A stretch of DNA of 64,000 nt from Paraescarpia echinospica (lineage: Eukaryota > Annelida > Polychaeta > Sabellida > Siboglinidae): NCBI GenBank assembly GCA_020002185.1, contig CM034534.1:32718049-32782048 (forward strand), written 5' to 3'. The translations under genes were made by a program, and so were the position numbers. Every line of letters starts with the position of its first letter. Position 1 is the first letter of the stretch. Positions 1-64,000 of the stretch are shown here, piece after piece. The notes beneath the pieces are model-generated. The model saw only the letters and a list, made by a program, of their open reading frames with translations. It was not told where the DNA came from and searched no databases.

Positions 1-738
1 CATACAGCAGCTGTATGGACAGAAATAGAAGGGATCAAGGGGAATGGAGGACAACCAGGCATTGCCATACAGCAGCTGTATGGACAGAAATAGAAGGGAT
101 CAAGGGGAATGGAGGACAACCAGGCATTGCCATACAGCAGCTGTATGGACAGAAATAGAAGGGATCAAGGGGAATGGAGGACAACCAGGCATTGCCATAC
201 AGCAGCTGTATGGACAGAAATAGAAGGGATCAAGGGGAATGGAGGACAACCAGGCATTGCCATACAGCAGCTGTATGGACAGAAATAGAAGGGATCAAGG
301 GGAATGGAGGACAACCAGGCATTGCCATACAGCAGCTGTATGGACAGAAATAGAAGGGATCAAGGGGAATGGAGGACAACCGGGCATTGCCATACAGCAG
401 CTGTATGGACAGAAATAGAAGGGATCAAGGGGAATGGAGGACAACCGGCATTGCCATACAGCAGCTGTATGGACAGAAATAGAAGGGATCAAGGGGAATG
501 GAGGACAACCGGGCATTGCCATACAGCAGCTGTATGGACAGAAATAGAAGGGATCAAGGGGAATGGAGGACAACCAGGCATTGCTGTACAGCAGCTGTAT
601 GGACAGAAATAGAAGGGATCAAGGGGAATGGAGGACAACCAGGCATTGCCATACAGCAGCTGTATGGACAGAAATAGAAGGGATCAAGGGGAATGGAGGA
701 CAACCAGGCATTGCTGTACAGCAGCTGTATGGACAGAA
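1..738. repeat. 65-bp tandem satellite, about 11 copies
   Basis: A head-to-tail 65-bp unit starts at 1, 66, 131 and so on, with only a few substitutions and one single-base loss (near 448) between copies. Each unit contains a short interrupted palindrome, CATACAG-CAG-CTGTATG. The array runs off the left edge and ends abruptly at about 738, where LINE coding sequence begins. Reading frames through it are accidental: 65 is not a multiple of three and the frame changes every unit. Confidence 0.95.
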
Positions 739-1650
739 AAATAAGACAGACAGGAGAGCTGTGGATAAAGCAAAGAGAAATGGAAGAGGAGCTATACAGA
801 AAGCTAGACGAGGACAGTGGAAAGAAGATGATCTATAAGATGGCTCAAGAGAGGGATGAGGACAGCAAGGATGTAAAAACTGGAACAGTGATTAAGGACA
901 AGAATGGAAAGCTAGTTACGGACAGGAACAATGTGCTACAGGTCTGGGAAGAGTACATCAAGGCACTGCTGAACCAACAAGAAAGCAGAGAAGTACCAGG
1001 TAGATCTGCCAAGTGCAGTAGATGGATAAGTAAAGGTGAAGGAGATTGTGGACGAAGAGGTAGAGACAGCAATGAAGAAGATGAAGAAAGGACGGGTGAC
1101 TGGTATTGATGAAGTACGAGTGGAAATGCTGGTGGTGGCCGAACGCGTGGGAATCTGGTGGATAAAAAGATTGTTGAATACCTGCATGAAAGAGGGAAAG
1201 ATCCCAGAGGAGAGGAGAGGAGTGGAGAACAGGGATAATAGTTCCGATATGGACAAGAAAGGGAGAAATGGAAATACAGAGGCATCACGTTGCTGAGCCA
1301 CATGCTGAAGATGTTGGAGAGAATCCTGGATGGAAGGATAAGAATAATAGTGGAAGGAGAAATCGGAGAAGAACAACAGGGCTTTAGAAGAGGAAGAGGT
1401 GCAGCTGATGGAATGTTTGCGCTGAGACAGCTGATCGAAAAGAAGTTGGAGGGACAGGAGAGTATGGCTGCAGGTTTTATAGACCTGGAGAAAGCTTATG
1501 ACACGGTACCAATAAAAATGGCAATAGCGACACTGAGATGGATGGGGGTCCCAAAGGCAGAGGTCAGGATGGTGGAAGGGACATATGAAGAAACGAGGGG
1601 CAGAGTGGTGTGTGGACCTGGAATGTGTTCTGACATCACACACTTTGTCT
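739..1650 (+). pseudogene. Decayed non-LTR retrotransposon (LINE) reverse transcriptase fragment
   Basis: Three overlapping frames together show the linker and front half of a LINE reverse transcriptase. Around 800-990 is the pre-RT linker (MIYKMAQERDEDSKDV, VIKDKNGKLVTD). From about 1290 to 1600 are RT core blocks: GITLLSHMLKMLERILD, EEQQGFRRGRGAADGMFALR and FIDLEKAYDTVP. The F/Y-x-D-D catalytic block and everything after it are missing, so the fragment ends within the fingers/palm region near 1610. At least two frameshifts (about 1000 and 1260) make it dead. The clade is uncertain; block spelling resembles RTE-X or similar LINEs. The 65-bp satellite joins directly to its 5' side. Confidence 0.85.
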
Positions 1651-2190
1651 AAGTTTTCAATCTACCCAAAGCCTAAGTTATGACTCCATTGTGTCATTCA
1701 CCAAATAGTATTACTTGCAACTAGGGATATTAACTAGAGGTTTCTGATTGGGAAAGTATGCCCCTTGAAGGGAAGCCTATGTGGCTTCAATGTCATCAAT
1801 GTGCAAAAACTTTATATTTCATTATACAAAATATCTTCGTACCTCACTTAGTTACTTCAATTCAATTTGTTTTTATAATTTTATTTCATTAAAATAGAGA
1901 CAATCTGTTTTTCTATAAATTCTACTTCATGATTGACCCGTTCGACCCTACACAACTGTGTATGCAATATCATTGATCAACTTTTTGGTAGGTCGCTTCT
2001 GTAATTGAAACCTTACTGGTGTAATTATAATTGATTTGACAATTTTAGAAGTGTAATTGTAATAACAAATGAAAAGTAATTTGCACCAATCGGTACAATG
2101 CATCTTGTAAAGCCACACCAAAACACTTGCATTTCAGCATTACATCAGGCTTATCAAAACTCCATACAACATCACTGAGACTGGTGGTAT
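1651..2190. other. AT-rich intergenic or intronic stretch, nothing recognised
   Basis: There is no open frame with family resemblance, no terminal repeat and no RNA gene visible. It separates two LINE remnants. Confidence 0.5.
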
Positions 2191-4265
2191 GTGAACCATG
2201 CAATGGAGACAGCAATAGTGGCGCCACCTTATGGACAGTCACGGTTCATTCAACATGAATGCTGCAATGATGATGTTACATCTGCGTGTTCTGGCATGTG
2301 TGCCCACGCTGACAGTCAGCAAGCGGAGGTCGTAGCAGCGGACTACAACACGTGCCTCACTGACTGCTTAGACAAGCGCGCTCCTTGGCACCGACTCGCC
2401 GCATCCGTGGTATGATGCTGAAGTCGACAAAGTCAACGAAGCAAGAGAGAAGAGGCGAACATGTGGAGAAGAACGAAACTCGATATACACCGCCAATTAT
2501 ACGTCGCCGCTCGCGACGACTGCACTACAATGATAGCCAGTAAGAAAACTGAGTGTTATCGCGGACAATTACAGAACGCTAATAACAAGAACATGTTTCA
2601 CATTCTGAGATCACTCAACGTACACAAAATGCAACTTCTTGAATTCTGCTCAGTGAAGGAATGTTGTGATACATTCTCACGTTTCTTTCAAGAAAAGATC
2701 GAGAAATTACTGATTAACTTGCACTGCCGTTGACCCGACAGAGGACGAGTCACCTTGTTTTACTGACCCAATTCAAGTGTTCGAGCCAACTACTACAGCC
2801 GAAATGACTAATATTCTTGGCACTACGGATAAGACATGCTCACTTGATCCACTACCAACTAAATGACGACATGGGAAGTATCGGGCCTATCATCACACAT
2901 ATTGTAAACGCCTCACTCGAGGATGCAGTCATGCCTGTGCTGCTCAAGCACGCAGTTGTCCGGCCATTGCTCAAGAAACAATTACTCAACAAGAATATAC
3001 CCAATAACTACCGTCCAGTTAGTAACCTAAGCCATCTATCAAAAGTCATAGAGAGAAAGTTATTGCGCGAAGGATCATCTCTCATATTTCAGATCAGTGA
3101 ATGGAGGACTGTTTCCAATCAGCCTACCGGAAGAATCATTCAACTGAAACCGCACTGTTGCGTGTAACAAATGCCACGAAAGCCACTATAGACAATAGAC
3201 AAGGCACAGCACTAGTTCTTATTGACTTTGACACAATCAATCACAAGATAATGATCCAGTGGCTTCGGTTGCATTACGGCATTATTGGCAAGGCGCTTGG
3301 CTGGCTGCAATCCTATCTGCAGGACCGGACCCAGCTTGTGGTCATCCGTGATGCGTCATCAAACACAACATGCATGACATCAGGTGTTCCGCAGGTTATT
3401 CTCGATGTATGTACAACCCATTGGCGACATAATCAGGGCGCATGGACTTTGTTTTCATCATTATGCGGGTGATCTGCAGTTGTACTGCCACTTTGACCTC
3501 ACTGCGACTGCGTTGGCTGCTACTCTGTGACATATGGAGGAGTGTCTAGATATTGTCAATCAGTGGATGACACCAAACTACATGTGCATCAACAACAATA
3601 AAACAGAATATCTTCCCGTAGCACCAAAGACTGCTGCTGCGGCAGTGTGATAGGAGATGTTACGATTACTGCCTCAAGATGTGTTCGTAACCTTGGTATC
3701 GTTATGGATCGTCACCTCGATTTTAAGAAGCAAGTTTCAAGCATCATCAGTGTGTGCTCATTTCACCTGCGTCATATCAACCAGATGAGTCATTATCTCC
3801 CAATGACGACAAAGGAACGTGTCGTCAACGCCATTATTACATCATGGCTTGATTACTGCAATTCACTTCTATACGGCACTTCTGTTAACAACATCGCTCG
3901 ACTGCAGAGAATGCACAACTCTGCTGCTAGGTTGATCCTACGCCGCCCACGGAGTGATAGCGCCATGCCTCTCTTGTGCATTCTTCACTGGTTGCCTGTA
4001 GCACACAGAATCGGCTTTAAGCTATTAGTGTTTACATATAAAGCTGTGCATGGCGAAGTCCCAAAATATTTACGACCTTGTATGCCCATACAAACCAACA
4101 AGAGCCCTGCGCTCTACAAACAATAACATGTTAACGGTCCTGCGGACTCATGTCAAAGCTGGGAACAGTTTGTTCGCAGTCGCTGCAGCGACCTTGTGGA
4201 ACACTTTGCCTAATGACATTAAAATGTCTGATTGTCTCTCTACTTTTACGGCACACTTAGACTAA
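2191..4265 (+). pseudogene. Decayed L2/CR1-type LINE (linker, RT and C-terminal domain)
   Basis: Successive frames give the order of a CR1/L2-group ORF2 lacking its endonuclease. There is a linker at 2200-2730, then RT blocks at about 2990 (NNYRPVSNLSHLSKVIERK), 3110 (QSAYRKNHSTETALL), 3220 (LIDFDTINHKI), 3370 (SGVPQ) and about 3460 (HHYADDLQLY in a different frame), then the C-terminal region at 3640-4260 with LHWLPVAHRIGFKLLVF and LWNTLPNDIK. The blocks are colinear but interrupted by several frameshifts and stops, so it is inactive. It resembles the better preserved minus-strand copy at 56.5-59.7 kb closely enough to be the same broad clade, though clearly not a recent copy of it. Confidence 0.88.
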
Positions 4266-4315
4266 TTTTTTTTGACTCTCTTTCTTGTTCAATGTGGCAT
4301 AGTTTAGTCTGTGCA

Positions 4316-5467
4316 TTAACCCTACAGGTGGCCACTGGGCCGAATTCGGCCCATGCGATCAGTGCAAAACTGCTCCCGGCCGATTTTCAGCCCGATTCAG
4401 TATCACTCTTTTCAAAAAAGTTTTGTTTCCGTCACTAGCAACTAACATGGGAACAAGAGGTATCATTGGAAAGCTGAATTATTCTTCTTCCTGTGGCATT
4501 TTTATCAATGAGTTGTATCGCATCATGATTCAGTAATAGCAAATCACAACCAAATATGGCCGATTTTACTACGCTGTGCGTCAGGATTTTACATTCCCAT
4601 TCATACGGTCTAAACAGGGAAATGGAGGTACTGATGGAAAGCCCAACGATTGGTCTATCCAAATAAATTTACATCAACGGTCAACCAATCAGCGCATGGC
4701 TCTAAAACATCTTCTTGTTGACGCTGGTTTCATTCCATCACGACGAAAGTCCGCCATGTTTTTTGTCTCGCTTCGATAAGTTGAATTATTTAAAATGTCC
4801 GCGGCAACATATCAGCAAAATACAAGACAGTATTTGTGGATCAAGTTATTATACTAGTTCAGACAGTTACACAGACTTTGGGGCTGATTCGGCCGGCCTA
4901 CTCGAAGGATACGATGCATTCAGAATTCAAATACAACATGTCCTATAACCTGATGACATATATATGTGTGTAATTAGGAACTGTAGGTATTACTTACTTT
5001 ATTGATATGTAAGGAAATTGATACTAGATACGTCATGTTATCGGACAGGTGCGCCACGGCGCGCAACAGTAGGCCTGCGAGGCATATTGCCGTATTGGTT
5101 TTATTTGAACGTCCTACGAAAAATACAATAAAATGAAAAGTTCTGAATATAATTGAGTCTAGTTTTCATTATCACGCAGCTGAAATGTACAGCTACATTT
5201 GTCACACTGCATGCATGAACATACAACCGCACAATAATTATTTTGTCACTGGGCAAACTTGGGTTTCTACTTTACCCTCGTTCTGACGTTCATGAACAAT
5301 AGTCTCAATTTTACATGGGTCTGCCTAAAAAAAATTAATATAAAAAAAAATTCTGAGTATATTTGATTAATTTTTTCTGTACTCATTAGCTTATATACAT
5401 GGCTACATTTCTCTAATTGGACATTGACACATACAACCACTCAGAAATTAGCTAGTAGTAGGGTGAA
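4316..5467. mobile_element. Possible piggyBac-like non-autonomous insertion (weak)
   Basis: The left edge reads TTAACCCTAC and the right edge, on the other strand, TTCACCCTAC, so 9 of 10 terminal bases match in inverted orientation around a TTAA-like site. The matching does not extend further. No transposase is present. The interval lies between the end of LINE coding sequence and an L2-like 3' tail, so an insertion into a LINE 3' UTR would fit, but this is inference. Confidence 0.25.
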
Positions 5468-5579
5468 CAAAATATTTGTTTGCATTTATTTTATATAAAC
5501 TTTAAACAGTTATATCTTCATGATTATTTGATGTTATACCTACATGTACATTATTTCAGTTACATGAATTTGCAATGTC

Positions 5580-5795
5580 TTATTTCTACACAGAACTGTA
5601 GCTAAGATCATTATTTTAGTATTTTTATTTAATTACTGTATTTATTTGTATTTTATTAATATTAATATTATTTTTTAGAAAATGCATATTTATTTAGCCA
5701 TAATTATTACCTCTATCTAGGTTATTCATGTTGTAAAGCGCCACGAACAATTTGTAATTGGATCTGGCGCTATATTAAATAAAATATATTATTAT
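5580..5795 (+). mobile_element. L2-like LINE 3' end
   Basis: The segment ends with TGTAAAGCGCCACGAAC, then GGCGCTATATTAAATAAAA and a short (ATT)n tail. This is the hallmark of L2-group LINE 3' termini: a small stem around GCGC followed by a short tandem tail. It may be the displaced tail of the LINE whose coding part ends at about 4265, or an independent truncated copy. Confidence 0.7.
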
Positions 5796-7438
5796 TCTGC
5801 AATGACAGGTATTGCTTGTATGTTGGTATGATAGACACAGTATCTTGCTGTATCTTATAACAGTACTAGCCAGGATACCCCAGCGACAAAAGACACATAT
5901 CAATATTTTCTAGTTAAAACCACTTCAAGATCCAAATGTACACCCATTTTATGTCCATACATAGTTACGATGTTACTATAAAGTTACAAACTACCACACA
6001 ACAATGTTAGTGTGTAATGCTACACCAGTGGTGTTTGTGTATTGAAGCGTGTTGCACGTTGTATATAAATATTTTTATATTGTCCCTAAACTAGAAAACT
6101 GGCACACCAAAAGAAACCACCTAGATGATTTTTCACAACTTATCTGGTTTCCCCATCTCATCTCAAACGTACCAAAAATGGCAGCTGCCAGCAGATTAAC
6201 CCTTTCTACACCACAGGCAGCTTTCCCGTATTTGTGTGTGCTTCCTTGTAGAAATTGTCATTAAGATTGTTTCGAGGTCATGAATATTTGATTTTCTGTG
6301 CAAACACTATTTTGTTAATACACAAATGACAGACTATGAAATGAATCTTTCTTGACATCTACAGATGTGTAAATTTTAAGAACGCAGTACTTCACATTTG
6401 AAAAAACCAGGCGAGCGATTTATATATGCCAAATAATTTAGCACGAGCAATTTCATAGTTTTATTTTCATCCGCTAGGTGGCATTCCTGTTTGCTCGTCT
6501 GGTGACGCCACTGCCCAGTTATGCCAAAATGCAACCGAGGCTAGCCATGCCATAGCGGAATTCATTACGCAAGACTAATTCGATCGGGTCAATTCAGGAC
6601 ATCAAGCATTGGCACAGATTGAAAAGTTGCATGTTGATAAAACATTTGAGACAGGAAGTACTAATGATGATGTTACAAAAAATTACTGCAGTGTAATGAG
6701 TACTAACGACGCTGATGATTTAGTTGTTTTGTTTATGGGGCGGATGATAGCTGTCAGCACCACCGCTACCGCCGCAATCCCATGACCCGAGCAGAGATCG
6801 TGTGTCACGGTTTTGATTTCACCGCCACCCGGTGCGGAAAATTGCAGCTGATTAATGGTCTATGAATGTCAAACGACAGCCGGCCGACAAGAATCCCGTT
6901 GAGCAATAAGCAAACTCCAAGTCATGGCTCTGGAAACGACAGCAACTGCGCACTAGCGCTAATTTACATGACAAGAACAGACTTTCTTTCAAACAAATGG
7001 GTGTATATTTTGCCACAAGAGGGCACATGCAACAAGTCTGGTGGAGCGAACGATAATGGCAATTAGCACGAGTGATAAATCGCTCCCTAGATGACCGATT
7101 AGTTCCAGCAGTAGGGAGTTAGAGCGATCGTTCGCCCCAAAAATAATGCACTGAAAATATGACACCAGTTTGAGTTGTCTAGCCACCTTCTTATAATAAT
7201 CCCTGCAATAGGCAAGGAATGTAAGGATGGTCACCAACTGTGCTTTATACCTCATGTTGCTTTCATTAAAAGACTATCGTGTCAACTACTATATATGAAA
7301 TGATATCAATAATGTTGAATACATTATAGAAATGCTGAGTAAATGTTATTGAAATTGCTGTCTTACAATTAACTAATTATCCGATCATGAAGCGAAAAAA
7401 CAAATACTTCAAAATGATATGTCATTAAACAAATCCAG
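5796..7438. other. Noncoding stretch, no gene recognised
   Basis: AT-rich sequence with short accidental open frames only. A single CTCF-like core (CCGCTAGGTGGCATT) occurs at about 6470. It probably belongs to a downstream intron of the minus-strand TIA1-like gene. Confidence 0.4.
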
Positions 7439-7443
7439 TGAAG

Positions 7444-7810
7444 CAGGCTTTGACATTAACACTGACCCGCTGCCTCTTTTGAGGCTGTCGGGCCAGTTTT
7501 CATATTTTACTGGCTCACCGGGCTTCAATTCGATTGACCATCATCGTGTTTCCGGTAACCCGACCATACCTAGGAAAATAGGACAACCCTAATCTTTTTA
7601 TTTGATATTTAGGTCGGTGATGTCTCAGATTTTGCATTAATAGCAGACTGCAGAGTGTTACCACGATTACAAATCTTCATTTAACTTTGCATTGTGGACT
7701 TCTTGAACATTTTTTTACCAAATCCGGGCCAGTTTTTGGACGGGCCAGTAACTTTTCAAATCTACTGGCCCCCTGGGCCTGTGGATACCAAATCTTAATG
7801 TCAAGGCCTG
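7444..7810. mobile_element. 367-bp MITE with CAGGCYTTGACATTAA termini
   Basis: The left end CAGGCTTTGACATTAA and the right end TTAATGTCAAGGCCTG are inverted copies differing at one base. TGAAG flanks both sides (7439-7443 and 7811-7815), as a target duplication would. The interior repeats GGGCCAGT and TACTGGC motifs in both orientations. There is no coding capacity. The termini resemble hAT-type ends (CAGG...), but the visible duplication is only 5 bp, so the superfamily is open. Confidence 0.75.
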
Positions 7811-7815
7811 TGAAG

Positions 7816-9268
7816 CAAATGTAGTTTTGCCCCAGTAAAACAATTATCTTTCACTAACGTGGCTTGACCAAGTATTAACTTATAATTTATAAACAGCATA
7901 TGATATTGATTAGGTAAGATCTGGCAGGAACGATATTCTCAGGCTGTTTGCTGTAAGTAAAGCAGGTGGCTCGCCTACTAAACCTACCAGGTTGTCAGCT
8001 TCCTCTAATCATCATTTGGTGATCACAGTGAGCTCATCCGAAGTCAGTAGACACTGCAATCAAAGAATGCTTGATACAGGAAGAGCTAACTTAATAATTC
8101 CAACGAAACCACACAGAAGTGAGAGCAATATCATCATCATGTGGAAACATGGTTGGGTTTTATTTAAACGGTGGACGCATTATTGCCCGTACCTAACAAA
8201 GCAGCCACTAAAACTGTAATTCAACATCCCATTTAGATAACAGTTTGAAAACATTTTTGTAAGGGAATTGATGAACAACAATTTTGTAAAAAGTGTTTAT
8301 TTGACCATGACTTATAGCCTAAGTCAACCTTTCCGTTTACAACTAGACAACCGTGCGTGCATATTAAAAATGCATTGTAGATTATCATTCAAACATGATT
8401 CTAATAACACTATGCACAACAGAGAACAGAGAAATGCTTGTTTAAACACGTGATTCCAGATATCAGTAAAATCTGCATCATTGCAACAGGCATTTATATT
8501 TATACTTTATAGGTCCATTAATAACTGTTCAAAAGAAACGTAATGTCTAATGTGGAAACATACACATTTCTAAATGGTCATGAAGTTTAGCAATGGTCAG
8601 AATTGGGCAAGTTGTATGTAGATACATGTGTACACATATAAAGTCATGCATACTATATTAGACCGAGTTGATGGGCATTTCAAAAAGCATGTACATATAC
8701 ATGTATACGTTTATCATGGCAAATTATTTGTAACAGAACAACCAATTTTTAAATATCCATGCAATTCTGCAAAGCCATATACCACAAATAGAGGGTCTTT
8801 GTATATTTGTATTTACCAACCCCATTTTACAACCCCACATCTCAACATGACTATTGGTGAAACCACAACGGACAGTTAAACAGACGCAGTAACACAAAAC
8901 ATTGAGGAAATAAGTAAAGGTGTTTACCCACATCGTCTTGTCTGATTAAGCCACTCTGTTGGAGCTTCCTCTAATAAACTAAATTTGGATTATCAAGAGC
9001 TGCATGCATAAATCCAATGTTATTATTACCAGAACAGCACTTTACAATATTGTTACATCACAAAAAGAAGCGAGTAGAAAATTATAAATTGAAATACAAA
9101 ATAGAAAAAAAATGCACTGACTGCAAATCCCATCAGAAAACTCAAAATATATGTGAAAATTAGCCAACCAATGCGGAAACATGCAGTTTTTGCCAAGGTT
9201 AGCAGCACTTAGCACACATGTTCTAATTGAAAATGAAGCTGGGATTCCAACAAATTTGCACTTTCTAC
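7816..9268. other. Noncoding stretch, no gene recognised
   Basis: Only short open frames without family resemblance on either strand, and no terminal repeats found. Likely intronic to the TIA1-like gene if its downstream exons lie further left. Confidence 0.4.
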
Positions 9269-9270
9269 TA

Positions 9271-10606
9271 CAGTTATTTGCAAAAGTTAAAGACCAGGTA
9301 CGATTTTTTGAAGAAATTTGACAAAACTATGATTTTTTGGCCTTCACATAACATTAAATCAGTTTATTTCGCCAAATAAACGTAGTACAACATAATATGA
9401 AACTTTATGTCGTCCAAAAGTGTCCTTTGCATTGACCGCCTGGATGCAATATGGCATGCTAGAAACCAGAGATTCGCAGTACTCCTGGGTGATTTCGGTG
9501 ACCCAAACATCCTTGATAGCTTGTTTCAAGTTTTGAACGCTTGATGGTTGTTTGTCTGCCACCTTATCCTTCATTATAGTCCACATGTTCTCAATGGGAT
9601 TTAGATCTGGGCTGTTCCCAGGGCATTCCAGCACGGAGATTATGTTCTTCTTGAGGAAATCAGTGGCTACCTTGGATCGGTGACAAGGAGCGCCATCTTG
9701 CATGGAAATCGTACATTTGTGGATGTCCATATGCAGTTTCAGCTTCTCATTCAGCAACTCCACGTACCTAGGTCAATTCATAGTGGTGTTAGGTGGAATA
9801 AAATACAGACCAGAAAGGCCAAAACATTACATGGCACCCAAATCATCTGACTTGGCGGGTGTTTCATTGTGGCTGCTGTATATTTCTCATCAAATCGCTT
9901 ACCTACTGGCCGCCTAACGTGCCTCTTGCGAGGTATAAACTGCTGCATGGTCGATTCATCTGAGAACAACACTTTCTTTCAGTGCGCGAGAGTCCAGTGG
10001 CGATGCCGTCTGGCAAAGTCCAGTCTCTTTTTTTCATCACAGGTGTCAGGCGTGGCTTCCGGGCCGTATTGCGGGACTTGAGCCCAAATTCCTTGCTGAG
10101 ACGTCTCGAAACAGTACTGAGACTTATTTCCGTACCTTTTAAGCGTAAAGCAGCCCGAATTTTCTTGCATGAGCTCATTGGCGAGCGCATCACGATGCGT
10201 CTCATTGCGTGGTCATCCCTGAGCGTAGTTTTCCGTGGACGACCACTCCTTTTACTGTCACGAAAAGTGCCATCAGTATTGAATTTGACGATGGCGTTGT
10301 GCACGGCTGTCTTGGAATAACGTAATTTAGCACTAATGTCTCTTTCCATATATCCTTCTCCATGTAGAGTCATTATTTGTGCCCCTGGAACCTCTATCAA
10401 AGACGATTTTTTGCCCATTTCAGGGATGAAGACAAAACTGAAAAACACCTAATCGATACTGACAGCAGCAAACAAATGACCTGGAAGTACTGACTAGGCG
10501 TATTGCTTCAAGGCCCAAATAGCATGATGCAATCCAGACATTATCTGATGCCATACCATAAAATGCTTAAAAATCGTGCCTGGTCTTAAACTTTTGCAAA
10601 TGACTG
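9271..10606 (-). mobile_element. Tc1-type DNA transposon, 1336 bp, inactive
   Basis: Inverted terminal repeats of about 39 bp (CAGTTATTTGCAAAAGTT at left; the reverse complement at right begins CAGTCATTTGCAAAAG) are flanked on both sides by TA, at 9269-9270 and 10607-10608. This is the diagnostic Tc1/mariner target duplication. The transposase lies on the minus strand in three frames. Full ends with a broken gene indicate an old but structurally complete insertion. Confidence 0.93.
9359..10448 (-). pseudogene. Tc1-type transposase (DD34E), frameshifted
   Basis: The N-terminal part (minus frame 9903-10448) has the paired helix-turn-helix DNA-binding region, with GRPRKTTLRDDHAMRRIV linking the two halves. 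The catalytic region follows in two other frames: LFSDEST with the first Asp at about 9965, MQDGAPCHRS with the second Asp, and NPIENMW with the Glu. Exactly 34 residues separate the second Asp from the Glu, giving DD34E, the Tc1 signature. Frameshifts near 9970 and 9770, plus apparent loss around 9770-9800, inactivate it. The family cuts and pastes at TA sites. Confidence 0.92.
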
Positions 10607-10608
10607 TA

Positions 10609-12671
10609 ATACAAATTCATCAAAGCCGACATCAAAAGGGCCAACTCTCATTGGAAATTAATTTACTTGACATTAAAAAGATCCAATCGTTTTGTTGTGA
10701 AATCATATTAAAACAGTATAAACTATATCTATTATCACAAACTGACTGCCCAAATGTTTTAACGAAGCAGAAACAATTTTAGAATTCAACGTTTACAAAA
10801 ATCGGTGTTGCCACTAAAATCTGTAAATAGTGAGCTTGGATAATTCCAAAAAAGTAGAACAATTACAACCAAAACAGTAACAAAATGCATCGTAGCCATT
10901 GGATATACATAATTATTATTTAAGTTGTCATCATTTTGGATATTGCCAATATGACCAATATCTGGGCTACACATATCCCATATTAATTACTGTATTACAG
11001 TATGAACTGTTTCGTGTACACCATCTATCAGTTTAACCCTAAAAAGGTAATAAAATTAATATACTAACAGTCTACTAATTTTTTACAAGTGAACGAACAT
11101 ATGTGCTAAGTGACAACCTCAGTCAGTTATTTTGTCTGCATGTACTAATGAATTTCTAGAAAAACAATGCAGCTCTTGAAACCCCAAAATGTACAAGTTG
11201 CTGTGAACTGTGGTCATGTTTCTCAGCTAGCTCATTGCGCCACACGTGCTTACCAAAGCAAGGAAAGAAATCTCTCCCAAATGGCTGGACAGATGGGTTG
11301 GGTATTCGGTGGCCGTCGAGTGTACAGGACACTAGATTACGACAGCTATGTGTGCTGCTCAGCCAATCGGTCACTGTCGTGTGTGTTTGCCTCCATCCGC
11401 CGATGACCAAACCCAATTACAGGGTTATCGTGACATCATCACAGAGAAATTTCAATAGCTGAAAGACTTTCGAATGACACAGAGAAAACAAAATGCACAA
11501 ACCATATACGATGACACATCTTCAGGGCACCCCTGAAAGAAAATGCTGTTAGAACAACCTATGGAAATGCTACAGAGAAACAAAATGTGTACCTACCATT
11601 TAATTCACATGGTAGAAAATATAATAAAATACTGGTAAAATTTGAAAATCTTACCAACCAAGACAGTGGAAAACAACATTGGTTCTCCGGGCAGTCGTGT
11701 TCGCATTGTGCCAATATGTACAAAATTTATACCTACCAATGCACATCAGCCACGCTGTCATAAGAATAAAATAAAATTGTGGTTACCCAAACTACAGATT
11801 TTTCTGTTTGTTCATTTTGTCAAAATGATTGAAAAGCACTGTCATTACAAACAGTTTGTACAAATAATGATGACAGTGGTGTTTTATTTCTCAATCAGTC
11901 AAATTAAAAGTTCTCTTCCCAAAAAAAATTTCAAATATGTTTTATGCAGATTAAAAAGAAAACACGATGTTCCTTACAAAAAGTCAACTGTTTTTGGATA
12001 GTATTTCCTGAAAATTGTTACAAGCAAATAATAGTTACTGCAAAACAAAAAACACACAAAGGAAATACATTTTCCTCTGTTTGTTTGCTAATATACATTC
12101 AGCAATTGAACGTCACTGCATGATTTCTTTGGATGTCCTGATGGGAAATAATTTAGTTTTATAAATTCTCAATGCCAAAGCATATTTGGCATTCAGAAAT
12201 GTGCGAATACAATATATCAGTATATCAACAAAATCTGACGTCACAAGAATTTGCAATGTTTGAGGTAAATGAATTTTTCCCGCCATCAGATTTGTTAACA
12301 ACTTGTAATAGTGCAAGTAGGAACATGGTACAGTTTCCGATGAGGACCTCAAAGAAATGCTGTGCAGTAGGGAGGTAGAAAGGTAAAATGTAATATAGTA
12401 AGATACTCCCATTGCAGTCTAGTTGCTGTGCCATCCTCTTCTACAAGGCAATAAACATATAGAAAGTGAAAACGAAAGTGATTACCTGCCACACCTGCAC
12501 CAGTGTCAAATGGCTGTCATTAGTCATGGAAATGATAATAAGAAAAGAAATAATGAAAGGTATACAAGCCAGTCGTCTCAATGGGGACGACAACGACGCA
12601 GCAGCTAGAGCCAGTTGATAACACACACCTTTCACACGCAGTGGCCCATGTATACACAAACACGCACTCAC
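10609..12671. other. Intronic stretch of the TIA1-like gene, no exon found
   Basis: The expected next exon of a TIA-1-type gene (starting near a V-N-W-A motif after RRM1) was looked for on the minus strand and not seen. Only short frames without resemblance are present, so the following intron probably extends at least through this region. Confidence 0.45.
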
Positions 12672-12767
12672 CCGTCCCAAACACATGCGTTTGTTCATCG
12701 CCATCAGTGCCGCGGCTGCTGCCTGGTGCTCGGCAAACTCAACGAACGCATATGGATCATTGCCGGG
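12672..12767 (-). CDS. TIA-1/TIAR-like RNA-binding protein, exon 4 (end of RRM1)
   Basis: A 96-bp phase-0 exon lies between a GTTTCAG acceptor and a GTGAGT donor. It encodes 32 residues including NDPYAFVEFAEH and AAAALMAMN. This is the RNP1 strand and following helix of the first RRM of TIA-1/TIAR; vertebrate TIA-1 proteins have NDPYCFVEF and AAAALAAMN at the same place. TIA-1 proteins bind U-rich RNA, act in alternative splicing, and in the cytoplasm nucleate stress granules. The RNP1 aromatic residues (Y, F) are kept. It reads on from exon 3 without frame change. Confidence 0.9.
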
Positions 12768-13921
12768 CTGAAACACGAACATGACACAGACGCATAGTTC
12801 CATATATTAAAGTCAGGCACGTCAGGTAGATAGGATTATTGTTTAATTTGTGCAAATTTGTCTGCCCAAAGTATGGAATGGATCAGTAAAATATATTGAA
12901 CGTTTTGGTCAGACCCCCATGGTAACAAACAAAATGACCACCACTTTGAGCTAATACTGGCAATTTTGGAAACACTGCCATTCTTTTTTGACCACATATA
13001 ATTATAATTCTTGCAAATCCATGTTCTGTATACATTCTATTGCAAAATGATGTTTCTTGATGTTTATTTTTAAATAATTTTTTTGGTAAAGTGTGAAGAA
13101 AAAAACTTGTTTTTTGGCAACAAATATGCTTATATCTTTCAAACTATTGATGATTTCAAAAAACTGTCTTATCATTTCACAGAGCAGAGTCTGCTGAATG
13201 CAACCCTGACAACCTTATTTGTCTATATTATAAAACAGTTCGTTTTCTGTTTGTACGTGCACCCACATATCCGTCAGTTCTGCATGTATCGGGCTTTCCA
13301 AAGGCTGTATGTGGAGTTCCAGCCGCGGAATTTAATGTTTTTCTACATTATCCTAAAGATAATTATGTCATCTACAAATATGTCACTGGATGTAAACAGA
13401 AATGTTGAATACTTATTGACATTTGAAAATCCTCAGAGTTTAACATGCACCAGGTTTACCTGTCGTTAGTCATGTCCGCATATGCTTACAAGTAGCACCC
13501 TCTTTCGCATTTCATATTTTTCCTACATTTATTAATGCGCGGTAGGCTGGAAACATTTGGGATGGGTTTGAGGTGTCTGATACATGACTGCCTTTTTCCC
13601 CGGGCAACACCAGGTAACTCGGCCAGTATAGCACCATTTCACCTGGGGTGTCTGGCCTTAAATAGTACAATATGGGTGGAATTATTAAAATGTTTGTATT
13701 TTTAACTTGAAGGTTACTCCCCAGTAGATCTCAGCATACAATGCATCAAATCCAGCATTTGCTTGTGTACAATATTGAACGAAATTGGTAGGTACAACAC
13801 AAAAGACAATATATTTATAGCATCGATACTTTTCATAAATGCAGTTCTTGCAATTTTATTTGGTCGACATATATCTTAAAAAGTAAATAGTTGATAAGAT
13901 ATGTTTATTTCAGTCCTGATT

Positions 13922-14518
13922 CAGGGGTAGAACTTCAGCATTTATTTTACTGGACAGCAGGACTAGTAAAGACAAAAGTTTATTAGTCCGCCAAAAGGTT
14001 TACTAGTCCTGAAAATATCAAAACAACACAAATTTAAATTGCAACAAATGCGTCAGACGGTCCATGGTGGCCGTTTTCAGCACTTGAATGGCTCGGTGGG
14101 CAGTTGCAGTGTTTTTCCAGGTTGCGTTTTTCTGCTGGTTTTGCAACCCCAGTCAAGTAATGATACATCGTGCATAAACGTAGACTAATAAAGCAATGTA
14201 GATGTAAACCGTATTCGAAAACCGTGCATTTGAAAATGACCACCAATTGCACTCATTAGCCCTACCCCTCTACCAGATACGCTAAACCAAACAAAACTGT
14301 CATTTCAGAATTCGATGTCACACAACAGCCAATCAAAAGCACTGTTTCACTGTCGCCTCATTACGTAAAGAATTAGTTTGTCAATGGTACGGATGGTGGC
14401 ATCATGCAACATGCTGATTTTTACTAGACAGCCGGACTAGTTGGTAGGCGGATTTACTAGTCCGCCGTAATCTTTACTAGTGTACGGACTAGCAGACTAG
14501 TGGGTAGTTCTACCCCTG
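13922..14518. mobile_element. 597-bp MITE inside a TIA1-like intron
   Basis: The termini CAGGGGTAGAACT and AGTTCTACCCCTG are perfect 13-bp inverted repeats flanked by CTGATT on both sides (13916-13921 and 14519-14524). Subterminal copies of GGACTAGT/ACTAGTCC occur at both ends, as transposase-binding repeats often do. There is no coding capacity. CAGGG-type ends suggest hAT, but hAT normally duplicates 8 bp and only 6 bp match here. It lies between exons 3 and 4. Confidence 0.85.
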
Positions 14519-14834
14519 CTGATTACAAGGAACATTCCCTAGACTTACAAGTGCAGGTGGTACAACAATGCCAACATAAAAAACCAAGGCTACTCAATAT
14601 AAATATATATGCAGCCACATCAAGGACAATTTGTGTAGTCCTAAAGCATATTAGTGTAAACAAAATAATTGTTTTATCCATATTTTCTGCAGCAGAGATA
14701 AATAGAACCTATTACATATTACAAATAAATATGAATCTGAAAATAATTAAGACAATTTATGATCAGACAACTTTCAAAACGTTCATGTGAAACTTTGAAA
14801 GATATGTTGAATAAAAATATATGAAAAATCTTAC

Positions 14835-14931
14835 TTCGTGGATGATCTTGCAGCCTTTGCATGGCCCTATCTGTCCAAACAGGGCTATGATCAGATCCTC
14901 AGTGATGGATGGATCCAAATTCCCAACATAC
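14835..14931 (-). CDS. TIA-1/TIAR-like RNA-binding protein, exon 3 (start of RRM1)
   Basis: A 97-bp exon: its first base completes the Leu codon begun in exon 2, and 32 codons follow to a GTAAGA donor. The peptide contains [14 protein letters not shown] and [13 protein letters not shown]. It holds the RNP2 strand (L-Y-V-G-N-L across the splice) and the I-G-P-C-K-x-C-K motif characteristic of TIA-1/TIAR rather than of other RRM proteins. Acceptor CAAAAG|G and donor GAA|GTAAGA are clean, and phase fits both neighbouring exons. Confidence 0.92.
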
Positions 14932-14935
14932 CTTT

Positions 14936-17010
14936 TGAGTAGAACACATACTATAAGACAGTGAAAACTCCAGCATGTCGCATTTACTTTTATATAGAAT
15001 GTTGCTACAACATTTAATCTAAATTCATAAATTACAATTTAATCAATTATATTTTCCATCTCTCAATAATCACATTTCAGACACAAATAAATTTTCTAAC
15101 CATTTATTTGTACATTTTTTTGACTGAAACAGTACATCATAATGAACAGGAAGCACGGAATTGACTCCCACCAGTATATATGTCGACCGATTTTACTGCA
15201 CACCCAATCAGCACCATCGAGATAAAAATCAGTCGATCTCACGCTAGACACACCCAGTGGCTATATCAATACACTACCCACTCTCTTGCCTCGTGACACA
15301 GTCATGTCATAAACATTAGCAGTATACTATTAATGAGGCCAAGATAGGCTATAGCAGTTAATGGCACCAGCATGTTCTCGCAGTAGTGCAATTTCACGAT
15401 CTTTGCACAAATTTGATTAAATAGGTTACAGAATTGGAAGTTGGAGATCTTACTGTGGAAGAGTTTGTCCAACTTTTTTGCCAAAACGGCTGTTCTTTAT
15501 TATGTACAGCAAAAAGTGGGAAGCACCAGTATATATACTGCCACTACTAGTACTGACTAACTGGCACTAGCAAGAAGTTTCAATTATATACAGCTGTGAG
15601 AATGTTTACTCGCCATCTTTTAAAAAATGCCAACCAAATGACTTAAAACAGGGTTATAATATGTAAAAATTATGGTTATTTACAAACACGATCATGCACT
15701 GCTGCCATCACCAGCATACCCTAGTCCATGGAAGCGATGTATGCTGGGTAAATTATGCATATTTTATGTATGTTATTGTTGATTTTTTGTCAATAAATTG
15801 TGTTTGGGTGCCACAGTCATGCAAGGAGAAGGTTGCCAACAAAATGTGATTGATTACATAGTTAGATCTTTGTCTTAGAGTATGATGACATCACTTGATT
15901 AGGGATCATAGGTACAGCAGTCTGAAGATTGCAAGGAAAGGCCAACATGACTATCCAACTATTAGTAAATAAATTCCTAATATTTTGTATGATGTGATGT
16001 GGTAAACTGCAGTCAGTTCATTGTAAAAACTGACTTCCACTGATCAACTGTAGTAGATGCTGTAACTGCTTCTAGTGTGAGTGGGATAGAGTGTATACTC
16101 ACAACCAAAAAATGTGTGGCAGGTCAACATTTGTGACACTGAAATCTTGTGTTCTAACACTCTTGGCCTATTTTAATAGAGTGCGTGGTCTCGCATGTGA
16201 CATGCGAACAATTTACACAACATAGGTAGGACCCACGATTCTTCAACGAGATTTGATTTTGCAAAAATATTTTCGTAAGTACTTCAGTCAAAACAACTTC
16301 TGTAACAGTTTGTTTGCAGAAACTGGAAGGAATATGTTAGAGATTTTGCACATAAATAAATACCTTACGGAAGAATTTGATCAGGTTCTAGTAAAAATGG
16401 CAAAAATGCGATTATTGCCCACACCAGTAAACAAAGAATAAATGCTGGTAGGTCGATAAGTGCAAATGAAACAATTCCGCATTGCCACGAAATTGTGCGA
16501 CGCGCAAGGCTGGGACTCGCAACAATACAGTCTAGTCTAGAGTAGACTAGTCTAGACAATCTTTAAAGTCAGTGTCGGGACATGTATTTCTGTTTATTTT
16601 TACAATTGTGTTTTGTTATATATTGCACTATAAAAACAAAAACACTTTTCCTGTTCGCCTGCCATGCCACGTACCGCCTGTACCATCAGCATGTTGGGGC
16701 TAGGCTATAGCCAGTGTAGGCGTGTATTGGAAGAACAGTAGACGAGTAAAGACGATCTGAGCCCGAGGACTTCACAACTGGATATCTACCGCTGCTCACC
16801 ACCGCCATGATTTAATGGACTGGAGTAACGTATGCAACAAGTCAGACTGGTTGATAAATGATGTGATGGTCTTGCAACTTTTCTATAAAATAGGCTTATG
16901 CAGGAGATATAAAAACGAAATCGGAAACGTGTGTACGCCACATTTCTGATTTCAACGTCGACAACGGAAAGACCAACAATTTATTTGTAAATATAGTAAA
17001 TCGCTTGTAC
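14936..17010 (-). other. TIA1-like intron between exons 2 and 3 (about 2.1 kb)
   Basis: The interval lies between the donor at 17,014 and the acceptor at 14,932. It contains no recognisable element apart from a short palindromic TCTAGTCTAGAGTAGAC cluster at about 16,530. Open frames here are short and unrelated to known families. Confidence 0.6.
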
Positions 17011-17014
17011 TTAC

Positions 17015-17046
17015 AAAGTACGCGGCTGTGTTTCATCTCCGAAATT
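17015..17046 (-). CDS. TIA-1/TIAR-like RNA-binding protein, exon 2
   Basis: A 32-bp micro-exon between TTTTTCAG and GTAAGTAC, both strong splice sites. It encodes NFGDETQPRT plus two bases of the next codon, leading into the L-Y-V-G-N-L of RRM1. Vertebrate TIA-1/TIAR begin with a comparably short acidic stretch followed by (Q)PRTLYVGNL, so length and sequence fit. The intron to exon 1 is only 75 nt. Confidence 0.85.
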
Positions 17047-17121
17047 CTGAAAAAGAAACCGACATGAATAATCGAATTAACACATGTCGAAATTCAACAA
17101 ATTCGTAAGAAATTTCCTTAC

Positions 17122-17124
17122 CAT
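17122..17124 (-). CDS. TIA-1/TIAR-like gene, start codon at the end of exon 1
   Basis: The ATG forms the last three bases of exon 1, directly followed by GTAAGG. Splicing to exon 2 gives a protein starting M-N-F-G-D-E. This start is chosen because exon 2 lacks another useful upstream ATG and because known TIA proteins start only about 8-10 residues before the RNP2 motif. The 5' UTR extends upstream from 17,125. Exons after 12,672 are not found, so the gene is partial in this window. Confidence 0.75.
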
Positions 17125-17200
17125 CTTGACTATTATGGCGACCAGCGATTCAAGAGAAGTAAGATGCGCATGCGCTCCGGTTATTGCATCATGGGTAACT
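17125..17200 (-). promoter_or_regulatory. Promoter-proximal region of the TIA1-like gene
   Basis: Upstream of the start is a perfect NRF1-type palindrome TGCGCATGCGC (17,165-17,175). A ZNF143/Staf-like site TTACCCATGATGCAATAA lies on the minus strand (17,181-17,198). Both motifs are typical of TATA-less housekeeping promoters in animals, which suits a ubiquitous RNA-binding protein. Function is inferred from motifs alone. Confidence 0.55.
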
Positions 17201-17387
17201 TTTCTTCGTTCAGCTTCGACATCTACTGGATTATTACTTAACTACCTATTTGCCAGATGGTAATTCAGGCTGCGCGACGTGGCGCCACCATTTGTTGCGC
17301 TACATACATTTTAGCAGAATACAAAAATATATCTGCTAGTCTCGACAGAGAGACATTTTGAATTATTATTTGATGTACTCACCATCA

Positions 17388-17687
17388 TCATCTTCTTTGT
17401 GCAGCCGTAGTGTCCCGTGGTTGGGCGAAAGCCTTAACGTGTCGTTTCCAAATCTGCCTGAGTTGCACTATCCTCTGCCAGATGGTGCCGTTCCAGTACT
17501 CGTTTAGTTCGTCTCTCCACCGTCTCGCCGATCTTCCTTTAGATCGTTTATCTTCGTAAGGTCTCCAGGTTGTGATACGCGATGTCCATCGGTTTTTTCG
17601 TAGTCTGCTGATGTGCCCTGTCCAGGTCCACTTCTGTCTTCTGATTTGTTCTATCACGATATGACCTTTGTCTCTCTCGTACAGCAT
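17388..17687 (-). pseudogene. RTE-type LINE, C-terminal piece
   Basis: The minus frame contains IRRQKWTWTGHISRLRKNRW and GRSARRWRDEL, the basic C-terminal tail typical of RTE/BovB-like LINE proteins (W-x-W-x-G-H-I-x-R followed by G-R-x-x-x-R-W-R-D). It belongs with the RT piece at 18.5-19.9 kb and the endonuclease piece at 24.6-25.6 kb, from which it is separated by the LINE fragment at 17,690-18,510. Confidence 0.85.
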
Positions 17688-17689
17688 TT

Positions 17690-18510
17690 ACAAGATGATC
17701 TTGACAGGTTGATCAAATGGTATGAAAAGTGGCAAATGCTGTTCAATTTTGGAAAATGTAAATGCCTCCACACAGGACATGGGAACGAAGATGTAGAATA
17801 TACAATGGGGGGTTACTGTACTAAGTACTACTGTACAAGAAAAGGACTTAGGGTTAACCATTAGCCAGAGCTGATATGCAGGTTTCAGAGCAGTGCGGAA
17901 TTGCAGCTTCAAAGGGAAATCAAATCCTTGGATTAATTAGGCGAAATATAGCGTATAAGGACAAAGAACTAATAATACCGCTGTACAAAATAATAGTGAG
18001 GCGTCATTTAGAATATTGTATACAAGCGTGGAGGCCATATCGCAAGAAGGACATATAGATATACTAGAAAGTACAGAGAAGAGCGACTAAAATGATGCAA
18101 AAACTGAGGGATCTTAGTTATGAAATTCGCCTAAAAGAATGTGGTTTAACAACATTAGAGACCAGAAGATCGAGAAGAGATCAGATAGAAGTGTTGAAAA
18201 TACTGAATGGTTATGAAAATATTGATAGAAATATTTTTCTCAGTTAAGAAAGATAGAAGGACTAGGAGCTGTATAGATTAGATATAAGAAAGTTCTCATT
18301 TTCACAGAGAACTGTAAATGAATGGAATATATTATCTGCTGATTGTGTGGGTGCTAGTAGCGTGATCGAATATGTTTAACAATAAAATCGACACATACCT
18401 CAGAAGGGCGGGATACACATATATAAAAGCGTTGGACTCTCGATAAGCCAAAGGGCTTCCTTGTCCACCTGCCACCTAGAGTTAATTCTCTGGGTGGCAA
18501 TCTTGTTAAA
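17690..18510 (+). mobile_element. 5'-truncated LINE fragment (different family) inside the RTE
   Basis: The plus strand holds the C-terminal third of a jockey/CR1-like LINE in several frames: FNFGKCKCLHTGH, then EKDLGLTIS, then GNQILGLIRRNIAYKDKE and HLEYCIQAWRP. Decayed copies of the usual following blocks (RATKM, TTLE, FSQRTVNEW) come next. It interrupts the minus-strand RTE between that element's RT and C-terminal pieces and is therefore a later insertion. The 3' boundary is approximate. Confidence 0.8.
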
Positions 18511-19884
18511 TCTCTTACCCATATGTTTATTTTTGTCTCCCGATATTTGTGATGTTTAATATACTTCTTTCCATCTTTGTCTGTGCAGCTGCTAGCTTAA
18601 AATTGTTCTTTGCCTGGATGGCGAGTGCCCATTTTTCAGTGCCGTATGTCATCGCTGGAAGAAAGCATGAGTTGTAGACTTGTCTCTACAAGCAGGTTCC
18701 AAAGTTACCTTTGAAGATGTCGCGGTGTTTGGCGAATGTAGTCCTGTCGGCGGCGATTCATCTTTGAATCTCCTTAACCTTGTCTTGGTTTTTCTCTTTG
18801 ATACTGTATAGCTGTCCCAGATATACCACGTTCTCTATCTGCGTGGTGTTGATATATATTGGTGTACGTGGCATTTCTAGTTTTTTAGAAATGTTCATCT
18901 TCAGACCTTAATTGTTTTTCACTTTCATCAGCTAGCTCCTGCAGCATTTTTTGTAGTTCTTGCGGTGTAATAGCGCATACGAGTATGTCGTCGGCGAAGC
19001 GAAGATGACCGAGATATTATCCGTCTATCCTCAAGCCTCTGGTTTCCCACGTAAGTTTTCGGACTATGCTTTCGAGTGTCACCAGGCTGTTGGTGTAGAT
19101 GTCTTTCAGAGGTTCGATGTACGCGTCTTCTATCCCCTGTTCTTGAAGGGAGGTCAGTATTGTTTGAGTTTGCACCGAGTCGAAAGCCTTCTCGTAGTGG
19201 ATGAAAGCGATGCAGAGCGGGATATTATATTCTCGGCACTTTTCTTTCAGTTGGTTTACGACGTGTATGTTGTCTGCGTTGAGTATTTGTTTCTTAATCC
19301 TGATTGCTCTCGTGGTTGGTTTTCGCGTCGTCGAGTGTCTTCGATCTCTAGCATATTTGTTAGTATCTCTGTGAGTAATTTGTAGATGCTTGATAACAGA
19401 CATATCTGTCTGTAGTTCTTTATGCCTTTCTTGTTTGCCTTCATGAAGATTATAACCATCTTTGCGTTCTTAATTCAGTGCTGTGGGTATTCGTATTTCT
19501 GATAAATATTTAGTATGCAGCTTCGAGATGGTATCTTCTCCTGCTTTTAATGTTTCAATGTTTACATGGTCGTTAGTTAAATTGCCTGATGTCTTCCCAT
19601 TCTTCATATTTCACATCGCTGCTTCCACCTCCCATGGTGTTATCTCTGGTACCTCTTTCGGATCGGTGTGAATCATGGTTCTCTGTCCACAGTCGTACAG
19701 CTCGGTGTAGAATTCCACTATTCGTTCCATGATCATATCTTGGTCTTGTATTTCTCTACGTACCCTGCTTGTCTGGAAGTGTAACCAGTCCGCATCGGCC
19801 TAGTGCCTGTGTTCTTCTGGCTTTCTTCAGGCTCTCTAATGTCGTAATCGTTTCTCGCATGATCTCGTGTTTGTACTTCCTGGT
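18511..19884 (-). pseudogene. RTE-type LINE, reverse transcriptase piece
   Basis: Reading leftwards the minus strand shows the pre-RT linker up to the gypsy insertion, then GIKNYRQICLLSSIYKLLTE, NKYSTQTTYTS, LCIAFIHYEKAFDSVQT and ETRGLRIDG. The RFADDI catalytic block lies near 18,985. Block spelling matches the RTE/BovB clade. Frameshifts and stops are frequent, so it is inactive. Its 5' continuation resumes at 24,603 after the LTR element. Confidence 0.88.
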
Positions 19885-20255
19885 TGTTACGATATTGGAG
19901 TACATGGTTACAGGCCTGTACAATAGAGTAGCGCGACTATCTCTAATCTAATTAATGGTATGCGTATTGAGCCAGTTCCGGCAACACCACCAATAAATAT
20001 ACTCTAGTCGCTCGCGTATTCGCAGTGGCGATTTTGCAGAACGCACCAATATTTCAAAATCGGCCACCAGATTGGGGCGAAATTGAGGGGTGTCAGGTTT
20101 GGGTGGATTTTTCTGAAAAATGAGAAAATCGTAAGACAAATTTTGCAGGAAATGAAGAAAACGTTATAATGGCCGCCTATGTAAAATTTAAATGTGGTCT
20201 TACCCCAACTGTTCTGAGTTCGTACAAAGCTGGTTTGCGTACGCTAATTCAATCA
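19885..20255 (+). repeat. 5' LTR (371 bp)
   Basis: It matches the 3' LTR at both ends, with several substitutions, but carries about 200 bp of extra sequence between CACCACC and TGAGTTCGT. The extra block (about 20,000-20,200) contains no recognised element. LTRs are identical at insertion, so the extra block arose later, or the 3' LTR lost it. Confidence 0.9.
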
Positions 20256-20273
20256 TGGTGTCAGAAAGTTGTG
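20256..20273 (+). promoter_or_regulatory. Primer binding site of the gypsy element
   Basis: TGGTGTCAGAAAG immediately follows the 5' LTR. TGG at the LTR border is the complement of a tRNA 3' CCA end, and TGGTRTCAGA is a usual gypsy primer site. Confidence 0.8.
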
Positions 20274-21074
20274 TGAACGGGTGTTGGCGGAACTCGGTGG
20301 AACAATAACAACGGGTAACAAAGAGCTGACCGTCCCAGTTTGCGAGAGGGATCGGTATATCTTACCCGATCCACTTCCCGCCTCGGGAAATCTGCCAGTG
20401 CAATGGGGGCGATTCAAGAAGCAATTTCAGTACTTCTTGGACGCAAGTGAAAAGGCAGAGTCCACAGACATGGTAAAGATTGCCATGTTGTTGCGAACAG
20501 TTGGAGAGAAGGGAAACGATATGTTTGACAATTTCATCTTCCCGACAGCACAGCAGACGTTCAATTAAATCATAGACAAATTTGACTAATTCTGCTAACC
20601 ATGAAGCAGAACGGTCGCCCCATCGAGCAGTTCCTAACCATGAAGCAGAACGGTCGCCCCATCGAGCAGTTCCTAACCATGAAGCAGAACGGTCGCCCCA
20701 TCGAGCAGTTCCTAACCATGAAGCAGAACGGTCGCCCCATCGAGGAGTTCCTAACCATGAAGCAGAACGGTCGCCCCATCGAGGAGTTCCTAACCATGAA
20801 GCAGAACGGTCGCCCCATCGAGCAGTTCCTAACCATGAAGCAGAACGGTCGCCCCATCGAGGAGTTTCTGACGGCTCTAAACAAGCAAGTCAGGGACTGC
20901 GCATTTGTTGATTTAACCGACGACATGGTGCTGCACGCACTAACCCTCGGACACGACCAGGATAGAATGAGGCGCGGCGGTTGTTCGAAACGGACAGTCT
21001 CACGCTCAAGAAAGCAATACGCATGTGTCGACTGGCCGAAGATACGGAGGCCGAAATGCGAAAATTGCACATAA
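20269..21074 (+). pseudogene. gypsy gag with internal 39-bp amplification
   Basis: The N-terminal part (20,269-20,568) has a capsid-like stretch QWGRFKKQFQYFLDASE followed by a stop. The next part (20,601-21,074) contains seven near-perfect copies of a 13-residue segment, MKQNGRPIEQFLT, then ALNKQVRDCAFVDLTDDM. In related gag proteins this segment occurs once, as part of the conserved capsid helix around R/K-Q-x-x-G-E-x-I-D-x-F-V-T. A zinc knuckle (CGRCGTTHTETMPC) follows at about 21,177. Frame breaks at 20,568 and after 21,074 separate the parts. Confidence 0.85.
20601..20873 (+). repeat. 39-bp coding tandem repeat, 7 copies
   Basis: Seven head-to-tail 39-bp units keep the gag frame because 39 is a multiple of three. 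Units differ mainly by a CAG/GAG (Q/E) choice. Near-identity between units shows recent amplification compared with the decay of the rest of the element. Confidence 0.95.
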
Positions 21075-21179
21075 ATGAGGAGGTCAGTCCTGTTTACAAG
21101 CCTAAGCCCAAGAAGCATATAAAGACGTCAGGGGGGCGCACCTAGCGAAGGAAGGCGGATAGTAATTCCGATAAGACGT

Positions 21180-24097
21180 GTGGTAGATGTGGCACCACAC
21201 ACACAGAGACAATGCCCTGTATTTGGCAAAGAATGCTACAAGTATAAAAAGAAGAACAATTTCTCAAAATGTAGCAGAGTAAGAAAGGCCCAAAATCAAG
21301 TACATCTGATTGGAGAATACCATGACAGCAATTCGGACATTCTGCATATACAAGTAGACAATGTCGTTAGCAAGTTACTTGCGACAATCAGCGTCCAATC
21401 AGAGGGACATACCAAGTCTAGGCCCATTACATGTCAGCTTGACACAGCAGCTTTATGCAATGTGCAGAGTCTAAACGACTACCTGGGTGATCCACCCATA
21501 AGGCCAAGCAAGTCCACGCTGACGATGTATGACGGCACCGTAGTCCCATCGAAAGGTCGCTGCCACCTATCGGTATGCGATGAGGGTAGCACCGTGCCTC
21601 TTTTGTTTGAGGTGGTGGAAACCAAGCATGCAACGCTACTATCGATTGACACGTGCTTTCGACTAAAATTGCTCTCCGTGAACGAGCAGGTTCATTTGGT
21701 GAAAGATCGACAACATGCAAACGTGGAAGCCATGTTGGAGGGATACACGGACGTATTCTCGGGATTAGGATGTTTGCCGGGGGAGTACGACATAGTCATA
21801 GACAAGACGGTCCCATCTGTGCAAAACAGACCTCGCAGAGTCACATACGCACTCAAAGACGATCTGCAGAAGAAGAGCAAGAAGTGATTGTCAAGGTGGA
21901 TGTTCCAACTCCATGGATATCCAACTGCCTTGCCATTCGCAAAGCAAATGGCACGGTGCGGGTGTGCTTTGATCCTACCGATCTCAACAAAGCTATCCAA
22001 CGAAACCACTACCCGCTTCCAACAATTGAGGAGGTACTGCCAACTCTGAAGAACACGAAGATCTTTTCGCTAGTTGATGCGAAAGACGGCTTCCTTCAAG
22101 TCAAACTGTCAGAAGAGAGCAGCTACTTGACCACCTTTTGGAGCCCCTTTGGGAAATACAGGTGGCTCCGAATGCCATTTGGCCTCACCTCAAGTTCTGA
22201 AGAATTCCATCGTCGTTTGCAACAAGCATTGGATGGGTTAGACGGAATCTCAATTGTCGCCGACGACATACTGATCAACGGTCGGGGTGAAACGGAAGCA
22301 GAAGCTCGTCTAAATCATGACAAGAACCTGGAAAATTTGCTGCAACGCGCACGGGAGCAGAATGTGAAGCTAAACGAAGCAAAGATGAAGCTGCACATGA
22401 CAGAAATAAAGTACATCGGTCACGTGTTGACACCAGAAGGAGTGAAAGCTGATCCGGAGAAAGTGGTGGATATCAAGAAGATGTCCACACCAACCGACGT
22501 CGAACAAGTGCGCAGATTCCTTGGTTTCACCAACTATCTCACAAAGTTCATGCCAAACATAGCGGCTATCAGCGAACCACTGAGGCGGCTGGTACAGAAA
22601 GGCGCAGAATTCGAATGGGGATCTGCACAAGAAGATGCTTTCTAGGAGATCAAAGACATTGCAACCACTGAACAATCACTTGCCTACTATGATGTGACAA
22701 AGCCGGCGGTGGTGCAATGTGATGCTAGTACGCAAGGGCTAGGAGCGGCTCTGATACAAGAGGGCAAACCTGCAGCGTACATATATCATTCATTGACGAA
22801 ATGCGAACGAAATTATGCACCAATCGAACTTGAGTGTCTAGCAATTGTTTTCGCATGTCGAAAATTCGACCAATTAATCTGCGGGCTCTCAGATGTCACA
22901 ATCCACAGAGACCATAAACCTCTAGAGGCAATATTCCGAAAGTTGCTGCTAGATGCGCCAAAGCGTCTACAACGGATGATGCTCACAATGCAACCGTACA
23001 ACCTGAGAGTGGTGTATAAACCAGGCACAGAACAGCTAGTAGCAGATATGTTGTCACGAGCTACATCGTCACGTCGACCCGTCAAGGAGATATCGAAGGG
23101 ACAGATCTTCCAGTGTGCTATACGAGATGACATAGCAGAAGAGATCGATTCAGTTGATCCGCAAATGTACGTCAATGTCAGCGAGCCTCAACAAGCGTCA
23201 GCTGCTGATGAGACATTGCAACGATTGTTGACGACGGTTATGTCAGGCTGGCCGGAGCACAAGCACATGCTGTCACATGAGCTGAAACCGTACTGGACAT
23301 TTCGAGATGAAATGTCTGCGCATGACGTGATCCCGTACAAAGGGTAACGAATGATCATTCCGCAAGCCTGTCAGAGAGACCTGCTACAACGACTTCACAG
23401 CAGTCATCAAGGAATCGAAGCAACACTGCGAAGAGCACGAGATAGCATCTACTGGCCAGGAAAGATAAGCGACATCAAGCAGATGATCGACAGTTGTCAA
23501 GCGTGTGCCAAAGAAAGACCGTCCCAACAGAAAGAGACGCTAAGAAGCCACAACATTCCAACAAATCCATGGGGCAAAGATTGGGATCGACCTGTTTACG
23601 CATGCCAACGACACGTACATAATCCTGGTGGATTATTACTCAGATTTCTTTGAGTTCACAAGGCTTGTCATTCAGAGAGCGGAAACTACCATACAAGCAT
23701 ACAGTGTGCAATCAGATGGAGGACCACAGTTCGTGAGTGCAGAGTTCCAGGTGTTTACGAACACGCAGGAATTCAAACAATCCAACGGAAAGGCGGAAGC
23801 AGCAGTAAAGATCGAAAAAATCTGCTGAAGAAATCGAAAGATCCGATGAGAGCACTGCTAGAATGGCGCAACACTCCCACCACAGCACTCAACTGGAGTC
23901 CGGTACAACGAATTATGCAGCGACGCACAAGAGCGGCAGTGCCACAAACCGAGCATCTGATAAGACCAGTCGTACCGAACGCACCTCACACGATGAGACC
24001 CAAGACGATGAAACAGAAAGTGAGCCAGCATTACAACAACCGAAATGCTCACGACTTAACCTCTGTCAGAAAAGGAACACCTGTCTTCGTGCAATAG
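21180..24097 (+). pseudogene. gypsy pol: protease, RT, RNase H, integrase (broken)
   Basis: Protease region at about 21,420-21,660 with QLDTAA in place of the usual D-T/S-G-A. RT at 21,890-22,640 with FSLVDAKDGFLQVKL, LRMPFGLTSS and catalytic VADDILI. RNase H at 22,680-23,070 with VQCDASTQGLGAALIQ and IHRDHKPLE. Integrase zinc region at 23,380-23,520 (H-x3-H ... C-x2-C), core remnants with a shortened SDGGPQFVSAEF block, and a C-terminal YNN-x-H region near 24,040. Breaks: frameshift at about 21,885, TAG at 22,643, TAA at 23,345, frameshifts near 23,640 and 23,830, plus small in-core deletions. It resembles the K02A2.6-like gypsy branch. Confidence 0.92.
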
Positions 24098-24428
24098 TTG
24101 AAGAAATATCATCCAATCAAATGGTCACAGATAAATGCAGTGACCGGTCGTACATGCAGATTGAACTGGAGGCAGAGAAGGAAGACACGCCGATAGTGGA
24201 GAATACCATCGAATCGCGGAATGCGGAAGTGCGTGACCCGCCAGCGGTGCTCAGCACACCAAAGCCACTGACTTCGCCGAAGAGCCCCAGAACAATAAGA
24301 GTAATTTGGACTCGGTGGTAAAGATCGCAGTCCTAGGAGGATCACAAGCTGGTAACCTCTGACCCTATAGCAAGAGTTAGAGTATGTTACATTATTTAGG
24401 TTACATATTGTTTAGTTAAAAAGGGAGA

Positions 24429-24602
24429 TGTTACGATATTGGACTACATGGTTATAAGCCTGTACAATAGAGTAGCGCGACTATCTCTAATCTAATTAAT
24501 GTCATGCGTAGTGCGCCAGTTCCGGCTACACCACCACGGCACTGTGTTGTAATAAACTGTTTGAGTTCGTACAAAGCTGGTTTGCGTACACTAATTCAAT
24601 CA
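24429..24602 (+). repeat. 3' LTR (174 bp)
   Basis: Begins TGTTACGATATTGG and ends TTCAATCA. It contains AATAAA (polyadenylation signal) at about 24,551. It is shorter than the 5' LTR by about 200 bp and differs from it at several percent of aligned bases. Confidence 0.92.
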
Positions 24603-25600
24603 CTGGTGTCTTCATTCGCTTTCGTTTTGATGGTCTGGTATATTTCTGCGTACTCTATATGTTGTTTACGGTCGCCGTTATCCACCATGCATCAGTGCTC
24701 GTGTCGGTAACAATATTCTCGTCTGTTGATTGCTTTGGCTACACTTGTCGCACTTAGTTGGATAATTTCAGTGATGTTTTCGCTCTTGATGTCGATGTCG
24801 TCTAGTTCTTGTAGTGTCTCGAATCGATTTCGCAGTTCGAGTTGGAATGCAATCTTTTTTGTTCCTATTTGTGTGGTATCTACACTTGGTGGTCTCTTGA
24901 CGTCCAGTTTGATGTTGCTCATTACCATTATATGGTCACTTCCGATGTTGACTTGGTTGATGACAGTTACGTCAGTGACCATGTCTGGTGTGTTTGTCAG
25001 GATGTAGTCAATTTAATGTTTTAATATCGTTCTTCGTTTCTCCATTTGGGCTTTTCCATGTCCATCTCCTCCATGCTTTCTTTTGAAACATGGTATTCAT
25101 GATTTGGTACTTTCTTGGTGTTACCCATTCTACAAAGGAGTCGCCTCTTTCGTTTCTCACACCTAGACCAAATTTGCCTATTGCCGTTTCCGAAATGATT
25201 GTTCGTTTGCCTACTTGCGCATTAAAGTCTCCGAGTATGATGTTGTTGGTACATATACTTGTACTATCTTCAGTCTGTAGCGCTTTTTTATGCCTAGAAC
25301 AAATTCCGCTACTCTGGGGCTGATGCTGTTAACCCACACTATATTGTCTTTCCATTTCTTGTTTATGAGAAAGCCTACTCCTACTTGACATAGTAGGCTG
25401 ACTTTCTCCGATCCCATCACATACAAACCTGGTTTCCCTATGTTCTTCTTCCAGTTCGTGTATCTGTTCACCTTCTAGTGGTGTTCTTACGTTATGTGTT
25501 GATGTCTTCAGTCTACGTACCTTCTCTCGGCGGCTCTTCTTAACCCAGATATTATTAGCACCCCCTGCACGTAGCCCTAGTTGACCCGAATCGCCCCTTG
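24603..25600 (-). pseudogene. RTE-type LINE, endonuclease piece
   Basis: On the minus strand, in several frames, are the apurinic-type endonuclease blocks: NNIILGDFNAQVGK (about 25,240), IGKFGLGVRNERGD (about 25,170), VTDVTVINQVNIGSDH (about 24,940), followed by the linker to RT. Order and spelling are those of RTE/BovB elements. Stops and frameshifts abound. It continues into 19,884 across the gypsy insertion. Confidence 0.88.
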
Positions 25601-25798
25601 GTCATATTCTTTCGATGCTGCTGGGGACTGGGGGCTTTGGCTTGTACTTTGCATGCTGGTGATGTTGGCCTACCCTTCCACGCTGGCCGGTGCGGGTTGG
25701 AAGAGATGTACTAGAAAAGTTAATTTTGTCTGAATCAAAACACACACGAAGGGGTGGCTTGCAAAGGCATTAATACATGACAACTTACAGGTGCATAC

Positions 25799-26010
25799 AC
25801 GTACAGGGCTACATCCGGGAAGAGACTTCCGTCAAAATGTTCTCTTTCACACGTACAGGGCTACATCCGGGAAGAGACTTCTGTCAAAATGTTCTCTTTC
25901 ACACGTACAGGGCTACATCCGGGAAGAGACTTCTGTCAAAATATTCTCTTTCACACGTACAGGGCTACATCCGGGAAGAGACTTCTGTCAACATTTTCTC
26001 TTTCACTGCT
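25799..26010. repeat. 52-bp tandem repeat, 4 copies
   Basis: Four units, each starting with ACGTACAGGGCTACATCC, spaced exactly 52 bp apart with one or two substitutions. 52 is not a multiple of three, so open frames crossing it are accidental. Confidence 0.95.
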
Positions 26011-27059
26011 GGCAAACTATTATAATACATTTAAGTGGTTTGTGATTTCCAATCGCGAACGAGGCACAACACCATAAAATAAAGACAACATAATAGAAAG
26101 AATGGCCGGAGACGTAGGTGGATGGTGTCGACCAGCTTTTCTCCGCTGTCTCGGCTGAACTGATGACATGGGAAGGCGGGGAGGGTGTTGATTAATTTTT
26201 TCACCGCCGCACCGCTTACTGGAGGGTGCAGAACCGTATGTCTGTGTGCACCCCCGGTCTAGTGGACACGTGGAACCAACTGGACGACTTCATTTTTGTC
26301 ATCATCGACGGTCCCTCGTAGTCGAGTGGAGGACCGAGGACGACGTCGGCCGAGCTTCCCTGGGTGATTCAGGAGCCCGATTCTTGATCTGTATTTCTTT
26401 ATGCAGTGAGGGGCGTTTATAAGTAGTTTTGGTTCATGGATATCTTCTCTGTCGCTTCTCCGCCTTGTTTAGTAACAGTTAGGCGGTCTGACTCGAAATA
26501 TTTAGGCCGTTGCTGGTGGATTCATCGGGGTCAAAGTGGGCGGCCGGCAGCCAGGTGCTCCCTGTTGTAGGTCTACGTATGTTGATGTGACCTTCTACAG
26601 ATACTTTTCATCGTTACTTGATATACATTATTTCCGTCTGACCGCCACGTGTTCTTGAACAATGGCATTTATAAGCCATAGCTAGGGAAATAGTAGTCTA
26701 CAACCTATTTATCTTAGTAGGTGGGAGTTACGCATACTTATAAAGCGACCCGTCCACGAGAATTGGTTTTGCGTAATCATTATCCCGATGCTGTTTTTTA
26801 AAAGCTCTAGTGACGGCGTTGGCGTTGGTGCGCGGTATTCCAACAGGATGCGCTGCGTCTTCACGAGGCAACATTGGTGGCATTTCTTTAGGAACTTTAG
26901 GTAACAGCAATCAATGACACATTGCTCATGCATGTCCATATAGCCAGTTGTAACGCAGACGGCTTTGTAGACCATTCAACTTGTTGCCTCTTTCCTGACG
27001 TTGCGGTCGTTGATGACTCAGTGTCGCAGTTTCACAAAGGACGTGATATGGCACGGCAG
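26011..27059. other. Unassigned stretch between repeats
   Basis: GC content is higher than in the surroundings and there are short open frames, but no domain is recognised. It could be 3' sequence of the decayed LINE that follows, but no diagnostic block was seen. Confidence 0.4.
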
Positions 27060-27900
27060 ATTCGGTACTGAATGTTGTCTGCGGTGGTTGCCTTTTGGAA
27101 CAGGTGGCCCCAAAAATATGGCAAGTGTTCAGTAAATTGGGATTTCTCCAGATAGTTCAATTTTTGGAAGTCCAGTTTGGGTTCCTGCAGTAGGTTAACG
27201 AATGACCTTGACCCAATGTTGATGGAATGTCAACCTTTGGTAGCCCACAGGGGTACAAGCAAGTAAGAAGCTTTTCCACAGAGTGAGCAAAGATAGTACA
27301 TTCGTCAGCATATTGGAAGTCTGACAGCAGTCATCACCATTTTCATCTTGCCCTTGAGACGACACAACCAGGTTAAATTACCTCCAATCAAGCCGGTGTT
27401 CTAGTTCAAAGCTACGAGGGGACAATCACACACGAGGAAAGTTATGGCGCATATATGCAGGGTCGGTGCAATAACGCACCCATCCTTAATCCCTGTTCGA
27501 ATGCCGAAAGACTATATGTTCCAGTCCCATTGTGGAACACAGTTGCAGTCATCTAGTCTCAGACTAGTCGTATATGATGGTGATGCATTTTCACGATATC
27601 AAACCTGGACATGATTTCCAGAGGCTTTCAGGATTGGTTGCATAAAAAGTCTTGATCAAGTCAATGAAGGACACAAGAAGTTCTTGGTTCTGATGTCTTA
27701 TATGGATTCTTCATTTTTTACCCGGTTTGCCATGGTTTTCTCCCCCGTTCACTCTAACTTTTGTTTCGACACATCTTCGTGTTCTTCGCTAGTCCTCTAT
27801 AATAGCATGTCTTACTACCTGGATGTTGCGAGGACCATAAGGATATTTTTGCTAACCTTGACGTTGCTCGAGTTTACTGCTCAGAGGCTACTGACCATCT
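27060..27900 (-). pseudogene. Very decayed LINE reverse transcriptase
   Basis: On the minus strand around 27,640-27,690 is ELLVSFIDLIKTFYATNPESL, equivalent to the F-I-D-L-x-K-A-F-D-T-V-N-R block of LINE RTs. At about 27,300 comes QYADECTIFAHSVEKL, equivalent to the Y-A-D-D catalytic block with the second Asp replaced by Glu. Between them DMTATV and similar pieces fit the expected spacing. Multiple stops and shifts; clade not assigned. The giant palindrome starts just upstream of its 5' side. Confidence 0.6.
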
Positions 27901-28149
27901 TATCACAGCCTAGTAATATCAACTACGTCAATGTTTGTTTGCAGAAAAAAAACTTCTTTCCACTTCTGCCTTGCCATGTCGTTAGCCTGAATCAACGATC
28001 ACGGAAGACAGGGAAACTGCGTTGGGTCGATCGAGCATCAGATACGTTACCACACCGCCGTTTTCATTTACCTGGGTTGACCAACAATGGCCGTGGGCAT
28101 ATGTGTGAAATAATCGGCTGCGCGAAGATTTAACTTTGTTTGCTACTAC

Positions 28150-28777
28150 TTAAAGGGAATAAAAACATATATTGCCCGAATTCATGTTATATTACATCCT
28201 GCTATATATTTCCATGTCCACCAAGCCAACAAAATCTGAAAAATTCAATGAAATAGAAATTCCACATTTTATGGTATGCATCCGGACATTTTCGAATATG
28301 CATATTTTTGGCGCGCTTTTCGGGATGCCGAGATGTGACGTCACTTATGACTCAAACTCGCATCAGGCCGACCCTTTCCATGCATTCAGAGCATGTTTAC
28401 AAGCATAGCTTTTGGGTCGAAACTAGCGTCAGAACGAGTTATTGTGCAATATTCCGACGTAATACAAACACTAGTCATCATAGAGGAACAAACATTTATC
28501 TTACGGTTCCACATGAATCGAATTTTATTCAAAACAACGAATGCGAATGGGCCTACAAGTCGACTAGGTTTCGCCGAGCTTGGGCTCGTTTTCAGAATAA
28601 TTATATCGAATGCAACCAACGGGAGATAATCTACACCAATAAACATACATAGCAAACATATATTGTATCCAGCTACATAAAGTAACGTGTATAATATAAT
28701 AATATCACTAGAATATCGATATATGACGGAGTTGTACAATTTATCATAACAACTTAAATCAGTCAGAGTTTCCGTAG
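28150..28777. repeat. Outer left arm, unique segment
   Basis: Mirrored at 42,360-43,359, where the right copy additionally carries a LINE tail. Contains overlapping open frames on both strands (28,308-28,652 plus and 28,386-28,739 minus) that survive in both arms but show no family resemblance. An inverted gene pair would not explain frames open on both strands, so coding is doubtful. Confidence 0.7.
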
Positions 28778-28858
28778 GTCCCGCTACCTCAGTGGGTAGG
28801 CGCGTTGGTTACTTGTCATTTATTTTACAATCGGGCGACGCCGGTTCAATCCTGACAG
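28778..28858 (+). other. tRNA-like sequence (pol III A and B boxes), left arm
   Basis: An A-box-like TACCTCAGTGGGTAGG (28,785) lies about 43 bases before a B-box-like GGTTCAATCC (28,843), flanked by GTCCCGC and CTGACAG. D- and T-arm positions fit a tRNA, but acceptor pairing is poor and the T stem has a mismatch. This is a tRNA pseudogene or a tRNA-derived SINE head rather than a functional tRNA. Confidence 0.6.
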
Positions 28859-28897
28859 CAGGCAAACCTTTGATTTTCTATACACTTTTTTGTTTAT

Positions 28898-29258
28898 GTT
28901 TTCACGAAGTAATATAAACAAAATCACTTTATACTATAATGCACTGTTTGTAAATAATTTTTATTTTTGTAATAACTATTTATTCGCCACAAAAATGAAA
29001 ATATGGTTATTATATAACGATGTTTCTAAATTTTATTTATCCAAACAAATATAATGTAATGGATATATAATTTATTAATTGTAAATATACTGTACGGTAA
29101 CATATTGTAATTATATCTGTGAAAACAGATTGAGATCTGTCTGGATAAATACAATTTAGAAACATCGTTATATATAATGACCATATTTTCATTTTTGTGG
29201 CGAATAAATAATTACTACAAAAATAAAAAATATTTACAAACAGTGCATTATAGTAAGT
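28898..29258. repeat. Nested inverted repeat in left arm
   Basis: About 130-145-bp halves (28,898-29,040 and 29,141-29,258) are inverted copies around a central AT-rich spacer; both contain TATTCGCCACAAAAATGAAA in opposite orientation. The right arm carries the same structure at about 41,855-42,235. Confidence 0.85.
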
Positions 29259-29299
29259 AGTAAAGGAGGTTAAGTACCGCGCAGGGTGTCGCGCCGCGG

Positions 29300-29390
29300 A
29301 GCAAGAGCAAAGTACCCGGATGTAGGTCAAGGTCAAATACCCGGATGTAGGTCAAGGTCAAGTACCCGGATGTAGGTCAGGTCACGTGGC
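29300..29390. promoter_or_regulatory. Three copies of a nuclear-receptor-like half-site, left arm
   Basis: A 25-bp unit containing CCGGATGTAGGTCAAGGTCA is repeated about three times. TCAAGGTCA is the extended half-site bound by ERR and NR5A-type nuclear receptors in animals. Mirrored at 41,555-41,630. Confidence 0.45.
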
Positions 29391-30360
29391 GCCCCCTACC
29401 GGATTTTTTCGGAACTAGAATGGCACGCACCTAGCGGATTTTTTCGGAACTAAAATATTCCCGCCAGAAATATAACCGCGCCCCCTGTCGGATAGTTGGT
29501 GAACTAATTATTTCCCGCCAGGTCACGTGTCGCCCCCTACCGGAATTTTTCGGAACTAGAATGGCACGCCACCTAGCGGATTTTTTTGGAACTAAAATAT
29601 TCCCGACAAAACTATAAAAGCGCCACCTAGCGGACAGCTGGTGAACTAAATATTTCCCGCCAAAACTTAAATAGCGCCACCTAGCGGATAGTTGGTTAAC
29701 TAATCTAGAACAGCGCCCCTGACGGATAGTTGGTGAATTAAAATAGCCCCCCCCTGGCGGATAGTTGGTGAACTAAATCAAGGTCACATCACCTAACGGA
29801 TTTTTCCGGAACTAAAATATTTCCCGGCAAAACTTGAATAGCTCCCCCTGGCGGATAGTTGGTGAACTAAAATTATTTCCCGCCAAAACTATAAAAGCGC
29901 CCCCTGGCGGATAGTTGTTGAACTAATTATTTCCCGCCAAAACCAAAATAGCGCCCCCTGACGGATAGTTGGTTAACTAAAATATTCTAATTATTTCCCG
30001 CCAAAACTAGATAGCGCCACCTAGCGGAATTTTTCGCTACTAAAATATTTCCCGCCAAAACTGAAAAAGCGCCCCTGTCGGATAGCTGGTGAATTAATTA
30101 ATTCCCGCCAAAACCAAAGTAGCGCCCCTGGCGGATATTTGGTGAATTAAAATAGCTCCCCTGGTGGATAGTTGATTAACTAAAACAGTGCCCCCTATCG
30201 GAATTTGTCGGTACTAGTTATACAAGTGGTGTCATATTGTGGACAAGTTGTAAATTAAATATTCTAGTACTGCAAATATTCGTGTCTCTTGCACGCTTGC
30301 GTGCAATAGAGCCCCCTGACGGGTACATCACGAACTACAAACATCATCCCCTAGTGGAAA
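29380..30360. repeat. Degenerate array of about 20 CTCF-like units, left arm
   Basis: A loose unit of about 50-60 bp combines GCGCCCCCTGGCGGATAGTT with GTGAACTAAAATATTTCCC and CGCCAAAACT. The core GCGCC(C/A)CCT(A/G)GCGG, read on the minus strand as CCGCYAGGKGGCGC, closely matches the animal CTCF consensus. About 20 cores occur, nearly all in one orientation. Mirrored in the right arm in the opposite orientation. Confidence 0.85.
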
Positions 30361-30559
30361 AGTGAGCAAACCACATATGAGTACTGCAAATATTTGTGTC
30401 TCTTGTTTTTTCTCGTCCATAAACACCTGGTGGATATATAAGCATCAACTGAAAGCACCCCTGTTAGATAAGTGGTGAACTAAATAACTACTCAGCAGTC
30501 CGCGCTTGTGTACATTCTACTCAGCAGTCCGTGCTTTTGAATTTTCTACAATATGTGAT

Positions 30560-30700
30560 CTTTCGGCACGCCCACGTGACCTTTATGTTCTGTTCCATAA
30601 TCTTTTCGGCACGCCCACGTGATCTTTATGGTCTGTGGACTGGTTATAAAAGGCCTGCGTCTGCTTTTGTGGTCATTATAGCTTACATCTTGAAAATGGA
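30560..30700 (+). promoter_or_regulatory. TATA promoter candidate pointing to the palindrome centre, left arm
   Basis: Two copies of GGCACGCCCACGTGA (30,562 and 30,607) carrying a CACGTG E-box precede TTATAAAAGG at 30,644. Downstream within 50 bp is an ATG opening a 24-codon frame (30,697). The spacing of boxes is promoter-like. Mirrored at about 40,240-40,380, so the two would transcribe towards each other. Confidence 0.45.
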
Positions 30701-30714
30701 AAAGAATAGGGAAT

Positions 30715-30985
30715 TTTATCGCAAAGGTATCCGACCCCTTTTTGGGTTTTTATCCCATGTTAAAGCATAGGGAATTTTCACCCCATGTTAAAGTATAGGA
30801 GCTATTGTCGCAAAGGTATCCGACCACTTTTTGGGTTTTTATCCCATGTTAAAGCATAGGGAATTTTCACCCCATGTTAAAGTATAGGAGTTATTGTCGC
30901 AAAGGTATCCGACCACTTTTCGAATTTTTTTATCCCATGTTAAAGAATAGGCCATTTTTATTGCAAAGGTATGCGACCACTTTTT
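30715..30985. repeat. Short tandem repeat after the promoter candidate
   Basis: Repeated segments GCAAAGGTATCCGACCACTT and CCCATGTTAAAG alternate three to four times. Mirrored at 39,955-40,225. Confidence 0.8.
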
Positions 30986-31029
30986 GAATAAAATAAAATA
31001 TACCAAACAGCATTTGAATATGTCACACA

Positions 31030-32228
31030 CGAGATTGCTTGACCCGTAGGCCGAGGCTTCGCCAGGGGATCGAACCCTTATTTGGTTGACAATGGCATGT
31101 CGAAAATGTGGTGTTATAATAAGGCGTAATTTATATAATAAAAGGATTATAAATTCAACGGAGATGGTTTTGTCTGAAGTAATGTATACGAAATGTAGAC
31201 TACATATAGGACTATGTTATATCAGGGCCTAAAGCCTCGTTTTTTTCGAACAGAGCGGCCATCTTGAAATTATACGTTTGGTGGCTGTTACAAAACCGTA
31301 CTCGAGACGTGTCTGGGCATGTTTGTTTGTTTGTTTGTTGATGTCATCAAACTGCTACGCACAGTAATTTTGTACCCGAGGGTGACTTGGTTAATCAGAT
31401 AGCGCTTTGGTTAGCCATTGTTTTGAGCTTTCGTGCTTGAATATAATCTCATCATTTGATGTTATGGTCATTGACGTTATAGTGAGTGAAAAATCTCCCT
31501 GTTAACCGGTATAAACTGGTATCAATCAAGCCTCAAGGGTCGGTGTATTGGCCCCGTGTTAAGCCATAGGGAAGTTATACGAACTTATCTGTTAAAACAT
31601 TCAAACTACCAGCTATCTGTGTAATATTTTGGTCAAACTGTTTGTCATTTGCACTTACCAACGGTCACAGTTGAAAGTCCGCGTACAAACCGGATCCAAA
31701 CTGGTGTCAAACTGTTTTGAACTGATATATCCTATCCAAGGCTCATCCGTATTTCATCTGTGCCTAGAGATCACCAATACTGTTTCAGCATTTTATCATG
31801 CTGGTGTTCTTAACCTATACGTGTGTACGTATGTACGTATGTACGTAGGTGCATAATCGTGTTCAACATCATTATTAAATAAATAAACGCGCTATGTGCG
31901 ATGCGCAATGTCGACTCGATCACCTTGATGCCAAAGATCATAATTATATCAATACAAGACGGCGCAGTGCTCGCTATCTACATTGTTCGAGGAAAGTGAA
32001 GCGTCATGTTACAACAGTACAGGTACATAATAACCTCCCAGATAAGATGTACCAGTATCTATATAGTTTACCGTATTAAGGTTCAAGTGTACCCAGGACC
32101 ATTAGAACGTTTTTATCCTTTTTCGTACTATAGTATTTAAATTCGTGCTTCTTCGGTAAAACCTTCGAAACCAACTTCTGTCGTAAAACAAATAACCTGG
32201 TATGGGTAATCGAAAATGAACTCATAGA

Positions 32229-32230
<2 letters not shown>
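31030..32230. other. Unique part of left arm
   Basis: No gene recognised. A minus-strand B-box-like GGGTTCGATCCCC at 31,065-31,077 has no convincing A box. Also contains (GTTT)n at about 31,320 and a TACG-rich run at about 31,825. Mirrored at 38,710-39,910. Confidence 0.5.

Positions 32231-32231
<1 letters not shown>

Positions 32232-32270
<39 letters not shown>
32232..32270. repeat. (TA)n microsatellite, left arm
   Basis: About 19 TA units, mirrored at 38,671-38,708. Confidence 0.97.
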
Positions 32271-32272
<2 letters not shown>

Positions 32273-32389
32273 TACATCAAGAGACGAGACTGTGACCGTG
32301 ATGTGTGATCTATGACCGAGATGTGGCACGAGACTACGGATGCCACATCACACGATAAAGTACTCAGACCAACTAGTGGTGCGAACGAA

Positions 32390-33560
32390 ACACAACAGTT
32401 TGACCAACACACATCACGAATCGAACTATAGACACGAGTCGGACAACCGAAACACTATAGTTTGACCAACACACGGCACGAATCGGACTCAGACCAACTA
32501 GTTGTACAAACGAAACACTATGCTTTGACCAACACGGGTCACGAATTGAACTCAGATCAACTAGTTGGACAAACGAAACACTATGCTTTGACCAACACGT
32601 GTCACGAATTGAACTCAGACCAAATAGTTGGACAAACGAAACACTATTCTTTGACCAACACATGTCACAAATTGAACTCAGATCAACTAGTCACACAAAC
32701 GAAACACTATGCTTTGACCAACACGCTGAACGAATCGAACATTGAACTCAGACCAACTAGTTGTGCAAACGAAACACTGCTTTGACCAACACGTGTCACG
32801 AATTGAACTCAGACCAACTAGTTGTGCAAACGAAACAGAAACTTAACCGATTACGCTGCACAAATTGAACTCAGACCAACTAGTTGTACAAACGAAACAC
32901 TATGCTTTGACCAACACGTGTCACGAATTGGACTTAGATCAACTAGTTGGACAAACGAAACACTAAGCTTTGACCAACACGTGTCACGAAAACGAAACAC
33001 TATGCTTTGACCAACACGTGTCATGAATTGAACTTAGATCAACTAGACACATCACACGAGACTATGTCCGAGATATGTCACGAGACTTTGGATGACACGT
33101 CACACGAGAGTACCGACGAGCCAAGAGACGAGACTATGACCGAGATATGTCACGAGACTACGGATGACACATCACACGAGACTATGGCCGAGATATTTCA
33201 CGAGTCTTCGGATCACGCGAGACTACGGATGACACATCACACAAGAGTACCGACGAGACACGAGTTATACAAACGAAACACTATGCTTTGACCAACACGT
33301 GTCACGAATTGAACTCAGACCAACTACGAATTGAACTCAGACCAACTAGTTGTGCAAACGAAACAGAAACTTAACCGATTACGCTGCACAAATTGAACTC
33401 AGACCAACTAGTTGTACAAACGAAACACTATGCTTTGACCAACACGTGTCACGAATTGGACTTAGATCAACTAGTTGGACAAACGAAACACTATGCTTTG
33501 ACCAACACGTGTCACGAAAACGAAACACTATGCTTTGACCAACACGTATCACGAATTGAA
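32390..33560. repeat. 63-bp tandem array, left arm
   Basis: Units contain CTATGCTTTGACCAACACGT and AACTCAGACCAACTAGTTGT with period 63 bp and moderate divergence. The array is split at about 33,050-33,260 by copies of the 72-bp unit. Mirrored at about 37,370-38,560. The frame stays open because the period is a multiple of three, but on both strands. Confidence 0.92.
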
Positions 33561-33574
33561 CTTAGATCAACTAG

Positions 33575-34035
33575 ACACATCACACGAGACTATGACCGAG
33601 ATATGGCATGAGACTTCGGATGACACATCACACGAGAGTACCGACGAGACAAGAGACGAGACTATGACCGAGATATGTCACGAGACTACGGATGACACAC
33701 CACACGAGACTTCGGATGACACGTCACACGAGAGTACCGACGAGACAAGAGACGAGACTATGACCGAGATATGTCACGAGACTACGGATGACACACCACA
33801 CGAGACTTCGGATGACACGTCACACGAGAGTACCGACGAGACAAGAGACGAGACTATGACCGAGATACGTCACGAGACTACGGATGACACGTCACACGAG
33901 AGTACCGACGAGACAAGAGACGAGACTATGACCGAGATACGGCACGAGACTACGGATGTCACCTCACACGAGAGTACCGACGAGACAAGAGACGAGATTA
34001 TGACCAAGATATGTCACGAGACTACGGATGGTACA
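33575..34035. repeat. 72-bp tandem array, left arm
   Basis: Units carry CACGAGACTACGGATGACAC and GAGAGTACCGACGAGACAAG with period near 72 bp. A smaller cluster is at 33,050-33,260. Mirrored at about 36,905-37,370. A 169-codon open frame (33,535-34,044) is a by-product of the period and of absent stops in the unit. Confidence 0.92.
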
Positions 34036-34039
34036 TCAG

Positions 34040-34275
34040 AATAGACCGGATATCACGTGAGATTCCACCACAAAGATGGAATTCCACCACAATAGACGGG
34101 TTATCACGTGAGATTCCACCACAAAGATGGAATTCAACCACAATAGAAGGTTATCACGTGAGATTCCACCACAAAGATGGAATTCCACCACAATAGACGG
34201 GTTATCACGTGAGATTCCACCAAAAAGATGGAATTCCACCACAATAGACGGGTTATCGCGTGAGATTCCACCACA
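34040..34275. repeat. 51-bp tandem array, left arm, cut by the gap
   Basis: Units GATTCCACCACAAAGATGGA + ATTCCACCACAATAGACGGG + TTATCACGTGA. The last base before the gap pairs with 36,670 in the right arm. Confidence 0.9.
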
Positions 34276-35275
34276 NNNNNNNNNNNNNNNNNNNNNNNNN
34301 NNNNNNNNNNNNNNNNNNNNNNNNNNNNNNNNNNNNNNNNNNNNNNNNNNNNNNNNNNNNNNNNNNNNNNNNNNNNNNNNNNNNNNNNNNNNNNNNNNNN
34401 NNNNNNNNNNNNNNNNNNNNNNNNNNNNNNNNNNNNNNNNNNNNNNNNNNNNNNNNNNNNNNNNNNNNNNNNNNNNNNNNNNNNNNNNNNNNNNNNNNNN
34501 NNNNNNNNNNNNNNNNNNNNNNNNNNNNNNNNNNNNNNNNNNNNNNNNNNNNNNNNNNNNNNNNNNNNNNNNNNNNNNNNNNNNNNNNNNNNNNNNNNNN
34601 NNNNNNNNNNNNNNNNNNNNNNNNNNNNNNNNNNNNNNNNNNNNNNNNNNNNNNNNNNNNNNNNNNNNNNNNNNNNNNNNNNNNNNNNNNNNNNNNNNNN
34701 NNNNNNNNNNNNNNNNNNNNNNNNNNNNNNNNNNNNNNNNNNNNNNNNNNNNNNNNNNNNNNNNNNNNNNNNNNNNNNNNNNNNNNNNNNNNNNNNNNNN
34801 NNNNNNNNNNNNNNNNNNNNNNNNNNNNNNNNNNNNNNNNNNNNNNNNNNNNNNNNNNNNNNNNNNNNNNNNNNNNNNNNNNNNNNNNNNNNNNNNNNNN
34901 NNNNNNNNNNNNNNNNNNNNNNNNNNNNNNNNNNNNNNNNNNNNNNNNNNNNNNNNNNNNNNNNNNNNNNNNNNNNNNNNNNNNNNNNNNNNNNNNNNNN
35001 NNNNNNNNNNNNNNNNNNNNNNNNNNNNNNNNNNNNNNNNNNNNNNNNNNNNNNNNNNNNNNNNNNNNNNNNNNNNNNNNNNNNNNNNNNNNNNNNNNNN
35101 NNNNNNNNNNNNNNNNNNNNNNNNNNNNNNNNNNNNNNNNNNNNNNNNNNNNNNNNNNNNNNNNNNNNNNNNNNNNNNNNNNNNNNNNNNNNNNNNNNNN
35201 NNNNNNNNNNNNNNNNNNNNNNNNNNNNNNNNNNNNNNNNNNNNNNNNNNNNNNNNNNNNNNNNNNNNNNNNNNN
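34276..35275. other. Assembly gap, exactly 1000 N
   Basis: A round-number placeholder. The flanking bases (34,275 and 35,276) are mirror partners of 36,670 and 35,633, so the hidden DNA is expected to mirror 35,634-36,669 (1036 bp). Any open frame spanning it is meaningless. Confidence 0.98.
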
Positions 35276-35633
35276 CGGTACGACGTCACTTCCGGTGTAG
35301 CGCCCTTAGCGGATAATCGGAGTACTACGTCACATGGTGGCGCCATCTAGCGGTTAAAAAAATATAATTAGTTTAGCTAGAGAAAAAAAGTTGGGGTTAA
35401 CCTCGCGAAAATTTTAACAACAACCACTAAAGTGGTTGTATAAATTTTCTGAAAATTTTCTGTTTTTGTCCCAGAGGGACAAAAACATTAAATTTTCGCG
35501 AGGTTAACCCCAACTTTTTTTCTCTAGCTAACCTAATTATATATATATTTTTTAACCGCTAGATGGCGCCACCATGTGACGTAGTACTCCGATTATCCGC
35601 TAGGGGCGCTACACCGGAAGTGACGTCGTACCG
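35276..35633. repeat. T-shaped nested hairpin at the palindrome centre
   Basis: Outer stem: 35,276-35,418 pairs with 35,488-35,633. Inside it sit two perfect small hairpins: a 9-bp stem with AA loop (35,420-35,439, ACAACCACT/AGTGGTTGT) and a 12-bp stem with AGA loop (35,461-35,487, TGTTTTTGTCCC/GGGACAAAAACA). Single strands could fold into a T or cloverleaf form. Two CTCF-like cores lie in the outer stem. Confidence 0.9.
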
Positions 35634-35990
35634 GAAGTTACTTGACTCATGGCAGCCTCTACTAGGGACGACACGTCGGAAGTGACGTCACACCGGAAGT
35701 TACTTGACTGTCATGGCGGCCTCTACGCTTCCGGTATTCTCGGAAGTGTGTCAACGAATAGATATCTATCATGGCCGGTAGTTGGCGTTATTCTGAGTAG
35801 TTACACTGCTATCCGTTGGGGTCATCAGATGTCGCCTGTCTCATGAACGTGCACAGTTTTTGTGTTAAGGGAAGTCACGTGATGTACGTTCGGTCTGATT
35901 GATTATGCAAATGAGCTCACGCCGAAAACTAGTGTATATACCGTGCTTCCGACGATTCTGGTCTTTCCTTTTTCGACTCTCGAGAAGGTC
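35590..35990 (+). promoter_or_regulatory. ETS/CRE-rich, octamer and TATA promoter-like block
   Basis: Repeated CCGGAAGT (ETS) next to TGACGTC(A) (CRE) and CATGGC(A/G)GCC (YY1-like) at 35,610-35,740 in two or three copies. Then an octamer ATGCAAAT at 35,905-35,912 (CTCATTTGCATAATC on the other strand, like histone H2B promoters) and TATATA at 35,935-35,940. A strong splice donor AAG|GTATGT stands at 36,162/36,163. No long coding frame follows. Motif order and spacing suggest a pol II promoter directed rightwards. Confidence 0.5.
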
Positions 35991-36281
35991 GTATCGTATC
36001 TGGTCGCTCTCACTATTTGAAAATATGGAATTGTTACGTTGAAAAGATGGCTGCTTCATATACATATTATGTTTTCCATTAAAAGAAGCGATACTTCATG
36101 CGAGTCCTATGGTCGCCTCGTTGGACGTGAATCCGACCAAATGATCATCTCTTGACATGAAGGTATGTGATGTTTGGCACCTCATTGAATGAAGTCCTGT
36201 CAGGTGGTTGTCCTTACATGTTATTGACATAGTCGTTTTCGATCGTAGCAGTTTTCAAATTCGCTTGCTATGGTCGTGTGT

Positions 36282-36668
36282 TAAAAAGTTCCGAGTCCTA
36301 CCGACACTAAAAAGTTCCGAGTACTACCGATACTAAAAAGTTCCGAGTACTACCGACACTAAAAAGTTCCGAGTACTACCGACACTAAAAAGTTCCGAGT
36401 ACTAAAAAGTCGACACTAAAAAGTTCCGAGTACTACCGACACTAAAAAGTTCCGAGTACTACCGACACTAAAAAGTTCCGAGTACTACCGACACTAAAAA
36501 GTTCCGAGTACTACCGACACTAAAAAGTTCCGAGTACTACCGACACTAAAAAGTTCCGAGTACTACCGACACTAAAAAGTTCCGAGTACTAACGACACTA
36601 AAAAGTTCCGAGTACTACCGACACTAAAAAGTTCCGAGTACTACCGACACTAAAAAGTTCCGAGTACT
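36282..36668. repeat. 26-bp tandem array, about 15 copies
   Basis: Units contain ACTAAAAAGTTCCGAGTACT plus ACCGAC. One partial unit occurs near 36,400. Only one copy of the array is visible; its mirror should be inside the N gap. Confidence 0.95.
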
Positions 36669-38668
36669 ATGTGGTGGAATCTCACGCGATAACCCGTCTA
36701 TTGTGGTGGAATTCCATCTTTTTGGTGGAATCTCACGTGATAACCCGTCTATTGTGGTGGAATTCCATCTTTGTGGTGGAATCTCACGTGATAACCTTCT
36801 ATTGTGGTTGAATTCCATCTTTGTGGTGGAATCTCACGTGATAACCCGTCTATTGTGGTGGAATTCCATCTTTGTGGTGGAATCTCACGTGATATCCGGT
36901 CTATTCTGATGTACCATCCGTAGTCTCGTGACATATCTTGGTCATAATCTCGTCTCTTGTCTCGTCGGTACTCTCGTGTGAGGTGACATCCGTAGTCTCG
37001 TGCCGTATCTCGGTCATAGTCTCGTCTCTTGTCTCGTCGGTACTCTCGTGTGACGTGTCATCCGTAGTCTCGTGACGTATCTCGGTCATAGTCTCGTCTC
37101 TTGTCTCGTCGGTACTCTCGTGTGACGTGTCATCCGAAGTCTCGTGTGGTGTGTCATCCGTAGTCTCGTGACATATCTCGGTCATAGTCTCGTCTCTTGT
37201 CTCGTCGGTACTCTCGTGTGACGTGTCATCCGAAGTCTCGTGTGGTGTGTCATCCGTAGTCTCGTGACATATCTCGGTCATAGTCTCGTCTCTTGTCTCG
37301 TCGGTACTCTCGTGTGACGTGTCATCCGAAGTCTCGTGCCATATCTCGGTCATAGTCTCGTGTGATGTGTCTAGTTGATCTAAGTTCAATTCGTGACACG
37401 TGTTGGTCAAAGCATAGTGTTTCGTTTTCGTGACACGTGTTGGTCAAAGCTTAGTGTTTCGTTTGTCCAACTAGTTGGTCTAAGTCCAATTCGTGACACG
37501 TGTTGGTCAAAGCATAGTGTTTCGTTTGTACAACTAGTTGGTCTGAGTTCAATTTGTGCAGCGTAATCGGTTAAGTTTCTGTTTCGTTTGCACAACTAGT
37601 TGGTCTGAGTTCAATTCGTAGTTGGTCTGAGTTCAATTCGTGACACGTGTTGGTCAAAGCATAGTGTTTCGTTTGTATAACTCGTGTCTCGTCGGTACTC
37701 TTGTGTGATGTGTCATCCGTAGTCTCGCGTGATCCGAAGTCTCGTGAAATATCTCGGCCATAGTCTCGTGTGATGTGTCATCCGTAGTCTCGTGACATAT
37801 CTCGGTCATAGTCTCGTCTCTTGTCTCGTCGGTACTCTCGTGTGAGTCATCCGAAGTGTGACATATCTCGGACATAGTCTCGTGTGATGTGTCTAGTTGA
37901 TCTAAGTTCAATTCATGACACGTGTTGGTCAAAGCATAGTGTTTCGTTTTCGTGACACGTGTTGGTCAAAGCATAGTGTTTCGTTTGTCCAACTAGTTGA
38001 TCTAAGTCCAATTCGTGACACGTGTTGGTCAAAGCATAGTGTTTCGTTTGTACAACTAGTTGGTCTGAGTTCAATTTGTGCAGCGTAATCGGTTAAGTTT
38101 CTGTTTCGTTTGCACAACTAGTTGGTCTGAGTTCAATTCGTGACACGTGTTGGTCAAAGCATAGTGTTTCGTTTGCACAACTAGTTGGTCTGAGTTCAAT
38201 GTTCGATTCGTTCAGCGTGTTGGTCAAAGCATAGTGTTTCGTTTGTGTGACTAGTTGATCTGAGTTCAATTTGTGACATGTGTTGGTCAAAGAATAGTGT
38301 TTCGTTTGTCCAACTATTTGGTCTGAGTTCAATTCGTGACACGTGTTGGTCAAAGCATAGTGTTTCGTTTGTCCAACTAGTTGATCTGAGTTCAATTCGT
38401 GACACGTGTTGGTCAAAGCATAGTGTTTCGTTTGTACAACTAGTTGGTCTGAGTCCGATTCGTGCCGTGTGTTGGTCAAACTATAGTGTTTCGGTTGTCC
38501 GACTCGTGTCTATAGTTCGATTCGTGATGTGTGTTGGTCAAACTGTTGTGTTTCGTTCGCACCACTAGTTGGTCTGAGTACTTTATCGTGTGATGTGGCA
38601 TCCGTAGTCTCGTGCCACATCTCGGTCATAGATCACACATCACGGTCACAGTCTCGTCTCTTGATGTA

Positions 38669-38712
<44 letters not shown>

Positions 38713-40239
38713 TCTATGAGTTCATTTTCGATTACCCATACCAGGTTATTTGTTTTACGACAGAAGTTGGTTTCGAAGGTTTTACCGAAGAAGCACGAAT
38801 TTAAATACTATAGTACGAAAAAGGATAAAAACGTTCTAATGGTCCTGGGTACACTTGAACCTTAATACGGTAAACTATATAGATACTGGTACATCTTATC
38901 TGGGAGGTTATTATGTACCTGTACTGTTGTAACATGACGCTTCACTTTCCTCGAACAATGTAGATAGCGAGCACTGCGCCGTCTTGTATTGATATAATTA
39001 TGATCTTTGGCATCAAGGTGATCGAGTCGACATTGCGCATCGCACATAGCGCGTTTATTTATTTAATAATGATGTTGAACACGATTATGCACCTACGTAC
39101 ATACGTACATACGTACACACGTATAGGTTAAGAACACCAGCATGATAAAATGCTGAAACAGTATTGGTGATCTCTAGGCACAGATGAAATACGGATGAGC
39201 CTTGGATAGGATATATCAGTTCAAAACAGTTTGACACCAGTTTGGATCCGGTTTGTACGCGGACTTTCAACTGTGACCGTTGGTAAGTGCAAATGACAAA
39301 CAGTTTGACCAAAATATTACACAGATAGCTGGTAGTTTGAATGTTTTAACAGATAAGTTCGTATAACTTCCCTATGGCTTAACACGGGGCCAATACACCG
39401 ACCCTTGAGGCTTGATTGATACCAGTTTATACCGGTTAACAGGGAGATTTTTCACTCACTATAACGTCAATGACCATAACATCAAATGATGAGATTATAT
39501 TCAAGCACGAAAGCTCAAAACAATGGCTAACCAAAGCGCTATCTGATTAACCAAGTCACCCTCGGGTACAAAATTACTGTGCGTAGCAGTTTGATGACAT
39601 CAACAAACAAACAAACAAACATGCCCAGACACGTCTCGAGTACGGTTTTGTAACAGCCACCAAACGTATAATTTCAAGATGGCCGCTCTGTTCGAAAAAA
39701 CGAGGCTTTAGGCCCTGATATAACATAGTCCTATATGTAGTCTACATTTCGTATACATTACTTCAGACAAAACCATCTCCGTTGAATTTATAATCCTTTT
39801 ATTATATAAATTACGCCTTATTATAACACCACATTTTCGACATGCCATTGTCAACCAAATAAGGGTTCGATCCCCTGGCGAAGCCTCGGCCTACGGGTCA
39901 AGCAATCTCGTGTGTGACATATTCAAATGCTGTTTGGTATATTTTATTTTATTCAAAAAGTGGTCGCATACCTTTGCAATAAAAATGGCCTATTCTTTAA
40001 CATGGGATAAAAAATTCGAAAAGTGGTCGGATACCTTTGCGACAATAACTCCTATACTTTAACATGGGGTGAAAATTCCCTATGCTTTAACATGGGATAA
40101 AAACCCAAAAAGTGGTCGGATACCTTTGCGACAATAGCTCCTATACTTTAACATGGGGTGAAAATTCCCTATGCTTTAACATGGGATAAAAACCCAAAAA
40201 GGGGTCGGATACCTTTGCGATAAAATTCCCTATTCTTTT

Positions 40240-40380
40240 CCATTTTCAAGATGTAAGCTATAATGACCACAAAAGCAGACGCAGGCCTTTTATAACCAGT
40301 CCACAGACCATAAAGATCACGTGGGCGTGCCGAAAAGATTATGGAACAGAACATAAAGGTCACGTGGGCGTGCCGAAAGA
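40240..40380 (-). promoter_or_regulatory. TATA promoter candidate, right arm
   Basis: Mirror copy of the left-arm candidate: two TCACGTGGGCGTGCC boxes and CCTTTTATAA near 40,290, oriented leftwards to the palindrome centre. A few substitutions against the left copy (such as near 40,383). Confidence 0.45.
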
Positions 40381-40589
40381 TCACGGATTGTAGAAAATTC
40401 AAAAGCACGGACTGCTGAGTAGAATGTACACAAGCGCGGACTGCTGAGTAGTTATTTAGTTCACCACTTATCTAACAGGGGTGCTTTCAGTTGATGCTTA
40501 TATATCCACCAGGTGTTTATGGACGAGAAAAAACAAGAGACACAAATATTTGCAGTACTCATATGTGGTTTGCTCACTTTTCCACTAGG

Positions 40590-41560
40590 GGATGATGTTT
40601 GTAGTTCGTGATGTACCCGTCAGGGGGCTCTATTGCACGCAAGCGTGCAAGAGACACGAATATTTGCAGTACTAGAATATTTAATTTACAACTTGTCCAC
40701 AATATGACACCACTTGTATAACTAGTACCGACAAATTCCGATAGGGGGCACTGTTTTAGTTAATCAACTATCCACCAGGGGAGCTATTTTAATTCACCAA
40801 ATATCCGCCAGGGGCGCTACTTTGGTTTTGGCGGGAATTAATTAATTCACCAGCTATCCGACAGGGGCGCTTTTTCAGTTTTGGCGGGAAATATTTTAGT
40901 AGCGAAAAATTCCGCTAGGTGGCGCTATCTAGTTTTGGCGGGAAATAATTAGAATATTTTAGTTAACCAACTATCCGTCAGGGGGCGCTATTTTGGTTTT
41001 GGCGGGAAATAATTAGTTCAACAACTATCCGCCAGGGGGCGCTTTTATAGTTTTGGCGGGAAATAATTTTAGTTCATCAACTATCCGCCAGGGGGAGCTA
41101 TTCAAGTTTTGCCGGGAAATATTTTAGTTCCGGAAAAATCCGTTAGGTGATGTGACCTTGATTTAGTTCACCAACTATCCGCCAGGGGGGGGGGCTATTT
41201 TAATTCACCAACTATCCGTCAGGGGCGCTGTTCTAGATTAGTTAACCAACTATCCGCTAGGTGGCGCTATTTAAGTTTTGGCGGGAAATATTTAGTTCAC
41301 CAGCTGTCCGCTAGGTGGCGCTTTTATAGTTTTTGCGTGAATATTTTAGTTCCAAAAAATCCGCTAGGTGGCGTGCCATTCTAGTTCCGAAAAATTCCGG
41401 TAGGGGGCGACACGTGACCTGGCGGGAAATAATTAGTTCACCAACTATCCGACAGGGGGCGCGGTTATATTTTTGGCGGGAATATTTTAGTTCCGAAAAA
41501 ATCCGCTGGGTGCGTGCCATTCTAGTTCCGAAAAAATCCGGTAGGGGGCGCCACGTGACC
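40590..41560. repeat. Degenerate array of about 20 CTCF-like units, right arm
   Basis: Mirror of 29,380-30,360. On the plus strand the core reads CCGCCAGGGGGCGCTA or CCGCTAGGTGGCGCT, with GTTTTGGCGGGAAATAATT between cores. Orientation is opposite to the left array. Confidence 0.85.
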
Positions 41561-41771
41561 TGACCTACATCCGGGTACTTGACCTTGACCTACATCCGGG
41601 TATTTGACCTTGACCTACATCCGGGTACTTTGCTCTTGCTCCGCGGCGCGACACCCTGCGCGGTACTTAACCTCCTTTACTACTATAGTATAAAATGATT
41701 TTGTTTATATTATTTCGTGAAAACATAAACAAAAAAAGTGTAAAGAAAATCAAAGGTTTGCATGCTGTCAG

Positions 41772-41852
41772 GTCCCGCTACCTCAGTAGGTAGGCGCGTT
41801 GGTTACTTGTCATTTATTTTACAATCGGGCGACGCCGGTTCAATCCTGACAG
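41772..41852 (+). other. Extra tRNA-like copy, right arm only
   Basis: Same A and B boxes as the left-arm copy (CCTCAGTAGGTAGG ... GGTTCAATCC). It is absent from the corresponding place in the left arm (near 29,255), so one arm gained or lost about 190 bp after duplication. Confidence 0.6.
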
Positions 41853-42276
41853 CGAAGTAATATAAACAAAATCATTTTATACTATAATGCACTGTTTGTA
41901 AATATTTTTTATTTTTGTAGTAATTATTTATTCGCCACAAAAATGAAAATATGGTCATTATATATAACGATGTTTCTAAATTGTATTTATCCAGACAGAT
42001 CTCAATCTGTTTTCACAGATATAATTACAATATGTTACCGTACAGTATATTTACAATTAATAAATTATATATCCATTACATTATATTTGTTTGGATAAAT
42101 AAAATTTAGAAACATCGTTATATAATGACCATATTTCCATTTTTGTGGCGAATAAATAGTTATTACAAAAATAAAAATTATTTACAAACAGTGCATTATA
42201 GTATAAAGTGATTTTGTTTATATTACTTCGTGAAAACATAAACAAAAAAGTGTATAGAAAATCAAAGGTTTGCCTG

Positions 42277-42357
42277 CTGTCAGGATTGAACCGGCGTCGC
42301 CCGATTGTAAAATAAATGACAAGTAACCAACGCGCCTACCCACTGAGGTAGCGGGAC
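42277..42357 (-). other. tRNA-like sequence, right arm mirror copy
   Basis: Mirror of 28,778-28,858 with identical box sequences. Together with the extra copy at 41,772 it brackets the nested inverted repeat of the right arm. Confidence 0.6.
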
Positions 42358-42944
42358 CTACGGAACTCTGACTGATTTAAGTTGTTATGATAAATTGTAC
42401 AACTCCGTCATATATCGATATTCTAGTGATATTATTATATTATACACGTTATTTTATGTAGCTGGATACAATATATGTTTGCTATGTATGTTTATTGGTG
42501 TAGATTATCTCCCGTTGGTTGCATTCGATATATTTATTCTGAAAACGAGCCCAAGCTCGGCGAAACCTAGTCGACTTGTAGGCCCATTCGTATTCGTTGT
42601 TTTGAATAAAATTCGATTCATGTGGAACCGTAAGATAAATGTTTGTTCCTCTAGGATGACTAGTGTTTGTATTACGTCGGAATATTGCACAATAACTCGT
42701 TCTGACGCTAGTTTCGACCCAAAAGCTATGCTTGTAAACATGCTCTGAATGCATGGAAAGGGTCGGCCTGATGCGAGTTTGAGTCATAAGTGACGTCACA
42801 TCTCGGCATCCCGAAAAGCGCGCCAAAAATATGCATATTCGAAAATGTCCGGATGCACACCATAAAATGTGGAATTTCTAATTCATTGATTTTTATTTTT
42901 TTTTTGGCTTGGTGGACATGGAAATAGATAGCAGGATGTAATAT

Positions 42945-43319
42945 AATAATAATAATAATGTATTTATTTCAGACAATCATGATGTTCCATATATACAAAT
43001 ACATCAATAACAGTATGTAAATAATATAAAAATACATAGATAAGAACAATGTTTAAAAATTTTATAAATCCCGGACCCACTGGTGCCGCAGTTTCGAAGT
43101 ACAATACACGTCGCTAGTTTTAATGCTATAAATAATGGGATTCAAAGACATGTCAATCCTATTCATTAAGCTAAAAATAGCCTTTCTGATTACACATTTA
43201 CCCGAGCTGACATTAGCTGTAGCAAACATGTGGCTAGCGCTACATCTCATGGGCAAATTGTTCAATATCCTGAAAGAGTTGTTATATGCAACAATGAATT
43301 GATGAAAATTAACTTTTTA
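42945..43319 (-). mobile_element. 5'-truncated LINE tail inserted in the right arm only
   Basis: About 375 bp without counterpart in the left arm, where the flanking bases are contiguous. TATAA occurs on both sides, as a short target duplication would. On the minus strand it encodes the end of a LINE ORF2 (LPMRCSASHMFA ... AIFSLMNRI; 43,062-43,265), followed by a 3' UTR ending CTGAAATAAATACATTATTA with an (ATT)n tail. It is typical of jockey/CR1/L2-like 3' ends. Confidence 0.85.
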
Positions 43320-43359
43320 TAACATGAATTCGAGCAATATATGTTTTTATTCCCTTTAA

Positions 43360-44030
43360 GCCAGTTGACAATAACATTTTCAAATTGAACATATTTTTTG
43401 TTTTATATTTTTATCATATGACGCAACCCACGGGAAAGTGAAAACAATATCAAAATCGGTAAAGTACTTTTCGAGATATGAATTTTTGAAGATGTAAGAT
43501 TTAATACAGTTTTCAGATTGTAAACCTATCTTACACAGTACTAGTGAACTGTAAAATGGCACCGAGACAAGCGCATATTTTTACTAAAACTATACCAAAA
43601 CATTACTAGCACGTACGTCTTCGTCAGCGTTGGTCTGCGCCACTCTCGGTCGTCATGTGACTGTGTTGGTAACTGTCACATGACAACACTTCCAGGAAGA
43701 TCGCGGGAAGGTTGTATCCAGGATCTTTGTTGATTTCTGGTCACCTCTCTCTAGTTTCAAGCGTTCAGAGAAACATGGGTCTCGGAAAGATAACTTGCCG
43801 TATTGTCAAAACTATAATAAATACAGTTATGTTCAATGTTTATCGATGAAATTTGGCACACTGGTAGATTTGTAGACCTTCTTTTCAAATATGTCAACAA
43901 AGTTGTATTTTACAAATTTGTATTGGCCTGATTTGTATAAATTTGTATAAATTAGCATGATTTTCAGGGAAATTTTGTAATTAAATTACATTTTATTATT
44001 ATTTTGTTGCACATATCATGTTCAATATAG
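43360..44030. other. Stretch right of the palindrome, no gene recognised
   Basis: No family resemblance. Holds a 10-bp perfect inverted repeat GTCATGTGAC/GTCACATGAC at 43,652-43,684. Confidence 0.5.
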
Positions 44031-45222
44031 CAAATGTAAGCTGGAAAGTTCAGCAATGAAAGTGTGACTGTTTGTCGATGGAACATAACATTAATTAATT
44101 GATATATCTATATTAAGTAATTAACAGAACAAGGTAAATTTGTTGTAGTGACAAGTGTGTAGTATGGCAAATGAAAGCTGCATAGCTCAGCATTTAATGT
44201 CTGTATGCAGTGATTACTGCATGTAATACTACACATGAAACATGAGGTGTTCAGCAATCAATACATACCTACAATTCGAACAGACAGAAAAATACAGTAA
44301 TTAATTAATTAATAGAACAGTTAATGAATTAATAGAACAAGATAACATTTTGGTAGTGATGATAGCGTGTAATATAGCAAATTAAAGCTGCATTGCTCAG
44401 CATTTAATATATGTATACCATATGTGTAGATGGAAGAATATGTTAATTAATTAATTAATTATTCTAACATAATTAATTAAAAAAACAAGATTATTTTTAC
44501 AGTGATTACTGAGTGTAATACATCAAATAAAAGCTGAGGCACTCAGCAATCAATACATACCTACAATTCGAATAGACAGAAAAATGCAGTAATTAATTAA
44601 TTAATAGAGCAGTTAATGAATTAATAGAACAAGATAACATTTCGGTAGTGATGATAGCGTGTAATATAGCAAATTAAAGCTGCATAGTTCAGCATTTAAT
44701 ATATGTATACCATATGTGTAGATGGAAGAATATGTTAATTAATTAATATAACAAAATAAATTAATAAAAAAACAAGATGATGTTTTAGTAATTACTGCGT
44801 GTAATACATCAAATAAAAGCTGAGGCACTCAGCAATCAATATATACCTAAATTTCAAGTAGACAGAAAAAACATTAATTAATAGAACACTATTAATGAAT
44901 AGAACAAGATAACATTTTGTAGTGATCATAGCTAGTGTGTAATATATAATAAATCAAAGCTGCATAGTTACACATTCAATATAGGTACACGATTTGTGTA
45001 GACAGAACAATATTTTAATTAATTAATATAACAAAATTAATTAATTAACAAATAAGATTATTTATTTCAGTGATTAATGTAATAAATCAAATAAAAGGTG
45101 GTCAGCAATCAATTTATACCTACCGTTGTTCGAGTAGACAGAACAATGCAGTTTAATTAATAGAACTAGAGTAATTAAATATCAGAACAAGAATAATGTT
45201 ACTGTGATCGATGTGTGTAATT
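44030..45222. repeat. AT-rich tandem repeat of about 290 bp, about 4 copies
   Basis: Repeating landmarks: TAGCAAATTAAAGCTGCAT at 44,378 and 44,668, with diverged forms at 44,165 and 44,950, alternating with AAAGCTGAGGCACTCAGCAA. Spacing is 276-290 bp and the unit seems itself a two-part duplication. The array resumes at 47,227-47,290, so the following element inserted into it. Confidence 0.8.
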
Positions 45223-47226
45223 CAGTGTTCTGCCTAGGTCGAACTTGCGGGGCGTTACGCCCTGCCTTTTTTCAGTGACGCCCTGGTACCCAAAAAAGGC
45301 AAAAAGAACGCCCTGCCTCTTTTATACGGCGCCCTGCTATATTTTGCACGTAACCCTAGTCGTGGCTACAGGCGGTTACACGATCGTGTATATTATTATT
45401 AATTTGCAGAGCGCCCCGATCTCGAAAGGCATCCCGATCGCGCCACACGCGCGGTTAGATTTTTCCCAACTGAGCGCATCGCGCAATCGGGAATGCAAGC
45501 GTCACGAGTTCATGGCGCTTGCAGACACTCGATCGTCTGCAAGCGCCCCGATGTCGACTACGTATCCCGAGCGCGCCACGCGGTCATTTCAATTGTTCAT
45601 GCCCCCCTATCTCGACTCCTATCCCAGTCGCCATTAAATTCTTAATTCAAAAGTGCCAAAAAATGTAAAAACGTTGATTTGAGGAGACGCCGACCTACGA
45701 AAGTGGATAAACCAGAGCGACGGACTTTCGCGGAGCGCCTCGACTACACATACCGCCAAGGCCCAAGCATTCCTTATTTTTTTCGTATCTTCAAAAGTTA
45801 GTCTGATCGCCGGGAGACTTCTACTGTTAGATTAGTCGTTAAATTCTTAATCACGTAATACTTGCAAAACTAATTAAAATACGTTTTGATCTGAGGAGGC
45901 GCCAAACTTCGCAAGTCGGTAGACCAGCCTGTTCGCGACAGACTTTCGAAGCCGGCACGTGTGATTAGAAAAATAATGTATTATTCATACACTCTTTATT
46001 TGTTAATGTACCGATATCTAATGATAAGTAACGACGTTTAGTATAATATAGCTCAACAATAGTAGTGAATAAGTGCGTATTTTCCGTGTTCAAAGAACAT
46101 GCTCCCCCTCAATATGCAACGACCAACATCGCTCATGCTTGTTGCAAGGCGTGCCGTTTCTAGGTCACGACGTCACGTGCGTGTGTAGTGGACTAGCTAA
46201 GGGTGCTAAGGTTGCTGGCGGCTAGCTTCTTTTGCAAAAGCGTTGAGCAGTAGCTACCTGTAATAATTATTATTCGGAGGGTGGTTTCAAACTAGTAATA
46301 ATTACTTTTTTCTGTTTATTGACTGATTGTTAAAAATTAGATTGTGTGTGGGTAGTTTTCTGTAAATAAAAAGGAATTTTACAAATTAGCTATGCATGTT
46401 TATAATTATTTTAATGTTTGATATCACACTTTTTACTATTTGCAGTGTAATATATCTCAATTTCTGTTCAGCCCAACAACATCTTGCATACCTATTGCTT
46501 ATATAATGGTCTCTGAGAATTGTAAATATGATGTGAATTTATACATAAAATATTATGTCAAGCTGAATATCGTGTTTTGTTAAAACTGAAGCCAATTTAA
46601 CTAAATAAAATATGTGGTGTTGTCTATATATACTATATAATCATCCATTTGTCCACATTTATTTAAATGTAATTTTTAAAAATTACTATGTTACTTGTAC
46701 ATTTTTAATTTTCAAAATCGAACACAACAGTATATCTCAATTTATGTTAAACCTAACCCAAATAAATTTGACTCTCTATGTATATTGAATATTATGCAGA
46801 TTGACACAAATTTCAAAGTTATGTAAAGCTAAATATTGTGTTTTGTTCTACAAATGCTTGCCCAAGCCAAAATTATAATGCATAAATATATACGTATACA
46901 CTGTGTACATAACATACTATATGTAAATAGTATGATATTAAACTAAAAGCTGTACACTGCTACTATGTCTTGTTAAAAACTATTTCATTTAGTCATATGT
47001 CACAAGTGCCTTTTTAACCATTGCTTATCGTGCTCTACGTGCCCTTTACTAAAATGGCAAACTGCCCTTTTGAAAACCTGGGCAAAGCACTATTAAATAT
47101 GGGTCATGTTAACTGTTTAATTTAGTCAGGCGTCGCACGTGCCTTTTTATCTATTGCTCGCCGCGTTCTATGTGCCCTTTTTCTGAAATGGCACCCTGAC
47201 CTTTTGAGAACCTGGGCAGAACACTG
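45223..47226. mobile_element. hAT-like non-autonomous element, 2004 bp
   Basis: Ends CAGTGTTCTGCCTAGGT and (inverted) CAGTGTTCTGCCCAGGT match at 16 of 17 bases, and CAGTG-type ends are usual in hAT. Flanks TGTAATT and AGTAATG resemble a degraded target duplication. It splits the 290-bp repeat array, supporting insertion. The right side holds two copies of a roughly 130-bp subterminal repeat (46,980-47,095 and 47,115-47,226). No transposase; the 131-codon frame at 45,245 has no known relatives visible. Confidence 0.75.
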
Positions 47227-47596
47227 AGTAATGTATGTGATATGATAGCTGAGGTACTCAACAATCAATCTATGTACTATCTGTGTGTACAACACAACAC
47301 ACAAATTCAATATTTACTGTTCCAGCCTTCTTTGTTCCACTGTATTTAAATACAATTTACTTATAATATTAATCCTTATATGAAATGCTTTGATGTATTG
47401 TTCCCTCACCATTTTAGCATGGATGATTTTTTTTAATAATCATCCATACTCAGCCTTGGGACTGTCCTGTGGACAACAATAAAAACGTGTTGTCTTACAG
47501 GGAGGTTTAAACAACACTGATTTTGATTTTTAATTTTAATTTAATGTCAATATTTTATGCAAAATAAATTCAATTTTGCATACCGTGACCATTTAT

Positions 47597-47962
47597 TAAA
47601 TCTCAATTTCCAAGAATTGTGGTGCTGAGTACATTGGGGAGACAGGAAGACTACTCAAAACAAGACTGGAGGAACACAGAAAGGACGTAGACAACACGAA
47701 AAAAATGAGAAATACACAAGGAGCGGAAAAAAAAGATTGATGTCTACCATCAATAAATCCGCCCTTACAGACCATACGACAACTGAAAACCACATCATAG
47801 ACTGGGAGGGAGTGAACATTGTAGACAAGGAACCCAACAGAAGAATTTGGCATATCAAGGAAGCCAACTGGATCAGGAAAACCAAAACACCCATCGACAG
47901 AAACGAGGGCAATTACGAACTGCATCACGTGTACGATGACGTCATTCAGCGTCATCGGTACT
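47597..47962 (+). pseudogene. Penelope-like element GIY-YIG endonuclease, C-terminal fragment
   Basis: A continuous frame with CGAEYIGETGRLLKTRLEEH, then SALTDHTTTENHIIDWEGV, and ending ELHHVYDDVIQRHRY-stop. This is the GIY-YIG nuclease tail of Penelope-like retroelements: Y-I-G-E-T-G-R with catalytic Arg, H near the K-S-A-x-x-D/E-H motif, I-D-W. The first GIY strand and the whole RT are missing, so it is a 5'-truncated copy. Its own frame is intact, suggesting moderate age. Confidence 0.88.
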
Positions 47963-48159
47963 GATGAAGTCGACGTGATACGTTGACGAAAGCCTCTACC
48001 AGGTAAATTAAACATCTTGGATATGAAAAATGAAAGTTTCTGTTTTGTATTTCCACTGTATTTTTCATATTGACTTGTGTCAGTGCCCTATGGTTATGTG
48101 GGCATCTTCATACAAAACCATAGTGTGTAACTGTGTGACCCACCACAGGAATCTATGTA

Positions 48160-48385
48160 GGTTTACGAGTATTTTCGTACCGCTCTATTGACCTTGAATT
48201 TACAAGTACTTTTACCACGCCAGAGATCCATCAAACTGCGGTATGATGATGACTTAAGTTTTGATAATTTGCAGTTTACAAGTATTTTCGTACCGCTCCA
48301 GTGACATTGGATTTATGAGTACTTTTGTACCACGCCTGTGATCTATCAAACTGCGATGTGATGTACACACGTAAGTTTTGATGAA
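48160..48385. repeat. Two-copy tandem repeat of about 113 bp
   Basis: Both copies carry AGTATTTTCGTACCGCTC and ATCAAACTGCGRTRTGATG. No coding capacity. Confidence 0.85.
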
Positions 48386-48484
48386 TTTATACAAAATATA
48401 TTGAAGTAATACAGCGGAAATAGTTCATATCGATAAATGTAAACTGCTTTAATATGTAATATTGAAGTTACAAAGGTACAATTG

Positions 48485-48485
<1 letters not shown>

Positions 48486-48516
<31 letters not shown>

Positions 48517-48517
48517 G
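48486..48517. repeat. TA-rich microsatellite
   Basis: Imperfect (TA)n interrupted by ACA. Confidence 0.9.
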
Positions 48518-49031
48518 AATGTGTTTATCACATCCTGCAAAAGTAATGTCATTGCTCTACACTTCACCCGCTGGTAGATTTATTTTAGTCATACCCCCAC
48601 ACAATTCATATCACTAACTCCTGAATCATCAAATGACATCCTGCTATCTGAACAAGTCTCCGTTCCCAAACCATCAAAACTTGACACTGTACTCTCAAAA
48701 CAACTCACAGTAACACTTCCTGAATCATTGACATTTTCCCTACCCCCATCACCTGCTATCCACAAATAAATCACCGTCTGCATCGTACAAATGATGTCAA
48801 ATCGTCACATATTAAGCAGCAAGCTTCCATGTCTTTCATCGATATGCGCTCCACCTTACGTCTAAAATTCCTGACGTACTTAGGCACAGTAATCCTGTTT
48901 GTCCAATGCCAACGCCGCAATGGCAATGACACCAAGCAGCAATCAACATGGAGTCGGACCGGCGACGCTGCCAATACACAAACTCGATCTTATGATCGCA
49001 TCGATCAGGTAACAACACAACCGTACGTTAC

Positions 49032-49145
49032 CTTACATCCAGACTGGATTTCTTCAAACGAAGCTGCGCTTTCCGTTCGTTCACTCCACAAATCGCTGCA
49101 ATTTGTACAATTATGTACAAGTTCTCGGACTTGGCGCCAACTCAT
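49032..49145 (-). CDS. Possible host exon, unknown protein
   Basis: An ATG at 49,143-49,145 opens 38 codons ending at AAG|GTAACG; an alternative donor GAT|GTAAGG lies 4 bases earlier. The peptide starts MSWRQVRELVHNCTNC and is acidic/serine-rich afterwards. The frame is open upstream too (to 49,385). No domain is recognised. Overlapping long plus-strand frames (48,829-49,296) make strand choice uncertain. Confidence 0.25.
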
Positions 49146-49405
49146 CTTCGATTTAGAAGTAGCAGCATATCGAGGCTGTGTAAGGGGAAATCCCCGCAAT
49201 AGATGCCGATTATTTCCGAAGTCGATGACGGAAACTTCCGAACGTTCGAATTCGGAGGGTGGGTGTCTTCTATGCGCTAGGCTTAGGTGCACGTGAGCTG
49301 GTCCAACAATGGTGCTTTTCTTTAGTACTTTACGTATTTTAAAAGTAAACAAATGTAATAGATTATCTTGGCAAAACGACATCAAACTTACATTTTCTAA
49401 GTATG

Positions 49406-49974
49406 CAGAGCTGGGGTCGATTACACACTCATGATTACGATTACACTGCCTTGGGAAAAGTCGATTACGATTACATACTTGAAAAAAAATCGATTATGAT
49501 TACATTTTTTGGGCCAGGCAAATAAACTATTTTGAAAAACTGTGCAGTTGACCAACTGTAGACACTTCACAATTGTATTTCAAAGGGTAGGCAGCAGGCA
49601 TGACTGAATACAACCAAACAATTTAATTATTTAGAAGGATTTGTATGATTGTGTGCAAACACCAGCAGTGAGAAATCAATAAAAATAAATTGCAATTAGC
49701 CATGCCCATGGTCCAGGTATGACCAGGCCAGATCTGAACCAGGTATATGAAGACTCTTCTGACAAACTGTAAATAAAACCAAAGGATGTAGTCCTTCAGA
49801 AGGATCTGTACAAACACTAGCAGTGACTGGCCAGTGAGCATGAGATACCAATAAAAGAAAATTGCAATTAGCCATGGCCCATGTGCTGGGATTATTGACC
49901 AGTACACCAGAGTTTCTGTGATTATTGACCTACAGATGGTTGCTATTCATGAATGGTTGCATGCATGTATCTAT

Positions 49975-50012
<38 letters not shown>

Positions 50013-50210
50013 TGGAATCAAACGTATTATGACATGTTTAATCACTGTTTGATAAAATATTAGGTGTAATCTTATGTAATCGAGTCTGATTACACGATTA
50101 CAGGACACGATTACGAATACACTGCCTTAAAAAAGTCGATTACAATTACAACTGTGAGTGTAATCGATTACAATCGATTACAATCACAATCGTAATCGAC
50201 CCCAGCTCTG
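49406..50210. mobile_element. hAT-type non-autonomous element, 805 bp, perfect target duplication
   Basis: Ends CAGAGCTGGGGTCGATTAC and its inverted copy; both sides flanked by TAAGTATG (49,398-49,405 and 50,211-50,218), a perfect 8-bp duplication as hAT elements make. Subterminal GATTACGATTAC motifs repeat at both ends. The interior has a diverged duplication (ATTGCAATTAGCCATG at 49,688 and 49,860) and a (TA)n run at 49,980. No transposase. Confidence 0.93.
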
Positions 50211-50802
50211 TAAGTATGCGAACGAAACAACAGTTGTTTTCGTTGTAATTTTTCACAACGTTACACTAAACTCCCTACAATATTGTTCTAGATATAAACA
50301 GTTTATTATATTGCCTTTAATTTGATGTATCACAGTAATATGTCTGATGTCGTGCTCATGTGCTCATTTTTCGTTTAAAGGTACTCAACCAATTCGATTG
50401 TCTTGCTCCTCGCGTTTCTTAGTAATTTAACAAAAAACAGAGGAATCAGGTACTCCCCAATGATATCCTAGTTCGTTTATGCATACGTATTAGTTCGTTT
50501 TTATAACATTAATACAAAAACTGCGAACTCTTTCGTTTTTAGTAAAAACAGGTAGCTACGTTTTTTTGCTTCGATTTTAGCTGAGTATGGAATCGCGTTC
50601 TCGTCTTCTCGTGATCGCGAATTATGGGCGATATTGACCTTTGACCCCCACCCTTTGGTGCTGTTGATGTTATGGTATTCCGAGTTTAGGCAACGAGTGG
50701 ACGTCCACGAACATATATGCCACCGACACGGCAAAATGGGCTAAATTAGACAGACAAAAACAGTACCCACGCATAAAGGTGTATTTCTATTAGAGAACGA
50801 CT

Positions 50803-50938
50803 ATGGAAGAAACAAAGCAAACAGAAGGAGTTGGCGACAGTGCCAGTGGACTGTGGCCGTGGGCCGTTGCCCGTGCCGTGGTGTTAGTCACAATATCAAC
50901 AGGCGAGATGCAGCGTTCGCAAAGGTTCTTCCAGACAG
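50803..50938 (+). CDS. Possible first coding exon, unknown protein
   Basis: An ATG followed by 45 codons and a phase-1 donor ACAG|GTTAGT. The peptide starts MEETKQTEGVGDSASGLWPW and continues with a hydrophobic AVARAVVLV stretch. An acceptor at 51,041-51,042 would give VIGNGGMGGLAGPCLL-stop (to 51,092). An acceptor at 51,670-51,671 would instead continue for 19 codons. No family recognised. Evidence is splice-site quality and composition only. Confidence 0.35.
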
Positions 50939-51671
50939 GTTAGTAATTTCGATTTATTCAGCTATAATCACGTATATTTAGACGTATGAGTATATATATT
51001 AATGTTGCTTGTACTAAATTTATTTGATTGTTTTCCTTTCAGTCATTGGCAATGGCGGTATGGGCGGCCTGGCTGGGCCCTGTTTACTATAGACTAATAT
51101 CAGCTAACAGTACGACGCTATGCCTATGGCATATACTTATGTGACTATAATATATGTCTATGTCGTATATGGTAGTAGGCTAGTAGCCTAAGTAGGCTTG
51201 GGAAAATAGTAATAGTGTAAATGCATTATAAATGATCCGTAACGATTATAATTATTGAACCAATATGTACATAATTTAGTAACAACAGTAATGTAATAGT
51301 AATTTAACAAATTTATTACTTTTATATTACAAAATACTATTATGGGACATTTAAAAATTTAATTTGAATTCAATTGTATGTAGTCTTGGTATTTAATTAT
51401 TTACAAGGAAAAGAATATTCCAGTAGTTTCACCAAGTTTTGTTATTGTCCCTTCTGTGAGTTTTTGTTATGTTCAGAAAACCAGCGCCCCTCAATACCAG
51501 GGACATTATTGCCCATAACATGTATATATTATATAGATAGCTCTTGACCGTTGGCATTGGTTGCATTTGGCAGGTGGTCATTCATTGCATTGCAACTTTT
51601 GCAAGTAAATTAAAATGATTATTGTTAGAAACAATCAGTGCTGACTATTAATACATGTACTATATTTTCAG

Positions 51672-51729
51672 AACTTGAGGTGTGTCGACACCACATGCAG
51701 ATGTATGCTTCAAAGCTCTTCACCTTCAG
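51672..51729 (+). CDS. Possible exon continuing the 50.8-kb frame
   Basis: 58 bp between ATTTTCAG and CAG|GTAAAC. Its phase fits the donor of the 50,803 exon and gives LEVCRHHMQMYASKLFTF. No following exon of matching phase was established; the region at 53,349-53,547 has an acceptor-like TATAG and a 64-codon frame, but the phases do not agree. Confidence 0.25.
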
Positions 51730-53350
51730 GTAAACGAGTGTTATCAAATGTGGTTACTCTGTCACCAAACCTGTTATCAAAATTAGAAATACAAGCAATA
51801 AACAAGTATGTCATAGGTGGATCCAGGCGGGCCTGGGGACAGGTGCCTCCCTAGACCATAAGAATTTGGCGTGTCTGCAAATCTTTTATAATGGGCCCAC
51901 GCGACTGTATCCTCCCAGACCATTTGAAATGTGCCCCAGTTTAGGTGATAATAATAAGCTGAAGTTATGGCATCTTCCAATATCACCACTCCAGTGGAGC
52001 GGGTGATGTTATGGCAGCGTGGTAGTGACAACATTTAGACTACACCATTTGGTTTGGCCGCCAGTGGAGGTTTTTGTGCCTCCCATACTCGATTTCTGGA
52101 TCCACCCCTGTATGTGATAGTTTTGTTTGTCTGCATGAGGATTTTGCAGTAATGTGGTGTCCTCATTAAATTGCATATTGTTGTTAGAAATGCATGTGAA
52201 TTAAAGTAAAGACAAGGAAGGAAGAGGTTGAAAAAATGTCAGGTATATATAAAAAACAAACAGATACTTTTATCAAGATTCTTTGTTACAAAAAAAAAAA
52301 CACTAGTACACGTGATGTCAAATGCTAGTTGTAGTTTATACATGCCTTGTATGTTTACAACTCACAAAATTAGTGACTAAACAATTGTGTATTAACAAAA
52401 AAAATTAATATCGCATGCCCATAAAATGTAAGCAAATGAACTATTATGAATCGTAATTGTTTTTTTAACAAAGAATCATAATTTATGGTTCTTTGTTAAA
52501 AAAATATAAGTGATTAGAAAATTCGAAAATTTTGAAGTTTGTGCAATGCTTGGTATGTATGTTTACAACTCGTAAATAATAGTGACTAGACTAGTCAGGG
52601 TCATCGCCATGTGACTGAGAATTACATGTACAATCACTACATGCTACATTGCTCAGGTTTACTCAGTTGTATGAAGAGTACCGGCTACAAACCGCAATAT
52701 TTTTGTACGAATAGTCTTCGCATATTAATTTCAGTGTGGCTGAATGCTTCCCACATAAGTCAAGATGGTGTTCGAATTAACAGGTCTGCCAGGGATTAAA
52801 GTTTAAAGCGCTTTGAGCAATCCCGAGGACTGGATACTACACCATATCAGTACAGGTGTATAATCATCATGCAAAGTGAAAATGTAATGTAAATTATTTG
52901 TGAAAATATAAACCAGTGATAAAAAAGAATAATTTAGAAATATGAAACGTGGCATGAAAAGTATAATACCAGTCCTCATGATACATAGAGAACTTAAACA
53001 AATAAAATGCTGCTGTCAGTGTATCAACAGATTGTTGTTGCAAAATGTGAAAAGGCTTTCAATACCATTACTTCATCACAAACTTGTGTTGTTGTACATA
53101 ACAAGTACCTGGTGTACGTTGCAAGAACTTAGCTGGCTGCCACTGACTATCAGCAACACAAAGACAATGAAACCCTACCACTGTAGCAATGCTGGATAAT
53201 TTATGTATTTTGTCATAGACACTGCTAAAAGTTAAAGTTGAATTGAATACAAATACCGTGTATTATTGACTATTGATAAATGTGTCATCACATATAAAAT
53301 ATAATACATGTCAGAGCCATGCTAATTGTCACTTTGTCTCCGGTATAGGT
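51730..53350. other. Noncoding stretch with an L2-like tail remnant
   Basis: Mostly featureless. At 52,795-52,830 TTTAAAGCGCTTTGAGCAAT resembles the conserved 3' stem of L2 LINEs, without a preserved tail or upstream coding sequence. Confidence 0.45.
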
Positions 53351-53547
53351 AGATGCAGATGTACAGCAAAATGTCAGGAGGCTGGTATGCAGTACCATCG
53401 AAGACAACGAACACATACAGTGATGTTATCGATGTCCAAACCGATGTAGTTCACCGAAGAATGCTCGACACTGAACCTGTCTCACGAGCTAGTCAGGCGT
53501 CACCATATTCGTATGTCGAGCAACCTGCATTCTACATTGGTTTTTAG

Positions 53548-55350
53548 TTAGTTAAGCTAACTGACTGACCTGGAAGCCAGTGTACACCCCATCGGCACTG
53601 GGGAATCTGTCACGGATGCAACACACGACACAATTGGGATCAGTCGGTGGACATTCACATGACAAACCATTAATATGCAGCATGCTGCATGGCTGTAGAA
53701 TCTTGTCCGAGATCCTGGACAAATATAGCTGCCCAGTATGCCATATTAACTTGGAGAACTGGTGATACTAAGCACACTAGTACAATCTCCTGTAAAGAAA
53801 AGCATATATTCAGTAAACAAAAACAGGTATTATTGTAGTGTTGGTAGTAAATAGTTATGGAATGTTCATTCTCATAATCAGTAAATGTAAAATAATGTTT
53901 CATGTGTGACCTGCAGCATTTCACAAGAAAAACGGCAGCAAGAAATGTGCTACTACAGCTGCATCTATACATGTTGATATCTTAGGAACAGTCAGTGTTT
54001 ACCGGGGTTGTTCTGGAGGAGGGAGAGGGTGGGTTGATACAGCATGCATACATTAGTAGAATGTGCTCTTTTTCTTTATAAGGTGTTCATTGTCATTACA
54101 TGAATTAAAAAAATTTCAATTTCATTACAGTGATGCCTGATCTTAGTCAATATTATAGACTGATTTGAATTCTGCTAATCAGTAAAGCATCAGTAAAGAG
54201 CATTTATATTTTTTGTTTTGTTTTCAGTATACAAATTCATGTCAGTGTCTGCCATGTGTAACTACTCACATATTCATGTTTGACATTTTAAGGTTCTGCC
54301 TGAAGTTTAATGGTCAAGGTGAATGTTGGAAATTACAAAATGAGGTGTTATTGTGATGCTAACAGTACTCGCCAAGTATTCAAAGGTTCATAACATGTAT
54401 GTTTACCTTCTTCAAAAATGAAAAATTTATTTTATAAACTTATTTCTGAGTCATTGCCGTATGCTAAATACTTTTAAAGGTGTATTAATATGTCTGTGGG
54501 TATAATATAAGTGCAGAAGTCAACTTAGTTTTCCACGTCCAAGATGTTATTATTCAAATGTGTATGAAAACAAATATATATGTAAATGTGCATATTACAT
54601 TTTTTTGATAACTTATATGTGGTTGATTGTTATAAATTTGAAATTACCTGGATTGATCAAATGTGGGCCTCCCACAGACTATGTATCCTCCCTGTGTCTG
54701 CTTGACCCATGTGACCGCCTTAGCTCCTCTTCTGTCTCCTCTCATTCCCATTCTTGGGTTGCAGTGTGGCCTCTAGCGACATAATAATTCAAGTTACGTA
54801 TTATGCATTCATATATTGCTGTGGTGAGAATATATACACATTGGTAAATACACAAGAATAGCTGGCATATGTCAGTTGAAAGGTATCACAGGATACCAAT
54901 TACATAAACTATAGCCAGGCACCAAGGACCACAACGGAAACAAGTGCGAGCATTATCTTGTTTAATCCTTATATATGGTGTACTTTAACTGTATTTATAT
55001 TTTATGTATTTACACGTTTACATTTTTATATTTAATAAAATCATCATCACCATCATGGTCGTCAATATAACAAATCTCAATTATTTTGCATAAACTACAA
55101 TGCAAATCAACAACATTCTGCAGTAATAGTATCAAAATATGCGTCACAAAACACTGTTTTAATAATTATGATCACGAATATAATATTCCCGTGTTTGACG
55201 TTCTGCTGCACGAAATTACGCATGCTCCCTGACTAAGTTACTAGAGTTAGACTACCTCGAGTCGAGTGTTGACGTTCGCAAGTTGCAATTCTCGTTGAAT
55301 TAATACGCGGTTACGCGTTCTTGTTGCTAAATGCGATAGTGTAGTATACG
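53548..55350. other. Stretch without recognised gene
   Basis: AT-rich, short frames only. No terminal repeats or RNA genes found. Confidence 0.4.
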
Positions 55351-55353
55351 TAC

Positions 55354-55381
55354 CTTCGTACAACCACTTTAGAATCTTCAT
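55354..55381 (-). CDS. Possible first coding exon (minus strand), unknown
   Basis: ATG followed by nine further codons (MKILKWLYE) to a good donor GAAG|GTACGT. Upstream lies GC-richer sequence with a CACGTG E-box. No protein family can be named from ten residues. Confidence 0.3.
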
Positions 55382-55462
55382 CTTGATACACAAAAGCACG
55401 TGTATGTTGTTATTGTTTTCGAATGCGTGGGATGCCGATCTCGCGTAAAGCACGTGACCGAA
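55382..55462. promoter_or_regulatory. Possible bidirectional promoter
   Basis: 81 bp between two outward-facing candidate start codons. Contains GCACGTGACC (E-box, 55,449-55,458) and is GC-richer than its surroundings. Confidence 0.3.
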
Positions 55463-55510
55463 ATGGCGCAGGAGGTCGACAGCGCAATTGGCTTTCGCCA
55501 GCTATACCCG
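55463..55510 (+). CDS. Possible first coding exon (plus strand), unknown
   Basis: ATG in a good context (GAAATGGCG) with 16 codons, MAQEVDSAIGFRQLYP, to a weak donor CCG|GTGTAA. If unspliced it stops one codon later. Confidence 0.25.
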
Positions 55511-55511
55511 G

Positions 55512-56488
55512 TGTAACGACAAATCTTGTTTTTTGACGATTAAAAAAACAAGTACGCATTTTTTATTAAACCGACTGTGCACACTAGTTAAACTATTTAC
55601 ACATTACACATTTGGACCTAAAAGAACCGGATTGGCGATGGGCAAACGAATTGGTTGAGGACCTTTAAGTGAGTGCCCCTAAACACGAAGCCGAGCCGCG
55701 TCCAAACGACCGGACGCAAATCACCCGACGAGCAGCAGCTTCAAAGCACGCTTATGTAATAACCGTTTCAAGTTGAAGCGAAATCAATAATCCTAAAAAT
55801 TCTAATGATGTTAATGTAATTTTAGTCAAAAGAAACCAAATGTATGAACAATGCGTTGTTACGTGGAAGCAAGTTAAAAGTCGACAAAATATTAACGGAT
55901 TCTCATCTGACTGAATTAGCGATGCTGTCTGTTGACATCGATCCCTACCAAATTGGATCAGATTAATGACTAATAACATAAAATAAGATGATTTTTAGAC
56001 CAAATGGTATTCCCGCCATCCAGTTAAATGCTCTAGCGCAATGTGACATGTTTTTATGCAACATAAAAATACAACTACATGAACTATTGAACAACAGTTC
56101 AATATTCGTTATCCATGCATTCATTAAGCCTAAGGTGCATGCATTAGACTTTATTTCCACGTAATCAAAGGTGTTTTAGTTGACTGTGGACTACGTACAA
56201 AAACTATTATGCTGACTATGTTTGACATTGAAACACGACACTCATATTGTTACACAATTGTCAGTGGCAAGTATATACTGTGTGGCATACAGTGAACAAT
56301 ACAAAGCTATTTCGTAGAGTGATTGGGGCTGTGTTTGACACCCACATGACGGTCACCTACGTCGCATACAAATGTCAAGTAAATTATTTCTATTACGGTT
56401 CCCAAGTTACATTCACTGATAATTTGAAATCCGCCCTCCTCCCCACCTTTCTTCCTTTCACTGAATGTGTAGGTAATAAATACTATTG
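55512..56488. other. Stretch without recognised gene
   Basis: No domain resemblance. A segment at 56,370-56,410 is repeated on the far side of the LINE at 60,727-60,766. Confidence 0.4.
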
Positions 56489-56489
56489 T

Positions 56490-59400
56490 ACGTCGTTCAA
56501 ATCAAATCAATTCGTGACATTTATATTGCGCCGTTCCAACAATCGTTGCTCACGGCGCCGTACAGAATGTTCGGGAAAACAGATAAGTTTTAAGGTTTGA
56601 TTTAAAATCAGTGTTTGTCATTCTTGTTGCAGTCAGCTTTTTCGGCAGCAAGTTCCATAGTGTTGGGGCTGCCACGCAAAAGGATCTATCACCCCAGCGA
56701 AGCGATGCACGTGGTACACAAATGATTGTGTTCACTGCAGCGCAACAATCGAGTTGGCTGACGTCTGTTCAAACATTTGGTGATATACTGTGGTGCACAG
56801 CCAGTCAGTGCTCGGTGCGTGAGTAGAAGTATCTTATACTCTACTCTAACTGCTATTGGCAGCCAGTGCAGCTTGATCAATAGAGGTGTGACATGACAGA
56901 ACTTCCTGGCGCCGTCGACAAGGCGGGCCGCCCAGTTCTGTACTCTCTGCAACCGTTCTAGTTGTTTCACAGGCAGTCGGTGGAGTAATGCATTGCCAAC
57001 GTCAAGTCTGCTGGTAACAAACGCATGTATGACTTGTTCCGTCGCTGCAGGCGTTAGATAACGTCTTATTCTTGCAATATTTCGGAGATGGAAAATTGCA
57101 GATCTACAGACAGCAGTCACGTGCGTCTCCATCTTCATCTCGGCATCGAACTGTACACCAAGGTTCCGTACATTCTGAGTTACAGTGACCAAACAGTCTC
57201 CAATGCATAGTGTGCGCAGCTCAATTTTTTTAGTTGTTGCGCAGAGCCGAGCACGATGACTTCTGTCTTTGAGTCATTCAACTTTAAAAAGTTTGTCACC
57301 ATCCACGTCCTGATCTCCGCTACACATTCTTCAATACGGACGACAGCCGCAACAATTTCCTCTTGGTGTGGTTTCACTGGAATGTAGATTTGAGTATCAT
57401 CCGCGTAGAAATGACACATCAAATTGTACTTGCGAATAATCTTAACAACTGGTGTTACATAGATGGAGAACAGCTGAGGACCCAGCACGGAGCCTTGTGG
57501 TACCCCGTATACCAGAGGACGAGCAGGCTATGTAGCACCATGAATGTGGACAGACTGGACTCTGTCTCTTAGGTATGACTTAAACCAGTCCAATGCATTT
57601 TGGACCACTCCGATATCATGTGAGAGTCTATGCAACATCACTTCATGGTCGACGGTGTCAAACGCAGCCGATAGATCAAGGAGAACCATGATGATAACAT
57701 GCTGATTGTCCATTGAGTGCAGGATGTGATTCTGCACACAGACAAGGGCCGTCTCAACGCTGTGATTCGGCTTGTACGCTGACTGATAGGGCTCACAGAG
57801 ATCGTGCTCTGATATGTGAGCTGACAATCTCGCAGCAACGACACGTTCTATTGGCTTCGATAGATAGGGTATATTTGACACGGGTCGGTAGTTATTCAAG
57901 ACAGTTTTGTCTAGACTCGGTTTCTTGAGTACTGGCCTGATGTGCGCTTCCTTCAAGTGCGAAGGCATTACCTCCGTTCTCAGAGACAGGTTAACAATTG
58001 TCATGAGCACAGGTGCAACATCGTGCGCACAGTCTCTAAGAAGCCATGTCGGAATGGGATCAAGTTCAAACGATTTCACTGGCGATGACTTCAACAACAT
58101 TCCAATTTCAGCCTCAGTGGCTGGCTCAAATGCAGTTAGCAGACACGTCTGTGGTGCATCATCAGCAGAGGCATTTACAGTGATGACATTCTGATTCAGT
58201 TCAGACCGAATTTTCGAGATCTTTTCTGAGAAGAAATCCGAGAACTGCATTGCCAGTGTGTCAGACGAGTCACATGGCGGTAGTTGTGTGCCATTATCCG
58301 TGTGTAGGAGCTTGGCAACAATCTTGAACAGCTGCTTCTGGTCACCAGATGCATCAGCAATTTGATTCGTGTGGTATTCAAGTTTTGCACGGTGCACAGA
58401 CGAAGTGACGAACTGGCGCTGGAGGCAGTAGGCAAGCCTGTCAGACTCCAGTCCAGATTTTCTCCATGTTCTTTCCAATTGTCGTCTAACACACTTTTGC
58501 GATCGTATGCCATCATTATACCACGGCGTGTGTGGTCGTACAATCACTGTGCGGTTCTTTAACGGTGCTTGCTTGTCAATGATAGCCGCAATGGTTTCAT
58601 TGTACATGTCAACAGCATGGTTCATGTCATCAGACAGATGATTTGACAGTAGCAACGAACGGATTTCATCACATATCGCAGTGGTATTGATATGTCGATA
58701 ATTTCGACTCGTCGTCGTTACCCGGACGTTTGGTGATTTCACGAGTTGCAGTGTGCAATGAATTGCCGAGTGGTCTGACATGTATGGGATGTCTGTTCGT
58801 ATATTGTTCAGAAACGTATCAGATGAATGCGTTATAAGCAGGTCGATGGTATGTCCGGCAACATGCGTCGGGACTTCCACGTGCTGAGTAAGATCTGCTG
58901 CATTTAGAATGTTTTGAAAGCGCTTAGTGTCATTGTCTGATGTATTGTCCATGTGGAAGTTAAAATCACCTGCGATCAGCATGTTTGACGTATACATCGA
59001 CATGGAGTCCAACAAATCACCAAATTCTAGGAGAAATTCCACAGTTGTAAAGCCATTCTTGGAGTTTGGCGGGGGGCGATAGACGACAAGAAGACGAACA
59101 GACTGAGTGACATTGCTGAGTTGTAGACACATCGATTCAAATGTCTTTGATTTCGGCATCTCGAGATGTCGCGTAGTGAAGCCAGATTTGTAGACAACTG
59201 CAACACCACCACCGGTGCCGTACGTTCTCGGGACATGTCGTAATTGGTAACCAGCAGGTGTGATGCAACCAGTAGAGAAGAAGTCATCAGCACTCAACCA
59301 CGTCTCTGTGATGGCGAGTATGTCTAGATCATTGTCCTCAATGAGGTCACATATCACGGTCGCTTTCCCCGCTTGCTTCGCGTCACACACCGATCTGGCA

Positions 59401-59765
59401 TTCAACAAGCAGAAACACACTTGGCGTACAGATGGTATGTCACATACACTGTCGAGTCGAATCAAATTCGATATGCAGGTTTCACATCTCACGATGACCG
59501 ATGATGGGAAGCGAGGAGTAATCAGAACAGGAATGGGTCTTTGCTTTGACCTCCCTGCCCTACACCCCCTACGAGTCCGCCGATTGTTCACGCGTTCTAG
59601 TGGTCGTAGTGGTGCCACACAAGCATCTATTGAAAGGTAGCATCCAGTAACAATAGAACGTCCAATTCGCAGTAGATCCAATCTATTGTATGTGATCATG
59701 CTGTGGCAGTGCATTGTTCTAGTTGTCGTCACGCCTGGTCAACCGGCTACAATGTTGTGACACAG
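56490..59765 (-). mobile_element. L2/CR1-type LINE, nearly full length
   Basis: Endonuclease, RT, C-terminal region and a typical L2 3' end lie in order on the minus strand. The 3' UTR has ACGGCGCCGTGAGCAACG and GGCGCAATATAAATG forming the usual GCGC stem, then a short (TTGAT)n tail near 56,495. The 5' boundary is uncertain, because no repeat marks it. It is far better preserved than the other LINEs here. Confidence 0.93.
56550..59732 (-). pseudogene. LINE ORF2: endonuclease plus reverse transcriptase, three lesions
   Basis: First 734 codons intact (59,732-57,528): basic N-terminus, endonuclease at residues about 105-330 (ITETWL 141-146, AGDFNFH ending at 260, SDHSAIHC 319-326), linker, and RT from about 575 (NNYRPVSN 613-620, LLDLSAAFDTVDH 684-696). 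One in-frame TAG at 57,528-57,530 interrupts, after which the same frame continues with [10 protein letters not shown] and [10 protein letters not shown] frameshift sits at a run of seven A near 57,225, then the C-terminal LHWLPIAVRVEYKILLL region. A second frameshift near 56,715 precedes APTLWNLLP and the stop at 56,550. Endonuclease nicks target DNA and RT primes from the nick in this family. Confidence 0.93.
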
Positions 59766-60192
59766 GTGCAGTTCACTATACTGGTACGCACTGCATATAA
59801 ATTACAAAAATGCTAAAATGTCATTAAGTACTTGTTAAAATGGCGCAGTCCACCTTCGACCCGAGACATTCATAAAAACAACCCTAAAATTGCACTGCTG
59901 TTCCACGGTTAAAAACAGGTAAAAATGTAAAATATCCACGAGCTTGTTTTGGTGCAGCCACATAGAGGCGCGACACAATCATCTCGTTGGTAGAAAAGGA
60001 AGTTGGAAAATGTCACAACGCTTTCCCCACATTTCTTTGCAATATAGATGAACATGGGGGTTAATCCTCTATTAGTTTGTGTTTATGGGGTTTTGGTGCG
60101 CTGACAGGCTTCCTCTTTTTCTATCGATAATTGGAATTCAGTAATACAAGCAAAATCAATAAACTCATTTAAAAACCGCCTTGATAAATTCT
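59766..60192. other. Sequence upstream of the LINE
   Basis: May include LINE 5' UTR. No recognised gene. Confidence 0.35.
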
Positions 60193-60351
60193 AGTCAACC
60201 CAGGAGATATTATACGACTATGAAGCCCCACTAACATTAAGCACTGGAACCGGAAAACACAAACTCTTAATACTAGACCCCGAAGAAGAAGATCTGATCA
60301 TTGAGGAACTGAGAGGATCCTGCGATCAGAACAGTCCTAAGGTATCCTAAG
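60193..60351 (+). other. Short exon-like open segment, unknown
   Basis: A frame after a TAG encodes about 50 residues of coding-like composition (LLILDPEEEDLIIEELRG) and ends near an AAG|GTATCC donor-like site. It may be a decayed exon or transposon piece; no family recognised. Confidence 0.25.
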
Positions 60352-61475
60352 GTATTATGTTTATATACATGTAGGTTAGGCGAATTAGCCCCACCTTGCT
60401 AAGTAAAATTTTTGTTTTTGGTGGGGAACGTATGTATTCTTGACATCTTATGTTTATACATGTAGTGGTTTTTAGTCCATTACAAGGCAGAAACGAATCA
60501 TATATATACCTCTATTGTCAAGATGGTAGGAATGTGGGATCTGAGAAACTGGAAGGGTGACAAGGGTTCAGTGTCGTATCAGGTTAGAATTTTAGAGCTC
60601 ACATTCCTATCAATGTCATTCCCAAATTGGCTGCACAATAAGCAGTCCAACTTCAATAAATCAACGTCATTCATTTGGCCAATTTTGATTCTCTACTACA
60701 TTGAATTTGTGTTGTTTATTGCATAAATGTCAAGTAAATTATTTCCACTACGGTTCCCAGTATTGTCGTATATGCCAAGATGAGTCAAGGTAATGCGTGC
60801 GTGTGTGGGCATGCGGGAGCGCATGCGTGTGCAAGTTCAACATACACAGATGTGCAAACATACATATAATACACAATCGTGGAAGATCAGTGTTATAATA
60901 ATAGTGAACAAAATACAACGTATTATATACAATTTCATATCTTCATTTAATGGTTGTTAAGCATCGATGCCCCCACCCGGTAGGATCGATTTGTTACGAG
61001 TCAACTTTGTGACATGCCAATTATTTATATCCTCATAATTAGGACAATTAAGCATACAGTTAGTTCTGCTGGATACAGTAATATAATATCCAGATATTGC
61101 ACTATAAATTAACAAACCTTCACTAGTATATTATGCCTAAAATAACGCAAATGTGGTTTAAAATATATAAATCCTAAAAAGGATCTTACACGTGTTATGT
61201 TGACACTAGTAGGTGGTTACGTAATAATTTGTTTAAAGAAAATAACTGTATGTAAAATGTTTGTATATTATAAGCTCAAAATAAGCGTAAAGGTCTTTAG
61301 GTAACATTTATCAACATGAAAACAGGGTCTGCATGATTGTGGAACAATTAGAAAGTTAGGTATTTTTTAACAATGAAACATTTTGTAAAATAACTGTGGA
61401 TTCAGTATGTTTAGAATAATCAGTGCAACAGGTTTAGTGAACACAACAACAATTCATGTTACTCACGATAATCTG
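60352..61475. other. Stretch without recognised gene
   Basis: AT-rich. Contains the second copy of the roughly 40-bp repeat (60,727-60,766) and a GTGTG-rich run near 60,800. Confidence 0.4.
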
Positions 61476-62049
61476 CTAAACTGCAGTGATATTTTGGGTA
61501 AATTGCCAAGCAAAAATCACAGTTGAAGCTACAATATCCCACGGATGTGCTCGTATTCTTGTGTACTTTTCCTCCACACTATTTTGTTGCGTTGTGAACA
61601 TCCATTTAAACTCCCCATCTTGCCACACACAGACGTGCAAATGTTTTAACCTCACCATTTTTCTGTGACGTTGTGTTGATATTAAACAGGCACGACAGAG
61701 TCTAGTCACAGCATTTTCTGTTGCCAGCATCTGTTCAATATTGTCCTGCCACACGCAGCAAGTATGCTTTCCCGTAGCACACAAGATCTTCGGAGAGCAG
61801 TGCATATGGAAATAATAACTATATAAACAAGCGCAACAATATATAGTCACAGCTTTTTTGGTTGCCAGCATCCGTTCCAACTCACCATACTTCCATGTAT
61901 GCTTTCCCGAAGTATACGAGATCTTCAACAAGCAATCCATCCGGAAATAACAAATACTTAAAAATGAATTTCGACATACTTTCAAATTGTTTAACCTCGC
62001 CTTTTTCCTGTGAGGTGACGCTGATGCCAAACGAGCACAGTAATAAAAT
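61476..62049 (-). other. Region after the zinc-finger stop codon with internal duplications
   Basis: Likely 3' UTR of the minus-strand gene. Diverged copies of TAGTCACAGC (61,703; 61,845; 62,051), TTGCCAGCATC and TGTATGCTTTCCCG show a degenerate two- to three-fold duplication. No clear AATAAA position is asserted. Confidence 0.45.
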
Positions 62050-62210
62050 CTAGTCACAGCACTCATCAATGTGTTCAAGTAAGTCGTTGTGTCGACTAAT
62101 GGGAAACTCCTTCTTGCAGTTGGGGCATTGTAGGTTTTCCTCCGTGGATGGAGTTTCCCTGGTGGGTTCAGGGCTGTCAATCTCATCCTCCCCTTCCTCC
62201 TCAGTCTCCC
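62050..62210 (-). CDS. Terminal exon with CCHC zinc finger (ubiquitin-adaptor type)
   Basis: The minus strand ends a gene with an acidic linker (ETEEEGEDEIDSPEPTRETP), then QCPNCKKEFPISRHNDLLEH followed by IDECCD and a TAG stop. The finger is C-x2-C-x14-H-x3-C and sits at the very C-terminus, like those of NEMO and optineurin (x12 spacing) or the UBZ fingers of TAX1BP1/NDP52 (x15). In these proteins it binds ubiquitin in NF-kB signalling or selective autophagy. Exact orthology cannot be given from one exon. The acceptor is either GCAGCAG|GG (62,211) or the TTTGCAG one repeat unit upstream; in both cases the frame stays open. Upstream exons lie beyond the right edge. Confidence 0.65.
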
Positions 62211-62212
62211 CT

Positions 62213-64000
62213 GCTGCATCACACTGGTACAACCCACGCGCCACCATCGGGTGCTGCAAACACACAACAACATCATCACACTGGTACAACCCACGCGCCA
62301 CCATCGGGTGCTGCAAACACACAACAACATCATCACACTGGTACAACCCATGCGCCACCATCGGGTGCTGCAAACACACAACATCATCACACTGGTACAA
62401 CACCCGGGCCACCATCAGGTGCTTCAAACACACAAGATAACCACACTGGTACAACCCCCGGGCCACCATCAGGTGCTGCAAACACACAACATCATCACAC
62501 TGGTATAACCCACACACCACCATCGGGTGCTGCAAACACACAACATCATCACACTAGTACAACCCTCGGGCCACCATCATGTTCCGCAAACACACAAGAT
62601 CACCACACTGGTACAATCCCCGGGCCACCAACAAGTGATGCAAACACACAAGATCACCACACTGGTACAACCCCCGGGCCACCATCAGGTGCTGCAAACA
62701 CACAAGATAACCACATTGGTACAACCCCCGGGCCACCATCAGGTGCTGCAAACACACAACAACATCATCACACTGGTATAACCCACACACCACTATCGGG
62801 TGCTGCAAACACACAACATCATCACACTAGTACAACCCTCGGGCCACCATCATGTTCCGCAAACACACAACAAGATCATCACACTGGTACAACCCCCAGG
62901 CCACCATCATGTGATGCAAATACACAAGATCACCACACTGGTACAACCCCCGGGCCACCATCAGGTGCTGCAAACACACAAGATAACCACATTGGTACAA
63001 CCCCCGGGCCACCATCAGGTTCTGCAAACACACAACAACATCATCACACTGGTATAACCCACACACCACTATCGGGTGCTGCAAACACACAACATCATCA
63101 CACTAGTACAACCCTCGGGCCACCATCATGTTCCGCAAACACACAACAAGATCATCACACTGGTACAACCCCCAGGCCACCATCATGTGATGCAAATACA
63201 CAAGATCACCACACTGGTACAACCCCCGGGCCACCATCAGGTGCCGCAAACACACAACAAGATCACCACACTGGTACAACCCCCGGGCCAACATCAGGTG
63301 CCGCAAACACACAACAAGATCACCACACTGGTACAACCCCCAGGCCAACATTAGGTGCCGCAAACACACAACAAGATCACCACACTGGTACAACCCCCGG
63401 GCCAACATCAGGTGCCGCAAACACACAACAAGATCACCACACTGGTACAACCCCCGGGCCAACATCAGGTGCCGCAAACACACAACAAGATCACCACACT
63501 GGTACAACCCCAGGCCAACATTAGGTGCCGCAAACACACAACAAGATCACCACACTGGTACAACCCCCGGGCCAACATCAGGTGCCGCAAACACACAACA
63601 AGATCACCACACTGGTACAACCCCCAGGCCAACATTAGGTGCCGCAAACACACAACAAGATCACCACACTGGTACAACCCCCGGGCCAACATCAGGTGCC
63701 GCAAACACACAACAAGATCACCACACTGGTACAACCCCCGGGCCAACATCAGGTGCCGCAAACACACAACAAGATCACCACACTGGTACAACCCCCAGGC
63801 CAACATCAGGTGCCGCAAACACACAACAAGATCATCACACTGGTACAACCCTCATCCCACTATCGCATACTGCAAACACACATCATCATCACACTGGTAC
63901 AACCCCCGGGCCACCATCAGGTGCCGCAAACGCACAACAAGATCACCACACTGGTACAACCCTCACCCCACTATTGCATGCTGCAAACACACATCATCAC
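62213..64000. repeat. 51-57-bp minisatellite, more than 30 copies, abutting the zinc-finger exon
   Basis: The unit is CACCACACTGGTACAACCCC + CGGGCCAACATCAGGTGCCG + CAAACACACAACAAGAT. Lengths 51, 54 and 57 bp arise from loss or gain of CAA triplets. On the minus strand each unit carries TGTTGTGTGTTTGC(A/G)GCACC, which in AG-containing copies (mostly 62,240-63,085) looks like a splice acceptor. The array continues past the window end. Open frames exist on both strands because the period is a multiple of three. Confidence 0.95.

Follow-up and report, generated by a model that had tools for sequence, protein, structure and literature searches.

The window considered here, a stretch of 64,000 nucleotides from the annelid Paraescarpia echinospica, contains a 15-kb palindrome that raises a simple question: is this one mobile element, or more than one? 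The sequence TTAAAGGGAATAAAAACATA starts at position 28150, and its inverted copy terminates at 43359. Comparison of the window with itself aligns 29248-34275 with 41693-36670 at 99.3% identity over 5,033 columns and, further out, 28187-29255 with 42946-41880 at 98.5% identity, so the inverted match described in the original prediction is real. The 1-kb flanks outside 28150-43359 do not match each other, as had also been reported. The arms do mirror each other, but about 370 bp (42947-43317, minus strand), ending in a (TTA)n tail, occur in the right arm only; by eye, this insert looks like the end of a truncated non-LTR retrotransposon. Four frames of the palindrome scanned against Pfam matched no family, in keeping with the earlier statement that no transposase is seen, and an Rfam scan of the window returned nothing at gathering score.

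The palindrome consists of two mobile elements, one nested in the other: a giant one lies inside a TTAA transposon, as is evident from ends, target-site duplications and family members. The original view of a single unit was right about the symmetry, but a second pair of ends, AGTAGT at 29256 and ACTACT at 41684, lies inside the arms. These ends delimit a giant palindromic element (29256-41684; AGTAGTAAAGGAGG...CCTCCTTTACTACT) with an assembled length of 12,429 bp, 1000 of them N; the element is flanked by perfect 6-bp copies of the target site, ATAGTA, at 29250-29255 and 41685-41690 (both plus strand). Its left arm can be followed from 29256 to 34275 (plus strand), and the right arm, a 99.3% mirror of the left, occupies 36670-41684 (minus strand), adjoining a 26-bp tandem array at 36282-36669 (plus strand). 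A giant palindromic mobile element with tandem-filled arms is present, as proposed, but its identity as a TTAA-bordered foldback does not stand.

The giant element belongs to a large family. The search for further copies called for by the original prediction gave 405 genome matches to the inner terminus and 3,530 to the TTAA terminus (at most two mismatches each), with no matches to the reversed-pattern control in either case. The 23-bp terminus has no exact match in viral_contigs. Among the 100 ends listed of 405, 23 of 26 neighbouring ends less than 20 kb apart face each other, and facing ends are separated by 6.2-17.6 kb; arms are approximately 5-6.4 kb long. Exact 6-bp duplications, without fixed sequence, flank 18 of the 23 end pairs examined (20 in one set, of which 15 are exact, together with the window, L033/L034 and L031/L032/L035), and mispaired flanks, used as a control, match in 0 of 380 cases. 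Five of the 23 pairs lack an exact duplication. At C5:74095974 and C12:5798285, neither of which has an exact duplication, the flanks mirror each other exactly along the 40 bp read; in one pair a 12-bp end is doubled and a matching 6 bp comes after it, one pair adjoins core-like sequence, and C2:62128940/62140792, whose ends are not neighbours, has a duplication with a single mismatch. The neighbouring facing end pair at this last locus is C2:62134505/62140792.

Elements of the Maverick type are familiar as transposons that resemble viruses and encode proteins. In published work, Maverick/Polinton elements are described as having 5'-(AGT)2//(ACT)2-3' or (AG)3//(CT)3 end motifs, 6-bp target-site duplications and terminal inverted repeats (TIRs) of 46-1,447 bp, and a jumping-back role is given to the end repeat (PMC8097293). 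The giant element has (AGT)2//(ACT)2 ends and 6-bp duplications without fixed sequence, and its arms, at about 5-6.4 kb, exceed that TIR range. No polymerase, integrase, ATPase, capsid or protease genes were seen in the window or in elements L029/L030, L031/L032 and L033/L034, some of whose frames were scanned against Pfam, and no autonomous element with the giant's ends was identified. A genome search with PF03175 gave three weak polymerase matches, none near the 100 ends listed of 405; one with PF00770 gave no match, and its controls were equally silent; and, of two polymerase fragments fetched, the one analysed (L100) matched none of the solved structures. Within the literature covered, namely titles and the starts of abstracts, with subscription papers largely outside, no palindromic or non-autonomous Maverick/Polinton element was found.

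The centre of the element may offer a clue to its symmetry. Folding and alignment predict a T-shaped hairpin with side hairpins at its tip at 35276-35633, and with DNA parameters the predicted fold of the core is a branched hairpin (z -36.7), which bears out the T-shaped core of the original prediction. The hairpin can be aligned in 17 sequences (the window and 16 copies), with two-sided changes in 14 of 137 pairs and a slightly unfavourable covariation term of +2.65 kcal/mol; on this alignment, it appears to be conserved and common to the family members examined. Perhaps the symmetry of the giant element is kept by snap-back copying at this hairpin. A test for fresh copying in the 640-bp core flank was positive in one of three elements (L033/L034), which has 12 private changes common to both halves versus six in one half only, and the signal was absent in the other two. 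In L029/L030, the halves are 0.94% apart in this flank, and the left half is 0.31-0.47% from another element.

The same observations bear on a different reading, in which the giant element belongs to some other superfamily of cut-and-paste transposons that make 6-bp duplications, its AGTAGT ends are Maverick-like by chance, and its arms are of foldback type and kept alike by gene conversion. Arm identity differs among copies (99.3%, 98.0% and 91.4%), which fits decay or conversion after insertion; in two of the three elements compared, the two halves of the core lack concerted changes; Maverick genes were not seen inside; and internal palindromes occur in TTAA elements of the same genome too. 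However, the trinucleotide-repeat end and the duplication length both fit the published Maverick signature (PMC8097293), and no transposase was seen in the elements read. Such an origin is unlikely, although it deserves serious consideration.

An assembly artefact is far less probable. A gap of 1000 N at 34276-35275, inside the palindrome and in the left half of its centre, stands for about 1 kb judging from the symmetry, and the left arm stops exactly at this gap, as might be expected if one element end had been mirrored at a fold-back point or two contigs had been joined there. Similar gaps occur in two of the three other copies fetched whole, one of which has its centre twice, and the two loci with exact mirror flanks point in the same direction. 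Yet the palindrome in the window has unrelated flanks, a perfect duplication and an insert in one arm only; a second locus, C4:1991407-2001711, is palindromic and gap-free; and both ends and genes mostly face each other among the matches listed. A flank continuous with itself, which the original prediction listed among the marks of an artefact, is not seen at this locus, but is seen at C5:74095974 and C12:5798285.

The host of the giant element is a small palindromic TTAA transposon, and the giant is inserted near its middle. The left part of the host comprises its first 1,106 bp (28150-29255, plus strand), with TTAA at 28150-28153 and one ATAGTA copy as its last 6 bp. The right part (41691-43359, minus strand) begins with 82 bp that continue the left part, followed by the mirror of positions 1106-38 and 42-1. 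Internal palindromes are also found in other TTAA elements of this genome. TTAA is thus present at both outer ends, as first noted, but it borders the host transposon and not the giant element. An empty site had been suggested as a further check, and it exists, but only in paralogous copies: the insertion site is uninterrupted in all 10 host relatives fetched, with insertion position and mirror position both intact in seven, and with the uninterrupted site at the mirror position only in L009, L013 and L017. The earlier reading, in which a TTAA-specific transposase moved all 15 kb as one foldback unit, is suggested by the TTAA at both outer ends and the inverted TTAA-type termini. It was rejected because the 10 fetched TTAA copies all lack the giant element and all have an uninterrupted site; on either side, the outer 1.1 kb is one end of a small, common TTAA element, and the inner ends and 6-bp duplication mark a later insertion, so that this reading is scarcely tenable.

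In fuller members of the giant family, each arm contains two genes that read inward, one with a SERTA motif and the other encoding zinc fingers. The SERTA family is linked to cell-cycle control. The SERTA motif scores above its curated cut-off, and 26 of 31 neighbouring SERTA matches less than 20 kb apart face each other. Both coding regions have been lost from the window copy; what is left of the SERTA-motif gene, its leader and start without the coding part, lies at 30468-30707 (plus strand), and a mirror copy of the leader remnant lies at 40232-40471 (minus strand). The C-terminal domain of the zinc-finger gene is under purifying selection, with a median dN/dS of 0.26 (39 of 45 pairs, dS >0.05) in a set that leans toward intact copies, because it consists of eight stop-free copies picked from the 150 that were scored and, in addition, the two arms of a single element. 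Protein searches with the zinc-finger and SERTA open reading frames found no protein relatives, the best matches of the former among solved structures are ordinary C2H2 fingers, and a PHROGs search gave a best E of 0.024.

Motif scanning of the window found 22 CTCF-like motifs, all within the giant element, and 20 of these lie in the arms and point outward (chance 0.07 in the window): an array of 10 on the minus strand at 29389-30027, and its mirror array of 10 on the plus strand at 40912-41551. CTCF-like arrays face outward in the other elements examined too. A promoter-like stretch at 35634-36281 (plus strand) carries mostly outward-facing motifs, which we take to be ETS, CRE and YY1-like. 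The confinement of these motifs to the element and their identical orientation in other elements might suggest a host regulatory or boundary sequence, with divergent arrays around a central promoter, that was amplified and kept by the host and is not mobile, but target-site duplications and gene cargo indicate mobility and a boundary function is putative, so this idea can practically be set aside.

The locus is probably a nested pair, in which a member of a giant, palindromic, Maverick-ended family, mobilised in trans and perhaps kept symmetrical by snap-back, sits in a TTAA transposon. We infer its helper, replication route and function as follows. The giant element would itself lack integrase and polymerase and depend on Maverick-type proteins supplied in trans. 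Replication would be protein-primed and involve a jump back on the AGT repeat. Maverick-type proteins would also have integrated the element near the middle of the TTAA transposon, duplicating 6 bp (ATAGTA). A strand that folded back at the T-shaped hairpin and served as its own template could re-establish the symmetry, as in symmetric defective adenovirus genomes. A more tentative proposal is that such elements constitute a new class: a fully palindromic, hairpin-centred Maverick satellite that has kept nothing of a Maverick but the ends for integration and replication. It would carry duplicate SERTA and zinc-finger genes and bring divergent CTCF-like arrays, as putative boundaries, to some two hundred places in the host genome.

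If true, a large family that has Maverick ends but is built of mirror-image arms and carries regulatory cargo would reveal how protein-primed elements spawn palindromic satellites. Such a family would disperse CTCF-like arrays, together with regulatory genes under selection, across an animal genome, and snap-back at a T-shaped hairpin would offer a testable route for keeping arms alike. The same reading would explain why several loci show gaps in the assembly and mirror-image artefacts.

Among known systems, the giant element resembles Maverick/Polinton elements in its (AGT)2//(ACT)2 ends, 6-bp duplications and overlapping size (6.2-17.6 kb among the ends listed here; 12.7-24.6 kb for intact vertebrate Mavericks in PMC8097293). 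It consists entirely of inverted arms of about 5-6 kb each, in contrast to the TIRs of 46-1,447 bp reported there (PMC8097293). Bidnaviridae are described as parvovirus-Polinton hybrids with end repeats that do not form parvovirus-like hairpins (PMC4061559). The giant element further differs from Maverick/Polinton elements in its central T-shaped hairpin and its SERTA and zinc-finger cargo, with core genes not seen. The T-shaped terminal hairpins of parvoviruses similarly consist of a stem that bears side hairpins at its tip, whereas the giant's hairpin is central and approximately 360 bp long. Foldback elements (Drosophila FB, sea urchin TU and Galileo) share long, tandem-repeat-filled inverted arms, but have 7-9-bp duplications and family-specific ends, while the giant element has a 6-bp duplication, (AGT)2 ends and genes in both arms, and is larger. 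It also differs from TTAA transposons of the piggyBac/Kolobok type, since its borders are AGTAGT/ACTACT with 6-bp duplications. Symmetric defective adenovirus genomes of the SYREC type are likewise giant palindromes, with one protein-primed end at both termini and foreign DNA between; the giant element differs from these in that it is integrated and belongs to a family scattered through a genome of animal size.

As far as the assembly shows, the palindrome at this locus (window C4:32718049-32782048) is real. In a self-comparison of the window, 29248-34275 matches 41693-36670 in inverted orientation (99.3% over 5,033 columns), and an outer inverted match links 28187-29255 with 42946-41880 (98.5%). 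The sequence TTAAAGGGAATAAAAACATA stands at 28150 and its inverted copy ends at 43359, while the 1-kb flanks outside the palindrome gave no match when compared with each other. The inverted arms and unrelated flanks of the original prediction are therefore both present. Mid-palindrome lie 1000 N (34276-35275), at which the left arm ends exactly. Judged by symmetry, this gap stands for about 1 kb of real sequence. The contig to its right opens with a branched hairpin, the T-shaped core (35276-35633), predicted at -192.5 kcal/mol (z -36.7, DNA parameters).

The original prediction read the whole palindrome as one giant foldback element bordered by TTAA. Neither these borders nor the mechanism offered for the palindrome found support, as the TTAA ends are those of a common transposon and the element nested inside it has edges of its own. 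The 25-bp TTAA terminus has 1,816 + 1,714 genome matches with at most two mismatches (reversed-pattern control: 0). Ten genome copies matching the first kb of the palindrome were fetched, 20 kb each, and self-comparisons that kept matches spanning a centre showed none of them to be a 15-kb palindrome. What they have in common with the window, beyond repeats of the host element itself and short repeat matches, is limited to the palindrome's first 1.1 kb. Six of the ten represent a TTAA-ended element of 1.9 kb whose internal palindrome matches at 90.9-93.2%, and the remaining four are rearranged variants. Internal palindromes thus occur in this host family too (L011, L015, L019, L021, L025 and L027), and its copy in the window carries one kind of end twice, once on each side (28150-29255 and 41691-43359).

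Comparison of the core-bearing loci gives a common outer edge, AGTAGTAAAGGAGGTTAAGTACCGCGC, which is found in the window at 29256 and 41684, and ATAGTA flanks this inner element on both sides. The window sequence minus the element and one ATAGTA is uninterrupted in all ten host relatives, at both positions in seven and at the mirror position only in L009, L013 and L017; the palindromic structure of the host element makes the site occur twice. This empty site is paralogous, lying in other copies of the host element. Together, the edges, the flanking ATAGTA and the uninterrupted site indicate that the inner element inserted later, near the middle of its host. Its mobility is shown by its ends, duplications and empty site.

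Elsewhere, the window begins with a tandem array (1-739; 65-bp unit, 11.4 copies, 98% matches) and ends in a minisatellite (62220-64000; 57-bp unit, about 31 copies). Between these are Tc1/mariner-type transposase frames (9359-10448, minus strand), LTR-retrotransposon frames with Pfam matches to RVT_1 and RNase H (20248-24400), where a frame that matches gag at borderline level contains a 39-bp tandem array (20595-20866), and non-LTR retrotransposon frames, one of them 736 aa long, encoding endonuclease and reverse transcriptase domains (57180-59738, minus strand). An exon with an RRM_1 match (12441-12806, minus strand), which we take to resemble TIA1/TIAR, is likely a host gene.

The search for further copies places the inner element in a dispersed palindromic family. 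Its 27-bp terminus has 190 + 215 matches in the 1.08-Gb genome (at most two mismatches; controls: 0). Among 100 listed ends are 26 neighbouring pairs less than 20 kb apart, 23 of them facing, one ++, two -- and none -+. Flanks were compared for 20 end pairs (19 neighbours and one non-neighbour pair), and 15 have an exact 6-bp duplication, versus 0 of 380 mispaired combinations. Adding the window, L033/L034 (CACCTG) and L031/L032/L035 (TATATA, inside an AT-rich repeat) brings this to 18 of 23. At C5:74095974-74105056 and C12:5798285-5811691 (L062, L063, L080, L081), which lack a duplication, the 40 bp read on one side is the exact reverse complement of the 40 bp on the other, which probably reflects assembly fold-back errors at palindromic elements. 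A single gap-free palindrome is found at C4:1991407-2001711 (91.4% over 10,519 columns). At L031/L032, the contig left of the gap already extends beyond the centre, and the one on the right includes the centre a second time, so neither gap sizes nor lengths at this locus can be taken at face value. At L029/L030, sequence right of the gap matches the left arm only in short stretches; either the element is cut off or the join is wrong.

Fuller members of the family carry genes. Each arm of L033/L034 holds, reading inward, a SERTA-motif frame and then a 246-aa zinc-finger frame; the motif scores 30.4 bits in L034 (cut-off 25) and is divided over two frames in L033. A genome search with a SERTA query that included some leader scored 150 of 1,848 candidates, of which 126, counted from the list, are stop-free. 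The scored matches form 31 neighbouring pairs less than 20 kb apart (26 inward-facing, three ++, two --, none -+). Inspection of the listed matches by eye shows both genes in each arm, ordered SERTA, zinc finger, zinc finger, SERTA, at nine or more further loci. For at least 14 of the listed termini, a scored SERTA match lies 0.6-1.4 kb inward on the terminus strand. The zinc-finger search scored 150 of 5,426 candidates (5,428 on repeat), and most listed matches span only residues 100-246 or so, at about 80-86% identity, indicating that this part is conserved and the first part variable. Among ten stop-free sequences, dN/dS has a median of 0.26 (range 0.10-0.70). Neither frame found relatives in the protein collection. 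The zinc-finger frame recurs six times in direct orientation at C5:55127829-55146660, all on one strand and about 3.3-5 kb apart, a tandem amplification of an arm gene. In the window element, all that remains of the gene cargo is the SERTA leader, present in each arm; it is therefore a gene-less derivative.

The central hairpin is conserved in the family. The core search scored 40 of 1,471 candidates, and 16 copies were aligned with the window; one of these contains N, another is truncated where its contig stops, and two have an unrelated left outer stem. In the predicted consensus, 14 of 137 pairs show one or more two-sided changes. Because the covariation term is slightly unfavourable (+2.65 kcal/mol), the modelled alignment speaks for symmetry rather than for RNA function. 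The elements also carry putative binding sites of CTCF-like, ETS-like and YY1-like type. All 22 CTCF-like motifs in the window fall within the inner element, against 0.07 expected, with ten on the minus strand in the left arm, ten on the plus strand in the right arm and one each way in the core. Putative sites of the three kinds face outward in other elements too; L032, whose contig crosses the centre, has one to three oppositely oriented sites.

The inner element is probably integrated and replicated by Maverick-type proteins supplied in trans, and it may snap back at the central hairpin. The two window arms agree at every position of a 954-bp stretch in which another element shows 4% difference, and the two core-flank halves of L033/L034 have 12 private changes in common. 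Gene conversion between the arms after insertion is a possible alternative, since no private changes common to both halves were found in the core flanks of L029/L030 or L031/L032. As to Maverick-type proteins acting in trans, PF03175 (polymerase-B) has three weak matches in the genome, none close to the 100 listed ends. One locus, L100 (C13:32566248-32567247), is a piece of a 1,475-aa open frame with a weak DNA_pol_B_2 match (25.3 for the fragment alone, cut-off 25.8) and a possible Polinton-type polymerase.

A literature search, covering titles and the starts of abstracts, returned no fully palindromic, cargo-carrying Maverick/Polinton. According to PMC8097293, the end motif most frequent in vertebrate Mavericks is (AGT)2//(ACT)2; their duplications are 6 bp long, the elements measure 12.7-24.6 kb and their terminal inverted repeats (TIRs) span 46-1,447 bp, and the repeated end is presumed to aid jumping-back in protein-primed replication. 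The inner element is like Mavericks in its end motif and 6-bp duplications but unlike them in gene content and arm length. For this reason it is described as having Maverick-type ends, and probably using Maverick-type machinery, rather than as a Maverick. By its ends, the nearest known kind is Maverick/Polinton.
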